64,000 bases of DNA from Hydnum rufescens UP504. Lineage: Eukaryota; Basidiomycota; Agaricomycetes; Cantharellales; Hydnaceae. This document shows positions 1 through 64,000 of this stretch, one piece after another (the first letter of the stretch is position 1; each line of letters begins with the position of its first letter). The notes beneath the pieces are model-generated. The model did no database searches. It had not been told where the DNA came from and saw only the letters and a list, made by a program, of their open reading frames with translations. Location of the stretch: contig MU129186.1 in NCBI GenBank assembly GCA_014904985.1, positions 1 through 64,000 of the forward strand, in the 5' to 3' direction. The position numbers and the translations under genes are program-made.

Positions 1-2
1 GG

Positions 3-426
3 GCAGGGGACTCGACCTTACCTTCGATGGGACGGGGGATGTGAATGTAATGCGGGCAGCGCTGGAGGCGTCTGGGGCGTGAGCACGATTATTGGAGTGG
101 CGCCTGCGGGTGCGGAGATCTCGACCCGGACGTCTCAGCTTGTGACGGGTAGGGCGTGGCGCGGGAGCGCGTTTGGGGGCATAAAGGGGCGGACGGAATT
201 GTCTGGCCTTTTGGAGGATTATCTCGCGGGAAAAATGAAGGTGGATGAGTATGTGACGCACAATAGGATGTTGGGAGGTGTTAGTGAGGGCTTCCATGAT
301 ACGCATGTGAGTGGCCTTGGTTGTTTCCCCCTCCCTATTGATGCTGGTGGATGAGACTAAGTTATTTCTTGTGTGTATGTGGGGGCAGGCAACTGTATTT
401 ATTGCATTGTGGACATCATCATCTGA
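3..426 (+). pseudogene. FDH1: 3' end of S-(hydroxymethyl)glutathione (formaldehyde) dehydrogenase, broken
   Basis: The reading frame gives the C-terminal region of class III alcohol dehydrogenase, the zinc enzyme that oxidises the formaldehyde-glutathione adduct: LTFDGTGDVNVM, then STIIGVAPAGAE, GSAFGGIKGRTEL, KMKVDEYVTHNR and, in a second exon, GNCIYCIVD before a stop at 424-426. Two defects are visible. About 10 bases expected between LEAS and WGVS (positions 72-75) are missing, which shifts the frame. The acceptor before the last exon, near 384, lacks AG, whereas the related copy at 31.7 kb has TTCCAG there; the donor GTGAGT at 307 is normal. Everything upstream lies outside the window. 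The family assignment is firm; whether this is a relic or an assembly error is inference. Confidence 0.8.
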
Positions 427-639
427 AGAGTATCACTTTATTGTCCAGTGGAGGGATTTTTTTACAGGAAAACCGGGATCTAACGTACGATGCGAGGTGG
501 TGGAATTGAGGAGCGGTATTGTTACATGCTTCTCCTCTTAGTACATTTTTGCGCATTCGGATTGCCCCCTAAGGAGCTCAGACACTCTTGCAGGGTCCCT
601 GCCTTTATTCTGTAGGGTAATTTCCCCGTATCTTGCCTC

Positions 640-996
640 ATCTGTGACACAGTTCGGAAGCCAGTTCATGGCTCCCTGTGACATATGATGCATACTGAAC
701 AGTTGGTCGAAATAGTACGGTATTCCCATCTTGAAGCAGAGCACGTGATAGTAGCAGATCCCGGCATCCTTCCGCCCTCCCACCCACCAGAGAAGGCCTT
801 AAAGTGCCCCAAACATTGACGAGAAGTTGATTCATTGATTCTACTTCGAGACCTATCTTGCTTCCACACCCGAATCAAACTAGCCTACCAGTCAATTCAG
901 ATCACAATGTCCAATCGAATGATACCTATCTCCAACATCTAAATCGGCGAGTAAATCCTTCCAACCAATCTCGGCAGCCCACACCTCTTGATTACG
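640..996 (+). promoter_or_regulatory. conserved 5' flank of NACHT-WD40 copies A and D
   Basis: The last roughly 190 bases before the proposed ATG at 997 match, in reverse complement, the sequence just upstream of copy D (about 22606-22790) almost base for base. Shared flank in two paralogues suggests that the promoter was duplicated with the gene. No clear TATA box is visible. Between 427 and 640 I see nothing recognisable. Confidence 0.4.
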
Positions 997-3900
997 ATGG
1001 ACAACCGCATCTTCATCGGTGAGTTCGCCTTTCCATATCTCCCCCCGGTCCTCGTCCTCATCCATGGTTACCCTCAGTCACTGGTCATGGGGGTCATGGG
1101 GTACGTGGCGGTACTGGTGGTCGTGGAGGGGACGTCCATTTTCATCCCCGACTCTTACGTTTACGTAAGAGAGGGTTTTAGAGGGAATTTCGTCGTCACG
1201 AGACCACTTTCGATGTCCATGGCTGTGTGTCCATGGCTGTGTGTCCATGGCTGTGCGTCCATGGCTGTGCGTCCATGGCTGTGCGTCCATGGCTGTGTGT
1301 CCATGGCTGTGCGTCCATGGCTGTGTGTCCATGGCTGTGCATCCGTGGCTGTGCATCCACGGCTCAGTGCTCTGCATCCCAAGGCCCTCATCATCTCTAA
1401 CACAGGCCATGACAAGGCGGATGAGGAAGCACTGGTCTCATCGGGCTCAGAGTCTTCCTTGGGTCGACCGGGACTCTCGGGGTTTACCTTAGCAGACATG
1501 TCTATGCGTCTTCCGTCACCATCGACCATCTTGCCAAGGAAGTCACACGCACCTACACCTAAGCGTGTGCACATATGGGGTGTCATAGATGAAGGAGACA
1601 ATCTAGTGAAGCTTGTCGATTACCGGAAAGAATTGGAGACTCGGAAGGAACAATTACACATGATGAGCTCGACGAGATAGAGACACTGCTTCCTTTGGGT
1701 TCACTCAAATTTATACAACTGGCAAAGCGTAGAACACAATGCCTCTGCTCTGGTAACATTCAAACATAGCTGAAAGGACACGCCTTAGCAACAAACTACA
1801 CAATATCATCCATCATCGACAGTTGAAATGTGACTTCACGGCGTTCTCAAGTGAGAGGTGATCAGGAATGAGAGGCAATAGTGCCAATTGATGCACCGGC
1901 AACACCCGAAATCCCCGCCAACGGCTTTAGAGTCGGGGATTGGCGCTTGTCGCCGCTACCGATTACGGTATTAGTCGGCCCCTCCCTCACGTACTAGAAT
2001 CCCTGTCCATAATCAATCCTCTTCCAGACGGGACTTCTCTTTTAAGGCATCTTCCTCGAGCCCTGTATGCCGCCCACAACTCTGGCCGCGAGGACGCACC
2101 GTCGTCATGTCTCGAGGGCACTCGTGTTGCTATATTGGAGGAGATTCGGACATGGTCAGAGAGCACGAACGGCGAGAGACCGCCTGTATACTGGCTCAGC
2201 GGACTCGCTGGCATCGGGAAGTCGACCATCGCGAAAACCGTCGCGGAACGAGCGGAAGAGAAAGCCATGCTAGGTGCCACTTTCTTCTTTTCTCGGAGTG
2301 ACAAACCTTTACGTGATCCGGGTCTCGTACTACCGACGCTCGCTTTCCAACTTGCGCATTCAGACAGTGCATTCAAGGAGGCCATTTTGGAAGCCCTAAG
2401 ACAAGATCCGACAGCTGGGGAAAAGGAACTGTTCTCTCAGCTTCAGCAATTAATCTTGACACCCCTCCTCACTATCGATCCCCATCGGAGCCCAATACTT
2501 ATCATCCTTGATGCCCTGGACGAATGCGAGGAAAAGGGCGCGGCTGATATTTTGCGACTCGTGTTTTCGCACCTCATCCAAATACCTTTCCTACGGATCC
2601 TAATCACAAGTCGTCCACAACCTCACCTATCCTCGGTGTTCAACAGAGTCCCGAACCTGGAAAAGACGGTTCTTCACGATATCGATGCATTGGTCGTTCA
2701 GCAAGACATGCACTTGTACGTCTCCACCGAATTGGCGAAAATTCCGGGGAGAATTGATGGTGAGATGCCTATTGATTGGGCGACGGAAGCCGAGATAAAC
2801 TCGCTAGTGGAGAAGTGCGGGAAGTTATTCATTTACGCCGCGACGGCGATCCGCTTCATCGGGGACGATCGTGTCCAAGATCCTCGCGCACATCTAAGGC
2901 TTATACTTAATACCCAATCCCTCCAAGAAGCCGGAGCGACACCATATTCGCACCTGGACGAGCTCTACATGGAGGTGCTTCGTAACTCGCTTTCTTCGTT
3001 TAATCATCGAGAGACTCTGAAACGGTTTCAAATCGTCGTCGGGAGCATTGTGCTGTTGCGCGAACCCCTCCCACTCTATTCGTTGGCCAAGTTCGTTCAG
3101 TACGAACGACACGTCGTTGAGGCTAGTTTACGCCATCTTCACTCGGTGATCATCCCCCCTTCTGATATTCACGAGGCTCCTCGTATCTACCACCCTTCAT
3201 TCGTCGAATTCATTACGGATGCCTCGCGATGTTCCATGGCAGAGTTCGTGATTGTTGCGGTGCCAGAGCAGGAATTGCGACATGCTATCCGATGCTTCGA
3301 ACTCATGGCCGCATATCTAAAGCGGGATGTCGCTGGGATCTCAGATCCGTCATGGCTGAACGCGGAAGTGGATGGACTTGAGGAGAAAGTAAGAGAGGCA
3401 CTGCCTCTGGAGGTTCAGTATGCATGCCGGTACTGGGCCTCCCATCTATCGCATGTGGAGCTCGGGGAGGTGAGAATGATGAAGGTACTAGAGGTGTTCT
3501 TGAAACAGTCAATTTTATGGTGGCTCGAAGCAATGAGTCTCCTTGGGAGTGTCTCCCATGCTGTAAGCTCGATTGAAGAGGCGCGCCGCTGGGCGGTATG
3601 TGTATTTTCGATTGATCCCTGATAGAGTGACTGAGTTTGGAATAATTCTGACGTCAGAAAAATTCAAAATGCAAGCCGATTGCTCTCAGAATCCTGGGTG
3701 ATTCCCGTCGATTCATTCTTGCACATGTAGAAGTGATAAGAGCAAGTGCACTACATGTTTATCATTCTGCATTGCCTTTCACACCACACGAGACTGCACT
3801 GTACAAGGCATATTGTGGAGATGGAAAGGATTCCATTAAGGTCCTCCAAGGTGTGGAATCTGAATGGCCACGGAACTTGACTACCTTACGTGGCCACACT

Positions 3901-5760
3901 GCTTGGGTTACCACCATTGCATTTTCACCTGATGGGTTGCAGCTAGCATCAGGCTCTGAAGATCATACTCTACAATTGTGGAATGTTGTATCTGGTACCT
4001 CCATTACCCAACTGGAAGGTCATTCTGGTCCAGTTAGCACAGTTGCATTTTCACCCAATGGATTGTGCCTGGCATCAGGTTCCAATGATCATACTGTACA
4101 ATTATGGGATGCCACATCTGGTGCATCCATTGTGCAACTGGAAGGCCATTCTGGTGCAGTTACAACCATTGCATTTTCAGCTGATGGATTGTGCCTGGCA
4201 TCTGGCTCCTGTGACCATTCTATACTATTGTGGGATACTGCATCTGGCATGTCCATTGCCCAACTGGAAGGCCATTCTGGTTCAGTTTGGGTCATTGCAT
4301 TCTCACCTGATGGATTGCACCTGGCATCAGGCTCCAATGATCACACTCTACAATTGTGGGATGCCATATCTGGTGCATCCATTACCAAACTGGAGGGCCA
4401 TTCTGATGCAATTACAACCATTGCATTTTCACCAGATGGATTGCATCTGGCATCAAACTCTGATGATCATACTCTACAATTGTGGGATACTGTATCCAGG
4501 GTGCCCATTTCAAAACTGAAATGCCATTCTGATGCAGTTACAACCATTGCATTTTCACCAGATGGATTGTGCCTGGCATCAGGTTCCAATGATTGTACTG
4601 TGCGATTGTGGGATGCTGTATCTGGTGCAGCTATTGCAAAACTTGAAGGCCATTCTCATTCAGTGTCCACTGTGGCATTTTCACCTGATGGATTGTGCCT
4701 GGCATCAGGCTCCAATGATTATACTCTACAATTGTGGGATGCCACATCTGGTGCATCTATTGCACAGCTGGAAGGCCATTCTGGCATAGTTGCAACCATT
4801 GCATTTTCACCTGATGGATTGCACCTGGCATCAGGCTCCTGGGATGATACTGTACAATTATGGGATGCCATACCCAGCACATCCAGCACATCCATCACAA
4901 AAGTGGAAGGCCATTCTAATCCAGTTTTGAGCATGGCATTTTCCCCTGATGGAGTGCACCTAGCATCAGGCTCCCATCATGATGGTATTATGTATGTGTG
5001 GGATGCCATATCTGGTGCATTCATCAGAAAACTGGAAGGGCATTCTGATGCAGTTTTGAGCATTGCATTTTCACCTGATGGATTGTGCCTGGCATCAGGC
5101 TCTGAAGATCATACTGTCTGCCTGTGGGATGTCATATCTGGCACATGCATCACAACACTAGATCATTCTGGTCCAGTTGGGATGGTTAAATATTCCTTTG
5201 ATGGTTGTACTCTCATTACATACTCAGTCACAGAGATCTCTGTAGAGACTTTCACTTGGGATTTAACCTCCCAACCTCCACATTGCCTAACCTCCAGATC
5301 ATCCCCCCTCCCTGAAACTCCTGGATCATCCCCACCAGCCCCTGGGTCCTTTGTGGACTTGACACCACTCATTTGGTCTCATGAAGGCCAGTGGATACAA
5401 GTGAAGCAGCAGGAAGATGTTGATGCCAGACACATATGTTATATCCCACCACATCACTTACCAAAACAGATCCTTGTCTTGAACCAGCCAACCTACTCTC
5501 GGATTGCAGTTGGATGTGAAGATGGTCACATAATCATTCTTGCTGTTCCACTGGACCCATTTGATTGGCATTTCAATGAGGAACCAGTTGATATTGCACT
5601 GGTGCCTACTGTTGCATTTCTGCTCTCACTCCTCACCCCTCATGACACCCCTCTCATCAATGAGGAAACCCCTCTCATGAATCATGACACCCTTCACCAA
5701 AAGCCTGCCTGGGGCTTCCATAAAATCCTGCTAGGGCTCAAGCTCATCTTCTGTTGCTAG
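997..5760 (+). CDS. NACHT-WD40 STAND receptor, copy A (5' end interrupted)
   Basis: This is a HET-E/HNWD-type signalling NTPase, in fungi a non-self recognition and cell-death switch. Proposed structure: exon 1 at 997-1018 (MDNRIFI), intron 1019-1077 (GTGAGT..CTCAG), exon 2 from 1078 to 3595 interrupted by an insertion at about 1142-1961, intron 3596-3657 (GTATGT..GTCAG), exon 3 at 3658-5760. Exon 2 carries the P-loop GLAGIGKST, Walker B ILIILDALDE and ITSRPQPH. Exon 3 has ten regular 42-residue WD repeats (FSPDGL.LASGS.D.T.QLWD), a degenerate eleventh, and a C-terminal tail (CYIPPHHL, IAVGCEDGHI) shared by all copies. No in-frame Met precedes the P-loop downstream of the insertion; the first is in EEKAMLG. 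Expression therefore needs the insertion to be spliced or the start to be replaced. The frame from 1962 to 5760 is otherwise open across the intron. Confidence 0.8.
1142..1961. mobile_element. ~0.8 kb non-autonomous insertion with inverted ends in NACHT gene A
   Basis: Copy D reads straight from GACGTCCATTT into CATTACGGTATT, but in copy A about 820 bases separate these. The insert has a perfect 12-bp inverted repeat, ATCCCCGACTCT at 1144-1155 and its complement at 1929-1940. About 20 extra bases follow the right repeat, and no clear target duplication is visible, so the exact ends are uncertain. It contains a 14-bp minisatellite and a 3' stretch open to 1680 that ends in a charged tail with no recognised domain. 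It looks like a MITE-like or captured-sequence DNA element; the class is unknown. Confidence 0.65.
1214..1364 (+). repeat. 14-bp minisatellite (GTCCATGGCTGTGT/C)
   Basis: About ten and a half near-identical tandem units of GTCCATGGCTGTGY, with drift in the last two. Because 14 is not a multiple of 3, all frames stay open over 42 bases, which creates spurious ORFs on both strands. The unit contains the palindrome CCATGG. Confidence 0.9.
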
Positions 5761-6619
5761 TTAGCTAGATCTCCATTAATCATCTCTGTACCTCATTATA
5801 AGCTCAGCCTGTTCACTGATGTGACCATAAATGCACACCCTAGTGCCCCCAACACCTGATATACTTTGTTGTGAACCAGGGGAGCTCCTGCAGACAGAAC
5901 TGGACATGGGCCTAGGAGAGAATCCCACCACCCAAGCAGTCCTTGTCTAACAAAAAAATAGAATTATATGCTTGTCAGGGCAACACTGCTGTTGAAGCCA
6001 CAAACAGAAAGAGGAAAGAGATTAATTAACCACATGCTATCACAGTGGGAATCCTGAGAGATTGAAACTGGTGATCCCCCAACTGTGAAGGGCTATAAGT
6101 ACTACTTCCTACACACAGCCACCACGGCACCTTGGTGTAAGCAGGATGGTTATGGACCAATCCAACTACTGTCCATGTTGTTGAGGAGAGGACAAATGAA
6201 GGGAGCCACAGGGACAATTTGAATATTCAGGTCCAGGGAAATGAAGGTCTTTTTGGATAATAGAAAATCCCAATGAGCAGTGATTGCTCAAGGGAATAGA
6301 TCAGTGTCACAAAAGTAGATGTCAAGGCCATGCCCTGAAGTTGTCCTCTTGACTATTCAGTCTTAATGCGGCTGTACACAGTCTTGACAAGTGGGAAATC
6401 CCCTCCAGACAGTGGCAATACTTCAGTGCCTCAGACTGTGATAGGGGGAAAAACCAAATATTTACATGCTCCCTCCCCTTTATATACATTCCAGACTGCA
6501 ATTCAAAATTCCAGAAGAAAAGCAGAGATAAGGGAAGCATAATGAAAAAGAAATGAAGCTAAAAGCTTCAAAACTGGTGGAGATATTCAAGAATCAAGTG
6601 AAAAAGAGGAAAAAACACT
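5761..6619. other. 3' flank of copy A plus LTR fragment; no gene seen
   Basis: The first part resembles the 3' flanks of copies B and E (GCTAG, TCATCTCTG, an inverted CCACCACC stretch). At about 5973-6145 there is an inverted fragment of the same LTR family as the complete solo LTR at 46062-46670. It begins TGTCAGGGC, carries the shared AATCCTGAGAGA block, and is depleted of CpG. Nothing coding is recognised in the rest. Confidence 0.5.
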
Positions 6620-7350
6620 TTACAAGGCATTACTCCCTTGAAACTGGATAGATTCCCTTAAGAAATGATGGAATAGGTCACCCTGAGTGTCCTTTGCATC
6701 AGACTTAAGAGGCTGGAACCAATTTGTCATTTGTGTTGGTGGAGCAAGGGGGGAGTCATAAGGAAGGGGTTGTCTTGTGAAAAATGGAGTTCTTATCTGA
6801 TTGTTTTGCCCTTGGTACCATTCAATGTGCATTTTCAACGGCTTTCAGGCAATGGTAGTTGCAAATGAATCTGATAAGAATTGGCTTTGAAAATTGAGAA
6901 ATACCTCTTCAGAGTATGGAACATGGAAAGATAATTGTACAGGGACCACAGTTTTAATCTGTTCATTGTGTGTTTGGTACTGTTCAATAGGTATGATTCA
7001 TATCTTTCTGGGCACTGTTGTTCTGAGTCAATCTGATCAAAACTGACAGAGAAATTTGAAACATACTCCTTTAGAGTGACATAATCCCTTTTTGAATCAT
7101 GTGACAGGTCTGTGGGTCCAGAACAAAGGCCAGGCACAGTCCATATCATTACATAATCACAATTCTTCACCCTTAAGGCAAAGGAATGACATGGAATGAT
7201 GGGTTTTGGACATGTAGAATTTGGACTGTTTCTCCAATGAATGAATGGTGTGAAAATTAAGAACTGGATGACAATCAATTCATTTGTTTGTTTGGAAAAT
7301 TGGCTGAGGATGAGGATTCTATGGTGTAGGGATTTATCCCTCCAACATCA
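6620..7350 (-). repeat. uncharacterised interspersed repeat, reverse orientation
   Basis: Read on the minus strand, this block is homologous to 47395-48250. Shared stretches include the CTACACCATAGAATCCTCAT segment, the NCDYVM.WTGP-like reading and repeated LKEY.SNFSVSFD..DS blocks. The copy here is CpG-poor and the 47-48 kb copy is CpG-rich, which suggests that this is the older, deaminated copy. No known domain is recognised, so I do not call it a gene. Confidence 0.5.
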
Positions 7351-7469
7351 GTTAGCCACTGGGCTGACGTTATTTCATCGCTGGCCTAATGAGGACTAAT
7401 TTTCTTTGATGTCAATTGACAATGATCAAATTGACCTTATGAGAAATTTAACTTCAGCCAATATCAATA

Positions 7470-8283
7470 CTACATGGAGGGGGAGCCATGCAGGGGTAGC
7501 AGGAGGGGGTCTGGAAATGTAGGGAACACTGGCCTTGGGGTCAGTGGCAGCACAGCATTATACAGGGATAGCCACAATTGGTTATAATGATTGATCTTGT
7601 ACTCTGATAGACATTGACACAAAGGGAGACTAATTATGATGATACATGGAGAACACAGGGAAGATCCATTGTGTCCACCAGGAAAGGGTGTTGAAAAGCT
7701 GGGATTTGGGCACTCAGAATGCACCCACACACAGCTTGAACAACACCCCCTTCCCCCTGGGGGACCACATGAGGGCAGTGGGAGAGGATGGAGACAGTGA
7801 GATGAAACATGGTCAGATTGCTTTGTAAATAGCCTTGAAAGATGCACACAAATGAGGTGATTCCAACAAGCCCATGAACACACAATTGGGCCAAGATTTG
7901 AGGATTCCAGGTGATGTTCAGTGGGAGGGCAGGAGATGAGGAAGAGTGAGGCCAAAAATTGTCAGAACACCCTGAGAGTGGGGGTGTTGAAAAGCTGCAA
8001 TTTGGGTGCATATAATGCACCCACACACAGCTTTAACAACAACCCCCTTCCCTCTGGAGGACCACATGAGCGTATGGGAGAGGATGGAGGATAGCAAGAT
8101 GGGTGATGGTTTCTCTTGAAGTAGGCTTGTTGGACAGCTGAGATTTGGGCACACAGAATGTGCCCACACTCAGCCTGTCTGACAAAGCCATGGCCCCAGT
8201 GGGCCCTGGGACTGTCCCATTTGAAGTACAGTGAGTGTCAAAACAGCAGACTCAACACCAGCAGTTGCTGCAGTTAGCAAAGC
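7470..8283 (-). repeat. left copy of a ~0.8 kb inverted repeat with internal tandem units
   Basis: The reverse complement of this block recurs at 15133-15905. It is made of about three tandem sub-units of roughly 300 bases, each with CCTCATG.GGTCC, a GGGAAGGGGGTTGTTGTT stretch and TTCTGACAATTTTTGG. Overlapping open frames here are by-products of low complexity and repetition; no domain is recognised. Confidence 0.65.
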
Positions 8284-9010
8284 ACCCATGTACACAGTTG
8301 TGCAGCAATCTTGCTAGCATTGATGTTGGTGATTCCATTGTCACATTGTGTTTTTCCTCTTTATGTCCATCTACCTATTTTGGTGTGCAGCATTACTGTG
8401 TATGCATATATGTATGTATACTGTACTCTTGTAACCAACTATTCCCAATTTTGGAGCATGACTGAGAAATTTGCATCTGGGGCCCTCCCAAGACTGTTCA
8501 CATATGTGACATCAGGCAAATTCATTCATTCTGGGACATCTCAGCAATTAGGGGCATAGCCTTTCAACTGGTACTGGTAAAGCAGAAACAAAGATCTTAT
8601 TGATTCTCATCACCTAGGGTATTGCATGGGGTCCCCCCAGGGGAATTTAGGACCTCCCCCCCCATGGGGTTGAAAACCCACCCCCACAACTCATGGGGGT
8701 AGATCCTGTGGGATACATGATGGGGTTGTAAACCCTGAGGGAAACCCATGGGTTTCCTGTGGGGCAATATCCTCATCCTATCATTGAGTCCTAGATGTAG
8801 TATTGATCAGAATACTAGGATACCTCAGAAATAGCAATTATAATATTTAATATTTAATATATTATACTATCTAATCACAATTATTGCATGCATATATTGC
8901 ATTCCAGGGATGGGACTCAGCTGGGTGAGATCTTTGGCCACTGCACATGTCCATATACCATGTTGGGGCTCTGTCCATGTTCTTGTTGGGTTGGGTTTCA
9001 TCTGGGGTAG
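8284..9010. repeat. left flank of array 1, duplicated at 12968-13690
   Basis: Non-coding sequence that begins near the ACACAGTTGTGCAGCAATC motif and includes a G/C-run palindromic stretch (about 8630-8760) and an AT-rich tract (about 8840-8900). It is repeated in direct orientation at 12968-13690 with many one-base differences. The short frames inside are unlikely to be genes. Confidence 0.6.
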
Positions 9011-10771
9011 GGGTGACCTATAATAACAAAAGAATCATTAGTAGAGAAGCAGAGGAAGCACCAAAAGAGCAGCTCCTACTGCTCTTTTGGCGCCATTTTA
9101 CCTATATTAAACAAAAACTTACCTGAGATTACCACACACCTGCCAGAGTGGGTGTGTGGTGTCCATTGTTGTGTATGTTGCAGGTGCTGGGGGCTGGGCT
9201 CTTGGATCATGTTGTTAGGTGGGGTATTGCACAGTGGAGGCATCTGGAATAATAGTACATTAGCAAAGGAAAAAAAACCAAAGCCAATGCCAAAAGAGCA
9301 GCACCAGCTGCTCTTTTGGCATTGTTGTACACCCCATAATCTAAAAGCTTACCTAACATTGCCACACACCTGCCAAAGTGGGTGTGTGGCATCCTCATAC
9401 ATGTTGCGGAAAATCAAGGGTCAGGGTATGGGTGGCTGTGCACTCCTGTCTTTCCTGAATCTGGTCTGTGCATTGGTCAGGTTGGATATCACACAGTGAA
9501 TGTACCTAGAATAATAATATGTTAGTAAAGAAAAAAAAATGAAGGCAATGCCAAAAGAGCAGCTGGGGCTGCTCTTTTGGCATCATGGTACACTCCATAA
9601 TTAAAACAACACACCTCATTGCCACACACCCACTTCAGCAGGTGTGGCACTGTATTTGAGGCATGGTTGTATTGGTGGCAGATAGTTGAGCATTGGGGCT
9701 GGCGTGGCTGTGCCTGTGTGCACATTTTGCCTGGGCCTTGTTGGTGTATTCTTCAGATGGGGGTTTCATGGAAGGAGAAAACCTAGAATAATGAGTATGA
9801 AAAATAAGAGAAGCAATGCCAAAAGAGCAGCTGGTGCTGCTCTTTTGGCGCTGTCATACACCCTGTAATAAAAAGAACTGACCTAATATCGCCACACACC
9901 TGCCTAAGTGGGTGTGTGGTACCTCCATTTTATACCAGAGTGTGGGGGTCCACATGGGCTCATGCTTGGTCTGGAGTTCTGCAGGGGTGTTTGTATCGGG
10001 TTGCAGGTGGCTGTGTGCATTGGTGTTTCATCTTGGACCTCGGGTGTGTTCTTGTTGTGGGGTTTTGGGCATTGAGAGGACAGCTAGAATAATGAAGAAT
10101 ACATTAGTTTAAAATAAAAAAACAGAAGCAGTGCCCAAAGAGCAGCTACTGCTGCTCTTTGGGCGCTGTTGCACATACTGCAGTCAAAACTCACCAGGTG
10201 TTACCACACACCTGCCATAGCAGGTGTGTGGTACTGTGCTTTGCCTGTTGTTGGGTCGGTCATAGGCCTTTGGTGGTTGTGGGTTTTGGTATTTTCATGT
10301 GGGGCGTTGTCTGTGTTCACATTTGGTGGGTTTTCACAGAGAGGGGATCTAGAATAACCTTAGTTAAAAAAATAAAAACGAGAAGCAGTGCCAAAAGAGC
10401 AGCTTGTGCTGCTCTTTTGGTGCCATTGTACCTATACTGAATGAAAACTTAGCTGTAATTACCACACACCCACTGCAGCAGGTGTGTGGCACTGTGACTT
10501 CCTCCTTCATCGTGCACTGTCTGTGTATTATTGCCATGGGATGCGTGGCTGTGGGGTTTTCAGGTGGCATTCGTATGGGTTTTGATGGGAGCTGGAGTTC
10601 TGTTTTGGGCTTGATTTGTGGGTATGGGGGCTTACATGTTGGCAGCTGTTTGGGAGCTGGGGGTTGTGGTCATTTGGATGATAGTTAAAGACCTAGAATA
10701 AGAATTAAAACATATGTTAGTCAACCAGTAAAACCAATACATGGCCATATCTATGGGGAAGAATGACTCAC
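9011..10771 (-). repeat. array 1, left arm: tandem intron-like units with paired hairpins (minus strand)
   Basis: On the minus strand a unit of about 220-300 bases recurs seven times. Each has a donor-like GTRAGT, an inner hairpin (arms AAAAGAGCAGC and GCTGCTCTTTT plus flanking pairs), a T-rich tract with CTAAT/CTAAC, an acceptor ATTATTCTAG, an exon-like stretch of 110-200 bases, and an outer hairpin (arms CCACACACC and GGTGTGTGG) just before the next donor. Candidate introns: 9018-9122, 9244-9352, 9506-9614, 9783-9882, 10084-10194, 10349 to about 10451 (donor mutated to CT), and 10693-10771 (no inner hairpin). The exon-like pieces show no known domain. The array is CpG-poor, unlike array 2. 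Confidence 0.75.
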
Positions 10772-10784
10772 CTTATATGACCAC

Positions 10785-10935
10785 ACACCTGCCATAGGAG
10801 GTGTGTGGTCCTGCCTGTTTTTCCTTCTTGGTGGGCTGTTCAGTTGTGGTGAGTTGCATCATGCAACTCAGTGCTGGCAATTGCCAGTCTCCACATGACG
10901 ACCGATAAGTACAGCACCACACACCTGCTGTGGTG
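10785..10935. repeat. centre of array 1 (eroded palindrome)
   Basis: This is the junction where the minus-strand and plus-strand units of array 1 meet. It keeps GAGTTGCATCATGCAACTC and GCTGGCAATTGCCAG, the latter matching GCCGGCAATTGCCGGC at both ends of the long palindrome centred at 38899. It is much shorter than that palindrome, presumably collapsed. Confidence 0.6.
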
Positions 10936-10950
10936 GGTATGTAATCCCAG

Positions 10951-11520
10951 GTGAGTTTTCAACCAGAACAGGTACAATGGCACCAAAGGAGCAGCAGAAG
11001 CTGCTCTTTTGGTGCTGCATCTGTTCTTTTTTTTTTACTAATGTATTATTCATTCTTCTAGGTTCCCCCTCTGTACACAATGACCTGCCCAATGTGAACA
11101 CCTATGGAACCCCACACAAATCCATCAAGACATGCAGCCACTGAAGACTGCCCAAGGGCCCAGCCTCCAAAGTATGTGGCCAATAAAATACAACCACACA
11201 CCCACTTCATCAGGTGTGTGGTAATATCTGGTAAGTTTTAATTAAAATATGTACAATGGCACCAAAAGAGCAGCAATAGCTGCTCTTTTGGCTGCCTATG
11301 GTTTTTTTTTTACTAATGCATTATTTGTTATTCTAGATCCATCCCCATCTGCAAAAACCAATCTGACAAGAACATGAAGAAGGCCCACATGAATTACTGA
11401 TGCATCACCACTGAAGATTGCGCCCAAGGGGCCAGCTCCTGAACATTTGCAATGGATGTGATGCTGCAATGGATGGTACCACACCCACTGCAGTGGGTGT
11501 GGGTACCTCATAAGTTTTTC
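10951..11520 (+). repeat. array 1, right arm: intron-like units on the plus strand
   Basis: There are two complete intron-like segments in the opposite orientation to the left arm: 10951-11061 (GTGAGT..TTCTAG) and 11231-11336 (GTAAGT..TTCTAG). Each holds the AGCAGC/GCTGCT hairpin and TTTTTACTAATG before the acceptor. Outer hairpins lie at about 10917-10940, 11194-11222 and 11480-11502. A third donor near 11510 is degraded and the array stops there. Confidence 0.7.
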
Positions 11521-11539
11521 ATTACTACTTGTGTTAGTG

Positions 11540-12863
11540 GTGTCAAAGTCCCTTAAGCCACTTCAGTAGACTTATGGATCAAGGGGTTGGCTCCCTAGTA
11601 GCTAGAACCCTTTTATTACCTTTTCCCTCATTTTCTATCCTAAACCAGTGGGAAGCTTCTCCCACAGGGAGTTTGGTGCTGCCCTGGGAATTGCCACCTT
11701 ACTTAGATAGTCTTCATTAGTTACATAAGCTGTGGGGAAAGGCCATGGCAATGCCCAAAGCAATGTATCTTTTCTACCACCATCAACTGTCTGTCTCATA
11801 GAGTTGTGGACCTGTTGATTATGCACTACACACTGTGCAACTCCCAGCTTTATGACTAAACCCTCTTACTTTGCCCTAGTGGGCATAGAAACCCTAACCC
11901 TCCAGGAACTGCTAGCCTGTCAGGCTAGGCGGAATGGCCTTAGTCCCACAGACTGGACTAATCCACTGGATCCAGAACCTCCTCCATCCTCTGGTCCCTC
12001 CCCACTCCTTAATTCGGATACTACTGAATTAACACTGGTGGAGTGTGTAAGAACTCCATTGGTGGGTCCCTATGGGACTACCCATGGTTTGAACTCAGCA
12101 CCCTCTCCCTCATTCTGCATTACCCTGGAGGCAAATATTCGTGATTCAAACATTCACAAAGACATCTTTAGATCCTCCACAGCTCGAGCTTCAACACCTC
12201 AAGACATTCTCATGGATACAAGTCTGCCTGGCCCATCTGTTTCTGTATGAGCCCACAAGCTGTTCATAAATGGAACCCTTAGCCCCCTCTCAAGCTGGGT
12301 GGATACCTCAAGAAGGCTGGATATTCCCCCTAAAAAATATTGTAACCTGAGCTCTATGAAGGACTTGCATAATATGAGTTTGACAGGGGTGTGACTACCC
12401 AATGTTTCCATTGTTGCACAATCCATCATCAGTTCTAGTATATTGTCTAGCCCCTTGTCTAGTGAGGTAGAACCCTTGGAAAGCCCAATGGATCCTTGCA
12501 GGGTGCTGCCCTGGAACCTCACTTGTAATCTAAGTGCGGGATTGGTCACTGTACCGCCCAGTCCATCATATTGCGGTCTGTCAGGACAAACAAAAGGACC
12601 TACCTTTTCCATGACTTGCCCTATACATATGCAGCTTCTGCAGTTATGCCAGGCCATCCATTTGTCACTGGAATGTAGTGGTAAATTCAATGCCAACCAG
12701 ACCATGGATCTTATCTCTACTTGGCTTGGATGGTTGCTCCATGACTTAAATGTGGACTCAAGTTACTTCTGTAACCAAATTACACATGAGACCTCCAGGT
12801 ATTCAGCCTGCTATAAGCTAGACATGGGACTTGCATATCCGATCATACAGTGTGGGCATATAC
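11540..12863 (+). other. uncharacterised segment with two weak open frames
   Basis: Two plus-strand frames, 11852-12250 (132 codons, Pro/Ser-rich) and 12443-12916 (157 codons with several Cys), are open but show no motif that I recognise. Their context between the hairpin array and an LTR fragment suggests the remains of a mobile element rather than a host gene. I assign no function. Confidence 0.3.
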
Positions 12864-12950
12864 TGTCAGGGCGACACTGCCGTCGAAGCCACAAACAGAA
12901 AGAGGAAAGAGATTAATTAACCACACACTATCGCAGTGGGAATCCTGAGT
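12864..12950 (-). mobile_element. LTR fragment (reverse orientation)
   Basis: It begins TGTCAGGGCGACACTGC and runs through AAGCCACAAACAGAAAGAGG to AATCCTGAG. This matches the fragment at 5973 and, in reverse complement, the terminal part of the solo LTR at 46062-46670. It is cut off abruptly at the join to the duplicated block that starts near 12968. Confidence 0.6.
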
Positions 12951-12967
12951 ATACACCCACCCATGAT

Positions 12968-15132
12968 ACACAGTTGTGCAGCCAATCTTGCTAGCATTGA
13001 TGTGGTGATTCCATTGTCACATTGTGTTTTCCTCTTTATGTCCATCTACCTATTTTGGTGTGCAGCATTACTGTGTATGCATATATGTATGTATACTGTA
13101 CTCTTGTAACAACCATTCCCAATTTTGGAGCATGACTGAGAAATTTGCATCTGGGGCCCTCCCAAGACTGTTCACATATGTGACATCAGGCAAATTCATT
13201 CATTCTGGGACATCTCAGCAATTAGGGGCATAGCCTTTCAACTGGTACTGGTAAAGCAGAAACAAAGATCTTATTGATTCTCATACACCACTAGCGGTAT
13301 TGCATGGGGTCCGCCCCAGGGGAAATTTAGGACCTCGCCCCCCCACGGGGCTTGAAAACCCACCCGCCACACACTCATGGGTAGATCCCTGTGGGATACA
13401 ATGATGGGGGTTGTAAACCCCTGAGGGAAACCATGGGTTTCCTGTGGGGCAATATCAACCATCCTATCATTGATCCTAGATGGTAGTATGTGATCAGAAT
13501 ACTAGGAGTACCTCGAAATAGCAATTATATCATTTAATATTTATATATTATACTATCTAATCCCAATTGATTGCATGCATATATTGCATTCCAGGGATGG
13601 GACCAGCTGGGTGAGATCTTTGGCACTGCACATGTCCATATACCATGTTGGGGCTCTGTCCAATGTTCTGTGTTGGGTGGGTTTCATCTGGGGGTAGGGG
13701 TGACCTATAATAACAAAAGAATCATTAGTAGATAAGCAGAGGAAGCACCAAAGAGCAGCTCCCTACTGCTCTTTGGCGCCATTTTACCTTATTAAACAAA
13801 ACTTACCTGAGATTACCACACACCTGCCAGAGTGGGTGTGTGGTGTCCATTGTTGTGTATGTTGCAGGTGCTGGGGCTGGGCTCTTGGATCATTTGTTAG
13901 GTGGGTATTGCACAGTGGAGGCATCTGAATAATAGTACATTAAGCAAAGGAAAAAAAACAAAGCCAATGCCAAAAGAGCCAGCACCAGCTGCTTTTTGGC
14001 ATTGTTGTACACCCCATAATCTAAAAGCTTACCTAACATTGCCCACACACCTGCCAAAGTGGGTGTGTGGCATCCTATACATGTTGCGGAAAATCAAGGG
14101 TCAGGGTATGGGTGGCTGTGCACTCCTGTCTTTCCTGAATCTGGTCTGTGCATTGGTCAGGTTGGATATCCAAACAGTGAAGTACCTAGAATAATAATAT
14201 GTTAGTAAAGAAAAAAAAAATGAAGGCAATGCAAAAGAGCAGCTGGGCTTGCTCTTTTGGACATCATGGTACACTCCATAATTAAACAAACACCTCATTG
14301 CCACACAACCCCTTCAGCAGGTGTGGCACTGTATTTGAGGCATGGTTTATTGGTGGCAGGATAGTTGAGCATGGGGCTGGCGTGGCTGTGCCTGTGGCAC
14401 ATTTTTGCCTGGGCCTTGTTGGTGTATTCTTCAGATGGGGGTTTCATGGGGAAGGAGAAAACCTAGAATAATGAGTATGAAAAAATAAGAGAAGCAATGC
14501 CAAAAGAGCAGCTGGTGCTGTCTTTTGGCGCTGTCATACACCCTGTATAAAAAGAACTGACCTAATAACGCGCACACACCTGCCTAAGTGGTGGTGTGGT
14601 ACCTCCATTTTATACCAGAGTGTGGGGGTCCACATGGGCTCATGCTTGGTCTGGAGTTCTGCAGGGGTTTTGTATCGGGTTGCAGGTGGCTGTGTGCATT
14701 GGTGTTTCATTCTGGACCTCGGGTGTGTTCTTGTTGTGGGGTTTTGGGCATTGAAGAGGACAGCTAGAATAATGAAAATACATTAGTTTAAAATAAAAAA
14801 ACAGAAGCAGTGCCCAAAGAGCAGCTACTGCTGCTCTTTTGGGCGCTGTTGCACATACTGCAGTCAAAACTCACCAGGTGTTACCACCACCTGCCATAGC
14901 AGGTGTGTGGTACTGTGCTTTGCCTGTTGTTGGGTCGGTCATAGGCCTTTGGTGGTTGTGGGTTTTGGTATTTTCATGTGGGGCGTTGTCTGTGTTCACA
15001 TTTGGTGGGTTTTCACAGAGAGGGGATCTAGAATAACCTTAGTTAAAAAAATAAAAACGAGAAGCAGTGCCAAAAGAGCAGCTTGTGCTGTCTTTTTGGT
15101 GCCATTTCCTATACTGAAGAAAACTTAGCTGT
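12968..15132. repeat. second, indel-rich copy of 8284-10456 including part of array 1
   Basis: This direct duplicate of the array 1 flank and most of its left arm contains intron-like units in the same order from about 13690. It differs from the first copy mainly by single-base gains and losses, many in homopolymers (for example AAAAGAGCAGC reduced to AAAGAGCAGC), which breaks several otherwise perfect hairpins. At 15133 it joins directly to the right inverted repeat. It may be a real duplication, an unmerged haplotype or an unpolished assembly copy. Confidence 0.75.
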
Positions 15133-15905
15133 AACTTTGCTAACTGCAGCAACTGCTGGTGTTGAGTCTGCTATTTTGACACTCACTGTACTTCAAATGG
15201 GACAGTCCCAGGGCCCACTGGGGCCATGGCTTTGTCAGACAGGCTGAGTGTGGGCACATTCTGTGTGCCCAAATCTCAGCTGTCCAACAAGCCTACTTCA
15301 AGAGAAACCATCACCATCTTGCTATCCTCCATCCTCTCCCATACCCTCATGTAGTCCTCCAGAGGGAAGGGGGTTGTTGTTAAAGCTGTGTGTGGGTGCA
15401 TTATATGCACCCAAATTGTGGCTTTTCAACACCCCACTCTCAGGGTGTTCTGACAATTTTTGGCCTCACTCTTCCTCATCTCCTCCTGCCCTCCCCACTG
15501 AACATCACCTGGAATCCTCAAATCTTGGCCCAATTGGGTGTTCATGGGCTTGTTGGAATTGCCTCATTTGTGTGCATCTTTCAAGCCTATTTACAAAGCA
15601 ATCTGACCATGTTTCATCTCACTATCTCCATCCTCTCCCACTGCCCTCATGTGGTCCCCCAGGGGGAAGGGGGTTGTTGTTCAAGCTGTGTATGGGTGCA
15701 TTATGAGTGCCCAAATCACAGCTTTTTGATGCCCCACTCTCAAGGTGTTCTGACAATTTTTGGCCTCACTGTTCTTCATCTCCTCCCCTCCCACTCAATA
15801 TCACTCATATCTTGCCTAACTTGGGTGTTCATGGCCTTGTTGGATTTGTTTTGTTCACCTGGATGTATGAAACATATTTACAAGACCCCAGTCAATCACT
15901 TGGGA
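15133..15905 (+). repeat. right copy of the 0.8 kb inverted repeat
   Basis: Reverse-complement partner of 7470-8283, starting CTTTGCTAACTGCAGCAAC and carrying the same three tandem sub-units. The 191-codon and 152-codon frames here are open only because of the repeat structure. Beyond this, 15906-16420 shows nothing recognisable apart from a short GAACCTGACC-type repeat near 16300. Confidence 0.65.
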
Positions 15906-16420
15906 TTGCAAAGTAGAGGACCTTGGTCATGTCTACATAGAGCCCTGATAGATAGTGAATATTAATGTACTTGAATTCTTATCCTTTAATGTGTATAGCC
16001 CTTGTGTTGAACTCTGTCTTGTTAAGTCTTTGAGGTTGAGGCCATTGACATTGGTTGATGTCAAAACCATCCATCTGAGGTCAAAATTCAGTTTTTGATG
16101 ATCATTTGACATCAACCCCAATTTAAGCCTCTCAGGCCCTGACAACATGTCAAAATGGTACTCCTTTTGAGCTAAGGCTATATGGCTGATGAGCCTGGCA
16201 AAGGAAGTGGTCAAGGCAAAGAATCAAGCTGAGGGCCCAGATACTCTGTAGTACTTACTAAAATGTTTTGCTTCTACTGTATCTCATGTTTCAGGTTTAA
16301 ACCAGAACCTGACCTGAATGGAACTGAACCTCAGGTCAGGTTCAGGTTTAGGTTTTGCCCAAATTGGGAAAAACTGAACCAAAACTGAACCTAGGCATCC
16401 CTAGCTACAACATATAAGCC

Positions 16421-16815
16421 TGTTAAGGGTTGTTTGTGGCTTGGGGAGGTGATTATGTAATCAGGCTGAGGATGAACAGGAGTCCCTTAATATGATTGAC
16501 AAGGAGGCTCATGAAGTGAGGATTATGTAATGTCATGGAAGATGAGAACACAGAGGAATGAAGCAGCTGAACTGAATTCTCAGGGAGACTTGAGACAAAA
16601 GGAGGATTGGTGAGAAGAGACAATCACAGATACATATATTCTTGATCTTCTAAGGAGCTAGAGTATGAACAGTAGCTACTTATATACTATGATCAAGGGA
16701 GGTTTGGTAAGGGGATTATTAAGGATGCTGGAGGTGGATGTGCAGTGCTTATGTAGCGAGGCTATGAGGTCACATGATGTGCTTATGTATGAGGTTATGA
16801 GTATGACTTGTAACA
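16421..16815 (+). mobile_element. solo LTR, copia-type family
   Basis: Begins TGTTAAGGGTTGT and ends ACTTGTAACA, flanked on both sides by the 5-bp target duplication AAGCC (16416-16420 and 16816-16820). It is homologous to the LTR at 45710-46779 and the split LTR at 35581/44197, with shared TTGATCTTCTAAGGAGC and ACTTATATACTA blocks. At 395 bp it is shorter than the roughly 456 bp of the 45.7 kb copy once that copy's nested insertion is removed. It is CpG-poor. Confidence 0.8.
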
Positions 16816-18493
16816 AAGCCTTCCTATAAGCATCCTATGATATATCATTGACTACAGCTGGTCCATACCATTATCCCATCATCCACAGAACTATACAACA
16901 TCTTGTTAGAGAGTGATCAACCATCAGAGCAAACCAGCCCATTGAATAACAACAGAAATACAGTCTCCCATTCACAACCTGGCTGAACCAGATTTTGATT
17001 TGACAGTCATTGGAGCTCCCAATCCTTTTTCTATACTGGCACCTCCCATATGGACCTGTATAGAAATTTTCACAGACTAGTCATGGGTTCCAGACTTGGG
17101 TGCATGACAAATCATTGTAATATAGAATGAAAAATATTGTCCAGTGCAGATAGGTCTCCTCAACCTGCATTTCTGCAAGATCTATTCCCCAACCATCTGT
17201 GAAGTCCAGGTGCTTCTACATACACATGTTCACAGACATACCTGCATAGCTGGCACTCAATGCCCTCTCATCCATCAAAGGTATGCCCTGAAAAAATTCC
17301 TCAAGTCATGAGCTGAGCAAACCCCTTTCTCTGTTTGGCCATAAGCAAAAGGGGTTCTTTGATTCACTAATTGAGTGATGGGAGGATGGTGGGCTGTGGC
17401 CATTGGTGTGCCAGAAGCCTCCTGGTCTTCCACTAACACAGGGTCTAACACAGGGTCAATTGTAATTGGTCTTGTCTGTTTTGAAGCATGTGGCATCTTG
17501 CTGTTGGGTGCTTTGCCATAATCTGCTGCAGTAGCCACACAAGTAGACTGAGATGAGAGTAGAGAGTGAAGAGTGCAACAGGATTTTCTGAAAAAAAATT
17601 TTGTTCCCAGAAAATGAGTGCCATCAGTGCTTGGCAAATCAGTACACACCACCCAAGGTCCATTCTTACAAAGGCATAGCCAGTAGAGTACAGCATACTA
17701 CTTTAGCTATGTATGTAACACTATGCTAAATATCTAGTGACTTGGAGTCAGTTTGACCAACTTCTGTGACTCAACTTACAATTTCTAAGTTGTGGAAGCA
17801 ACTTGACTTGGAAGTGACATTGGCATAGTGAGACCATATTCATCATATTTTTTCAGGGGAGTAGCCACCCTTCTTGAGGTGTCCACCCTGCAAGGCAGGG
17901 GTTAAGTGGCTGGTCATGGGTCTGGATTGGACTGGACAGCTTATATAGACTTTGGTGTATTTTCCACATTTGGGTATTACATAATTAAAAATAAATGTGG
18001 ATAATTATGATTTGGGTAAGGTATGTGGTTGGGGCACAAATGGGGATGCACTAGGGTCCAATTTGGTGGCACAATTGTCCCCATGGCTGGGAGGACCTAT
18101 TAGGTACCAAAAGTGCCCCATATTGGGTACCTAACAAGGTCCCAATGTGCTGCTGTCCAAGGTGCTCCCTCCCAGACAAAATATGTGATATTGTCCAATG
18201 AGAGGTGGTTGATGGACTCCATTGACCTAATGAGCCTTCATGGTATTTCCAGTATGTAATGTTATTCTTTCATTGAATTGAGGGTAAGACCTAGGTAGTG
18301 GAATTTCCTCCTATATTCATGGCCAGTACCATCTGAACTCTGAAGCAACACCCCCAGTCCATGATACTGTGTACCCGGCTGGAATTAAGGTAGGTTAGGC
18401 ATCCATTTACAGTACAGGGGCATCAGTGAAAAAACATATGAACAGGATGGAATTACAACAATGTACAGAGACAATCAATGGATATCTAGCTAC
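16816..18493. other. intergenic, one weak minus-strand frame
   Basis: A minus-strand frame at 17275-17652 (125 codons) and an overlapping one at 17445-17696 show no recognised domain and probably mark a decayed sequence. The right part (about 18190-18490) is the 3' flank of copy D. Nothing else is supported. Confidence 0.3.
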
Positions 18494-21400
18494 CTAGCAA
18501 CAGAAGATGAGCTTGAGCCATTTCAGGAATATATGGAAACCCCAGCCATGCTTTTGATGGAGGGCATCATGATTCATGAGAGGAGTTTCCTCATTCATGA
18601 GAGCAGTGTCATGATGTCTGAGGGATGAATGTGGGGTTGCAACAGTAGGCAGGAGGCCAGGATAAACTGGTTCCTTGATGAAATGGCCATTAAATGTGTC
18701 ATGTGGAAGATCAAGAATGAAGATGTGGCCATCTTCACATCCAACTGCAATGCAAAAGTGGGTTTGTGGCCTTGATGCAATCTGACAGCTGGATAAGTAC
18801 TGTGATGGGATGTAACATATACGTTTGGTGTGATTATGATCATCCTCTTTCTACTTCACTTGTATCCATGAGACCTGAACAAACCAAAAGAGTGAAGACC
18901 AGTCCACAGAGAGCCCAGAGGTCACTAGGGATGACCCAGGGGCTAGTTGATGGGAGGGCTGGGCAGTCAAATCCCAAGTGATGCTTTCTGAGTGTGCATG
19001 TGAAACCAGGGTATGACCATCAGGGGAAAATACAAGCTTATGAACTGGAAGAGAATGACCCTCTAATGTTGCAATGGATCCACCAGACATGGTGTCCCAC
19101 AATTGTACAGTAAGATCATCAGAGCCTGATGCCAGGTGCAATCCATCAGGTGAAAATGCAACAATGTTCACTGAACCAGAATGGCCTTTCAGTGTTGCAA
19201 TCAATGTGCCTGATGTGGCAGTCCACAATTGTAGAGTACCATCAAAGAAGCCTGATGCCAGGTGTAAACCATCAGGTGAGAATGCAACAGTTTTCACCCC
19301 AGGAGAATAGCCTTGGAGTGTTGCTGTGATCATGCATGCTTTGGCATCCCACAATTGTAGAGTACCATCATGGAAGCCTGATGCCAGGTGCAACCCATCA
19401 GATGAACATGCAATGGCTGTAATCCAATCAGAATGGCCTTTGAGGATTGCAATGATCACATATGATACAGTATCCCACAATTGTAGAGTACCATCATGGA
19501 AGCCTGAAGCCAGATACAATCCATCAGGTAAAAAGGCAACAGTGGTCACTGGATTAGAATGACCTTCCAGTTGATGGAGGGATGTGGCAGATACAGGATC
19601 CCACAATCGCACAGTGAGATCAAGCTTCCTGATGCTAGTTGCAGTCCATCAGGTGAAAATGCAACACTCTGAACAGAGAGAGAATGGCCTTCCAGCTTTG
19701 CAATGGGTGTGCCAGATATGGGATCCCATACTTGTAGAGTATGATCATAAGAACCAAATGCAAGGGACAGTCCATCAGGTGAGAATGCAATAGTTGCAGC
19801 CCTCACAGGAAGACCTTTCAGTCTTCCAATGAATGTACTTGATGTGGCATCCCACAATCCTATAGTACCATTTGTGGAGCCTGATGCCAAATACAATCCA
19901 TCAGGCAAAAATGCAATGGCCACAACTGAACCAACATGGATGTCCAGTGTTCCAGAGGGATTGGATATGGCAGCCTTTAATCCATCAGGCAGCAATGCAA
20001 CATTCCTAGCCAAACCAGAATCATCTTTGGGTTTTGGTATGTAGGTGCCAGATACAGCACCCCACAATTGCAGAGTGCCATCATCAGAGCCTGATGCTAG
20101 ACATAATCCATCATGTGAGAATGCAACAGTCCTAACTGGAAGAGAATGGCCTTCCAGCATTGCAATGGATACACCAGATATGGCATCCCACACTCTTACA
20201 GTATGATCATCAGAACCTGATGCAAGGTGAAATCCATTGGGTGCAAATGCAATGGACCTAACTGGACCAGAATGGCCTTCCAGTTGGCAATGGATATAGT
20301 GGATATTGCATCCCACACTTGTAGTGTATGATCATCAGAGCCTGATGCCAGGTGTGATCCATCAGGTGAAAATGCAACTGCCCCAACTGATCCAGAATGG
20401 CCTTCCAGTTCTGCAATGGATGCACCAGATACAGCATCCCACAATTGGACAGTACAATCCCAGGAACCTGATGCCAGGTGCAATCCATCTGGTGAAAATG
20501 CAACAGCACCAACTAAATTAGAATGGCCATGTAAAGTCACCAAGTTTGCTGGCCACTCAGACTCTAGGCCATGGAGAACCTTAATAGAATCATGTGCATC
20601 TCCACAATATGCCTTGTACAGTGCAGTGCCATGTGGTGTGAAAGGCAATGCAGAATGGTAAACATGCAGTGCACTGGCTCTTATCACATCCCCGTGTGCA
20701 AGAAGGAATCGACGGCAATCCGACAAGATGCTCAGAACAATTGCCTTGCATTTGGAATTTTTCTGCAATTAGAATCATTCTGAACTGAGTCACTCCATCA
20801 GGGATCAATGAGAAATACACATACCGCCCAGCGATGTGCCTCTGCAATCAAGTTTCCAGCATAGGAGACACTCCCAAGCAGACTCAAGGCTTCAAACCAC
20901 CATAAAATTGACTGCATCATGAATGGCTCCAGTGCCTCCATCACCCCCGTCTCCCCGAGCTCCACATGCGATAGATGGGAGGCCCAGTATCGGCATGCAT
21001 ACTGAACCTCCGGAGGTAGTGCCTCTCTTACTTTCTCCTCAAGTCCATCCACTTCCGCGTTCAGTAATGACGGATCTGAGATCCCAACGACATCCCGCTT
21101 TAGATACGCGGCCATGAGTTCGAAGCATCGGATAGCATGTCGCAATTCCTGCTCTGGCACCGCAACAATCACGAACTCTGCCATGGAACATCGCGAGGCA
21201 TCCGTAATGAATTCGATGAATGAATGGTGGTAGATACGAGGGGCCTCGTGAATATCAGAAGGGGGGATGATCACCGAGTGAAGATGGCGTAAACTAGCCT
21301 CAACAACGTGTCGTTCGTACTGAACGAACTTGGCCAACGAATAGAGTGGGAGGGGTTCGCGCAACAGCACGATGCTCCCGACGACGATTTGAAACCGTTT

Positions 21401-22605
21401 TAGAGTCTCTCGGTGATTAAATGAAGAAAGCGAGTTACGAAGCACCTCCATGTAGAGCTCATCCAGGTGCGAATATGGTGCCGCTCCGGCTTCTTGGAGG
21501 TATTGGGTATTAAGTATAAGCCTTAGATGTGCGCGAGGATCTTGGACACGATCGTCCCCGATGAAGCGGATGGCCGTCGCGGCGTAAATGAATAACTTCC
21601 CGCATTTCTCTACCAGCGAGTTTATCTCGGCTTCCGTCGCCCAATCAGTAGGCATCTCACCATCAATTCTCCCCGGAATTTTCGCCAATTCGGTGGAGAC
21701 GTACAAGTGCATGTCTTGCTGAACGACCAATGCATCGATATCGTGAAGAACCGTCTTTTCCAGGTTCGGGACTCTGTTGAACACCGAGGATAGGTGAGGT
21801 TGTGGACGACTTGTGATTAGGATCCGTAGGAAAGGTATTTGGATGAGGTGTGAAAACACGAGTCGCAAAATATCAGCCGCGCCCTTTTCCTCGCATTCGT
21901 CAAGGGCATCAAGGATGATAAGTATTGGGCTCCGATGGGGATCGATAGTGAGGAGGGGTGTCAAGATTAATTGCTGAAGCTGAGAGAACAGTTCCTTTTC
22001 CCCAGCTGTCGGATCTTGTCTTAGGGCTTCCGAAATGGCCTCCTTGAATGCACTGTCTGAATGCGCAAGTTGGAAAGCGAGCGTCGGTAGTACGAGACCC
22101 GGATCACGTAAAGGTCTGTCGCTCCGAGAAAAGAAGAAAGTGGCACCTAGCATGGCTTTCTCTGCCGCCCGTTCCACTACGGTTTTCGCGATGGTCGACT
22201 TCCCGATGCCGGCGAGTCCGCTGAGCCAGTATACAGGCGGTCTCTCGCCGTTCGTGCTCTCTGACCATGTCCGAATCTCCCCCAATATAGCAACACGAGT
22301 GCCCTCGAGACATGACGATGGTGCGTCCCCACGGCCAGAGTTGTGGGCGGCATACAGGGCTCGAGGAAGATGCCTTAAAAGAGAATTCCCGTCTGGAAGA
22401 GGATTGATTATGGACAGGGATTCTAGTAGGTGAGGGAGGGGCTGACTAATACCGTAATGGAAATGGACGTCCCCTCCACGACCACCAGTACCGCCACGTA
22501 CCCCATGACCCCCATGACCAGTGACTGAGGGTAACCATGGATGAGGACGAGGACCGGGGGGAGATATGGAAAGGCGAACTCACCGATGAAGATACGGTTG
22601 TCCAT
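18494..22605 (-). pseudogene. NACHT-WD40 STAND receptor, copy D (frameshifted)
   Basis: This is an inverted paralogue of copy A with the full three-exon layout: exon 1 at 22605-22584 (MDNRIFI), intron 22583-22525, exon 2 at 22524-20825 (1700 bases, open), intron 20824-20763, exon 3 at 20762-18494. Exon 2 has a Gly/His-rich leader, P-loop GLAGIGKST and Walker B ILIILDALDE. Exon 3 encodes WD repeats and the family tail ending before TAG at 18494. Three breaks are visible against paralogues: a missing C near 20288 (ISIAQLEG becomes ISIANWKA), a missing T near 19626 in LASGSFDLT, and an in-frame TAG after WIQVK near 18851. The first two fall in short runs, so assembly error is possible; the stop is a substitution. 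Confidence 0.85.
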
Positions 22606-22785
22606 CGTAATCAAGAGGTGCGGGCTGCCGAGATTGCTTGGAAGGATTTACTCGCCGATTTAGATGTTGGAGATAGATATCATTCGATTGGACATTGTGA
22701 TCTGAATTGACTGGTAGGCTAGTTTGATTCGGGTGTGGAAGCAAGATAGGTCTCGAAATAGAATTGATGATTCTATCACATTGCG

Positions 22786-24477
22786 TAGTGGAGGCCAACG
22801 GTTATCTCCGGGCCTCCACCACCAGACTCAGTCCCTTATGACTCCTGACCCCTGAGTCAGTCCTCACGATAGCCTCCACTACTGCGCTCTTTCAGAACAT
22901 ATATATCAAAGAGCAAGTCCGCTGACGCAATTCCCGCTTGTGTCTCGCTCATTCTTTCGCTACGATAGAAACAACCACCAAACCAAGGTAATCCGCATGC
23001 TCCTTATCTATGCACTGCCTACTCACTAACAACACAACTAAACTTCACCCGTCACAGACCCACTACGATCGTACGACCATAACTCCAGTCTCGAAGGAGT
23101 CTACATATCTACGCATGTATAGGTCCTTGCCACTATGTCCAACACTGACTTCCATTGCAAATGTAAGGCGCACCTCTCTGATATAGGCTTCGCGATATCC
23201 CTCCCCCCTTCAAATTCTGCCCCACATAAGCCGAGCGACCGGGAAATCGCCAAGATTAAGGATGACTGTCAATGGGAGGAGAAGCAGCGCATGTACGCTT
23301 CGCCCTCCATCGAGAGAGCTTCGGCATGCTTCAAACGGAGCATCGCAAGAGGAAATGAGTCGCGTCTGTGAAGCAGGTGGGTCTCGTGTTGCCTGGTGTC
23401 CCGCGGACATGACGATCGTTCGACCTGCGGTTTACATTTCCGATCTACGAGCTTGAAGGAGACGGTGCGAGCCCCCAATGACTTATGATCCTCTTTACGT
23501 TATGACAATGAGCGGCTTTGAGAGGGGCCCGTTCGACCAGTTGCCGAGCCCTGTTGGCATTTGGATAGAGCACTATACTGTATATTCCGGCTCTCGCAAG
23601 TGCCTTCTCCATAAGTATACTAAGTGTATGCTTCTCGCCACAGGGAAAACGGCAAAAGACTGAGGCGACGTGTAGTAAATATATTCGTCATAGGCGGTTG
23701 CACTAAGGCCCATCGTGAATCATAAATCTGGATTACTATGAAGCGCCGCCACAGAAACCAAAGGGTGTGATGTGTATGAGCAGCTGAACGCCACATGATC
23801 ACGTAAGCTTGCCTGTATACCCGAGTATGCATCTGAAAACCCTGCCCTGAATTTGACCGATCCATAAACTCTCGGACTTTCTGGAGCCTGTTGCTCATCC
23901 ACTTTGGACCTTGGGTAGCATTGGTACTCCGACCCTGATGTCGAGGAATGTGCCTCCCAAGTTTTCAATCAGTGAGACCCAGCCAGGGACCATTACCACT
24001 CTATTTGGACAACTCGGTGCACCGTGACTTGGTAAACAAGTGGGCCATGTTCAGTTATTTCTCGAATGTCCGCACCACCGTCATCGTCGGCTCGCCCTAG
24101 GTCGAAAACGCAACACAAATAGGCACACCTGATTCTGGCTTTCCCTTATCCCTGTAACTACTCACTTTTGTATCGGATTTCTACCTCAGGCGTGTGGTCT
24201 TCTGATTTATAGTTGGGGTTATTGTTTTCTTCCCTGTGGTTCATCGTTCATCCATTGGGTCGAAGGGCATATCAAAGTCTCTGAGTCGCTGTAGAAGTCC
24301 GACGCTATCCCAATTTCCGAATGACCCTTTGCCGAAGTCGCCATCCCAAATACCTTCGTCTCCTCTGAAGTAAACCGACGGACGATTCCCCCCGTGCCGG
24401 GATCCGCGGTTCGGCATTCATGGGAAATCTTCCCTCATACGCTTTTTTTTCAGGAGTAGAATGGTGCGAAGTCCGAC
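22786..24477 (+). other. upstream region of copy D and of the YEATS gene; possible small unknown gene
   Basis: Contains an AT-rich box (CATATATATCAAAG at about 22898) followed by pyrimidine-rich, leader-like sequence, a GTAATC donor-like site after CCAAACCAAG (about 22988), an acceptor-like GTCACAG (about 23057) and an ATG at 23135 (MSNTDFHCK, 78 codons). This could be the 5' end of a plus-strand gene, but I recognise no domain and the frame soon closes. The rest shows nothing supported. Confidence 0.25.
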
Positions 24478-25234
24478 TTGGTTGAGGGACTTGCGAGCCC
24501 ATACGCGTTCTTCGGACTCACGGCATCCCCAGCTCCACCGACTGGTGCAATACGTGCGGTTGCATCAAACCTAATCAGGATTGTGAGGTGCGTGGCTATT
24601 TCTCTTTTTTTTTTCTCCCACTCCCGACCTTTGTTTCATCCCCCGATTCATGATTGGTCGTTGACAGGGAAAGTCTGTGGATTTTTCCCGCACCTCCAGT
24701 GGGCTTATTTCACCGTGGCCTCTGCCTTTCTAGATCGGTCGAATGCGATATCTCGATCCGAATAACCTTCGTCTCAGAATCAACGGGGAAGACTCTAAAC
24801 TTCCAACACCACCTAAAACTTCATCAATGGGTCGTCTCTGACCTTTCTACTGGCCCAGACGCCGATCTCGCCACAACCGTTTCAGTCGTACGTTAACCCC
24901 CACTCCAACCAGTATACGCCTGGCAATATGATGAAATTGTATTCACTGATCCTCCAAAAGCCTTTCTTGACATTCTCATGGCACACCCACCGATACCATT
25001 ACCGAAAGTCAAGAAGCGTGCCGTACCACCGAATCCGGCGCATACTGCTTCACTGGCTCCACCAAGGATCTAGATGGGCCCCCGAATTTACTGCACTCCC
25101 TGGAGCGTGATGAAGGGGAGAGATTGGATGCGGCAAAGCGGTCGATCGTGGAGGAGACAGGCAAGCAACGAGTGCTGTTGATCGAGAAGGAACAAGAACT
25201 GGAGAGGCTGAAAAAGGAATCGAAACCTCAATAG
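24478..25234 (+). pseudogene. YAF9: YEATS-domain (Yaf9/GAS41-like) gene remnant
   Basis: YEATS proteins read acylated histones in NuA4, SWR1 and related complexes. Seen here: ISIRITFVSESTGKTLNF and HHLKLHQW (about 24750-24832) from the YEATS beta-sandwich, then after a short intron QYDEIVFTDPPKAFLDIL and AHPPIPLPK (about 24920-25000). A C-terminal coiled-coil-like helix (EEKEQELERLKKE-type) ends at the TAG at 25232. Compared with the copy at 57.8 kb, this one has an extra C near 25062 and another near 25096, which shift the frame. Exon limits further upstream are uncertain. The assignment rests on remembered family motifs. Confidence 0.6.
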
Positions 25235-25349
25235 TGCGCGACATCCGTTGCATTGCATTGTCATTGTTGTAGCGACAATCGGTAATGGGGAGAGCAGGAA
25301 TCATCGAGCAATTAATAATTTAATATGGATTCAAAGACATATCAAGCCT

Positions 25350-27228
25350 GCAAACTCAGGCGCATAAGCCTTCGCCCGACGACCGTATAGAAATCACACT
25401 CACCAGATTGCTACGACTCGCCGCTCCCTCGATCAGGCTCTCAACCTGATTAGCCTTATCCTACTTTTTGTTCTTCGGCAGAATACAAGTTTGGGCCTGA
25501 CGGGGTACAGAGATTTATGCACCAGTTCCTTGAGTGGAGGATCTGTATTTCCTGGGCAAGATTCGCATGAAACTACTGAGCAATGCTTGCCTTCCCACAG
25601 ATGCAGCTTTGGCGTCCCCCGCCTTGGCCACCATCTGATTAAGGAACGCCAAGCCTCACTCGGTATCAGCGTCATTAAGTAGGAGATAAATGGTGTGCAA
25701 GATGTCGGCAGTTTCATCGATGAGGAGAGCAGCCGCCGGTTGGCCAACGATTTTTGTGACGGCGTGGATCTCGTTTGGTGAACAGGCAGACACAGAAGAG
25801 AGTGGTTCGAAGCAAACAACAGCGTTGGAGGGTCCGGGTAGAAGTTGGCCTGGTCCAGACAGGTGGCTCGGGATGCTGCAGATACATGCGGTGACTTATC
25901 TCATTATCTCAGAAAGATGAGGAAACAACAACGAATACGCAGTTTTCTATCGACGTCAGGGAAAATTCTTCAACTGAAACCAAATTGGTAACACTAAGGC
26001 GAACTTGAATGAGATTTATGACGATGCCTGAGCATAAGCCAAGGCATTCGAGGAAAGTACACTCCTGGCCCCAGTGAGTTATGGGACTACAAATAACACG
26101 ACCAAGGTCATCGTCGCTGGCAATCCTTTCAGACATAATGATTGGTGCAAAGCAGGATAAGAGCACGTACCGTCTCATGCCCTCAAGAGTCGTAATACTC
26201 GTTTCTAGGCACCTCTTTCGAAAAGATGCATAAGTAAAGAACACTCACCCAGCACTTATTCTCGGTAAACGTTCCCTCAGGCTGTGGCCCATTGCTCTCC
26301 ATGCCAGATCAACAAAGAAAGGCGAGGGGATTTGTGAATGAACCCCGACTCTCGTGGCCTGCGAAAGGGTCCAACAGACGCATCGCCATCCGGCAGTCGA
26401 GCAGAGTCCAGAAAAAGAGCTCTCGGGGGGGCGCGAATCTTAGGCGACGTTCCTGGTCGCCGCATGATGACACCAACAACCTTTACGAACGCGCACGACA
26501 TGGGAGCGCTTCCTTCGCAAAGGACAGCATCTCCAGCACCATCATGTGAAATGTGTTCCACAGAGAAGCGGCCTTGTCGGGTTCATCTTCGAATACAGTA
26601 ATACCATTTCCGATTGCAGTATCCCTAGTATGCCAGTGGTAACTGAGATCCTCTCACGTGGCGAGGAGACACCATTCTCCATCTTCACCCCCATCCGAGG
26701 CCAAGAGTTCACAAGGGAGGCGAAGAAGATATCCACACGCAAGATGTCATCCCCTCTGAAAGGGCTCATGGAGGCAACAAACATCTCTTGAAAAGAGATC
26801 CACTCTGCAAATTGCGTCAATTCTTTGTGTTGCACTCCATTTATAGGAAATGGTCCCAGAAGTCGTGGTACCATTACTCCCATTACCCGTGCGATCGAAG
26901 AATAGCAAGCGAATAGGTGGGTCAGACTGGATGAGTGCACGGGTGGCAAGAGTCTCTCTTTGGTGCTGAAGAGACAGAACCATAGTTGCACCTTGGTACT
27001 ATTTTCAATACGCCTCGTGAATGTGGGACACTATGAGATATTCAAGACAGCGGAATACGCCGATGCGGTGCCGCGCTCCAAATCTTAGAGCCTCAGCCTA
27101 GTTGTGGGTTCAGACCACAGTGTGATATCCCCAGACTGAACGACAGTCCCCGATATCCAACCTCGAAATCGGCGAGTGAATCCTCCCCGCCGATCTTGCC
27201 AAAAGTGGGGCCTACACCTCTTAACATA
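25350..27228. repeat. left copy of the segmental duplication upstream of NACHT copies B and C
   Basis: Collinear with 58300-61549, including minus-strand readings such as VAARLVDKTVDVLKIV (right copy, 58.7 kb) and NGVQHKELTQ.AEW / GDDI.R..DIF / MENGVSSP (about 26550-26900). The conservation of these readings suggests a former gene or genes, but no domain is recognised and the frames are broken in both copies. The block was probably duplicated together with the NACHT genes. Confidence 0.5.
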
Positions 27229-30200
27229 ATGGAGCCCCATGTCTCTATCAGTCAGTTCCGTTCCATTTCTCCTCTCGATCCCAATGATCATACCCCTTAT
27301 CCTTAGCTACTGGCCACGGGGGCCATGGCTCCCATGGGGGAACTGGCGGTCGTGCAGGGGATGTCCATCTCCATTACGGTGATACTCAGCCCCTCCCTCA
27401 CGTATTAGAATCCTTACCCATAACCAATCCTCTTCCAGACGGGACTTCCCTCTTAATGGCTCTTCCTCGAGCCCAATATGCGGCCTATGACTCTGCCCGC
27501 GAGGACGCACCCTCATCGTGTCTCGAGGGCACTCGTGTTGCTATATTGGGAGGAGATTCTTACATGGTCAGAGAGCGCGAACGGCGAGAGGCCGCCTGTA
27601 TACTGGCTCAACGGACTCGCTGGCATTGGAAAATCGACCATCGCGAAGACCGTGGCAGAACGAGCGCGAAAGAATGCTATGCTAGGGGCCACTTTCTTCT
27701 TTTCTCGCAATGACAAGCCGTTACGTAATCCCAGGCTCGTACTACCAACCCTCGCTTTCCAACTCGCCCAATCGGACACTGCCTTCAAGGAGGCCATTGT
27801 GGAAGCCCTAAGTCAGGATCCGACGGCTGGGGAGAAGGAACTGTTGTCTCAGCTTCAGCAATTAATCTTGACACCCTTTCTCACTATCGATCTCGATCGG
27901 GCCCCGATACTTATCATCCTTGATGCCCTGGACGAATGCGAGGAAAAGGGCGCGGCTGATATCTTGCGACTTGTGTTTTCACACCTCATTCGAATACCTT
28001 TCCTACGGATCCTAGTCACAAGCCGTCCCCAACCGCACCTATCCTCAGTATTCAACAAGGTCCCGAACCTGGCGAAGACGGTCCTTCACGATATCGATGA
28101 ATCGATCGTTCAGCGAGACATTCGCTTGTACATCTCCGCCGAATTGGCGAAAATTCCGGGGAAGATTGATGGTGAGATGACTGGTAATTGGGCAACGGAG
28201 GCGGACATAAACTCGCTGGTGGAGAAGTGCGGGAGGTTATTCGTTTACGCAGCGACGGCGATTCGCTTCATCGCGGACGATCGTGTCCGAGATCCTCGCA
28301 CACATCTAAAACTTATACTTAATACCCAATACCTCCAAGAAGCGGGAGCGACGCCGTATTCGCACCTGGACGAGCTCTACATGGAGGTGCTTCGTAACTC
28401 GCTCTCTTCATTTAATCGTCGAGAGATCCTGAAACGGTTTCAAATCGTCGTTGGGAGCATCGTGGTGTTGCGCGAACCCCTCTCACTCGAATCGTTGGCC
28501 AAGTTCATTCAGTACAAACAACACGTCGTCGAGGATAGCTTATCTCATCTTCACTCAGTCATTGTCCCCCCTTCTGATATTGATGAGGCCCCTCGTATCT
28601 ACCACCCATCATTCCTCGAATTTATTACCGATCCTTCCCGATGTTCCATGGAGGAGTTCGTGATTGTTGCTCGCCCGCAGCAGGAACTGCGACATGCTTT
28701 CCGATGCTTCGAACTTATGGCGGCGTCTCTAAAGCGGGATATCGCTGGGATCTCGGATCCGTCACTGCTGAATAGCGAAGTGGATGGATTTGAGGAGAAA
28801 GTGAGTCGGGCACTTCCTCCGGAGGTTCAGTATGCATGCCGTTACTGGGCCTCCCATTTATCACGTGTGAAGGTTGGGGAGACGGGGGTGATGGAGGTAC
28901 TGGACGCGTTCACGGTGCGGTCAATTTTATGGTGGTTTGAATCAATGAGTCTGCTTGGGAGTGTCTCCTATGCTGGAACTTCGATTGCAGAGGCACATCG
29001 CTGGGCGGTATGCATATTTCTCATTAATCCCTGATGGAGTGACTGAGTTCAAAATGATTCTGATTGCAGACAAATTCGAAATGCAGGGCAATTGTTGTAA
29101 GCATCCTGTCGGATTGCCGTCGATTCATTCTCGCGCATGGGGAAGTGATAAGAGCAAGTGCACTGCATGTTTACCATTCTGCATTGCCTTTCACCCCACA
29201 TGGTACTGAACTGTACAAGGCATATTGTGAAGGTGGAAAGGATTCTATTAAGGTTGTCCATGGACTGAAATCCCAATGGCCACAGAACTTGGCTACTTTA
29301 CGTGGTCATTCTAATTCAGTTTTTGCTGTTGCATTTTCACCAGATGGATTGCACCTGGCATCAGGCTCCTGGGATTGTACTGTGCAATTGTGGGATGCTG
29401 TATCTGGTGCATCCATTGCAAAACTGGAAGGCCATTGTGGACCAGTTAGGGCTGTTGCATTTTCACCTGATGGATTGCACCTGGCATCAGGCTCTAATGA
29501 TCATACTCTACAAGTCTGGGATGCAATGTCCAGTGCATCCATTGCTCAACTGGAGGGCCATTCTGGCCCAGTTAGGTCCATTGCATTTTCACCCAATGGA
29601 TTGCACTTGGCATCTGGCTCTGATGATTTTACTGTAAGAGTGTGGGATGCCATATCTGGTGCATCCATTGCAATACTGGAAGGCCATTCTGATTCAGTTC
29701 AGGCTGTTGCATTCTCACCTGGTGGATTATGCCTAGCATCAGGCTCTGATGATGGCACTCTACAATTGTGGGATGCTGTATCTGGCACCTACATACCAAA
29801 ACCAAAACCTGATTCTGGTTTGGCTAGGAATGTTGCATTTCTGCCTGATGGATTGCAGGCTGCCATATCCAATTCCTCTGAAACATTTCATCTCCATTTT
29901 AATCCAGTTGTGGCCATTGCATTTTTGCCTGATGGATTGTATTTGGCATCAGCCTCCATGGATGGTACTATAGGATTGTGGGATGCCACATCTGGTGCAT
30001 TCATTGGAAGACTGAAAGGCTTTCCTGGGTATGCTACAACTATTGCATTCTCACCTGATGGACTGTCCCTTGCATTCAACTCTCATGATCATACTCTACA
30101 AGTATGGGATCCCATATCTGGCACATCTATTGCAAAACTGGAAGGCCATTCTATTTGGACTATTGCATTTTCACCTGATGGATTGCAACTAGCATCAGGA

Positions 30201-31203
30201 GGCATTGATGATGTTGTGCGATTATGGGATCCCTTATTTGGCACATCCATCAGTCAACTGGAGGCCCATTCTCATTCAATGACCACTGTTGCATTCTCAC
30301 CTGATGGATTGTATCTGGCTTCAGGCTTCTATGATGGTACTCTACAATTGTGGGATGCCATATCATATGTGATCACTGCAACCCTCAAAGACCATTCTGC
30401 TTGGGTTTCAGCCATTGCATATTCATCTGATGGGTTGCACCTGGCATCAGGCTTTGATGATGGTACTCTACAATTATGGAATGCTGCGTCCAGCACATTC
30501 ATTGCAACACTGAAAGGCCATTCTGATTGGGTGAACATTTTTGCATTTTCACCTGATGGATTGTACCTGGCATCAGGCTCTTATGATCATACTGTACATT
30601 TGTGGGATGCCACATCTGGTGCATCCATTGCAACATTAGGAGGTCATTCTCATCCAGTTGATAGGCTTTCATTTTCCTCTGATGGTCATACCCTGGTTGC
30701 ATACTCCAGGCTGGTGACCTTCACTTGGGATTTGACTTCCCAGCCCCCCAATCAACTAGCCTCTGGATCATCCCTAGAGACCCTGGGCTCCCTGTGGGCT
30801 GGAATCCACTCTTCTGGTCTGTTCAAGGCTCATGGGTGCATGTGGAATGGGAAGAAGGTGGTCACAATCACACCAAACGTATATGTTACATTCCACCCCA
30901 TCACTTACCCAGGACCCAGACATTGAGGCCACAAACCCACTATCAGATTGTGGTTGGATGTCAAGGTGGCCATGTGTTCATTCTTGATCTTCCACATGAC
31001 CTATTTAATGGCTGTTTCATTGAGGAACCAGTTTATCCTGGGTTGTGGTCTACTGTTGCAACTGCACATTCATCCCTCACAAGTCATGACACCCATCTCA
31101 TCAATGAGGAAACCCTCTCATTAATCATCACACCCTCCATAATAGACATGCCTGGGGCTTCTGTGAATTCCTGAAATGGCTCAAGGTCATGTTCTGTTGC
31201 TAG
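27229..31203 (+). pseudogene. NACHT-WD40 STAND receptor, copy B (frameshifted)
   Basis: Exon 1 at 27229-27250 (MEPHVSI), intron 27251-27306 (weak donor GTCAGT), exon 2 at 27307-29007, intron 29008-29069 (GTATGC..TTGCAG), exon 3 at 29070-31203. Exon 2 has P-loop GLAGIGKST and Walker B ILIILDALDE. Exon 3 has about twelve WD-type repeats, some divergent (PKPKPDSGLARNVAF, GRLKGFPGYA), then the CYIPPHHL tail. Defects against paralogues: an extra G at about 27548 (TTGGGAGGAG for TTGGAGGAG), a missing C near 30781 (GAGACCCTGGG) and a missing C near 31112 (GAAACCCTCTC). All three are in homopolymers, so the gene may be intact in reality. Its 3' flank to about 31480 is shared with copy E. Confidence 0.85.
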
Positions 31204-31666
31204 TCAGCTAGATGACCATTCATCATCTCTGCACATCATTGTGAATTCATACTGTTCATAGGCTTCTTCATTGATGCAGTCATACATGGACACCCAACAT
31301 CCTTGGTCCACTTTGTCATGCACTGGGAGTTCTTCTGTAGAGAGAATGGGACATGAGTCAGGGAGGGGGGGACCCCCACCACCTATTACAGGGGACATAG
31401 ACCTTGTTTGATGGAAGGATAAGTTTGCATGCTATACACCAGCTTGAAGGTAGATTAGGTCAATGGTGTCCCTTACCCATCTGCTTGTCTCCCAGAGTCA
31501 CATGGGGAGCCCTTAAGATTAATAATTAGAATGGAAGTACATTCTATCTGGGTAAGCTCCAGGTCCTCCACAAAAAGTAAGCATGACATGAAGACTCATT
31601 GCACACTTAGGGATTTTAGATCTCAAATCTGATGGATACACATTTCTTTTCAAGGACAATGACATG

Positions 31667-32211
31667 GTGCCCCCCAGACAATGGGTGTGTCCACAACACT
31701 GTGAATACAGTTGCCTGCCTGGAAGCACCCACCAAAGATATCAGTCTCATCCACCAGTGTGAAGACACAGAAAAACAACCAAGGTCACTCACATGCATAT
31801 CATTGAAGCCCTCATTAATATCTCCCAATGTCCTATTGTGCATCACATACTCATCCACCTTCATGTTTCCCATGAGATAATCCTCCACAAGGCCAGGCAA
31901 TTCTGTCCAGCCCTTGACACCCCCAAATGCACTCCCATGCCACATCCTACCCATCACAAGCTGAAATGGCTGGGTCAAGATATCCGCACCTGCAGGTGCC
32001 ACTCCAATAATCATGCTCATGCCCCAGCCTTTATGACATGCCTCCAGCACTGTCCACATTACATTCACATTCCCCATCCCATCAAACATAAAGTTGAGTC
32101 CCCTGTCCGTGATTGCGATGAGGTGCTCCTGGATGCTCCCCACACTGGGTGGGAGGGTTGCCAAGTTGATAAATTCTGTGGCACCAAACTTGAAGGCCCA
32201 GGCTTCCTTCC
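31667..32211 (-). pseudogene. FDH1: formaldehyde dehydrogenase relic at the 5' edge of WD40 copy E
   Basis: Minus-strand translation gives AFKFGATEFIN, a degenerate QEHLI.ITD, LNFMFDGMGNVNVM, SMIIGVAPAGA, GSAFGGVKG.TELPGLVEDY and MKVDEYVMHNRTL. An intron follows at 31792-31719 (GTGAGT..TTCCAG), then AGNCI.S.VD. It is a C-terminal fragment of the same enzyme as at 1-426 and is better preserved at the splice acceptor. It lacks the first part of the protein, has a substituted stop region and is strongly CpG-depleted. It ends exactly where the WD40 sequence of copy E starts, so it marks a rearrangement junction. Confidence 0.8.
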
Positions 32212-33954
32212 TCTGATGATCATACTGCAAGAGTGTGGGATGCCATATCTGGTGCATCCATTGCAAAGCTGGAAGGCCATGTTGGGACTGTTGCATTCTC
32301 ACCTGATGGATTGTGCCTAGCATCAGGCACTCATGATGGCACTTTGCAATTGTGGGATGCTGTATCTGACACCTACATATTAAGACCAAAAGGTGATTCT
32401 GGTTTGGCTAGGCTGCCTGATAGATTTCAGGCTGCTGTATCCAATGCCTCTGGAACATTGAACAATCATTTTGGTTCAATTATCACCATTACATTTTTGC
32501 ATCATGGATTGTACCTGGCATCAGGCTTCACAAATGGTACTATAGGATTGTGGGATGGTGTATCTGGTGCATTCATTGGAAGACTGAAAGGCCTGCCTGG
32601 GTGGGCCAGAACTATTGCATTCTCACCTGATGGACTGTCCCTTGCATTTGGCTCTGATGATTGTATTCTACAGGTATGGGATCCCATATCTGGCACATCC
32701 ATTGCAAAGCTGGAAGGCCATTCTCTCCCTGTTGGGAGTGTTTCATTTTCACCTGATGGATTGCAACTAGCATCAGGAAGCTTTGATGTCACTGTGCGAT
32801 TGTGGGATCCCATATCTGGTACATCCATCAGTCACCTGGAGGCCCATTCTAATACAGTGACCACTATCACATTCTCACCTGATGGATTGTACCTGGCATC
32901 AGGTTTTGATGATGGTACTCTGCAGTTGTGGGATGCCATATCATATGGCATCATTACAACACTGAAAAACCATTCTGAGTCAGTTAGGGCCATAGCATTT
33001 TCACCTGATGGGCCACACCTGGCATTGGGTTTTGGTGATGGTACTCTACAGTTATGGAATCCCACATCCAGCACATTCATTGCAACACTGAAAGGCCATT
33101 CTGGTCGGGTGAACATTGTTGCATGTTCACCTGATGGATTGCACCTGGCATCAAGCTCTGATGATCACACTGTCCATTTGTGGGATGCTACATCTGGTGC
33201 ATCCATTGCAACATTAGAAGGTCATTCTTGTCTAGTTGATGGGCTTGCATTTCCTCTGATGGTCATACCCTGGTTGCACACTCCATTGTGAAGACCTTCA
33301 CTTGGGATTTGACTTCCCAGCCCCCCCATCAACTAGTCTCTGGATCATCCCTAGGGACCCCTGGGCTCTCTGTGGGCCAGAATCTAAGGGCCTGTTCGGC
33401 TACCCCAGAAACATTTTGAAGAAATGCGTTTCTCAATATAAAAATGGCAAAACGACCCAAAACATTTCACCATTTTTATGTTGAGAAATGTGTTTCTTTG
33501 GAATGTTTCTGGGGTATCTGAACAGGCCCTAATCTTTTGGTCTGTTCAAGACTCATGGATAAAAGTGAAATGGGAAGAAGATGATCACTATTGCACCAGA
33601 TGTACATGTTACCTCCCACCTCATTACTCTTCCAGCTGCCTGATCAAATCAAGCCCACAAACCCACTTTCAGATTGCAGTTGGATGTCAAGATCGCCATG
33701 TGTTCATCCTTGAGCTTCCACATGACACATTCAATGCCCATTTCATCAAGGAACCATTTTCTCCTGAGCTTCTGCTTACTCTTCGAACTCCACTTCTGCT
33801 TACTCCTAGAACTCCACTTTCATCCTTCACAAGTATTGACACCTTTCTCATGAATGAGGAAACTCCTCTCATGAATCATAACATGCTCCATAACAGACAT
33901 GCTTGGGGCTTCTGTGAATTCCTGCAATGGCTCAAGGTCATGCTCTGTTGCTAG
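32212..33954 (+). pseudogene. WD40 half of a NACHT-WD40 gene, copy E (truncated)
   Basis: Starts mid-repeat (DDHTARVWDAISGASI-type) next to the formaldehyde dehydrogenase relic, so the NACHT exon and the first WD repeats are missing. About ten WD repeats follow, closest to copy B (PKGDSGLAR, GRLKGLPGWARTIAFSPDG, PISGTSI). A one-base loss near 33252 (CATTTCCTC for CATTTTCCTC) shifts the frame, and a 142-bp MITE interrupts the tail at 33388-33529. The family tail continues to LPHDTFNAHFIKEP and a stop at 33952-33954. Its 3' flank matches that of copy B, so B and E look like tandem duplicates. Confidence 0.8.
33388..33529. mobile_element. Tourist-like MITE (PIF/Harbinger type) in WD40 copy E
   Basis: 142 bp with terminal inverted repeats GGGCCTGTTC/GAACAGGCCC that extend inward through ACCCCAGAAACA and its complement, so that most of the element folds into a hairpin. 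It is flanked by TAA at 33385-33387 and 33530-33532. Removing it and one TAA restores a sequence collinear with copy B. The GGGCCTGTT terminus and the 3-bp TAA duplication are typical of Tourist MITEs. Confidence 0.85.
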
Positions 33955-35050
33955 TCAGCTAGATGACCATTCATCATCTCTGCACATCATTGTGAATTCA
34001 TACCATTCATAGGCTTATTCATTGACACAGTCATAGATGGACACCTGACATCCTTAATGCCAGGTACACTTTGTCATGCACTGGGAGGGTTTCTGTAGAG
34101 AGAACAGGACATGAGTGGGAGGGACTCTCACCACCCATCACAGGGGACATTGACCTTGCTTGATGGAAGAATGAGTTTCCATGCTAGATGCATCAGCTTG
34201 AAGGTAGACTAGGTCAACAGTGCCCTGTCAGAATCAAATTGACATTTGCTTCTGCCTGTGGACTTACCCATCAGAGTATCATTCTTCATTGACTCTATCA
34301 TATGGCGCTTCTTCAAATGCTCTCATCTCCTCTCCCCTTCCATTCAGTAAGGGGGTTATTGTCATTGCCATTATTGGCATTTCTCTTATTATTATTGCCC
34401 TCATACTATTGGGCCTCAACCAGCAGGCTATGGGCTGGGTAGTAAACCAGTGGCAGCATTGGTGCCCTTGTCAGCACCTGTCATTCCTTGCTCCCTGTGT
34501 GAGTCCATGCAGTTGCCAATCCAGACTCCTCCTCCTCCTCCTCCTCCTCCTACTCCACCCCCAATCCCTGAACCTGCACCGCCTGTCCCAATCCCTACTC
34601 CCTCAGCATCACTACAGTCCTTCAACACCTTGGACACCTTTGGTGTACCCAGGTGTACACTGCCTTGGAAGTATATATGCTAAGGGGGATGCATATGGAA
34701 GTTAGGGCATAGCCATGTGGGGGTGCACACAGGATTTGTAACACAGCTGTGTCAGCTTAGTGAGGCTTAGTGATGGTGGCTGTGGAGGCTGATTGATGGG
34801 CTGTGGTGGCTGTGTGCAGGAAGTAGTACTTATAGCCCTTCACAGTTGGGGGATCACCAGTTTTGATCTCTCAGGATTCCCACTGTGATAGGCAGCACAG
34901 TCAACCACAAATGTAGGTCTAGTTAGATATTATGAGCCTTGCATTTATATAGTCTAACTAGAGGTTTTGATGCTGGGGCCCCTGGGGCTGGCTGGGGTGA
35001 TTTCAGACCCTGGCACAGGGGCCCCTGCCTCCCACCTTAGACTGCAGCAG
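33955..35050. other. 3' flank of copy E, LTR fragment and element-P terminus
   Basis: 33955-34220 repeats the 3' flank of copy B. A frame at 34220-34705 has a hydrophobic stretch (VIVIAIIGISLIIIALILL) and a CTC-repeat-encoded Leu/Pro run; I do not recognise it. About 34800-34886 is a plus-oriented fragment of the TGTCAGGG LTR family (AGTAGTACTTATAGCCC, TCTCTCAGGATTCCC). From 34906 a terminus of the TIR family seen at 36517 follows, with TCTAGTTAGATATTA and GGGGCCCCTGGGG. Confidence 0.45.
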
Positions 35051-35580
35051 GGGAGCTGGCAAATATAGTATTAGGGGGGGATCAAATAACCATGTGAGTG
35101 GAGGCAGATGGATATCTTTGGGTGAGGGTATCCAGTTGGTCCAGGGGGGGCCCTGAATGGATCAGCAGGCTATACAGGCTTATCAGCAATAATCACTATT
35201 ATTATTAGTTGTTTATTTATTTACTTCTCATTATTATCATACAACATATATTTATTCATTTGTTATTATTGTATTATACATATCTATCTATCCCCTCACA
35301 GGTTTACATGTTTTCATTTGGTGGGGTCACATGCTTTCAGTTGGTGGGTCATGGTGTGTGCAGGGTTGCAGTGGGTTGCACCTCAGTCAGCCACTTAGAG
35401 GGGCCTTAATAGGTATGTCAAACTGTGTCAAATCAAAAGCCTAGCAGGCATCAGAATCCTTTGATATCAAATAATTTCAGGAGGGTGACCTTAGGTCAAT
35501 CCATAAGTCTGCCCTTGGGGATTTTGATATCAAACTCACAACCTTTAAGGTTTCTCATGGTACAGTGGCAGATATCAAGA

Positions 35581-35957
35581 GTTAAGGGTTGTACTTGAGA
35601 TGAGAGGAACAATTACATAATCAAGTCAAATACAAGGAATAGCCCTTAAGGTGATTGATGAAAGAGTTGTGAAGCAGGGATTATGCAAGGTTGCAAGAGA
35701 CAAGTACATACAAGGAAGACTGGCTTCTTGAGGACTTAATATGGAAGGATTGAGGATGAGAGTTACAAGCAATAACTGAGATTGCAAGAGTAAAAGTCAA
35801 TCAGTTTACAATATATTCTCAATCTTCTAAGGAGCAAGTGTACATCAAGTAACTACTTATATCTCTAGAGATCAAAAGGGTTTGGGAATAAAGGGATAAG
35901 TTTGAATAATGGGGTGGATGTATATAATAGGAAATGCTAAAAGAGGAAGGCACAATA
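35581..35957 (+). mobile_element. copia-type LTR, left part (split by the Harbinger element)
   Basis: Matches the LTR at 45710-46779 from GTTAAGGGTTGTACTTGAG through TTCTAAGGAGCAAGTGTACA to GAGGAAGGCACAATA, where it is interrupted. The right part resumes at 44108. The initial T of TGTTAAG is replaced by A and I see no target duplication, so this could be one LTR of a longer decayed element rather than a solo LTR. Confidence 0.7.
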
Positions 35958-36899
35958 GGGGTGTTCATGCTGGCAAAAGTAAAATCAAAAGTGGGACAAA
36001 AGTGAGACAAAAGTGCACTGACTTTTGGTCTCAGTTTTTGCATCACTTCTAGTTGACTTCTACTTTTCCTAAAGGACATTCATGCTAGAAGCTCAAAAGT
36101 GAGCCTCGGAAGCATGCTGCTGTGACAGATTCGTGTGACGTGACATCTGTCTATGCCATCCATCAGCCGTCGACAACAAGTCATTCTGGCAACACTCGCC
36201 CATGCTAAATTCCTATGTGAACGTTATCGCACAAACCAGAATCATTTTGTCTCAGCTTTATCGGATTCATCTGATTCCCTATCATCTAATTCTGAGACTT
36301 CGTCTACCACGACCTCATCTTCCTCTTTGTCTTCCTCCTCCAGCACTTGCAGCAGCAGTGGTGATTTGAGTGCTTCAGGAGCATCCAGCTGTGATAGTTG
36401 TGATAGTTATGATGCGAGAGATGCTATAGCTCAGCAGCAGTACAATGTGGCAATGAGGCATGTTCGCTCATTTTTAATCCTGCTTCTCTCCACTCAAATC
36501 CTCTTCCCCCAACTCAGTCAGCCACAAATGTAGGTCTAGTTAGATATTACGAGCCTTGCATTTATATAGTCTAACTAGAGGTTTTGATGCTGGGGCCCCT
36601 GGGGCCAGCTAACCTGATTTCCATGGTTCAGGCAGGGGCCCCCAGGGGCCCCTGGGCCCCTGGCTCTGAACTTAGAAAATGACCAGGGAGAAGTCATATA
36701 GGAGGGGGGTATCAGGATAGGTGCTGGAAGGCCTGGGAAGGCCCCTGAATGGGTCAGCGGGCTACACGGGCTTATCAGGCCAATCACAGTTATTATTTTC
36801 TCATTGTTTATGATGGGGGAATCCCATGTTTCATTCTTATTGACTTGTTTATTATTTATTTATTTATTTATTTATTTAAAAATTCACAGGAAACTACTT

Positions 36900-38653
36900 A
36901 GTAGCACCACACACCCGCCCTAGTGGGTGTGTGGTACCTTCCCTTGCCTCATCGGGGGTTCAGTCAGTTTTCAAAGGGGGGGGATGTCACAGGCAGTATC
37001 TATTGTATGATAACCTAGATTAAATAAGTAAAAATAAGATTAATATGTTAGTAAAGGAAAAAAATTCGAAGGGAATGCCAAAAGAGCAGCAGGTGCTGCT
37101 CTTTTGGTGTCGTGGTACACCTCATAATCAAAAAAACTAACCTAATATTGCCACACACTCGCTTCGGCGGGTGTGTGGCACCGTATTTGTTTCGTGTTTC
37201 GTTGTTGCGGAAAATCGAGGGTCGGGGGTATGGGGGGCAGCGCAGTCCCGTGTTTTGCTTTGGACCTGGTCTGTGCATTTGTCGAGTCGGATATCGGGCA
37301 GTGGAGATACCTAGAATAATAGTATGTTAGTAAAGAAGAAAAAAACAAAGGCAACGCCAAAAGAGCAGCTGGTGCTGCTCTTTTGGCGTCGTCGCACACC
37401 CGTAGGGGGGGAAACTCACCTAATATTGCCACACACCCGCCGAAGCGGGTGTGTGGCGCCGTATTTGTTTCGTCCTCGTATATGTTGCGGGAAGTCGAGG
37501 ATCGGGGGGTATGGGTGGCTGCGTGGTCGTGTTTTGCCCTGGGCCTGATCTGTGCATTCGTCGGGTCGGGTGTCGCGCGGTAAAATGTACCTAGAATAAT
37601 GATATGTTAGTAAAGAAAAAAAACGAAGGCAACGCCAAAAGAGCAGCCGGGGCTACTCTTTTGGCGTCGCGGTACACTGCGTAATAAAAAAAAAACTCAC
37701 CTACTAGTACCACACACCCGCCGAAGCGGGTGTATGGTACACGATGTCCTCGTCGGGTGGGTCTTCGCGGAGGGAAAAGACCTAGAAGAACAAATAATAA
37801 TACATTAGTACAAAAAAAGAAAACAGAGGTGCCAAAAGAGCAGCTTCTGCTGCTCTTTTGGCACTGGTGGGATTAGACATACCTAATATTACCACACACC
37901 TGCTTTGGCGGGTGTGTGGTTTGGAAAGTTTGGTTTGGCGGGAGGCCGTTTGGCCCGTGCTCGTTTGGCGGATTGTCGGGTTTTGGCGGGCGGGTGGTGT
38001 TCGTATGGCGAGTTTTCGTTGGGCGGGTGTTCATTGGGCGGGCGTTCGTGGGGCGGGCGTTTGTTTCCCGGGCGTTCGTTGGGCGGGCGTTCGTTGGGCG
38101 GGTTTGGGGTCGCGGGGTTTGGCTCTGCGGGTTCATACAGGTTTGAGTTCAAGATCTAGAAAATAAATAATATTAGTTAAATCATTAAAACTTTGCAAGA
38201 AGAGCAGCTTACGCTGCTCTTCTTGCACCACAAAATAAAATAAAAATAACAAAAAAAAAACAATCATATAGTACCACACACCCGCCACGGCGGGTGTGTG
38301 GTACCTCGTTTCACTCCGTGGCCACGCACTGTGCTGCTTTTCAGGTGCGGACTCTTGTTCGGGTAGGTCATTATACGGGTCGTCCCCGTTCTTACTGGCC
38401 TGGTGTCGATACCTGGGGCTGCTGGGGGTTTCGTGTTGCTATTTGTTCGTGTGAAAGATGTAGATTTAAACAAAAAGAGCGTCAGTTAAGAAGTAAAAGC
38501 AGCGCAAAAAGAGCAGCTTCGCTGCTCTTTTTGCGCTGTTGTAGCTATTCCAAAATAAAACTCACCTAGTGACCACACACTCGCAACGGCGGGTGTGTGG
38601 TCGTCTAGTTCCTGTTTGGGCGGTTTCCTTGTTGGGTGGTTGCGTAAGGTGCG
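36900..38653 (-). repeat. array 2, left arm: tandem intron-like units (minus strand)
   Basis: Read outward from the central palindrome on the minus strand. Candidate introns: donor 38565 (ACTAG/GTGAGT), acceptor uncertain; acceptor 38156 (TTTTCTAG) with eroded donor; 37882-37782; 37700-37591; 37419-37311; 37141-37015. The better ones have GTGAGT or similar, an inner hairpin AAAAGAGCAGC/GCTGCTCTTTT, TTTACTAACATAT and ATTATTCTAG. Exon-like pieces between them are 171, 169 and 81 bases; a longer one (about 37883-38155) carries a CGCCCAACGAACG repeat (readable as PPNERPPNER). Each ends in an outer hairpin ACCACACACCCGC/GCGGGTGTGTGGT close to the next donor. It is CpG-rich, so younger than array 1. 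Confidence 0.75.
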
Positions 38654-39144
38654 GGAAAGAAACACAACTCAACGCCGGCAATTGCCGGCATCCAAAAAGC
38701 ACCCAAGTGCGGCGTCACGACTACAGTATGAATTAGTAGCAAGTGACTAAATGTAGAATAAATACCATATAATTAATATTTGTCGAAAGGAAATAAAGAG
38801 GCCATAACAATGAGTCAGAGTTCACTAAGGCATGCACATTGCAAAGTGGATTGGGCGATTTCTATGCTTCACAATCGGCTTAAGTTTAAATATATTCCAC
38901 CAATATATTTAAACTTAAGCCGATTGTGAAGCATAGAAATCGCCCAATCCACTTTGCAATGTGCATGCCTTAGTGAACTCTGACTCATTGTTATGGCCTC
39001 TTTATTTCCTTTCGACAAATATTAATTATATGGTATTTATTCTACATTTAGTCACTTGCTACTAATTCATACTGTAGTCGTGACGCCGCACTTGGGCGCT
39101 TTTTGGATGCCGGCAATTGCCGGCGTTGAGTTGTGTTTCTTTCT
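38654..39144. repeat. ~490 bp near-perfect palindrome at the centre of array 2
   Basis: The arms mirror each other around a 5-base loop CCACC at 38897-38901. Pairing runs from GAAAGAAACACAACTC at 38654 to its complement ending at 39144. I noticed only one mismatch (AAAGCACCC against GGGCGCTTT). The arms include GCCGGCAATTGCCGGC, itself a palindrome, and AT-rich CATATAATTAATATT. Intron-like units point away from it on both sides. Confidence 0.9.
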
Positions 39145-40830
39145 CTCGCAACCACCACCTAACAGGGAAACCACCAAAGAAGGAAAGATGACCACACACC
39201 CGCCGATGTGGGGTGTGTGGTCACAAGGTGAGTTTTTTTTATCGTAGTAGATACAACAGCGCAAAAAGAGCAGCGAAAGCTGCTCTCTTTGCGCTGCTTT
39301 GAACTTGTTTACTAACACAGCACCTTTCATATAGATCATGACCTGGTCCTAGGGATCAGCCAAACGACGAAGGCCCGACCTGCCAGGGCCCAAATAGGAC
39401 CACGCCAGGCAACAACGTGAGAAGGAAGACCACGACAACGCGACGAACGCGACGAACACGACGAACGCGACGAACGTGACGAACGCGACGACGACAGACG
39501 ACAATGCGCCCAGTGAATGGCCGCATGAACCCCACACCCGCTACGGCGGGTGTGTGGTTCTCTATAAGATGAGTCCCCCCTCCAATATGTCCAGCCGCAC
39601 AAAAAGAGCAGCAAAAGCTGCTCCTTTTGCGCTGGTTTTAATTTCTCACTAACGTAAAGATTTTTTCTAGATTATCCCCTGCCCTACAACCAATGAAATG
39701 AAGAACCACCAACAAGAACGAGCGGAACGGACCCCGCCAAACAAGGACCCGCCAAATGAACCCCAAACCCCCCGAAACGACAGCCCATGACACGAATGCG
39801 CGCCAAAAGCCACACGCCAAACGAAACCCCCGCGAGTGAAGGACCACCCCACCAGCAAAGACACAAAGCGACGTGAAGCCAACGAGTGGCCCCAGGAACC
39901 ACACACCCGCTGCGGCGGGTGTGTGGTACCACAAGATAAGTTTTTTTATTTTTTATTTTTTTTGTGGCGCAAGAAGAGCAGCGTAAGCTGCTCTTCTTGC
40001 AATATTTAATGTTTATTTATTCTTCTAGCTTTTGGACTCGCACCCACACGAACCCCCAACCCAAACCCGCCAAGCGAAACCCACAACCGTGACCCCACTG
40101 AACAAAGACCCGGTGAGCAAAACCCCGCCCGAAGACACGCCAAACGACCACCCCCGACAAAGAAAACTGCGAAAAACGCGACCAGCGCGACCACGACAGA
40201 CGACAACGTGCGCAGCAAATGGCAGCACGAACCACACCCGCTACGGCGGGTGTGGTTCTATATAAGGTGAGTCCCCCCCAATATATACAGCGGCGCAAAA
40301 AGAGCAGCGTAAGCTGCTCTTTTTGCGCTGCCTTTACTTCTTTACTGACCGACTTTTTTTTTCTATTAGGTCTTCACCTTTCACGCGAGCGAATACCAAT
40401 GCGAGAACCCCCACGACCCCGCATCTCGAAACCCGGCCGACCATACACGGGAATATAAAGTACCACACCCGCCGCCACGGGTGTGGTACTACAAGGTGAG
40501 CTTTTTTTATTAATCCTGCGGTGCAAGAAGAGCAGCATAAGCTGCTCTTCTTGCAAAGCTTTATTTTCTAACATATTGTTTTTTTTCCCCTAGATCTTGG
40601 ACTCGAATCTGCATGAACCCCCGACCCCAAACCGCCAAACGAACACCCGGCGAACGAAGATCTGGCGAGCCGAACCCGCGACCCACTCCACGACCCCGAA
40701 CCCGCCGAGCTGAACCCCACGACCCCAAACCCGGGGAACCAAGCAAACCCCCCCCCACATGAAGGTGAGGCTTTTTCTTTGGCTGTGATCGTGCAAGAAG
40801 AGCAGCCTCTGGCTGTTCTTCTTGGGCGCA
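39145..40830 (+). repeat. array 2, right arm: tandem intron-like units (plus strand)
   Basis: Candidate introns: 39228-39334 (GTGAGT, hairpin, TACTAAC at 39310-39316, CATATAG), an acceptor at 39670 with its donor mutated to ATGAGT, an acceptor at 40028 with its donor mutated to ATAAGT, 40267-40369, 40496-40593, and a donor at 40765 that is cut off by the element end. Exon-like pieces such as 40029-40266 and 40594-40764 start alike (CTTGGACTCG...) and read as Pro/Arg/Asn-rich peptides without a known domain. Inner hairpin variants AAAAAGAGCAGC and AAGAAGAGCAGC keep complementary partners. Confidence 0.75.
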
Positions 40831-42401
40831 TGGGTGAGCCCCACTGGGCGAGCCTATCATTGTATATAATAATAGTAGTAGTAATAATAATAATAATAAT
40901 AATAAATATAAATAATCCATGGCTAGGGGCCCCAGGGGCCCCTGGGCTGCTGACAGCCCCCCTTGATTGAATTGCAGGGGCCCCTGGGGGCCCCCGGTCT
41001 GATATCTAGTTAGACCATATAAATGCAACCTTTGAAGTATCTAATTAGATACTGATAATTGGCTGACCAGGCTGTCTTCCCCATGAGGTTGAGAAAGCCA
41101 CCCAACTTGGACTAGTCCTTATCTTTTATAAGGAAGATGACTCATTTCGATTTTGGTGGAACCTTCGAGTTGCGCCATGTACCTTTGATGGCCTTCTCAC
41201 ACTTATTGAAGATGACCCTGTATTCTACAGTACGGGAATTACCCACAGCTCCCTGTCCCCTATCAGCTGGCCATCACCCTCTATCGATTTGGCCACTATG
41301 GCAGTGCTTCGTCCATTGAGGCTGTTGCTCAATGGGCAGGATGCAGCAGCGGCGTTGTGGTGAAGGCCACATGAAGGGTGATGCTTGCATTTATGCCTCT
41401 CCACAATCAGGCTATCCAGTGGCCTACAAGGGTTGAGAAGCAGAGGGCTTCTGACTGGGTGGAATTGGTTGCATGCAAGGCATGGCGCCCGGGATTTGCT
41501 ATGGTTGATGGGATGCTTATTCCGTTACACTGCAAACCTGGCCATCATGGTGAGCAGTTTTATGATCGCAAATCCAACTACTCTTTAAGCCTTACAGTAT
41601 GTTATCTGTGCCATGAGTGTTCCCCTTGTACTAATGTGAATATTCAGCTCGTTACAACACCAGATCTTTGTATTATCGATTACATCCTAGGGCCCCCCAG
41701 GGAGTGTACATGATTCCATGGCATTTCGAGAATCATGGGCCTTCAAGGAGTCTGAAACACTCTTTTGTGAAGGCAAGTGGCTCTGGGCTGACTCAGCTTA
41801 CGGCCTGGCTTCATGGTGCATTACACTGTACAAAAGGCCCCTTTCACTCATCCTAGAGAATCGCCAGTTCAATTATCACCTCTCCTGGGTATCTTCTGTT
41901 TGTATCTATATTACCTGCATGTTCTAATCCATTGAATTAGGTTCGTATACGCTCAGAGCATGCAATGGGGTACCTCAAAGGGCGATTTCAATCTCTGCAT
42001 GGCCTATGGCAGAACATCAACTCCGAACAAGACTTTCGCTGGGCACTTGCATGGGTTTGTGTTTGTCTTGTAATTCATTCACTTGTGGCACAAGTTGAAG
42101 ATGTAGGGGATGAGGAATTCTGGGATTGGGTATGTGTTGGACTTGAGGATGAGGATGATGCAGACCCTACAAATGAGGTGGAGGGTTTTCTTTGGCATGG
42201 TCAGGCACTGGCCATGGGTGAGACACTAGGCCAACAGAAGCGACAGTTAGTCCAGGAGGCTCTCTTTCAAGAGCTATATAGTGATGTGTAGCACAGACAA
42301 CCTGTCCTATTGCTATTAGAGTTTGAACTATTATGAAAACTAAGTACGAAGCTACTTGGGGTGTGTAGGAAAGCCGAAAATATCTGGCAGTGACTTAGGA
42401 G

Positions 42402-43814
42402 TCAGTGCGCCATGATGAAATCCATTCCCAAGCCACGTTGGGGTGAGGAAGAGTATCCTGCACCTGAGGCATGTGATGCAAGCTCCACCTTTCGTAACTC
42501 TAACTCAGTGAGCTTATGAGCATGTTTCATTTCATCCTTTATCCTCTTCACCAAGATCTTTGTCATCTTCTCCTCATGCCGCTGATCACTTTCTCGTTGG
42601 GTCTGTAACTGGTCCAGTCGGGTGGCCTCACTAAACTCCGCAATGGCATCAGTGCACTTTTGGCATGGGCATGCCTGCAAGGACTTAGGCCCAAGAAGCT
42701 TGACTCCTGGAGGGGCTGGAGTCTTCTCCTTTGTGCTCCTCATAGTCAGCATGTGTGTGGCAGAGGGAGATCCAGTTGAGCGGGGAGGGATTGGGCTGTC
42801 CGCGGTGGGTGAGGTCACATCCTGATAGTCCACAGAAAATTCTGAGTTCTTATAGCCAACAGTAATCAGCATAAGCAGTCTTCAGAGATAGTTACTCATA
42901 CCCATGGTTCAACTTCCCCTGGGCTCTCTTCAGTCTCCTGGTCCTGGCCATCGACAAATTCATCATCCTCAAGTGGCACTGCTGGGGCTGTGTCAATTTC
43001 GTCTGTCAGGTGTATGCTGTTTGATGTGAGACATTCCAGGTCACTTGTAAGCTGAGTGGCACTGGCCCCAGAATTCGAGAGAAGATGGGTTGCGTATTTG
43101 GGCATCTCACACCACATTGGGTTGAGGTCATCCCACCAGGGGAATTCAGTGCGGATTTCATCTATTTGATCAATCAAAATCAGCACTTCAAGCCCTACTT
43201 TGAAGTGTTTCCAATGCACCTATCTTATTTGCAATGTCCGAGCCTGGGGTAATACTCCTGGGATCTATTCCTATGCCAGTTTGACTGAGCTCCTTGTTGT
43301 GTCTTGCATATGTATGCTGAAGGCTGCAACTATAGGGATCAGACATGAGGTTTGGCTGAATGGTCCTTCACTTACTATCCAATATGGCCATTAACAGACT
43401 GGGTGTATGTTGGAATATTCGCGAAGTAGGTATCACATTCAGGCTTGCTGTCAACATCAAAGATTACTTTTGCTAATGCTGCATTGTAGAATTTTTTGGG
43501 CTTGCCACTTGTAATCTGGTTGGGCCTGTTAGTACTGTCCAGCACATGTGGTTAGGAGCTACCTTTGAGCAATCTTCAGCTTTGGCTTTTGTAGTTGAAT
43601 CACTGAAGAGCTTGATTCATAAGTCTGTGTTCTCTAAGAGATGGGCAACCAAGCGGTCTGTCCAGCAATGGTTGGAGTGCCAGGGGATCTTAGAGTTAGC
43701 AGTGTCCTCAGTGGCTTTCTTGCTTGTCACCATCTTTATATGGGCAGATTTCGTGCCCTTTACAGCTGGCATGGCACCATCAAGAACTTTCCTCTTCCCC
43801 ATTGCTGGGTGCAA
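42402..43814 (-). pseudogene. Harbinger helper (Myb/SANT-like) gene, minus strand
   Basis: Convergent with the transposase and inside the same TIRs. Exon-like frames: about 43814-43617 (WTDRLVAHLLENTDL, resembling the start of a Myb/SANT-like helix-turn-helix), 43219-42896 (HWKHFKVGLEVLILIDQIDEIRTEFPWWDD and an acidic tail) and 42872-42402 (CPCQKC, then a charged helix ending GMDFIMAH). In PIF/Harbinger elements such a protein brings the transposase to the TIRs. Intron borders are not settled, and a mutated middle exon (43230-43600) is likely. Confidence 0.5.
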
Positions 43815-44107
43815 CGTAGAGGCAGGGGGTCAAAGACAGACTGGAGTGGGCAGACGAGCAGTGTAGACAGTAGAGAGAGTTGAATCCGGTGGGAAATTAA
43901 ACTGTACAGCTCAGGGAGCCTGGCCACTTTTGATGAGTGACTTTTGGAATGACTTTTGAACTTTGCACGACCTCTTGAGCCATTCCACAGAATTGGGCAA
44001 GGGTGGCACTTTTGTCTCACTTTTGCCAAGCTTTTTCCACTTTTGCTTCACTTTTGTTTTTCACTTTTGCCTCACTTTTGTTCTACTTTTGCCAGTGTGA
44101 ATACCCC

Positions 44108-44197
44108 TAATGGTGGCAAGGGGAAAGATCACATGATGGCATGGTAGGCTTGGTTATTCTGCATACATACTCAAGGTTGTGAGTACAACTTGTAACA
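44108..44197 (+). mobile_element. copia-type LTR, right part
   Basis: Continues the LTR interrupted at 35957: ATGGTGGCAAGGGGAAAGATCAC through GAGTACAACTTGTAACA at 44197, matching the end of the LTR at 46690-46779. Confidence 0.7.
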
Positions 44198-44887
44198 GTA
44201 CCCCCCCCCCTTTGAGCATGGAGCCCTTGAAGTGCATGGTTAAAGGTGTATGAGGTTGGGAGGTTGGGAGGTTTGGCAGTTGCTGTGATGGTTTCTATAA
44301 AGGGTGGGTTTGTTGCAGATGCTTCTGGTTCCATACTACCATCATTGATATGGCTGATGAGGTGATCTTGGCTCTGTTGAAGGCTAGTGCTGTTTTGGCA
44401 ATTCCCATGACTGAGGCAGTTATGAGAATGAAGGCAGAGTTGGTGAAGTGGGAGGTAAGTGTTTTTTGTCTCTTATGTGGTTGCAGTGTTGTGCTGAGTC
44501 GTGTGGTAGCAGCAGGTCCATGCACAGGGTCAGCTTCCTGACCCTTTGTCATTTGTCACTGAGATGGAGGAGGTTCTTTTGGGGTGGAGGATTCACCTTG
44601 AGAAGGTTGTGGATTGTGTTGCCTTGGAACATGAAATGGTGGAGAACACAGCTTGTGCTTTGGAAGATGCATAGCAACTTGAGGCTTGGGAGGCTGTGAG
44701 GCATGAGGTTGAGGAAGCTGCTCAGCATGTGGCTGAGGCAGAGGTGCCCAGGGGTGCACCAAAGGATGTGCCTGTGGTTTTGAGCAATGATGAGGAGTCA
44801 CCTATGGTGAGTGTTGATGAGTAAAAATTTTGATGTCAGTGTAATATAGTGTATTATGTAATTAAGTTAGGACTCAAAAGTCAGGCT
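44198..44887 (+). other. possible retroelement-internal or unknown coding remnant
   Basis: After the LTR end and a C-run (44202-44212) there is an ATG at 44350 (MADEVILALLKASAVLAIPMTEAVMRMKAEL), a possible intron 44455-44491 (GTAAGT..TTGCAG) and further readable sequence (EMEEVLLGWRIHLEKV, HEVEEAAQHVAEAEVPRGAP) to about 44824. It is helical and charged with no recognised motif. It could be a decayed gag-like region or an unrelated gene. Confidence 0.3.
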
Positions 44888-45075
44888 GGTCAGCCAATTA
44901 TCTATATCTAACTAGATACAATGAGAGTTGCATTCAAACCATCTAATTAGATACATAGGCCTGGGGCCCCAGGGGACCCCTCGGGGTATCAACAAGGGAG
45001 CTCAGGGGCCCCTTGGAACCAACTTCAAAGGCCATACATCTTGTAAGTTCACTGCTAGGGGCCCCAGAAAATAAA
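44888..45075. mobile_element. isolated element-P-type terminus
   Basis: Begins GTCAGCCAATTATC and continues with TCTAACTAGATA, GTTGCATTCAAACC and two GGGGCCCC clusters, matching the right terminus of element P in inverted orientation. The partner end is not in the window. Confidence 0.6.
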
Positions 45076-45709
45076 TTAGGAAAATAACTTCAAACCAATA
45101 ATTATTTTCCAAGGTCATGTACAAACCTGTAGGTACTACAAAAACTTATAACTCATTAGAAGATTCCTCTTCATCACTGCTATCTACCTCATTCCCTCCA
45201 TCACTTGAACAATTCTTATCAACCAAGTCCATGGCAGCAATGAGGGCAGAATCCCTGGGTATGGGAGCAGGTTCCAGCTCAAAGTCTTCCCCATCATCAG
45301 AGCTGTCCACACTCTCCTCAGCATCTGGGTTGTGGAGAACATCTAGAGGTGGCCTTGTCTGTTGTTGGATCCCAGCATGTTCTGCTAAAACAGTCATGTG
45401 ATCCAACTGAGGTTTGCTGAGGGTGTTCTGTGCATCAGGTGCATCCAGTCTGTCTGATACATCTGTTGGGCACAAAGTATTAATTGAGCATTCCCACCTC
45501 CTGCCCAAGTCTGTAAGCCACTGGACATGCTCTAGCATGAGGAAGTGTACATCAGGGTCCCCTATAGGACAGACCATGTCAGCAGATTATTCAACAAATG
45601 GAAATATCAATTCCTCACCTTCACAAGCCCCCAAAGCTGCCATGAGTACCACAGATTCTTCCTCAAACCAAAGCTGCAATGAGTACAGCTCCTGTTCACA
45701 GAGAGAAAG

Positions 45710-46779
45710 TGTTAAGGGTTGTACTCGAGGCGAAAGATACGATGACGTAATTGGATCAAATACAAGGAAATGCCCTTAAGGCGATTGACGAGGGGGTTGC
45801 AAAGTGGGGATTACGTAAGTCACGAGAGACGAGTACATACGAGGAAGACCGGCTTCTTGAGACTTAATAAGCGAAGGTTTTAAGATGAGAGTCGCGAGCG
45901 ATAACTGAGATCGTGAGAGTGGAATTCAATTGGTTGACAATATATTCTCGATCTTCTAAAGAGCGAGTGTACATCAAGTAACTACTTATACTATTAGAGA
46001 TCAAAAGGGTTTTATGGATAAAGGGGTGTTGAATAAAGGAAGGATGTATATAATAGGAATTTGTCAGGGTTCGCCCCCAACTCCAGTCTACTCCGGTCTA
46101 CTCCGGTCTACTCCGGTCTACTCTGGTCCTCGTCCGCCCACCTCCAGTCCGGTTCTCCACTTATTTCCCTCACCCAAGTCCACTTTGCTTCCGGCTTGAT
46201 TCCGGTTTGACTCCGGTCCAACCCTATCTTGGTTTCATTTCCTTTTCATTTCCCTTTCATTTCCCATTGCTTCCGGTTCACCCCTGGCCGAGTTCCTGTT
46301 CCTGTTCCTGTTCCTGTCCCCCTTGTAACCACCTCCAGTTTAGCGATCACTCCCCCGTAGTATAGTCATCATGTATAAGTAGTCCGAGAGTGAAGTCCAG
46401 AGACCCCAGCTTTGGTCTCTCAGGATTTCCGCTGTTACTCCGGACTACAGGTCTGAGTATTTTCCAGTTGACTCCACGAGCTTAAGGACCGCTGTGCTCA
46501 TTTCCGCCTAGTCCCTTCCGGGCTGCTGGATTGCCTCTCCGTCCCCTCCTATCTTCATTATTTCATTCCTGCCCGGATTCTCTCGGACTTAGCCAGACTT
46601 ACACCGGACTTAGCTGGAATTATCTGTGTTTATATTTGTTTGGTGCTCTCGTCGCAGCGTGGCCCTGACAGAATTGCTGAAAGAGGAAGGCACAATGGTG
46701 GCAAGGGTGAAGGTCACGTGATGGCACGATTGGCTTGGTTATTCGTATGTAAGCGAGGTTATGAGTACGACTCGTAACA
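45710..46779 (+). mobile_element. copia-type solo LTR in the KDZ gene, itself interrupted
   Basis: Starts TGTTAAGGGTTGTACTCG and ends ACTCGTAACA, flanked by the 5-bp duplication GAAAG (45705-45709 and 46780-46784). Without the nested LTR it is about 456 bp. It is CpG-rich and close in sequence to 35581-35957, and it is the best reference copy of the family in the window. Confidence 0.85.
46062..46670 (+). mobile_element. second solo LTR nested in the first
   Basis: 609 bp, TGTCAGGG...CCCTGACA, with target duplication GAATT at 46057-46061 and 46671-46675. The empty site is visible at about 35930 (TAATAGGAAATGCTAAAAG). Inside are a 10-bp tandem repeat (TCTACTCCGG, from about 46087) and a possible promoter box TATAAGTAG (about 46374). 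Fragments of this family occur at 5973, 12864 and 34800. The superfamily is not decided from an LTR alone. Confidence 0.85.
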
Positions 46780-47394
46780 GAAAGCTCATCATGACAATTT
46801 GTGAGTTCTTGAACAAGTCAGATGCCATTTTGGACATCTTCATCACCAAGCCAAGGTGGCACCTTCCCCTCAAACTCATCATCCACAAGCCCAACATCCT
46901 GCCAGATGTCATTGTCCACATCAAGGTTGAAAAGGCCCTTGATGTCAATGGGGGGAGGGATGACTGCATTCCGAGGAATCCCTCACCAGCCACAGAGTTT
47001 GATCATGCTCTGATGACATTTATTGTAATCCACAACAAGGCTTTTGACAGAGCGATAGCACCGTTTCAAGGCCTTGCTGGTATGTTCCATTGTATTGTGG
47101 TCTAAAATAACAATGCTAATTAGTAAAATGTTATAAGCTTTCTACCTAGTATAGGTTGCTCACCAATGGCTTTGCTCCTGAAGGCACCAGTGAGATTATC
47201 CATCTCAAAATTCTTCTGGCAGGCCTTGGCAATGATACATGCCTTCAGAGCATGCATATTGAGCTGGTGTTCAAACCAAGGGTGCTCCTTCATTTTCATA
47301 AGATTGTCATATGACATGGGGTCTCCCAGCTTGAGGACTGCCATCAAATTGTCATCTTGTTTTGACAGCTGATGTTGGAGGGATAAATCCCTAC

Positions 47395-48640
47395 ACCATA
47401 GAATCCTCATCTGAGGCCCATTTTCCCTACGGATGAATCAATTATATGTCACTGCACTCATTTAATTATATCGCCATTCGTTTATTCATGAAATCAATCA
47501 GATTCCTACCCCTTTCCAACCCATAATATTGCCTCATTCCTTTACCATGTCCACCAGTCAATTTATTGACTATCTATCAGACTTCAACAGTCCTCATCAA
47601 AAATGGGCAGTTTATGTCCTACTTCAAGTCCATTTTCTTTGGACAAGGCAATTCAACTTGCCATCTTTCTTCAAGACTGGATGACTTGCCTGCTCTTCCA
47701 AGCCATCCTATTGCCTTAAGGGCGATGAATTGTGATTATGTAATGACATGGACTGGGCCTAGTTCCAATTCTGGACTTGCAGATTCATCACATGATCCAG
47801 ATAGGGGCTGGACTACTCTGAAGGAGTATTTTTCGAATTTCTCCGTCAGTTTTGATTGGATTGACTCGAAACGACCGCTCCCGGAAAGATACGAATCATA
47901 CCTATCGAATGGTACCAAACACGAAACGAACGGATCAAAAATGCGGTCCCTGTAACAATATCTTTCCATGATTCATACTCTGAAGGAGTATTTTTCGAAT
48001 TTCTCCGTCAGTTTTGATCGGATCGACTCGAAACAACCATTCCCTGAAAGCTGTTAAAAATGCGCATCGAACGGTACCAAGGGAAAAACGAGCGGACGCG
48101 AACTCCATTTTTCACAAGACAACTCCCTCCCCATGACTCCCCCTTTGCTCTACCATTCAAAATAACGAATTACTTCCGGCCCTCTTATGTCCGATGGAGA
48201 AGGCCCTCAGGGCGACCTATTCCACTTTTCCTTAAGGGAACTTGTCCAGGTTTGAAGGAGAAATAGCATGTAATGTGTCAATCTCCCCTTTTATCTTGAA
48301 ATTGGAATATCTCCATCAGTTTTGAAGATTTTAACTTGATTTCTTTTTCTCTGTGTGTCCCTTAAGTCCGACCTTTTCACTTTCTATTGAGTCGAAGTCT
48401 GGATTGTATATTAGGTGCAGCTAGCACACAAATTCAGTAGTTCTCCCCCTCCCTCCAGTTTGAAGCTCCTTGAACAGCTGCTGGTCCCTGGGTGATTTCT
48501 CACTACAAAAAGCGAATTCTAACTACACTTTGACTAAGGTCTCAAGAAGAGATTCTTAGGGTGTGGTAATTTGACTAAAACACACATTCTCACTTAATTG
48601 CTTGGGCTTTGTTGGCTCACTGCAATTTCCCCTGTTCAAA
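47395..48640 (+). mobile_element. uncharacterised repeat inserted in the KDZ gene
   Basis: It interrupts the KDZ coding order between QMFRSE (about 48655) and LSKQDD (about 47370). It shares sequence with 6620-7350 in inverse orientation. A block CTGAAGGAGTATTTTTCGAA followed by CTCCGTCAGTTTTGAT occurs twice, at about 47817 and 47979. The frame 47566-47955 has no domain that I recognise. Boundaries are approximate. Confidence 0.5.
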
Positions 48641-51264
48641 AGACCTTCCCCCACTCAGACCTGAACATCTGGATTAGATCTGTGATTCCCTCCTTCGTCC
48701 CTGGCTCAACCTCATGGACAGTAGTTGGATTGGTTTGATAACCTTCCTGCTTACACCGAACAACAACTTTCTCCTGCTCAACAAGTGCAGATGTAATCTC
48801 CACAATTTTGTTCTGGCTGGCAACAGTTTCCGATACTGGTACAGACAGTAGTTGCTTCTGAAGAACATCAACAAGATCTTGAGCTATGTATAGATGGTGA
48901 TGGACAGATAGAATCTTCTCAACAGAATGGAAGCCTTTCTTCTTTGATTGTTGCTCCAGGGGTCAGCTCTGATAGGCCCATTGTTCCTTGAACTGCAGCT
49001 GCAGATACTCATTGCTATAGTGGATCCTAGCTCTTTTCTCCTCAGCAAGAGCAAGCCATGCCTTCATTGCTTTAACTTGTTTCTCCAACCAGACACCAGC
49101 TTCACACATCTTTGAATGGTCCAGGTGTTCAATCTGGACATCCAAGAGGAACAATCAGCAATGAAAACCAGCAACATGGAGGTTCAGAATGAGGCACTGG
49201 AGATCACTCCAAAGATGCTCACAACCCTCTCCATCAGTGAGACCCCAGCCATCACTTTTCCAAGGATGATACCACAGTTGGCATACCCACTGATGGCCAT
49301 ATGCATGGAATACACTAATCCCAAATATGATTTGGGGTATCCAGCATGGTACCAGGTTCCACTTGAGAGCACTTTGGTGAATTTGACAGCCAACATCATA
49401 GAGAATGCCAACTTGCCAGTCTACAGGCAGCTGGGCCATAACAAAGTCAATTATGGCCAGTGCATAGAACTGCTGCTCACTGGGTGTCCATATATTGCCC
49501 CAGACAATGACTCAGTCATGACAACAAACACCTGCCATCACACCAGTGTCTGAGAAGTGCCCCCCAGGAGTCTTCACTCTCCCTCCATCAGCAGCCATGA
49601 AAGACTCACCACAGCTATCAAGGTATGAGTTTGGGACATGCAACCCCGGCTCAACATGGTCATCCTCAGTATCTGCAACATTGGCTGCATACTTGCCCTT
49701 CTTAGACACATGCATAGTATGATGGTTGTGTGACTTGACAGGGCGTTCTGCCTCCACCCTTGCTTTCCATGCTTCCAGGAAGCTCCGGGGTAGTTCATGA
49801 GTTCCTGGCGGAATAATACAAGGATCTTGGCTGCCTGGTTGCTTTTTGTGGCCTGGATGATGATCATAGTCCTTGTTTCATCAGATGGCAAAGCATGCAT
49901 CAAGGCACAAGAAGAACTCTGGACTAAAAGACATAACCAGTATATCAGTAAGACAAGCATAAGAATATATTATGCATTACTCACAGTTTGCTGTCCCCAG
50001 CTTTGTTTTTGTTATGTGCTCCAAAGCATAGCAGGCAACATGAGCGAAGATAGTCAGATGGAGTAACACAAGGGTTGGGACCACTACATGAGCCTAAGGG
50101 TAGTGATGACGTGGTGGGTTCATTTGCACTTCCTTCAATGAGATCATTCATTGTAGAAGTGGTGGGCTCCCAAATGGAATGGCCATTAGTACATGCACTG
50201 ACATACAATCGAGCTGTTATAGGTGTGGATTCATCAAGCTTGGGCAGCACTATCATCTCCAGAGCAACATTGTCCCAGTCAGCAGGATCATGAGATAGGA
50301 CCTCATGGCGAGCAACACTGATCTGCTTGTTGATTTCAGCATCAACAACATGCACTAAGACCTGGTATTGGGCTAGAGCAGAACCAAATCATCGACAGAG
50401 CAAATCCTGGGCTTTGAATACATGGCCCTGCCTGGCTAAGAACTTCACTAGCATATCTGCCCATGCTGCCTCATTTGGAGCCAAATGCACAAATAATTCA
50501 GACATGAACTCCATCATTTCAAGGCTTACAGCAAGGGCTGGATGGACTGGTGAGCAGGGAAATAGACCCCACTTCACCAGCTGCAAGGGGCAGGTGCACA
50601 GGGGCAAATGCAGAGTTCAATATAGTCTAGGCCTAAGTCAAAGGTGGTCAGTTTCTGGTCCAAGCAAGTATAAACCATGTACTCATGATCCATATATATG
50701 GCAATCACCTGTTTCAACACTGTATGACCAGTGCAAGAGCAATGGATTGATGGAGAGTCCAAAGGTGCCTGCCCTCACTGTGATTCGCGCATGTATTCCA
50801 TGTATGATGAATCAAGGCAGGTATGACATCCCAATCCCAACGATGTGCCACAGCAGCCCACCAATGTGCATGGTGAGACAGCTTCTTCTCAACAGAGTGT
50901 TCGTTCTAACCTCCCACATGGATCAGATATCAAATGACAAATGGCTGCTCAGTTGCCCCTAGGGACAAGCCAACATTGCTGCCACCTGTTCCCGAGCCCT
51001 CTTTGATAATCCCAGAAAACATAGATGGACTAGGATGGGCACTATGAGAGGCCTCGGAAGGCTGCTTATTTTGGTGGTAATGGGGCTTAGAGATACTGGT
51101 GCAGGGTGCTGATCAGGATGTCTTGGTACTTTGCACTGTTGTCACAACTGCCACAAATGTACCAGTATTTCTGCCCAACTTCCAAGTCAAGCCTGGTGCA
51201 GATGCTCTGTGCTGCATGCCAGATTGAGAACAAGTGTCTTGCAAGGGCATAGACATTGACAGTA

Positions 51265-51289
51265 NNNNNNNNNNNNNNNNNNNNNNNNN
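51265..51289. other. assembly gap of 25 N
   Basis: 25 undetermined bases. The roughly 500 bases before it (about 50763-51264) and after it (51290-51789) are almost identical in direct orientation, both ending in GACATTGACAGTA. The gap is probably a failed overlap rather than missing sequence. Confidence 0.95.
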
Positions 51290-52199
51290 AGGTGCCTGCC
51301 CTCACTGTGATTCGCGCATGTATTCCATGTATGGATGAATCAAGGCAGGTATGACATCCCAATCCCAACGATGTGCCACAGCAGCCCACCAATGTGCATG
51401 GTGAGACAGCTTCTTCTCAACAGAGTGTTCGTTCTAACCTCCCACATGGATCAGATATCAAATGACAAATGGCTGCTCAGTTGCCCCTAGGACAGCCAAC
51501 ATTGCTGCCACCTGTTCCCGAGCCCTCTTTGATAATCCCAGAAAACATAGATGGACTAGGATGGGCACTATGAGAGGCCTCGGAAGGCTGCTTATTTTGG
51601 TGGTAATGGGGCTTAGAGATACTGGTGCAGGGTGCTGATCAGGATGTCTTGGTACTTTGCACTGTTGTCACAACTGCCACAAATGTACCAGTATTCTGCC
51701 CAACTTCCAAGTCAAGCCTGGTGCAGATGCTCTGTGCTGCATGCCAGATTGAGAACAAGTGTCTTGCAAGGGCATAGACATTGACAGTAGTCTTGGGTAG
51801 GCAGTGCGGCTGGTACTCTCCTGGGCCTTTGGGGTCTTGCAGGCAGAAGCAGTTTCCTTTATGCTTGAAACAGAATCCATCACAGCTTTAAACATCTTCA
51901 TGCTTTTGTTGAGTGTACTCAAGTACATGGTGGATGGTGATAGGGAGGGTGATGTTCCCAGCAGGCTTGAATGTCATTTATGCTTGTGAGAGCATTGGGA
52001 GCTATTCCCTTGATGGGGTGAGTGGATATCAGAGGATTTCAAGGGCATGGATAGAGACAACAGTTGGGTGCAGTTTTGTATAATGCCAGTTGCAAGCCTG
52101 AGAAGTGGCATTCAATAGCCTGCCACAAGAGGGTGATAACAATGATGAATATTCACAGTGAGATGGAAGCAGAGAAGACAATCAAGTGAAATGCCACAG

Positions 52200-53300
52200 A
52201 CATGTGAACCACCTAAACCTGGAACATACAGACTGGGTAGAATGTTCATCCACAGGTTTTATGACAACAAACATGGTGGAAGGTAGCAGAATAAATCAAG
52301 AGATTGCCTAAACCTGGATCTTGTGAGAGCAGACACACTGTTTTGGTCCAGTAAAGTAGCAAGGAGTCCAGAAGTTGATAAATCACCCAAATCTGGAACA
52401 CACAGACTGAGCAGAATGTCCATCCACAGATTTTATGATATGGATGAGGGGATGGGTTGCAAAAACACTTGTTGGAGATGAGTGTGAAAACACCAGTTCA
52501 ATGCTGTTGGGTGGCAGGATGTTGAGAAACTGATAGACTGACTAACCCCAGGACTCACAGGGCAACCACCCCACAGGTTTTATGATAACAAAGATAAGGC
52601 AAGTTGAAAAAATATGCCTCAACCAATAGGTAAGTGATGAGAGTAGTGAGATGTCCAGAAGTAGATGGATCACCCAAATCTGGAATGCACAGACCAAGTG
52701 GAATGTCTGTCCACAGATTTTACAATATGGATGAGGGGATGGGTTGCAAAAACACTTGTTGGAGATGAGTGTTGAAACACCAGTTTGATGCTGTTGGGTG
52801 GCAGGATGTTGAGAAACTGATAGACTGCCTAACCCTAGGACTCACAGGGTAACCACCCTGCAGGTTTTATGATAATGAAGATAAGGCAAGTTGAAAAAAC
52901 ACACCTCAACCAATAGGTAAGTGACAAGAGTAGTGAGATGTAGATGGATTGCCTAAATCTGGAATGCACAGACTGAGTGGAATGTCCATCCACAGGTTTT
53001 ATGATATGGAGAATGAGGGGATGAGTTGTGAAAACACTGGTTGGAGATGAGTGTGAAACCACTGGCTTGATGTTGTCAGTAGCAAGATGTTAAGAAACTG
53101 ATAGGCTGTCTAAAACTGGGGCTCACAGATTAGGTAGAATGACCACCCACAGGTTTTACAATAACAAAGATAGGCAAAATCATGCTTCGACAGAGTGGGA
53201 GGCAGCAGAAAATCAAGAAGTTGGTAAATCACCTAAATATGGAATGTACAGAGCAAGTGGAATGTCTGTCCACAGATTTTGTGATATGGATGAGATGCAG
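52200..53300. repeat. irregular satellite with ~120-170 bp units
   Basis: Eight related units are marked by CCACAGGTTTTATGAT/CCACAGATTTTATGAT at about 52250, 52423, 52570, 52711, 52860, 52990, 53148 and 53268. Two unit types alternate, giving a higher-order period near 285 bases. CpG is almost absent. No coding capacity is supported. Confidence 0.75.
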
Positions 53301-54030
53301 AACCAATGCCACAGTTTGCATCTGGAGTCTCATGGTTGTGGTCACAAAGCCTGAGTATGGACCCTCTTGAGGCTGGTCATGGTCTTGTTCTCCCATCTGG
53401 GGAGAAGTGATGTTCAGAAACACACATCTTCAGCATGAAGTACAACCATACAGTCATATGTCCTTTCACATCAACAATGATGGCAGAATCAGTGGTTCAC
53501 ACCATATCTATGATGCCATGCAGGTTTGGCTCTGGTCTTGCTATGGGGAAGGTCAGTATAATGTCTCTAATGGACAAGGTAGTGCACTAAGTGGATCCTC
53601 CAGAAATTCTTGCTGATGCTATTTATTGACAGGTTCATGCATTGATGAAATTATCAAAGTCATGGGCAAGAACAAAGAGGGTAAGATTTGATCTCAATCC
53701 ATTATTGAGCTGTGGTTGATTTTATAGGATTCCCCTCCAATCAAGCAATGTACCCACTCTGAGAGAGAGACAACAACACATCACTCAGGAAGACTTTGCA
53801 AATGCATCTCATTGAAAGGTTCTGAGTGGCACATCTTGCATCATCAGATTCTCATGTGCCATATCAACAAATCCCCCTGCATGCTGGGTGAGGCATCTTG
53901 ACCAGATCTTGGAATTTGCAGTAGTAACAAGGATTATGGTCTAAAATGGAGGGAAACCAATGTACACTTGTAAATACAGGCCTTACTCTGTCTGGACTTT
54001 ATTTGGAAAAACTTTGTACTATAAAATTAA
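53301..54030. other. no gene recognised
   Basis: Short plus-strand frames (for example 53407-53616) have no recognisable motif. Nothing else is visible in this interval. Confidence 0.3.
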
Positions 54031-54034
54031 CAAA

Positions 54035-54345
54035 AAAGACTCACTTCACATCTTCAAAATCTTTCATCTGAGATGCAAATTCAAGTATGCTATGTACATT
54101 TGAGTTGGCTCTATATTGTGCTCAGAGCTCATATCATATCTCAAGAACCCCACTGTGGCTGTGATTGCTCAGACAGCAGTGGCCCAGGATGGGCAGGTTG
54201 GAGATGGTACCACATAGTGCTCCTTGTTGGAGAGCTTTTGAAAGCTGATCACTATGTATCTGAGGGAGTTCATCCCACAGCGATTGCAGGAGGATTTGAT
54301 ATTGCTAAGAAGGAAGCATACCATATGACATCAACTTTTCTGCTC
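54035..54345 (+). pseudogene. CCT6: CCT6 (TCP-1 zeta) chaperonin subunit relic
   Basis: CCT6 is a subunit of the cytosolic chaperonin that folds actin and tubulin. Visible: LSSEMQIQ ending an exon near 54084, an intron 54085-54131 (GTATGC..CTCAAG), then NPTVAVIAQTAVAQDGQVGDGTT and, in another frame, VLLVGELLKADHYVSEGVHP and FDIAKKEA. GDGTT is the conserved ATPase-site motif of group II chaperonins. There is a frameshift or stop directly after GDGTT (ACCACATAG, about 54211). Only this internal piece is present and it is CpG-depleted, so it is a gene fragment rather than the functional gene. Confidence 0.7.
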
Positions 54346-54814
54346 TCAGATTAACTGGACTGCCAGTTCCTGGATTCACATTGCATTTAATTTCCAGAAG
54401 CTAGATCATCAATCCCTATGTCATTAATTGATGATTCTACACCAAACAAAATACTGTAGAGCAAATGCTCATCATGCAGTGACCCAGTGATTCTGGAGGC
54501 ATCAAACTGTTTGACACAAGTGCACAACTCAATATTCAGAGATCCATATGGAGACATTGCTTTTGGATTGGATCATCAGATAGTCAGCTCTACTGAATTA
54601 GGTTGAGTCTTTTTTAATTGCAATTGAAGACTGCTTGAAATAATGCAAGCCATTAAGTTCCTGGGTGATGAGACCATCATTAGGAGGCTTATCCTCCAAA
54701 CCATGGCATCATTAGCTATGGGTGCTCAACTATTTTGACTTGAATTCTTGTGACACTATGGTCAAAATATAGGGTAGTATTCACATGGTTGTGCTGAAAT
54801 TGGTACAGTATTTC

Positions 54815-57800
54815 CAAATCTGGACATCAAGATTTGGACCTCTTAGGTTGGCTTTCACTATGCCAAAAGGGACCTAAGAGGTCAGTAGTATTTCAAAGAG
54901 CAACTTGGAATTTGAGTAGGAGCTGCATCATCACTTCCATGGTCCAATGCTGTGGCTGCTGTTCCCTGTGGCACAGCTCCATTCCAGATTATGGAGCTAC
55001 TGAATTGATCATGTACAGCTACCTTTCAGCCCAAACATTGGCAGGAGGATCCATAGCTAAAAGGAGCAGCTGCACAATGCAAGGGAAAAGCTGCTTGGTG
55101 GCATGCATCAGCTGCATCAGAAAATGCTTTCAGCAGCTCCTTAGAATCTCATCCATGGAGCTTATCCCTTCATTATCATCAGCTCCTCCAGGATATCCAG
55201 GAGTACCATTTTCTGCAAATTCAGCTGCTGATCTTTTCCTGCAGCTCCTGTCTTGCACACTGAAGAGCCTGTCTCCAGATGATGGAGCTCCATGTCAATG
55301 CAGAGGAGCTGCCTCTGGACATCCATCAGCTGCATTGAAACTTATGCTTAGCAGCTTCTTTGAATCTCATCCATGGAGCTTATCCTTTGATGATCATGAG
55401 CTCCTCCAGGATACCCAAAAGCACCATTTTCTGCAAATTCAGCTGCACTTTTTCCCCTTCAGCTGCTAATCTCTCCCTGCAGCTCCTGCCTGGTGCACTG
55501 AGGAGCTTGTCTTTAGATGATGGAGCTCCATGTCAATGCAATCTCATGGATGGAGCTCATCCATTGATTACCATTAGCTCCTCCAGAATCCCTGGAGTAC
55601 CATTTTCTGCAAATTCAGCTGCACTTTTGCTTCTTCAGCTGCTAATCTTCCCCTGCAGCTCCTGTCTTGCACACTGAAGAACTTGTTCCCAGATGATGGA
55701 GCTCCATGTCAATGAAATTTCATGGATAGAGCTCATCCATTGATTACCATTAGCTTCTCCAGAATCCCTGGAGTACCATTTTCTGCAAATTCAGCTGCAC
55801 TTTTGCTCCTGCAGCTGCTAATATTTCCCTGCAGCTCCTGTCTTGCACACTGAAGAGCTTGTTTCCAGATGATGGAGCTCCATGTCAATGCAATTTCATG
55901 GATGGAGCTCATCTCTTGATTATCATTAGCTCCTTCAGAATCCCTGGAGTACTATTTTCTGCAAATTCAGCTGCACTTTTGCTTCTTCAGCTGCTAATCT
56001 TTCCCTGCAGCTCCTGTCTTGCATGCTGAAGAGCTTGTTCCAGATGATGGAGCTCCATGTCAATGCAGTTGCATTCATGTGGCTCTCATTCTTGTAATTC
56101 ATCAACTCATCCAGGAGCTCCATTCCCTGAGTCAGCTACACATGGATGAAAGTGCAATGAAATGGAGCTCCCAAGGGGAAAAACAGCAGTCAGGAATGTC
56201 AAGCTGCAGGCTTCAATCCAAGGACAGCAGCTACACTGATGAGAGTGCAATGAAATAGAGCCCCAATTTGCTTGAGATAAGCTCTTTGGTAGGAGGGGTG
56301 GAGCTCCAAATATGTTCAGACTCAGCTGACTCAGGGAATGGAGCTCCTGGATGAGTTGATGAATTACAAGAATGAGAGCCACATGAATGCAACTGCATTG
56401 ACATGGAGCTCCATCATCTGGAACAAGCTCTTCAGCATGCAAGACAGGAGCTGCAGGGAAAGATTAGCAGCTGAAGAAGCAAAAGTGCAGCTGAATTTGC
56501 AGAAAATAGTACTCCAGGGATTCTGAAGGAGCTAATGATAATCAAGAGATGAGCTCCATCCATGAAATTGCATTGACATGGAGCTCCATCATCTGGAAAC
56601 GAGCTCTTCAGTGTGCAAGACAGGAGCTGCAGGGAAATATTAGCAGCTGCAGGAGCAAAAGTGCAGCTGAATTTGCAGAAAATAGTACTCCAGGGATTCT
56701 GAAGGAGCTAATGATAATCAAGAGATGAGCTCCATCCATGAAATTGCATTGACATGGAGCTCCATCATCTGGAAACAAGCTCTTCAGTGTGCAAGACAGG
56801 AGCTGCAGGGAAAGGTTAGCAGCTGCAGGAGCAAAAGTGCAGCTGAATTTGCAGAAAATGGTACTCCAGGGATTCTGGAGAAGCTAATGGTAATAAATGG
56901 ATGAGCTCCATCCATGAAATTGCATTGACATGGAGCTCCATCATCTGGGAACAAGTTCTTCAGTGTGCAAGACAGGAGCTGCAGGGGAAGATTAGCAGCT
57001 GAAGAAGCAAAAGTGCAGCTGAATTTGCAGAAAATGGTACTCCAGGGATTCTGGAGGAGCTAATGGTAATCAATGGATGAGCTCCATCCATGAGATTGCA
57101 TTGACATGGAGCTCCATCATCTAAAGACAAGCTCCTCAGTGCACCAGGCAGGAGCTGCAGGGAGAGATTAGCAGCTGAAGGGGAAAAAGTGCAGCTGAAT
57201 TTGCAGAAAATGGTGCTTTTGGGTATCCTGGAGGAGCTCATGATCATCAAAGGATAAGCTCCATGGATGAGATTCAAAGAAGCTGCTAAGCATAAGTTTC
57301 AATGCAGCTGATGGATGTCCAGAGGCAGCTCCTCTGCATTGACATGGAGCTCCATCATCTGGAGACAGGCTCTTCAGTGTGCAAGACAGGAGCTGCAGGA
57401 AAAGATCAGCAGCTGAATTTGCAGAAAATGGTACTCCTGGATATCCTGGAGGAGCTGATGATAATGAAGGGATAAGCTCCATGGATGAGATTCTAAGGAG
57501 TTGCTGAAAGCATTTTCTGATGCAGCTGATGCATGCCACCAAGCAGCTTTTCCCTTGCATTGTGCAGCTGCTCCTTTTAGCTATGGATCCTCCTGCCAAT
57601 GTTTGGGCTGAAAGGTAGCTGTACATGATCAATTCAGTAGCTCCATAATCTGGAATGGAGCTGTGCCACAGGGAACAGCAGCCACAGCATTGGACCATGG
57701 AAGTGATGATGCAGCTCCTACTCAAATTCCAAGTTGCTCCTTGAAATACTACTGACCTCTTAGGTCCCTTTTGGCATAGTGAAAGCCAACCTAAGAGGTC

Positions 57801-57822
57801 CAAATCTTGGTGTCCAGATTTG
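54815..57822. mobile_element. 3 kb foldback element with ~1.3-1.5 kb inverted arms
   Basis: The left arm (54815 to about 56131) and right arm (about 56326-57822) are inverted copies, starting CAAATCTGGACA and ending TGTCCAGATTTG, around a roughly 190-base spacer. TTTC flanks both ends (54811-54814 and 57823-57826), a possible target duplication. The inner part of each arm is a tandem repeat of a 175-176 bp unit marked by TGGAGCTCCATGTCAATGCA (55521, 55697, 55873, 56048). The right arm has one more unit than the left. Open frames here are repeat artefacts. Confidence 0.8.
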
Positions 57823-57835
57823 TTTCACTTGTACC

Positions 57836-58172
57836 TTAACCCCCACTCCAACTGGTATACACCTGGCAATATGATGAAATTGTATTCACTGATCCTCCAA
57901 AAGCCTTTGACATTCTCATGGCACACCCACCGATACCATTACTGAAAGTGAAGAAGCGTGCCGTACCACCAAATCCGGCACATACCACTTCACTGGCTCC
58001 ACAAGGATCTAGATGGGCCCCCAAATTTACTGCGCTCCTGGAGTGCAATGAAGGAGAGAGATTGGATGCAGTAATGCGGTCGATCGTGGAGGAGACAGAC
58101 AAACAACAAGCTTTATTGATCAAGAAGGAACAAGAACTGGAGAGACTGAAAAAGGAGTTGGAATCCCAATAG
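57836..58172 (+). pseudogene. YAF9: YEATS gene C-terminal fragment, second copy
   Basis: The frame VYTWQYDEIVFTDPPKAF through AHPPIPLLKVKKRAVPPNP to a coiled-coil end EEQELERLKKELESQ-type and TAG at 58170 is open. It has a 3-base deletion (KAFDILM for KAFLDILM) against the 24.9 kb copy. The YEATS beta-sandwich is absent because the foldback element lies directly upstream. It is collinear with the duplicated flank of copy B. Confidence 0.6.
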
Positions 58173-58299
58173 TGCGCGACATCCGTCATATTGTATTCTT
58201 ATTGTCTTATTGTATCGTAACAACATTTGGTAGTAGGGAGAGCAGGAATGATTGAGTAATTGATAATGTTGCATGCATGCTGCCTAACCCAGATACATT

Positions 58300-61200
58300 G
58301 AGTGCTGTTTCAATCAAGTTCATTAGCCTTTGCCCTATGAAGTGTGCACAGATCACACTCACCAGATTGATAGGATTCCTGAATCAGTCTCTCACCTTAA
58401 TTAACAGGGGCGATGTCCTTATCCCCCGTTTCGTTTTTTTTTTGCAGATTGAAGACCCAAAAGTCTTGATGGGGTACAATTGCACCAGTTCCTTCAGTTG
58501 GGGATGCGTACATGCTGCACAAGATTCGCTCGAATCCATGTATGCAGCTGTTGGGAAATGATTGCGTTCCCACAGAGCCGACTTTGCCGTCTACCGCCTG
58601 GCCGACTATCTGAACGAGGAATGCTAAACCTTGTTCTATATCAGCGTCGTTAGCAAGGGGACAAACGATTTTCAATACGTCGACAGTTTTATCGACGAGG
58701 CGAGCAGCCACCGGTCAGCCAACGAGTCTTGCGACGGTGTGGACCTCGTTTTTTGAGCTAGTGAGCAGCAAGGACGAAAACGAACGGGCCAAAGCCAACG
58801 CCAAGAGTTCGGGAGGATCCCAGGTGAGAAATCGACCCAGCCCGATTCAGACAGCTGGCCCGAGGCGCTACCGATATTAGCGGGAACACATATGGTTATC
58901 TCAGGAAGATAAGCAATAACAAATCCGCAGTTTCCGTTGATGTCGGGAAAGACTCTTCAACTGAACCAGATTGACATGAATGAGACGAGCTTGAAAGAGA
59001 TTTATGAAGATATCTGACCGTAGGCCGGACATTCGAGTAAGCCACTCTCCTGGCCCCACTGCGCTATCAGACTACAGATAACTCGACCGAGGATATCGTC
59101 GTTCGCGATCCTTTCAGACATGAAAATTGTGAGATGATAGCCCACAAGTGGGATTGCGTCCATACCGTCATATGCCCCCAAGACTCGCAATACTCATTTC
59201 TCGCACCGCCTTACCATGCATTTCAAAAAGACCCTTGACTAGGTTGACGAGCCTCTCGAGGGCCCACGGGGCAATTATGCCTCGATATACCCAATAATCC
59301 TTTTCCTGTTCAAGGAATTAGTCTCTGGGGTTCGGGAGTGACATTACAATAAGAACGCTCACCCGGCACTTATTCTCACCGACCATTCGTTGTGCTCCAT
59401 TCCTCACTTCGCCAGATCGAACATACGAGATGACCGATTCTGACCTTGCCGATGATCCCCGATCCTTGTCGCCTGCGAAAGGACCCAATAGAGGTTCTTC
59501 CGAGCGATATTCATCAGTTGAGGAGCATCGCCCTGGCCGCCCAGCAGTCGAGCGGAGGCGAGAAAAATGGCTTTCAGGAGACCACCAACTGGGTCCTTGA
59601 GCGACCTTCCTGGCCGCTACGTGATCGTACCACTAGCATTTACGAGCGTTGCCGACAACGCAAAACGTGACGCCACGGTGGGATCCTTCAGGGGGCCTAT
59701 ATGCATAAAAAGCTCAGTAGGTTTGATGGCGCGTCTGTGAAGGGACGTGCTCATCATTTAGGTGTGTCATGAGTGTGATTGGGCACCATGCTCAACAAAC
59801 CATCATCGCCCAAAGGCGCAATCACCAGCAAAAATCACTCGATAGACTTCCAAAGCTCTTGCACTATATCCTCCTACAAGTTGATGTGTCTTCCCATTTC
59901 CGCTTGCCCGATGACAGGGTTCCAAGGAGGGGCAGAACACTCTTGAGAACCGAGATCTGCTGAAGAAACAAAGATCAAACCACCAGAAGCTCAGGGGATC
60001 CCCCGTCATTTTTCTTCGTGACCATGTTGCTCATGGCTTGCAGCATCGGCTAGTGCAACTCCAGGATGGCATTGGAGAGAAATGTGTGGGGAGGGGCTGT
60101 AGAGAGACACGGGAAAGGACGATGGTGCCCCTGGGTCTCATGCGATAGACATACCCTGAGTGTGGTTCCTTCCTCATGGTATGTTTCAGCTCGCAAGGAA
60201 TCCGCAAACTGCAAGGCACGTCCACTCAAGGGAATGAGGCTCGGCAACGCCAAAAAACTATCGAGTGTTTGAATCCGGGTAGGGTCCTAGTAACACGCGA
60301 ACGATTACAAGCTGACAAAGGAATGATGGAAGAGGAGAGAGAGAAGTTGGGCTTTGTCCCAGGACTACAAGGCTCTTTGCTGCACGAAGGGTTGAAAAGC
60401 CGATGTCTAGCTGTGTGAACAACACCGAGGGGCCCAAAGAAGCATCGAGGAAAGGACTAAGGACACCGCAGACAAGCTCGGTGCTTGGGCAACGAATGTT
60501 GCCAAAGAAGGATTCACAACAAACGAGCAAGAGCCAGGGTGTCCGCTATATTTTCAAAATGGGAGCCGGCAAGTTGTAGGCTTCCAACGCGGATCCAAGC
60601 GTGATGGAGACGAACCAGAAGTGAGACACGATACTTATTCAGTTTGGAAAATCTTACGTTCGATTTTCTGGAGATCATGGCATCCAAGTTATTGTCTGTG
60701 CCAAGTCGCGTAATGTGGAATGGACAGGACTTGGGACTTGGATGCGACATCCAGCCAGCCCACGAGTGGTCATAAACCGGTCCCCTACGACATGGGAGCA
60801 CTCGCCTTTCGCAAAGGACAGCATCCCCAGCATCATCAAGTGAAATGTGTTCCACGGAGGGGAGCCTTATTGGGAATAATACCATTTCCGATTGCAGTCC
60901 CTAATATAGCAGCGGTAATTGACATCCTTTCACATAGACTGATGGGTGAGGAGACACCATTCTCCATCATTACTCCTATCCGATGCCAAGCGTTCATAAG
61001 GAAGACGAAGCAGAAGATATCCACCATGCATGATCTCATAATGTCGTCCCCTCCGAAAGAGCCCGTGGAGGCGACGAACATCTGTTGAAAAGAAATCCAC
61101 TAAGGGGCTCTGCGAGTTGCGTCAATTCCTTGTGCTGCACTCCGTTCATCGGAAACGGCCCAGAGGTTGTGGTGCCATTGCTCATATTACCTGCTGAAAA

Positions 61201-61549
61201 ATAAGCCATACGATCGAAGGATGGGTCAGACAGGATGAGTTCACCCATGGGAAGATTGTCTCTTTGGTGCTGAAGAGACAGAACCATAGTGGCACCTCAG
61301 GATTATTTTCAACATGCGTCGTGGGGAAAACTGCGAGATATTCAAGTACGATGAGGCACAGCGGAATATGCCGACGCGGTTGCCGAGATTTGCGCCCTGG
61401 CTCCAAATCTTAGAGCCTAGTTGTGGGTTCAGAGCACAGTGTGATATCTCCCGACTGAACGATAAGTCCCCGATCTCCAACCTCGAAATCGGCTAGTGAA
61501 TCCATCGGGCCGATCTTGCCAAAAGTGGGGCCTACACCGTGTTAATATA
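58300..61549. repeat. right copy of the segmental duplication, with an extra ~1.1 kb
   Basis: Collinear with 25350-27228. A minus-strand frame at 58397-58711 (AARLVDKTVDVLKIVCPLANDADIEQGLAF) is open here and broken in the left copy; no domain is recognised. Relative to the left copy about 1.1 kb is added between about 59690 and 60790, with no identified content. The minus-strand reading NGVQHKELTQLAE and MENGVSSP (about 60900-61170) is conserved between copies. Confidence 0.5.
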
Positions 61550-64000
61550 ATGGAGCCCCATGTCTCTATTAGTGAGTACCGTTCCGTCTCTCCTCTCGAT
61601 CCCAATCCTCATAGCCCCTTACCCCTTAGCTACTGGTCACGGGGCCATGGCTCCCATGGGGGTACTGGCGGTCGTGCAGGGGATGTCCATCTCCATTACG
61701 GTAATAGTCAGCCCATCCCTTACATACTAAAATCCTTACCCATAACCTATCCTGTTCCAGACGGGACTTCCCTCTTAATGGCTCTTCCTCGAGCCCAATA
61801 TGCGGCCTATAACTCTGCCCGCGAGGACGCACCATCATCGTGTCTCGAGGGCACTCGTGTTGCTATATTGGAGGAGATTCTGACATGGTCAGAGAGCGCG
61901 AACGGCGAGAGGCCCCCTGTGTACTGGCTCAATGGACTCGCTGGCATTGGAAAATCGACCATCGCGAAGACCGTGGCGGAACGAGCGCGAGAGAACGCGA
62001 TCCTAGGGGCCACTTTCTTCTTTTCTCGCAATGACAAACCGCTACGTAATCCCAGGCTCGTACTCCCAACGCTCGCTTTCCAACTCGCCCAATCGGACAC
62101 TGCGTTCAAGGAGGCCATTGTGGAAGCCCTAAGTCAAGATCCGACAGCTGGGGAGAAGGAACTGTTCTCTCAGCTTCAGCAATTAATCTTGACACCCCTT
62201 CTCACTATCGATCCCGATCGGACCCCGATACTTATCATCCTTGATGCCCTCGACGAATGCGAGGAAAAGGGGGCGGCGGATATTTTGCGACTTGTGTTTT
62301 CACACCTCATTCGAATACCTTTCCTACGGATCCTAGTCACAAGCCGTCCCCAACCGCACCTATCCTCGGTATTCAACAAGGTCCCGAACCTGGCGAAGAC
62401 GGTGCTTCACGATATCGATGAATCGATCGTTCAGCGAGACATTCGCTTGTACATCTCCGCCGAATTGGCGAAAATTCCTGGGAAGATTGATGGTGAGATG
62501 ACTGGTAATTGGGCAACGGAGGCGGACATAAACTCGCTGGTGGAGAAGTGCGGGAAGTTATTCGTTTACGCAGCGACGGCGATTCGCTTCATCGCGGACG
62601 ATCGTGTCCGAGATCCTCGCACACATCTAAAACTTATACTTAATACCCAATACCTCCAAGAAGCGGGAGCGACGCCGTATTCGCACCTGGACGAGCTCTA
62701 CATGGAGGTGCTTCGTAACTCGCTCTCTTCATTTAATCGTCGAGAGATCCTGAAACGGTTTCAAATCGTCGTCGGGAGCATCGTGGTGTTGCGTGAACCC
62801 CTCTCACTCCAATCGTTGGCCAAGTTCATTCAGTACAAACAACACGTCGTCGAGGATAGCTTATCTCATCTTCACTCAGTCATTGTCCCCCCTTCTGATA
62901 TTGATGAGGCCCCTCGTATCTACCACCCATCATTCCTCGAATTTATTACCGATCCTTCCCGATGTTCTATGGAGGAGTTCGTGATTGTTGCTCACCCGGA
63001 GCAAGAACTGCGACATGCCGTCCGATGCTTCGAACTTATGGCGGCGTCTCTAAAGCGGGATATCGCTAGGATCTCGGACCCGTCACTGCTGAATAGCGAA
63101 GTGGATGGATTTGAGGAGAAAGTGAATCGGGCACTACCTCCGGAGATTCAGTACGCATGCCGGTACTGGGCGTCCCATTTATCACGTGTGAAGGTTGGGG
63201 AGACAGGGGTGATGGAGGCACTTGAGGCATTCACGATGCGGTCAATTTTATGGTGGTTTGAAGCCTTGAGTCTGCTTGGGAGTGTGTCCTATGCTGGAAA
63301 CTCAATTGCAGAGGCACATCGCTGGGCGGTATGCATATTTCTGATTGATCCCTGATGGAGTGACTGAGCTCAGAATGATTCTGATTGCAGAAAAATTCAA
63401 AATGCAAGGCAATTGTTGTAAGCATCCTGTCGGATTGCCGTCGATTCCTTCTTGCGCATGGGGAAGTGATAAGAGCAAGTGCACTGCATGTTTATCATTC
63501 TGCATTGCCTTTCACCCCACATGGTACTGAATTGTACAAGGCATATTGTGAAGATGGAAAGGATTCTATCAAGGTTGTCCTTGGACTGGAATCTGAATGG
63601 CCACAGAACTTGGCTACTTTACATGGTCATTCTAACTCAGTTGCTGCTGTTGCATTTTCACCAGATGGACTGTGCCTGGCATCAGGTTCCTGGGATTGTA
63701 CTGTGCAATTGTGGGATGCTGTATCTGGTGCATCCATTGCCAAACTGGAAGGCCATTCTGGACAAGTTTGGGCAGTGGCATTTTCACCTGATGGATTGCA
63801 CCTGGCATCAGGCTCTGATGATCATACACTACAAGTGTGGGATGCAATATCCACTGCATCCATTGCCCAACTAGAAGGTCATTCTGGTCCAGTCAGCTGC
63901 ATTGCATTTTCACCCAATGGATTTCACCTAGCATCAGGCTCTGATGATCATACTGTAAGAGTGTGGGATGCCATATCTGGTGTATCCATTGCAATGCTGG
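61550..64000 (+). CDS. NACHT-WD40 STAND receptor, copy C (runs off the window)
   Basis: ATG at 61550 (MEPHVSI) opens a frame that reads without interruption to 63328. It then has an intron 63329-63390 (GTATGC..TTGCAG) and exon 3 from 63391 (KNSKCKAIVV, SALHVYHSALPFTPHGTELYKAY), which is open to the window edge with at least three WD repeats (FSPDG..LASGS.D.T.Q.WD). P-loop GLAGIGKST and Walker B ILIILDALDE are intact. In A, B and D a 56-59 base intron is proposed directly after the seventh codon. Here the same GTGAGT..CCTTAG segment (61572-61629) is in frame when left unspliced, because one G is missing in the downstream G-run, so either retention or a frame error applies. Apart from that it is the most intact copy seen. 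Confidence 0.85.

Follow-up and report, generated by a model that had tools for sequence, protein, structure and literature searches.

A probable non-autonomous KDZ-type transposon of Hydnum rufescens carrying divergent arrays of hairpin-framed, intron-like units

The 64,000-nt stretch of Hydnum rufescens UP504 DNA analysed here (the window) contains a mobile element in which two arrays of intron-like units, framed by hairpins, diverge from a central palindrome. Most likely the element is a transposon moved in trans by a KDZ-type (Zisupton-/Dileera-like) transposase, its cargo being two head-to-head non-coding RNA genes transcribed by Pol II. All evidence was drawn from one genome: the copy set of 23 comprises the window copy and 22 copies fetched from the same genome.

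Extent, ends and copy number

An earlier note on this DNA had described the arrays as a feature extending from 36900 to 40830. The observation as such was confirmed, but the limits of homology and the target site duplications showed this extent to be too small, the feature being the whole element (36510..41074), which we classify as a non-autonomous KDZ-type DNA transposon. Homology to most copies stops at approximately 36507-36510 on the left and at 41074-41075 on the right. The element is flanked by an 8-bp target site duplication (TCTTCCCC; 36502..36509 and 41075..41082). Exact 8-bp duplications were found in nine of the ten copies whose two flanks were lined up; in L025 seven of the eight positions agree. 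The left terminal inverted repeat (TIR; CAACTCAGTCAGCCA..., 36510..36579, plus strand) and the right one (CAGCCTGGTCAGCCAATTATC..., 41005..41074, minus strand) have arms of 63 nt, which are 75% complementary. Across the genome a degenerate TIR pattern was found 166 times and its control not at all, and 22 pairs of TIRs face each other at a distance of 4.3-8.6 kb.

The 23 copies examined carry 8-18 units each. The core of the inner hairpin has 3766 matches genome-wide, whereas the same pattern read backwards has none; the former figure suggests that the genome may hold, very roughly, 650 elements. The target site duplications and the many copies bear out the proposal of the note that the structure is mobile and self-similar. 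There is no stop-to-stop frame of at least 180 amino acids inside 36510-41074, and a transposase of the element's own was not found.

Two other arrays are present in the window. The second, decayed array (9014..11340) consists of the same units, seven on the minus and two on the plus strand, and the CpG observed/expected ratio across 8900-11500 is 0.12. The third array (13701..15169, minus strand) has six decayed units and sits within a 95.5% duplicate of the left side of the second.

Intron-like units

Within each unit a T-poor exon-like stretch and an outer hairpin precede the donor, which is followed by an inner hairpin, a CTRAY branch site and a YAG acceptor. The window copy has 11 full units, six in the left and five in the right arm, and two terminal half-units. 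Seven of the 11 full units have clean GT-AG borders. Six of these had been named as junctions beforehand, and all six carry GT..CTRAY..AG: R1 (39228..39334; GTGAGT..TACTAAC..ATAG), R4 (40267..40369) and R5 (40496..40593) on the plus strand, and L3 (37782..37882; GTATGT..TACTAAT..CTAG), L4 (37591..37700) and L5 (37311..37419) on the minus strand. The seventh, L6 (37015..37141, minus strand), had been overlooked. Nor is the acceptor TTCTAG universal, as had been supposed; CATATAG, CTATTAG and CCCCTAG are also present.

The other four units deviate at one border. R2 (39569..39670, plus strand) and R3 (39936..40028, plus strand) have AT in place of the GT donor; in R2 the AT is common to copies L012, L011, L023 and L028, and L029 and L030 have GT. 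In unit L1 (38460..38565, minus strand) the window copy has TAC at the acceptor, where copy L012 has TCTAG. Unit L2, which with its outer hairpin occupies 38156..38304 on the minus strand, lacks the GT donor, as it does in L012 and L014.

Folding of five sampled units gave z scores of -5.8 to -10.3 relative to dinucleotide shuffles; with their outer hairpins, R4 reached -10.3 and L5 -8.6. Because of these scores and the hairpin-core count (3766 against 0 reversed) we do not consider the feature a product of chance.

The T content of introns is 37%, that of exons 12%, and it was higher in the intron in all 78 adjacent pairs. Among 513 model matches, the best 150 had C, T and A of the branch site in 100% each and A and G of the acceptor in 100% and 91%; their donor was G (87%) or A (13%) followed by T (100%). 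These percentages are biased upward, since the model was built from 16 units picked for good donors and hairpins. Among 211 full-length units the parsing rule matched no inner hairpin or donor in 61, and in 13 the last 9 nt were devoid of AG; in 40 of the remaining 137 parsed units the donor was AT instead of GT. Most of the best 150 units thus appear to carry U2-type signals (GT donor, CTRAY branch site, YAG acceptor), with the reservation that AT accounts for 40 of the 137 parsed donors. Two NACHT genes of the host each have a GGTATG donor-like site close to where their first frame ends. NACHT-WD40 genes and the abundance of KDZ sequences suggest a fungal, basidiomycete-like genome.

Hairpins

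The modelled stems have 13 and 17 pairs. At 16 of the 30 stem pairs both partners had changed; such double changes filled 224 cells (55.7 in shuffles), and further pair types numbered 37 against 34.0 (a value reached by 36 of 500 shuffles); these counts rest on an alignment that was fitted to the structure.

For the loops, 189 units were parsed (the 211 full-length units less 19 without an inner-hairpin match and three identical ones), and the outer loop could be parsed in 183. Of the 189 units, 77 had a GNRA inner loop when read outward and none when read on the opposite strand. UNCG outer loops numbered 51 versus 11 of 183. After grouping into 24 clusters the figures were 8 sense versus 0 antisense for GNRA and 7 versus 2 for UNCG, and G.U pairs numbered 40 versus 14 A.C (one column left out). 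Before clustering G.U versus A.C was 66 versus 52 in the outer stem and 122 versus 45 in the inner stem, the latter falling to 68 versus 43 without one column. With 36 clusters (90% cut-off) we counted 13 versus 0 GNRA, 7 versus 2 UNCG and 47 G.U versus 22 A.C; with eight clusters (70% cut-off), 1 versus 0, 2 versus 0 and 15 versus 5.

Comparison of the window copy with the diverged copies L029 and L030 gave 158 of 180 and 163 of 184 identical positions for the hairpins, donor and branch site, and 197 of 277 and 159 of 220 for the exon and the rest of the intron. Conservation of the acceptors between subfamilies was lower (7/11 and 9/12). The excess conservation was small in L011, L023 and L028, which are closer to the window copy: 172/184, 175/184 and 164/183 for hairpins and signals versus 253/284, 255/288 and 252/288 for the exon and the rest of the intron.

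Layout of the arms

The palindrome from which the arms diverge, put at 490 bp by the earlier note, measures 489 bp (38655..39143). Its arms (38655-38896 and 38902-39143) are 242 nt long and 100% complementary, with a 5-nt spacer. The palindrome is shortened in the window copy: in the window's close group of 14 copies, 11 (L012-L022) have approximately 165 bp extra in the middle, for a total of approximately 655 bp; L009 shares the short form with the window copy, and L010 is intermediate. At the centre of L013 a 651-nt stretch folds as a single, nearly unbroken DNA hairpin. In subfamily B (L023-L027) the two halves are unlike in the stretch measured, which indicates that a perfect palindrome is not required; L028 and L030, for which there was no probe pair, were left out of this comparison. 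Presumably the palindrome acts as a bidirectional promoter.

Units to the left of the palindrome lie on the minus strand and units to the right on the plus strand, as had been noted, and in the 23 copies 285 of 286 units point outward. Two interpretations had been offered. A giant inverted repeat holds for the central part, which is palindromic, but not for the outer arms, where ungapped comparison of the two arms finds only 6-23 identities per stretch of 50. The other interpretation, divergent multi-intron units in a pair, agrees with the outward orientation, with the loop and wobble bias towards the sense strand and with AATAAA sequences at the arm ends. The first AATAAA beyond the right arm, resembling a polyadenylation signal, is at 40901..40906 (plus strand), and the first beyond the left arm at 36871..36876 (minus strand). 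In 13 of the 23 elements, ten with cut or uncertain ends being left out, 95 of 96 AATAAA (overlapping occurrences counted) fall within the outer fifth of the arm.

The arms end in half-units. The right one, starting from 40761, has a GTGAGG donor and an inner hairpin (40765..40824, plus strand) with no recognisable branch site or acceptor; a similar donor-plus-hairpin terminus was seen by eye at one arm end in 20 of the 23 copies. The left arm ends in an outer hairpin (36888..36936, minus strand) that is not followed by a donor, and a similar terminus was seen by eye at one arm end in 14 of the 23. In the remaining arms insertions interrupt the array, or the stretch examined stops short of a terminus.

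Coding potential

Exon lengths show no bias towards multiples of three (lengths modulo 3: 26/29/23), orthologous exons differ through indels in a short repeat, and no reading-frame signal was found in the exons. When the arms were spliced in silico and translated in three frames, no open frame ran through an arm and stops occurred in each frame (in the left arm, the splicing retained L2 and L3 and misplaced the L6 acceptor). On account of the stops and the non-periodic lengths, coding exons were rejected. A search of the window with Rfam 15 gave no match at the gathering score, and 78 exons had no hit in the masked window, in L053 or in L031-L042. The arms would most likely be paired, spliced and polyadenylated non-coding RNA genes.

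Relation to KDZ transposons

The 8-bp target site duplication had prompted a hAT assignment. The genome has 90 hAT matches, and at the 12 loci checked none had the TIR in the stretch examined; this assignment was abandoned and a link to KDZ (Kyakuja-Dileera-Zisupton) transposons was found. KDZ-type ends (G-type, CAGGCTGGTCAGCCAATTATC) occur 75 times genome-wide. Inside 16 of the 75 there is a KDZ domain, always on the opposite strand and 1.8-3.0 kb in; none lies inside on the same strand and two lie outside, counted against 150 KDZ matches listed among 584 first-look candidates. For the right-end variant of the array itself (C-type) a KDZ domain lies inside at one of 85, among the KDZ matches listed. 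Alignment of the KDZ end with the right end of the array gave 110 identities, 17 mismatches and 25 gap positions, with a score of 128 (34 or less in 50 shuffles). Given this similarity between its ends and those of the genome's own KDZ transposons, the element is best interpreted as a non-autonomous one that travels by means of a KDZ transposase.

A KDZ transposon is located next to the element, with an end at 44882..44902 (plus strand) and a KDZ transposase domain (PF18758) in two open stretches at 49158..49877 (minus strand; E-values 1.6e-27 and 2.5e-5, the second slightly below the Pfam cut-off). It likely represents the source family of the mobilising transposase. Two KDZ elements were examined near their ends, the far ends lying outside the stretch read, and array-type units were absent from both stretches. 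For this reason the units seem dispensable for KDZ mobility as such.

Discussion

We propose that transposase from full KDZ elements acts in trans, recognising the common ends and inserting the passenger with an 8-bp duplication. The palindrome would give both arms one upstream sequence and serve as their bidirectional promoter, and each arm would be transcribed outward to the AATAAA run observed beside the TIR. Between donor and branch site the inner hairpin, often GNRA-capped, would loop out approximately 40 nt of the approximately 105-nt intron, and the hairpin at the exon end would hold the folded exon clear of the donor. Many of the introns could then be removed by the U2 spliceosome, in keeping with the signals and covariation observed, leaving a polyadenylated RNA of T-poor linkers interspersed with CACACACCCGC hairpins. 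One might speculate that the acceptor-less terminal donor with its inner hairpin, found in one arm of most elements examined, serves U1 binding and nuclear retention, or back-splicing. The likely benefit would be twofold: the many introns would keep RNA output high and stable, and the RNA itself would promote the element's persistence.

Could the units instead be repeats acting at the DNA level, with hairpins as protein-binding or cruciform sites for transposition or replication and splice-like motifs that are incidental? Both hairpins are palindromic, their cores are nearly invariant and spread over the whole element, the L013 centre approaches a perfect DNA hairpin, and conservation of hairpins alone cannot separate DNA from RNA constraint. 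We nevertheless regard this as unlikely in view of the strand-specific GNRA loops (77 versus 0), the excess of G.U over A.C, the AATAAA in sense orientation at the arm ends, the T-rich introns alternating with T-poor exons, the branch site with its T-rich tract, and the two KDZ stretches devoid of such units. An RNAi device, with Dicer processing either the transcripts or the hairpin introns once excised (as in mirtrons), or with siRNA yielded by stalled spliceosomes, so that the element is a source of small RNA or a decoy, would suit hairpin introns and the many AT donors. In Cryptococcus stalled spliceosomes reportedly feed transposon RNAi, which also speaks for such a device. It is quite improbable here, the stems being short (13 and 17 pairs), the inner hairpin embedded rather than formed by the intron ends, and the outer hairpin exonic.

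The nearest concept offered by the earlier note was that of introners, mobile introns by which genes gain further introns; on this view they would here occur as arrays. The units do look like introns, and introner families can carry TIRs and target site duplications, as PMC9860276 states. In introners, however, splice sites are at or near the element ends; here they are internal, the ends are TIRs, and the mobile unit is a transposon with TIRs, target site duplications and 8-18 units in each of the 23 copies. Furthermore, 48 of 50 listed inner-hairpin sites (of 3766) are clustered, two being isolated (C1:444895, C2:7609). These points make an introner origin very unlikely indeed. We give barely any credence to a captured gene for a low-complexity protein with repeated exon-intron units that has lost its frame: it would explain the multi-intron layout, and few stops are natural in T-poor exons, but stops occur in each frame, exon lengths are not biased to multiples of three, orthologous exons have short-repeat indels, and hairpins and splice signals are conserved above exons in the diverged copies.

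The preferred reading, a KDZ-mobilised transposon with spliced non-coding cargo, sets the element beside several known systems. It shares with the KDZ superfamily (Zisupton, Dileera) the 8-bp duplications, which according to PMC12730594 are made by Zisupton and by Zisupton-1_PGr (a Dileera), and the terminal sequence of KDZ elements in the same genome; it differs in that a transposase was not found and in its cargo of divergent intron arrays. Introners resemble it in mobility, intron-like nature and, in some families, TIRs and duplications (PMC9860276), but they insert as introns in genes, whereas this element has many introns and its own exons within a larger transposon. Internally symmetrical stwintrons of Hypoxylaceae are likewise sequence-similar fungal introns with internal symmetry; they are nested twin introns, and the accessible text of PMC8469720 does not mention a transposon carrier with array and palindrome. 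Mirtrons also combine hairpin and intron. Their hairpins are released by splicing and become Dicer substrates (PMC10853799), whereas here one hairpin, which is short, lies inside the intron and the other belongs to the exon. The note had named no family with such a layout, and our literature search, which covered titles and abstract starts with most subscription papers outside its scope, found no such element described.

A more tentative possibility, which we hold to be rather doubtful, is that the element represents a new selfish class, a transposon maintained by splicing of hairpin-framed intron arrays, with several hundred copies and two structured multi-intron RNAs as its only products. 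The recurrent acceptor-less terminal donor might then lead to nuclear-retained or circular RNA.

Non-autonomous DNA transposons are usually regarded as inert passengers. Here selection appears to act on RNA features, namely splice signals, stems, loops and polyadenylation signals, of an element in which no protein was found. With related units numbering in the thousands, this single genome would offer a natural experiment on structure around splice sites, and would test whether a transposon can subsist on spliced non-coding RNA. The element is also a candidate route by which intron arrays may be made and moved outside host genes.

A discrete element with two divergent arms

The mirror-image arrays of intron-like units that the earlier note placed at 36900–40830 are real but incomplete, being part of a discrete element that extends from 36510 to 41074. 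Alignments with most other copies from the same genome break off close to these two boundaries. The element begins with CAACTCAGTCAGCCA, finishes with TGGCTGACCAGGCTG, and has an 8-bp duplication on both flanks. In the ten copies with both flanks lined up (the other fetched loci being lined up at one end), the target site duplication (TSD) was an exact 8 bp in nine and carried a single mismatch in one.

Two arms extend outward from a central palindrome. Each unit opens with an exon-like stretch that is poor in T. Next come an outer hairpin (CCACACACCCGC, a loop mostly of 4 nt, GCGGGTGTGTGG), a donor (AAG/GTRAGT) and an inner hairpin (CGCAAAAAGAGCAGC, loop of 4 nt, GCTGCTCTTTTTGCG); the branch site after it reads CTRAY, in most cases ACTAAC or ACTAAT, and the unit closes with a T-rich tract and an acceptor that is usually CTAG. 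The parsed introns contain 37% T and the intervening exons 12.3%, the intron being higher in all 78 neighbouring pairs. Searched with a unit profile, 33 sequences yielded 348 non-overlapping units; loci L046 and L047, both among the 33, had none. In 23 palindrome-centred copies, some of them cut short, there were 8–18 units per copy, and 285 of 286 units pointed outward; the lone exception is a weak partial match.

The arm ends were inspected by eye. In 20 of the 23 elements one arm ends with a donor region and inner hairpin followed by a TATATAATAATAAATAAA-like run, with no recognisable branch site or acceptor, and in 14 of 23 one arm ends with an outer hairpin followed by AATAAA. The ends were usable in 13 of the 23 elements; of the 96 sense AATAAA motifs in these, 95 fell within the outermost fifth of an arm, overlapping occurrences being counted, so that one run contributes several.

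The palindrome measures 489 bp in the window copy; of the 14 copies in its close group, 11 have a palindrome longer by about 165 bp. The likeness of the two halves over 130 nt, compared ungapped so that indels reduce the values, was 0.89–0.99 in the window copy and L009–L021, 0.74 in L022, 0.96 in the diverged L029 and 0.48–0.54 in L023–L027. The two halves resemble different lineages in L023 and L028, and across L023–L028 the two halves of the presumed promoter seemingly come from different lineages. From this pattern we infer that arms seem to have been exchanged between elements and the palindrome re-formed.

The genome contains 3766 perfect copies of the inner-hairpin core (backward control, 0) and 1007 of the outer hairpin (control, 0). 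With 5.7 perfect inner cores per copy (23 copies), this corresponds to about 650 elements, which would make up very roughly 3 Mb (5% of the genome), provided that the remaining elements resemble the ones examined.

Defective units and coding potential

The parsing rule recorded no match to the inner hairpin or donor in 61 of the 211 full-length units, and a further 13 did not end in AG; 40 of the remaining 137 parsed units had AT at the donor. The window copy has 11 full units, 7 of them bordered by GT and AG. R2, a right-arm unit, has an AT donor in the window copy, L011, L012, L023 and L028; its equivalents in L029 and L030 have a GT donor, but lack the CTAG acceptor. A replaces G at the first intron position at 39569 and 39936 and at the equivalents in L011, L012, L023 and L028, a substitution shared by subfamilies. 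Such donors may indicate either AT-AG splicing or silenced introns. The left-arm unit L2 has no donor in the window copy, L012 and L014. Given the shared AT donor of R2 and the shared loss in L2, some units look switched off across whole lineages.

As far as tested, the exons are non-coding. Their lengths modulo 3 (0/1/2) were distributed as 26, 29 and 23, every frame contains stops after in silico splicing of the window copy's arms (the left arm in part only), and indels in a GACGAACGC-like repeat separate orthologous exons.

Evidence for constraint at the RNA level

The folding z of five sampled units was –5.8 to –10.3. Stem pairing was scored on the best 150 of 513 model matches, 147 of these 150 being distinct; 95.9% of the stem cells were paired and 16 of 30 stem pairs had changes on both sides. 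Two-sided-change cells numbered 224 vs 55.7 in shuffles, a value reached by none of 500; further pair types were unexceptional (37 vs 34.0, with 36 of 500 shuffles reaching 37). The structure itself guided the fitting of this alignment, the model derives from 16 units picked for good signals, and relatedness inflates the counts. For these reasons strand-specific tests were used, on features that DNA-level pairing does not predict: GNRA and UNCG loops, G.U versus A.C pairs, the T content of introns and exons, and the placement of AATAAA.

In 77 of 189 distinct parsed units the inner loop is GNRA when read on the outward strand, and in none when read on the opposite one; for UNCG outer loops the counts were 51 and 11 of 183, respectively. 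Clustering of the 147 units at 80% identity left 24 clusters, in which GNRA stood at 8 vs 0 and UNCG at 7 vs 2, a weak bias for the latter. G.U exceeded A.C by 40 to 14 in the clusters, once a single column in which G.U is the most frequent pair had been set aside. Without clustering, the outer stem gave 66 vs 52 and the inner stem 122 vs 45.

In the two most diverged copies compared with the window, identity in hairpins, donor and branch site was 158/180 (L029) and 163/184 (L030), whereas in the exon and remaining intron it was 197/277 and 159/220. In closer copies the gap was small: 172/184 vs 253/284 in L011, 175/184 vs 255/288 in L023 and 164/183 vs 252/288 in L028.

A candidate mobilising transposase

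In the genome the degenerate left end is present 166 times and the right end 85 times. Among 100 listed left ends, 22 have a right end facing them at a distance of 4.3–8.6 kb (up to 9 kb accepted). Hairpins of this kind lie downstream of eight of ten other left ends read; of the exceptions, judged from their sequences, L046 has a Tc1-like frame and L047 another repeat.

There is also a third end type, CAGGCTGGTCAGCCAATTATC, with 75 occurrences. Among 150 listed matches to KDZ (Kyakuja-Dileera-Zisupton) transposase, out of at least 154 in the genome, a match lies inside, on the opposite strand and 1.8–3.0 kb in, at 16 of the 75 ends; it is inside on the same strand at none and outside at two. 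The window has such an end at 44882, associated with a KDZ match at 49158–49877; aligned with the array's right end, it gives 110 identities, 17 mismatches and 25 gap positions. Two KDZ stretches examined contained no hairpin units. In the KDZ transposon (44882 to ~51900), a different repeat apparently breaks the sequence at ~45.7–46.8 kb, with parts of that repeat recurring in L020 and L024; an N run lies near 51.2 kb.

A KDZ transposase would move the element in trans. PMC12730594 gives 8-bp TSDs for Zisupton and a Dileera family, and 7 bp for Kyakuja from Laccaria; a Zisupton- or Dileera-like enzyme is therefore favoured, as a best guess.

Genomic setting

The genome comprises 63.2 Mb in 539 contigs and has NACHT-WD40 genes, which, like the abundance of KDZ matches, suggest a basidiomycete-like fungus. 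In the window an NLR-like cluster of NACHT and WD40-repeat genes lies at 1931–5760, 18851–22579, 27457–30926 and 61466–63355 (Pfam scan for the first pair, translation for the remaining genes); its WD40 repeats are related 126-bp units. A decayed array arm lies inside a direct 2.2-kb duplication (8283–10458 and 12958–15134, 95.5% identity), with an inverted 0.6-kb copy (96.6%) at its far flanks (7694–8282 and 15135–15726). CpG observed/expected is 0.12–0.25 in the arrays at 8900–11500 and 13600–15200 and in L028, and 0.68–0.98 in eight other measured copies; the low values look like methylation-linked C-to-T decay. Near-identical open frames on opposite strands (54798–55469, plus; 57168–57824, minus), with 176-bp tandem repeats between them, form a large inverted repeat.

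Proposed working of the element

The likeness to introners drawn earlier does not hold when judged by the placement of splice signals. Introners are mobile introns, some families having TIRs and TSDs, and among fungi PMC9860276 reports them in Pezizomycotina; the present element differs in where its splice signals lie. No published description matching such an element was found in the literature searched.

The palindrome would drive both arms. Transcription would be by Pol II, since the introns have T-tracts longer than five, which speak against Pol III. The inner hairpin would shorten the donor-to-branch distance, many introns would be spliced out, and the AATAAA runs would terminate the RNAs. 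More speculatively, the recurrent acceptor-less donor could retain the RNA in the nucleus or permit back-splicing. In Cryptococcus, according to PMC3744415, expression is modulated cumulatively by intron number and position; by analogy, the intron array could simply raise the RNA level.
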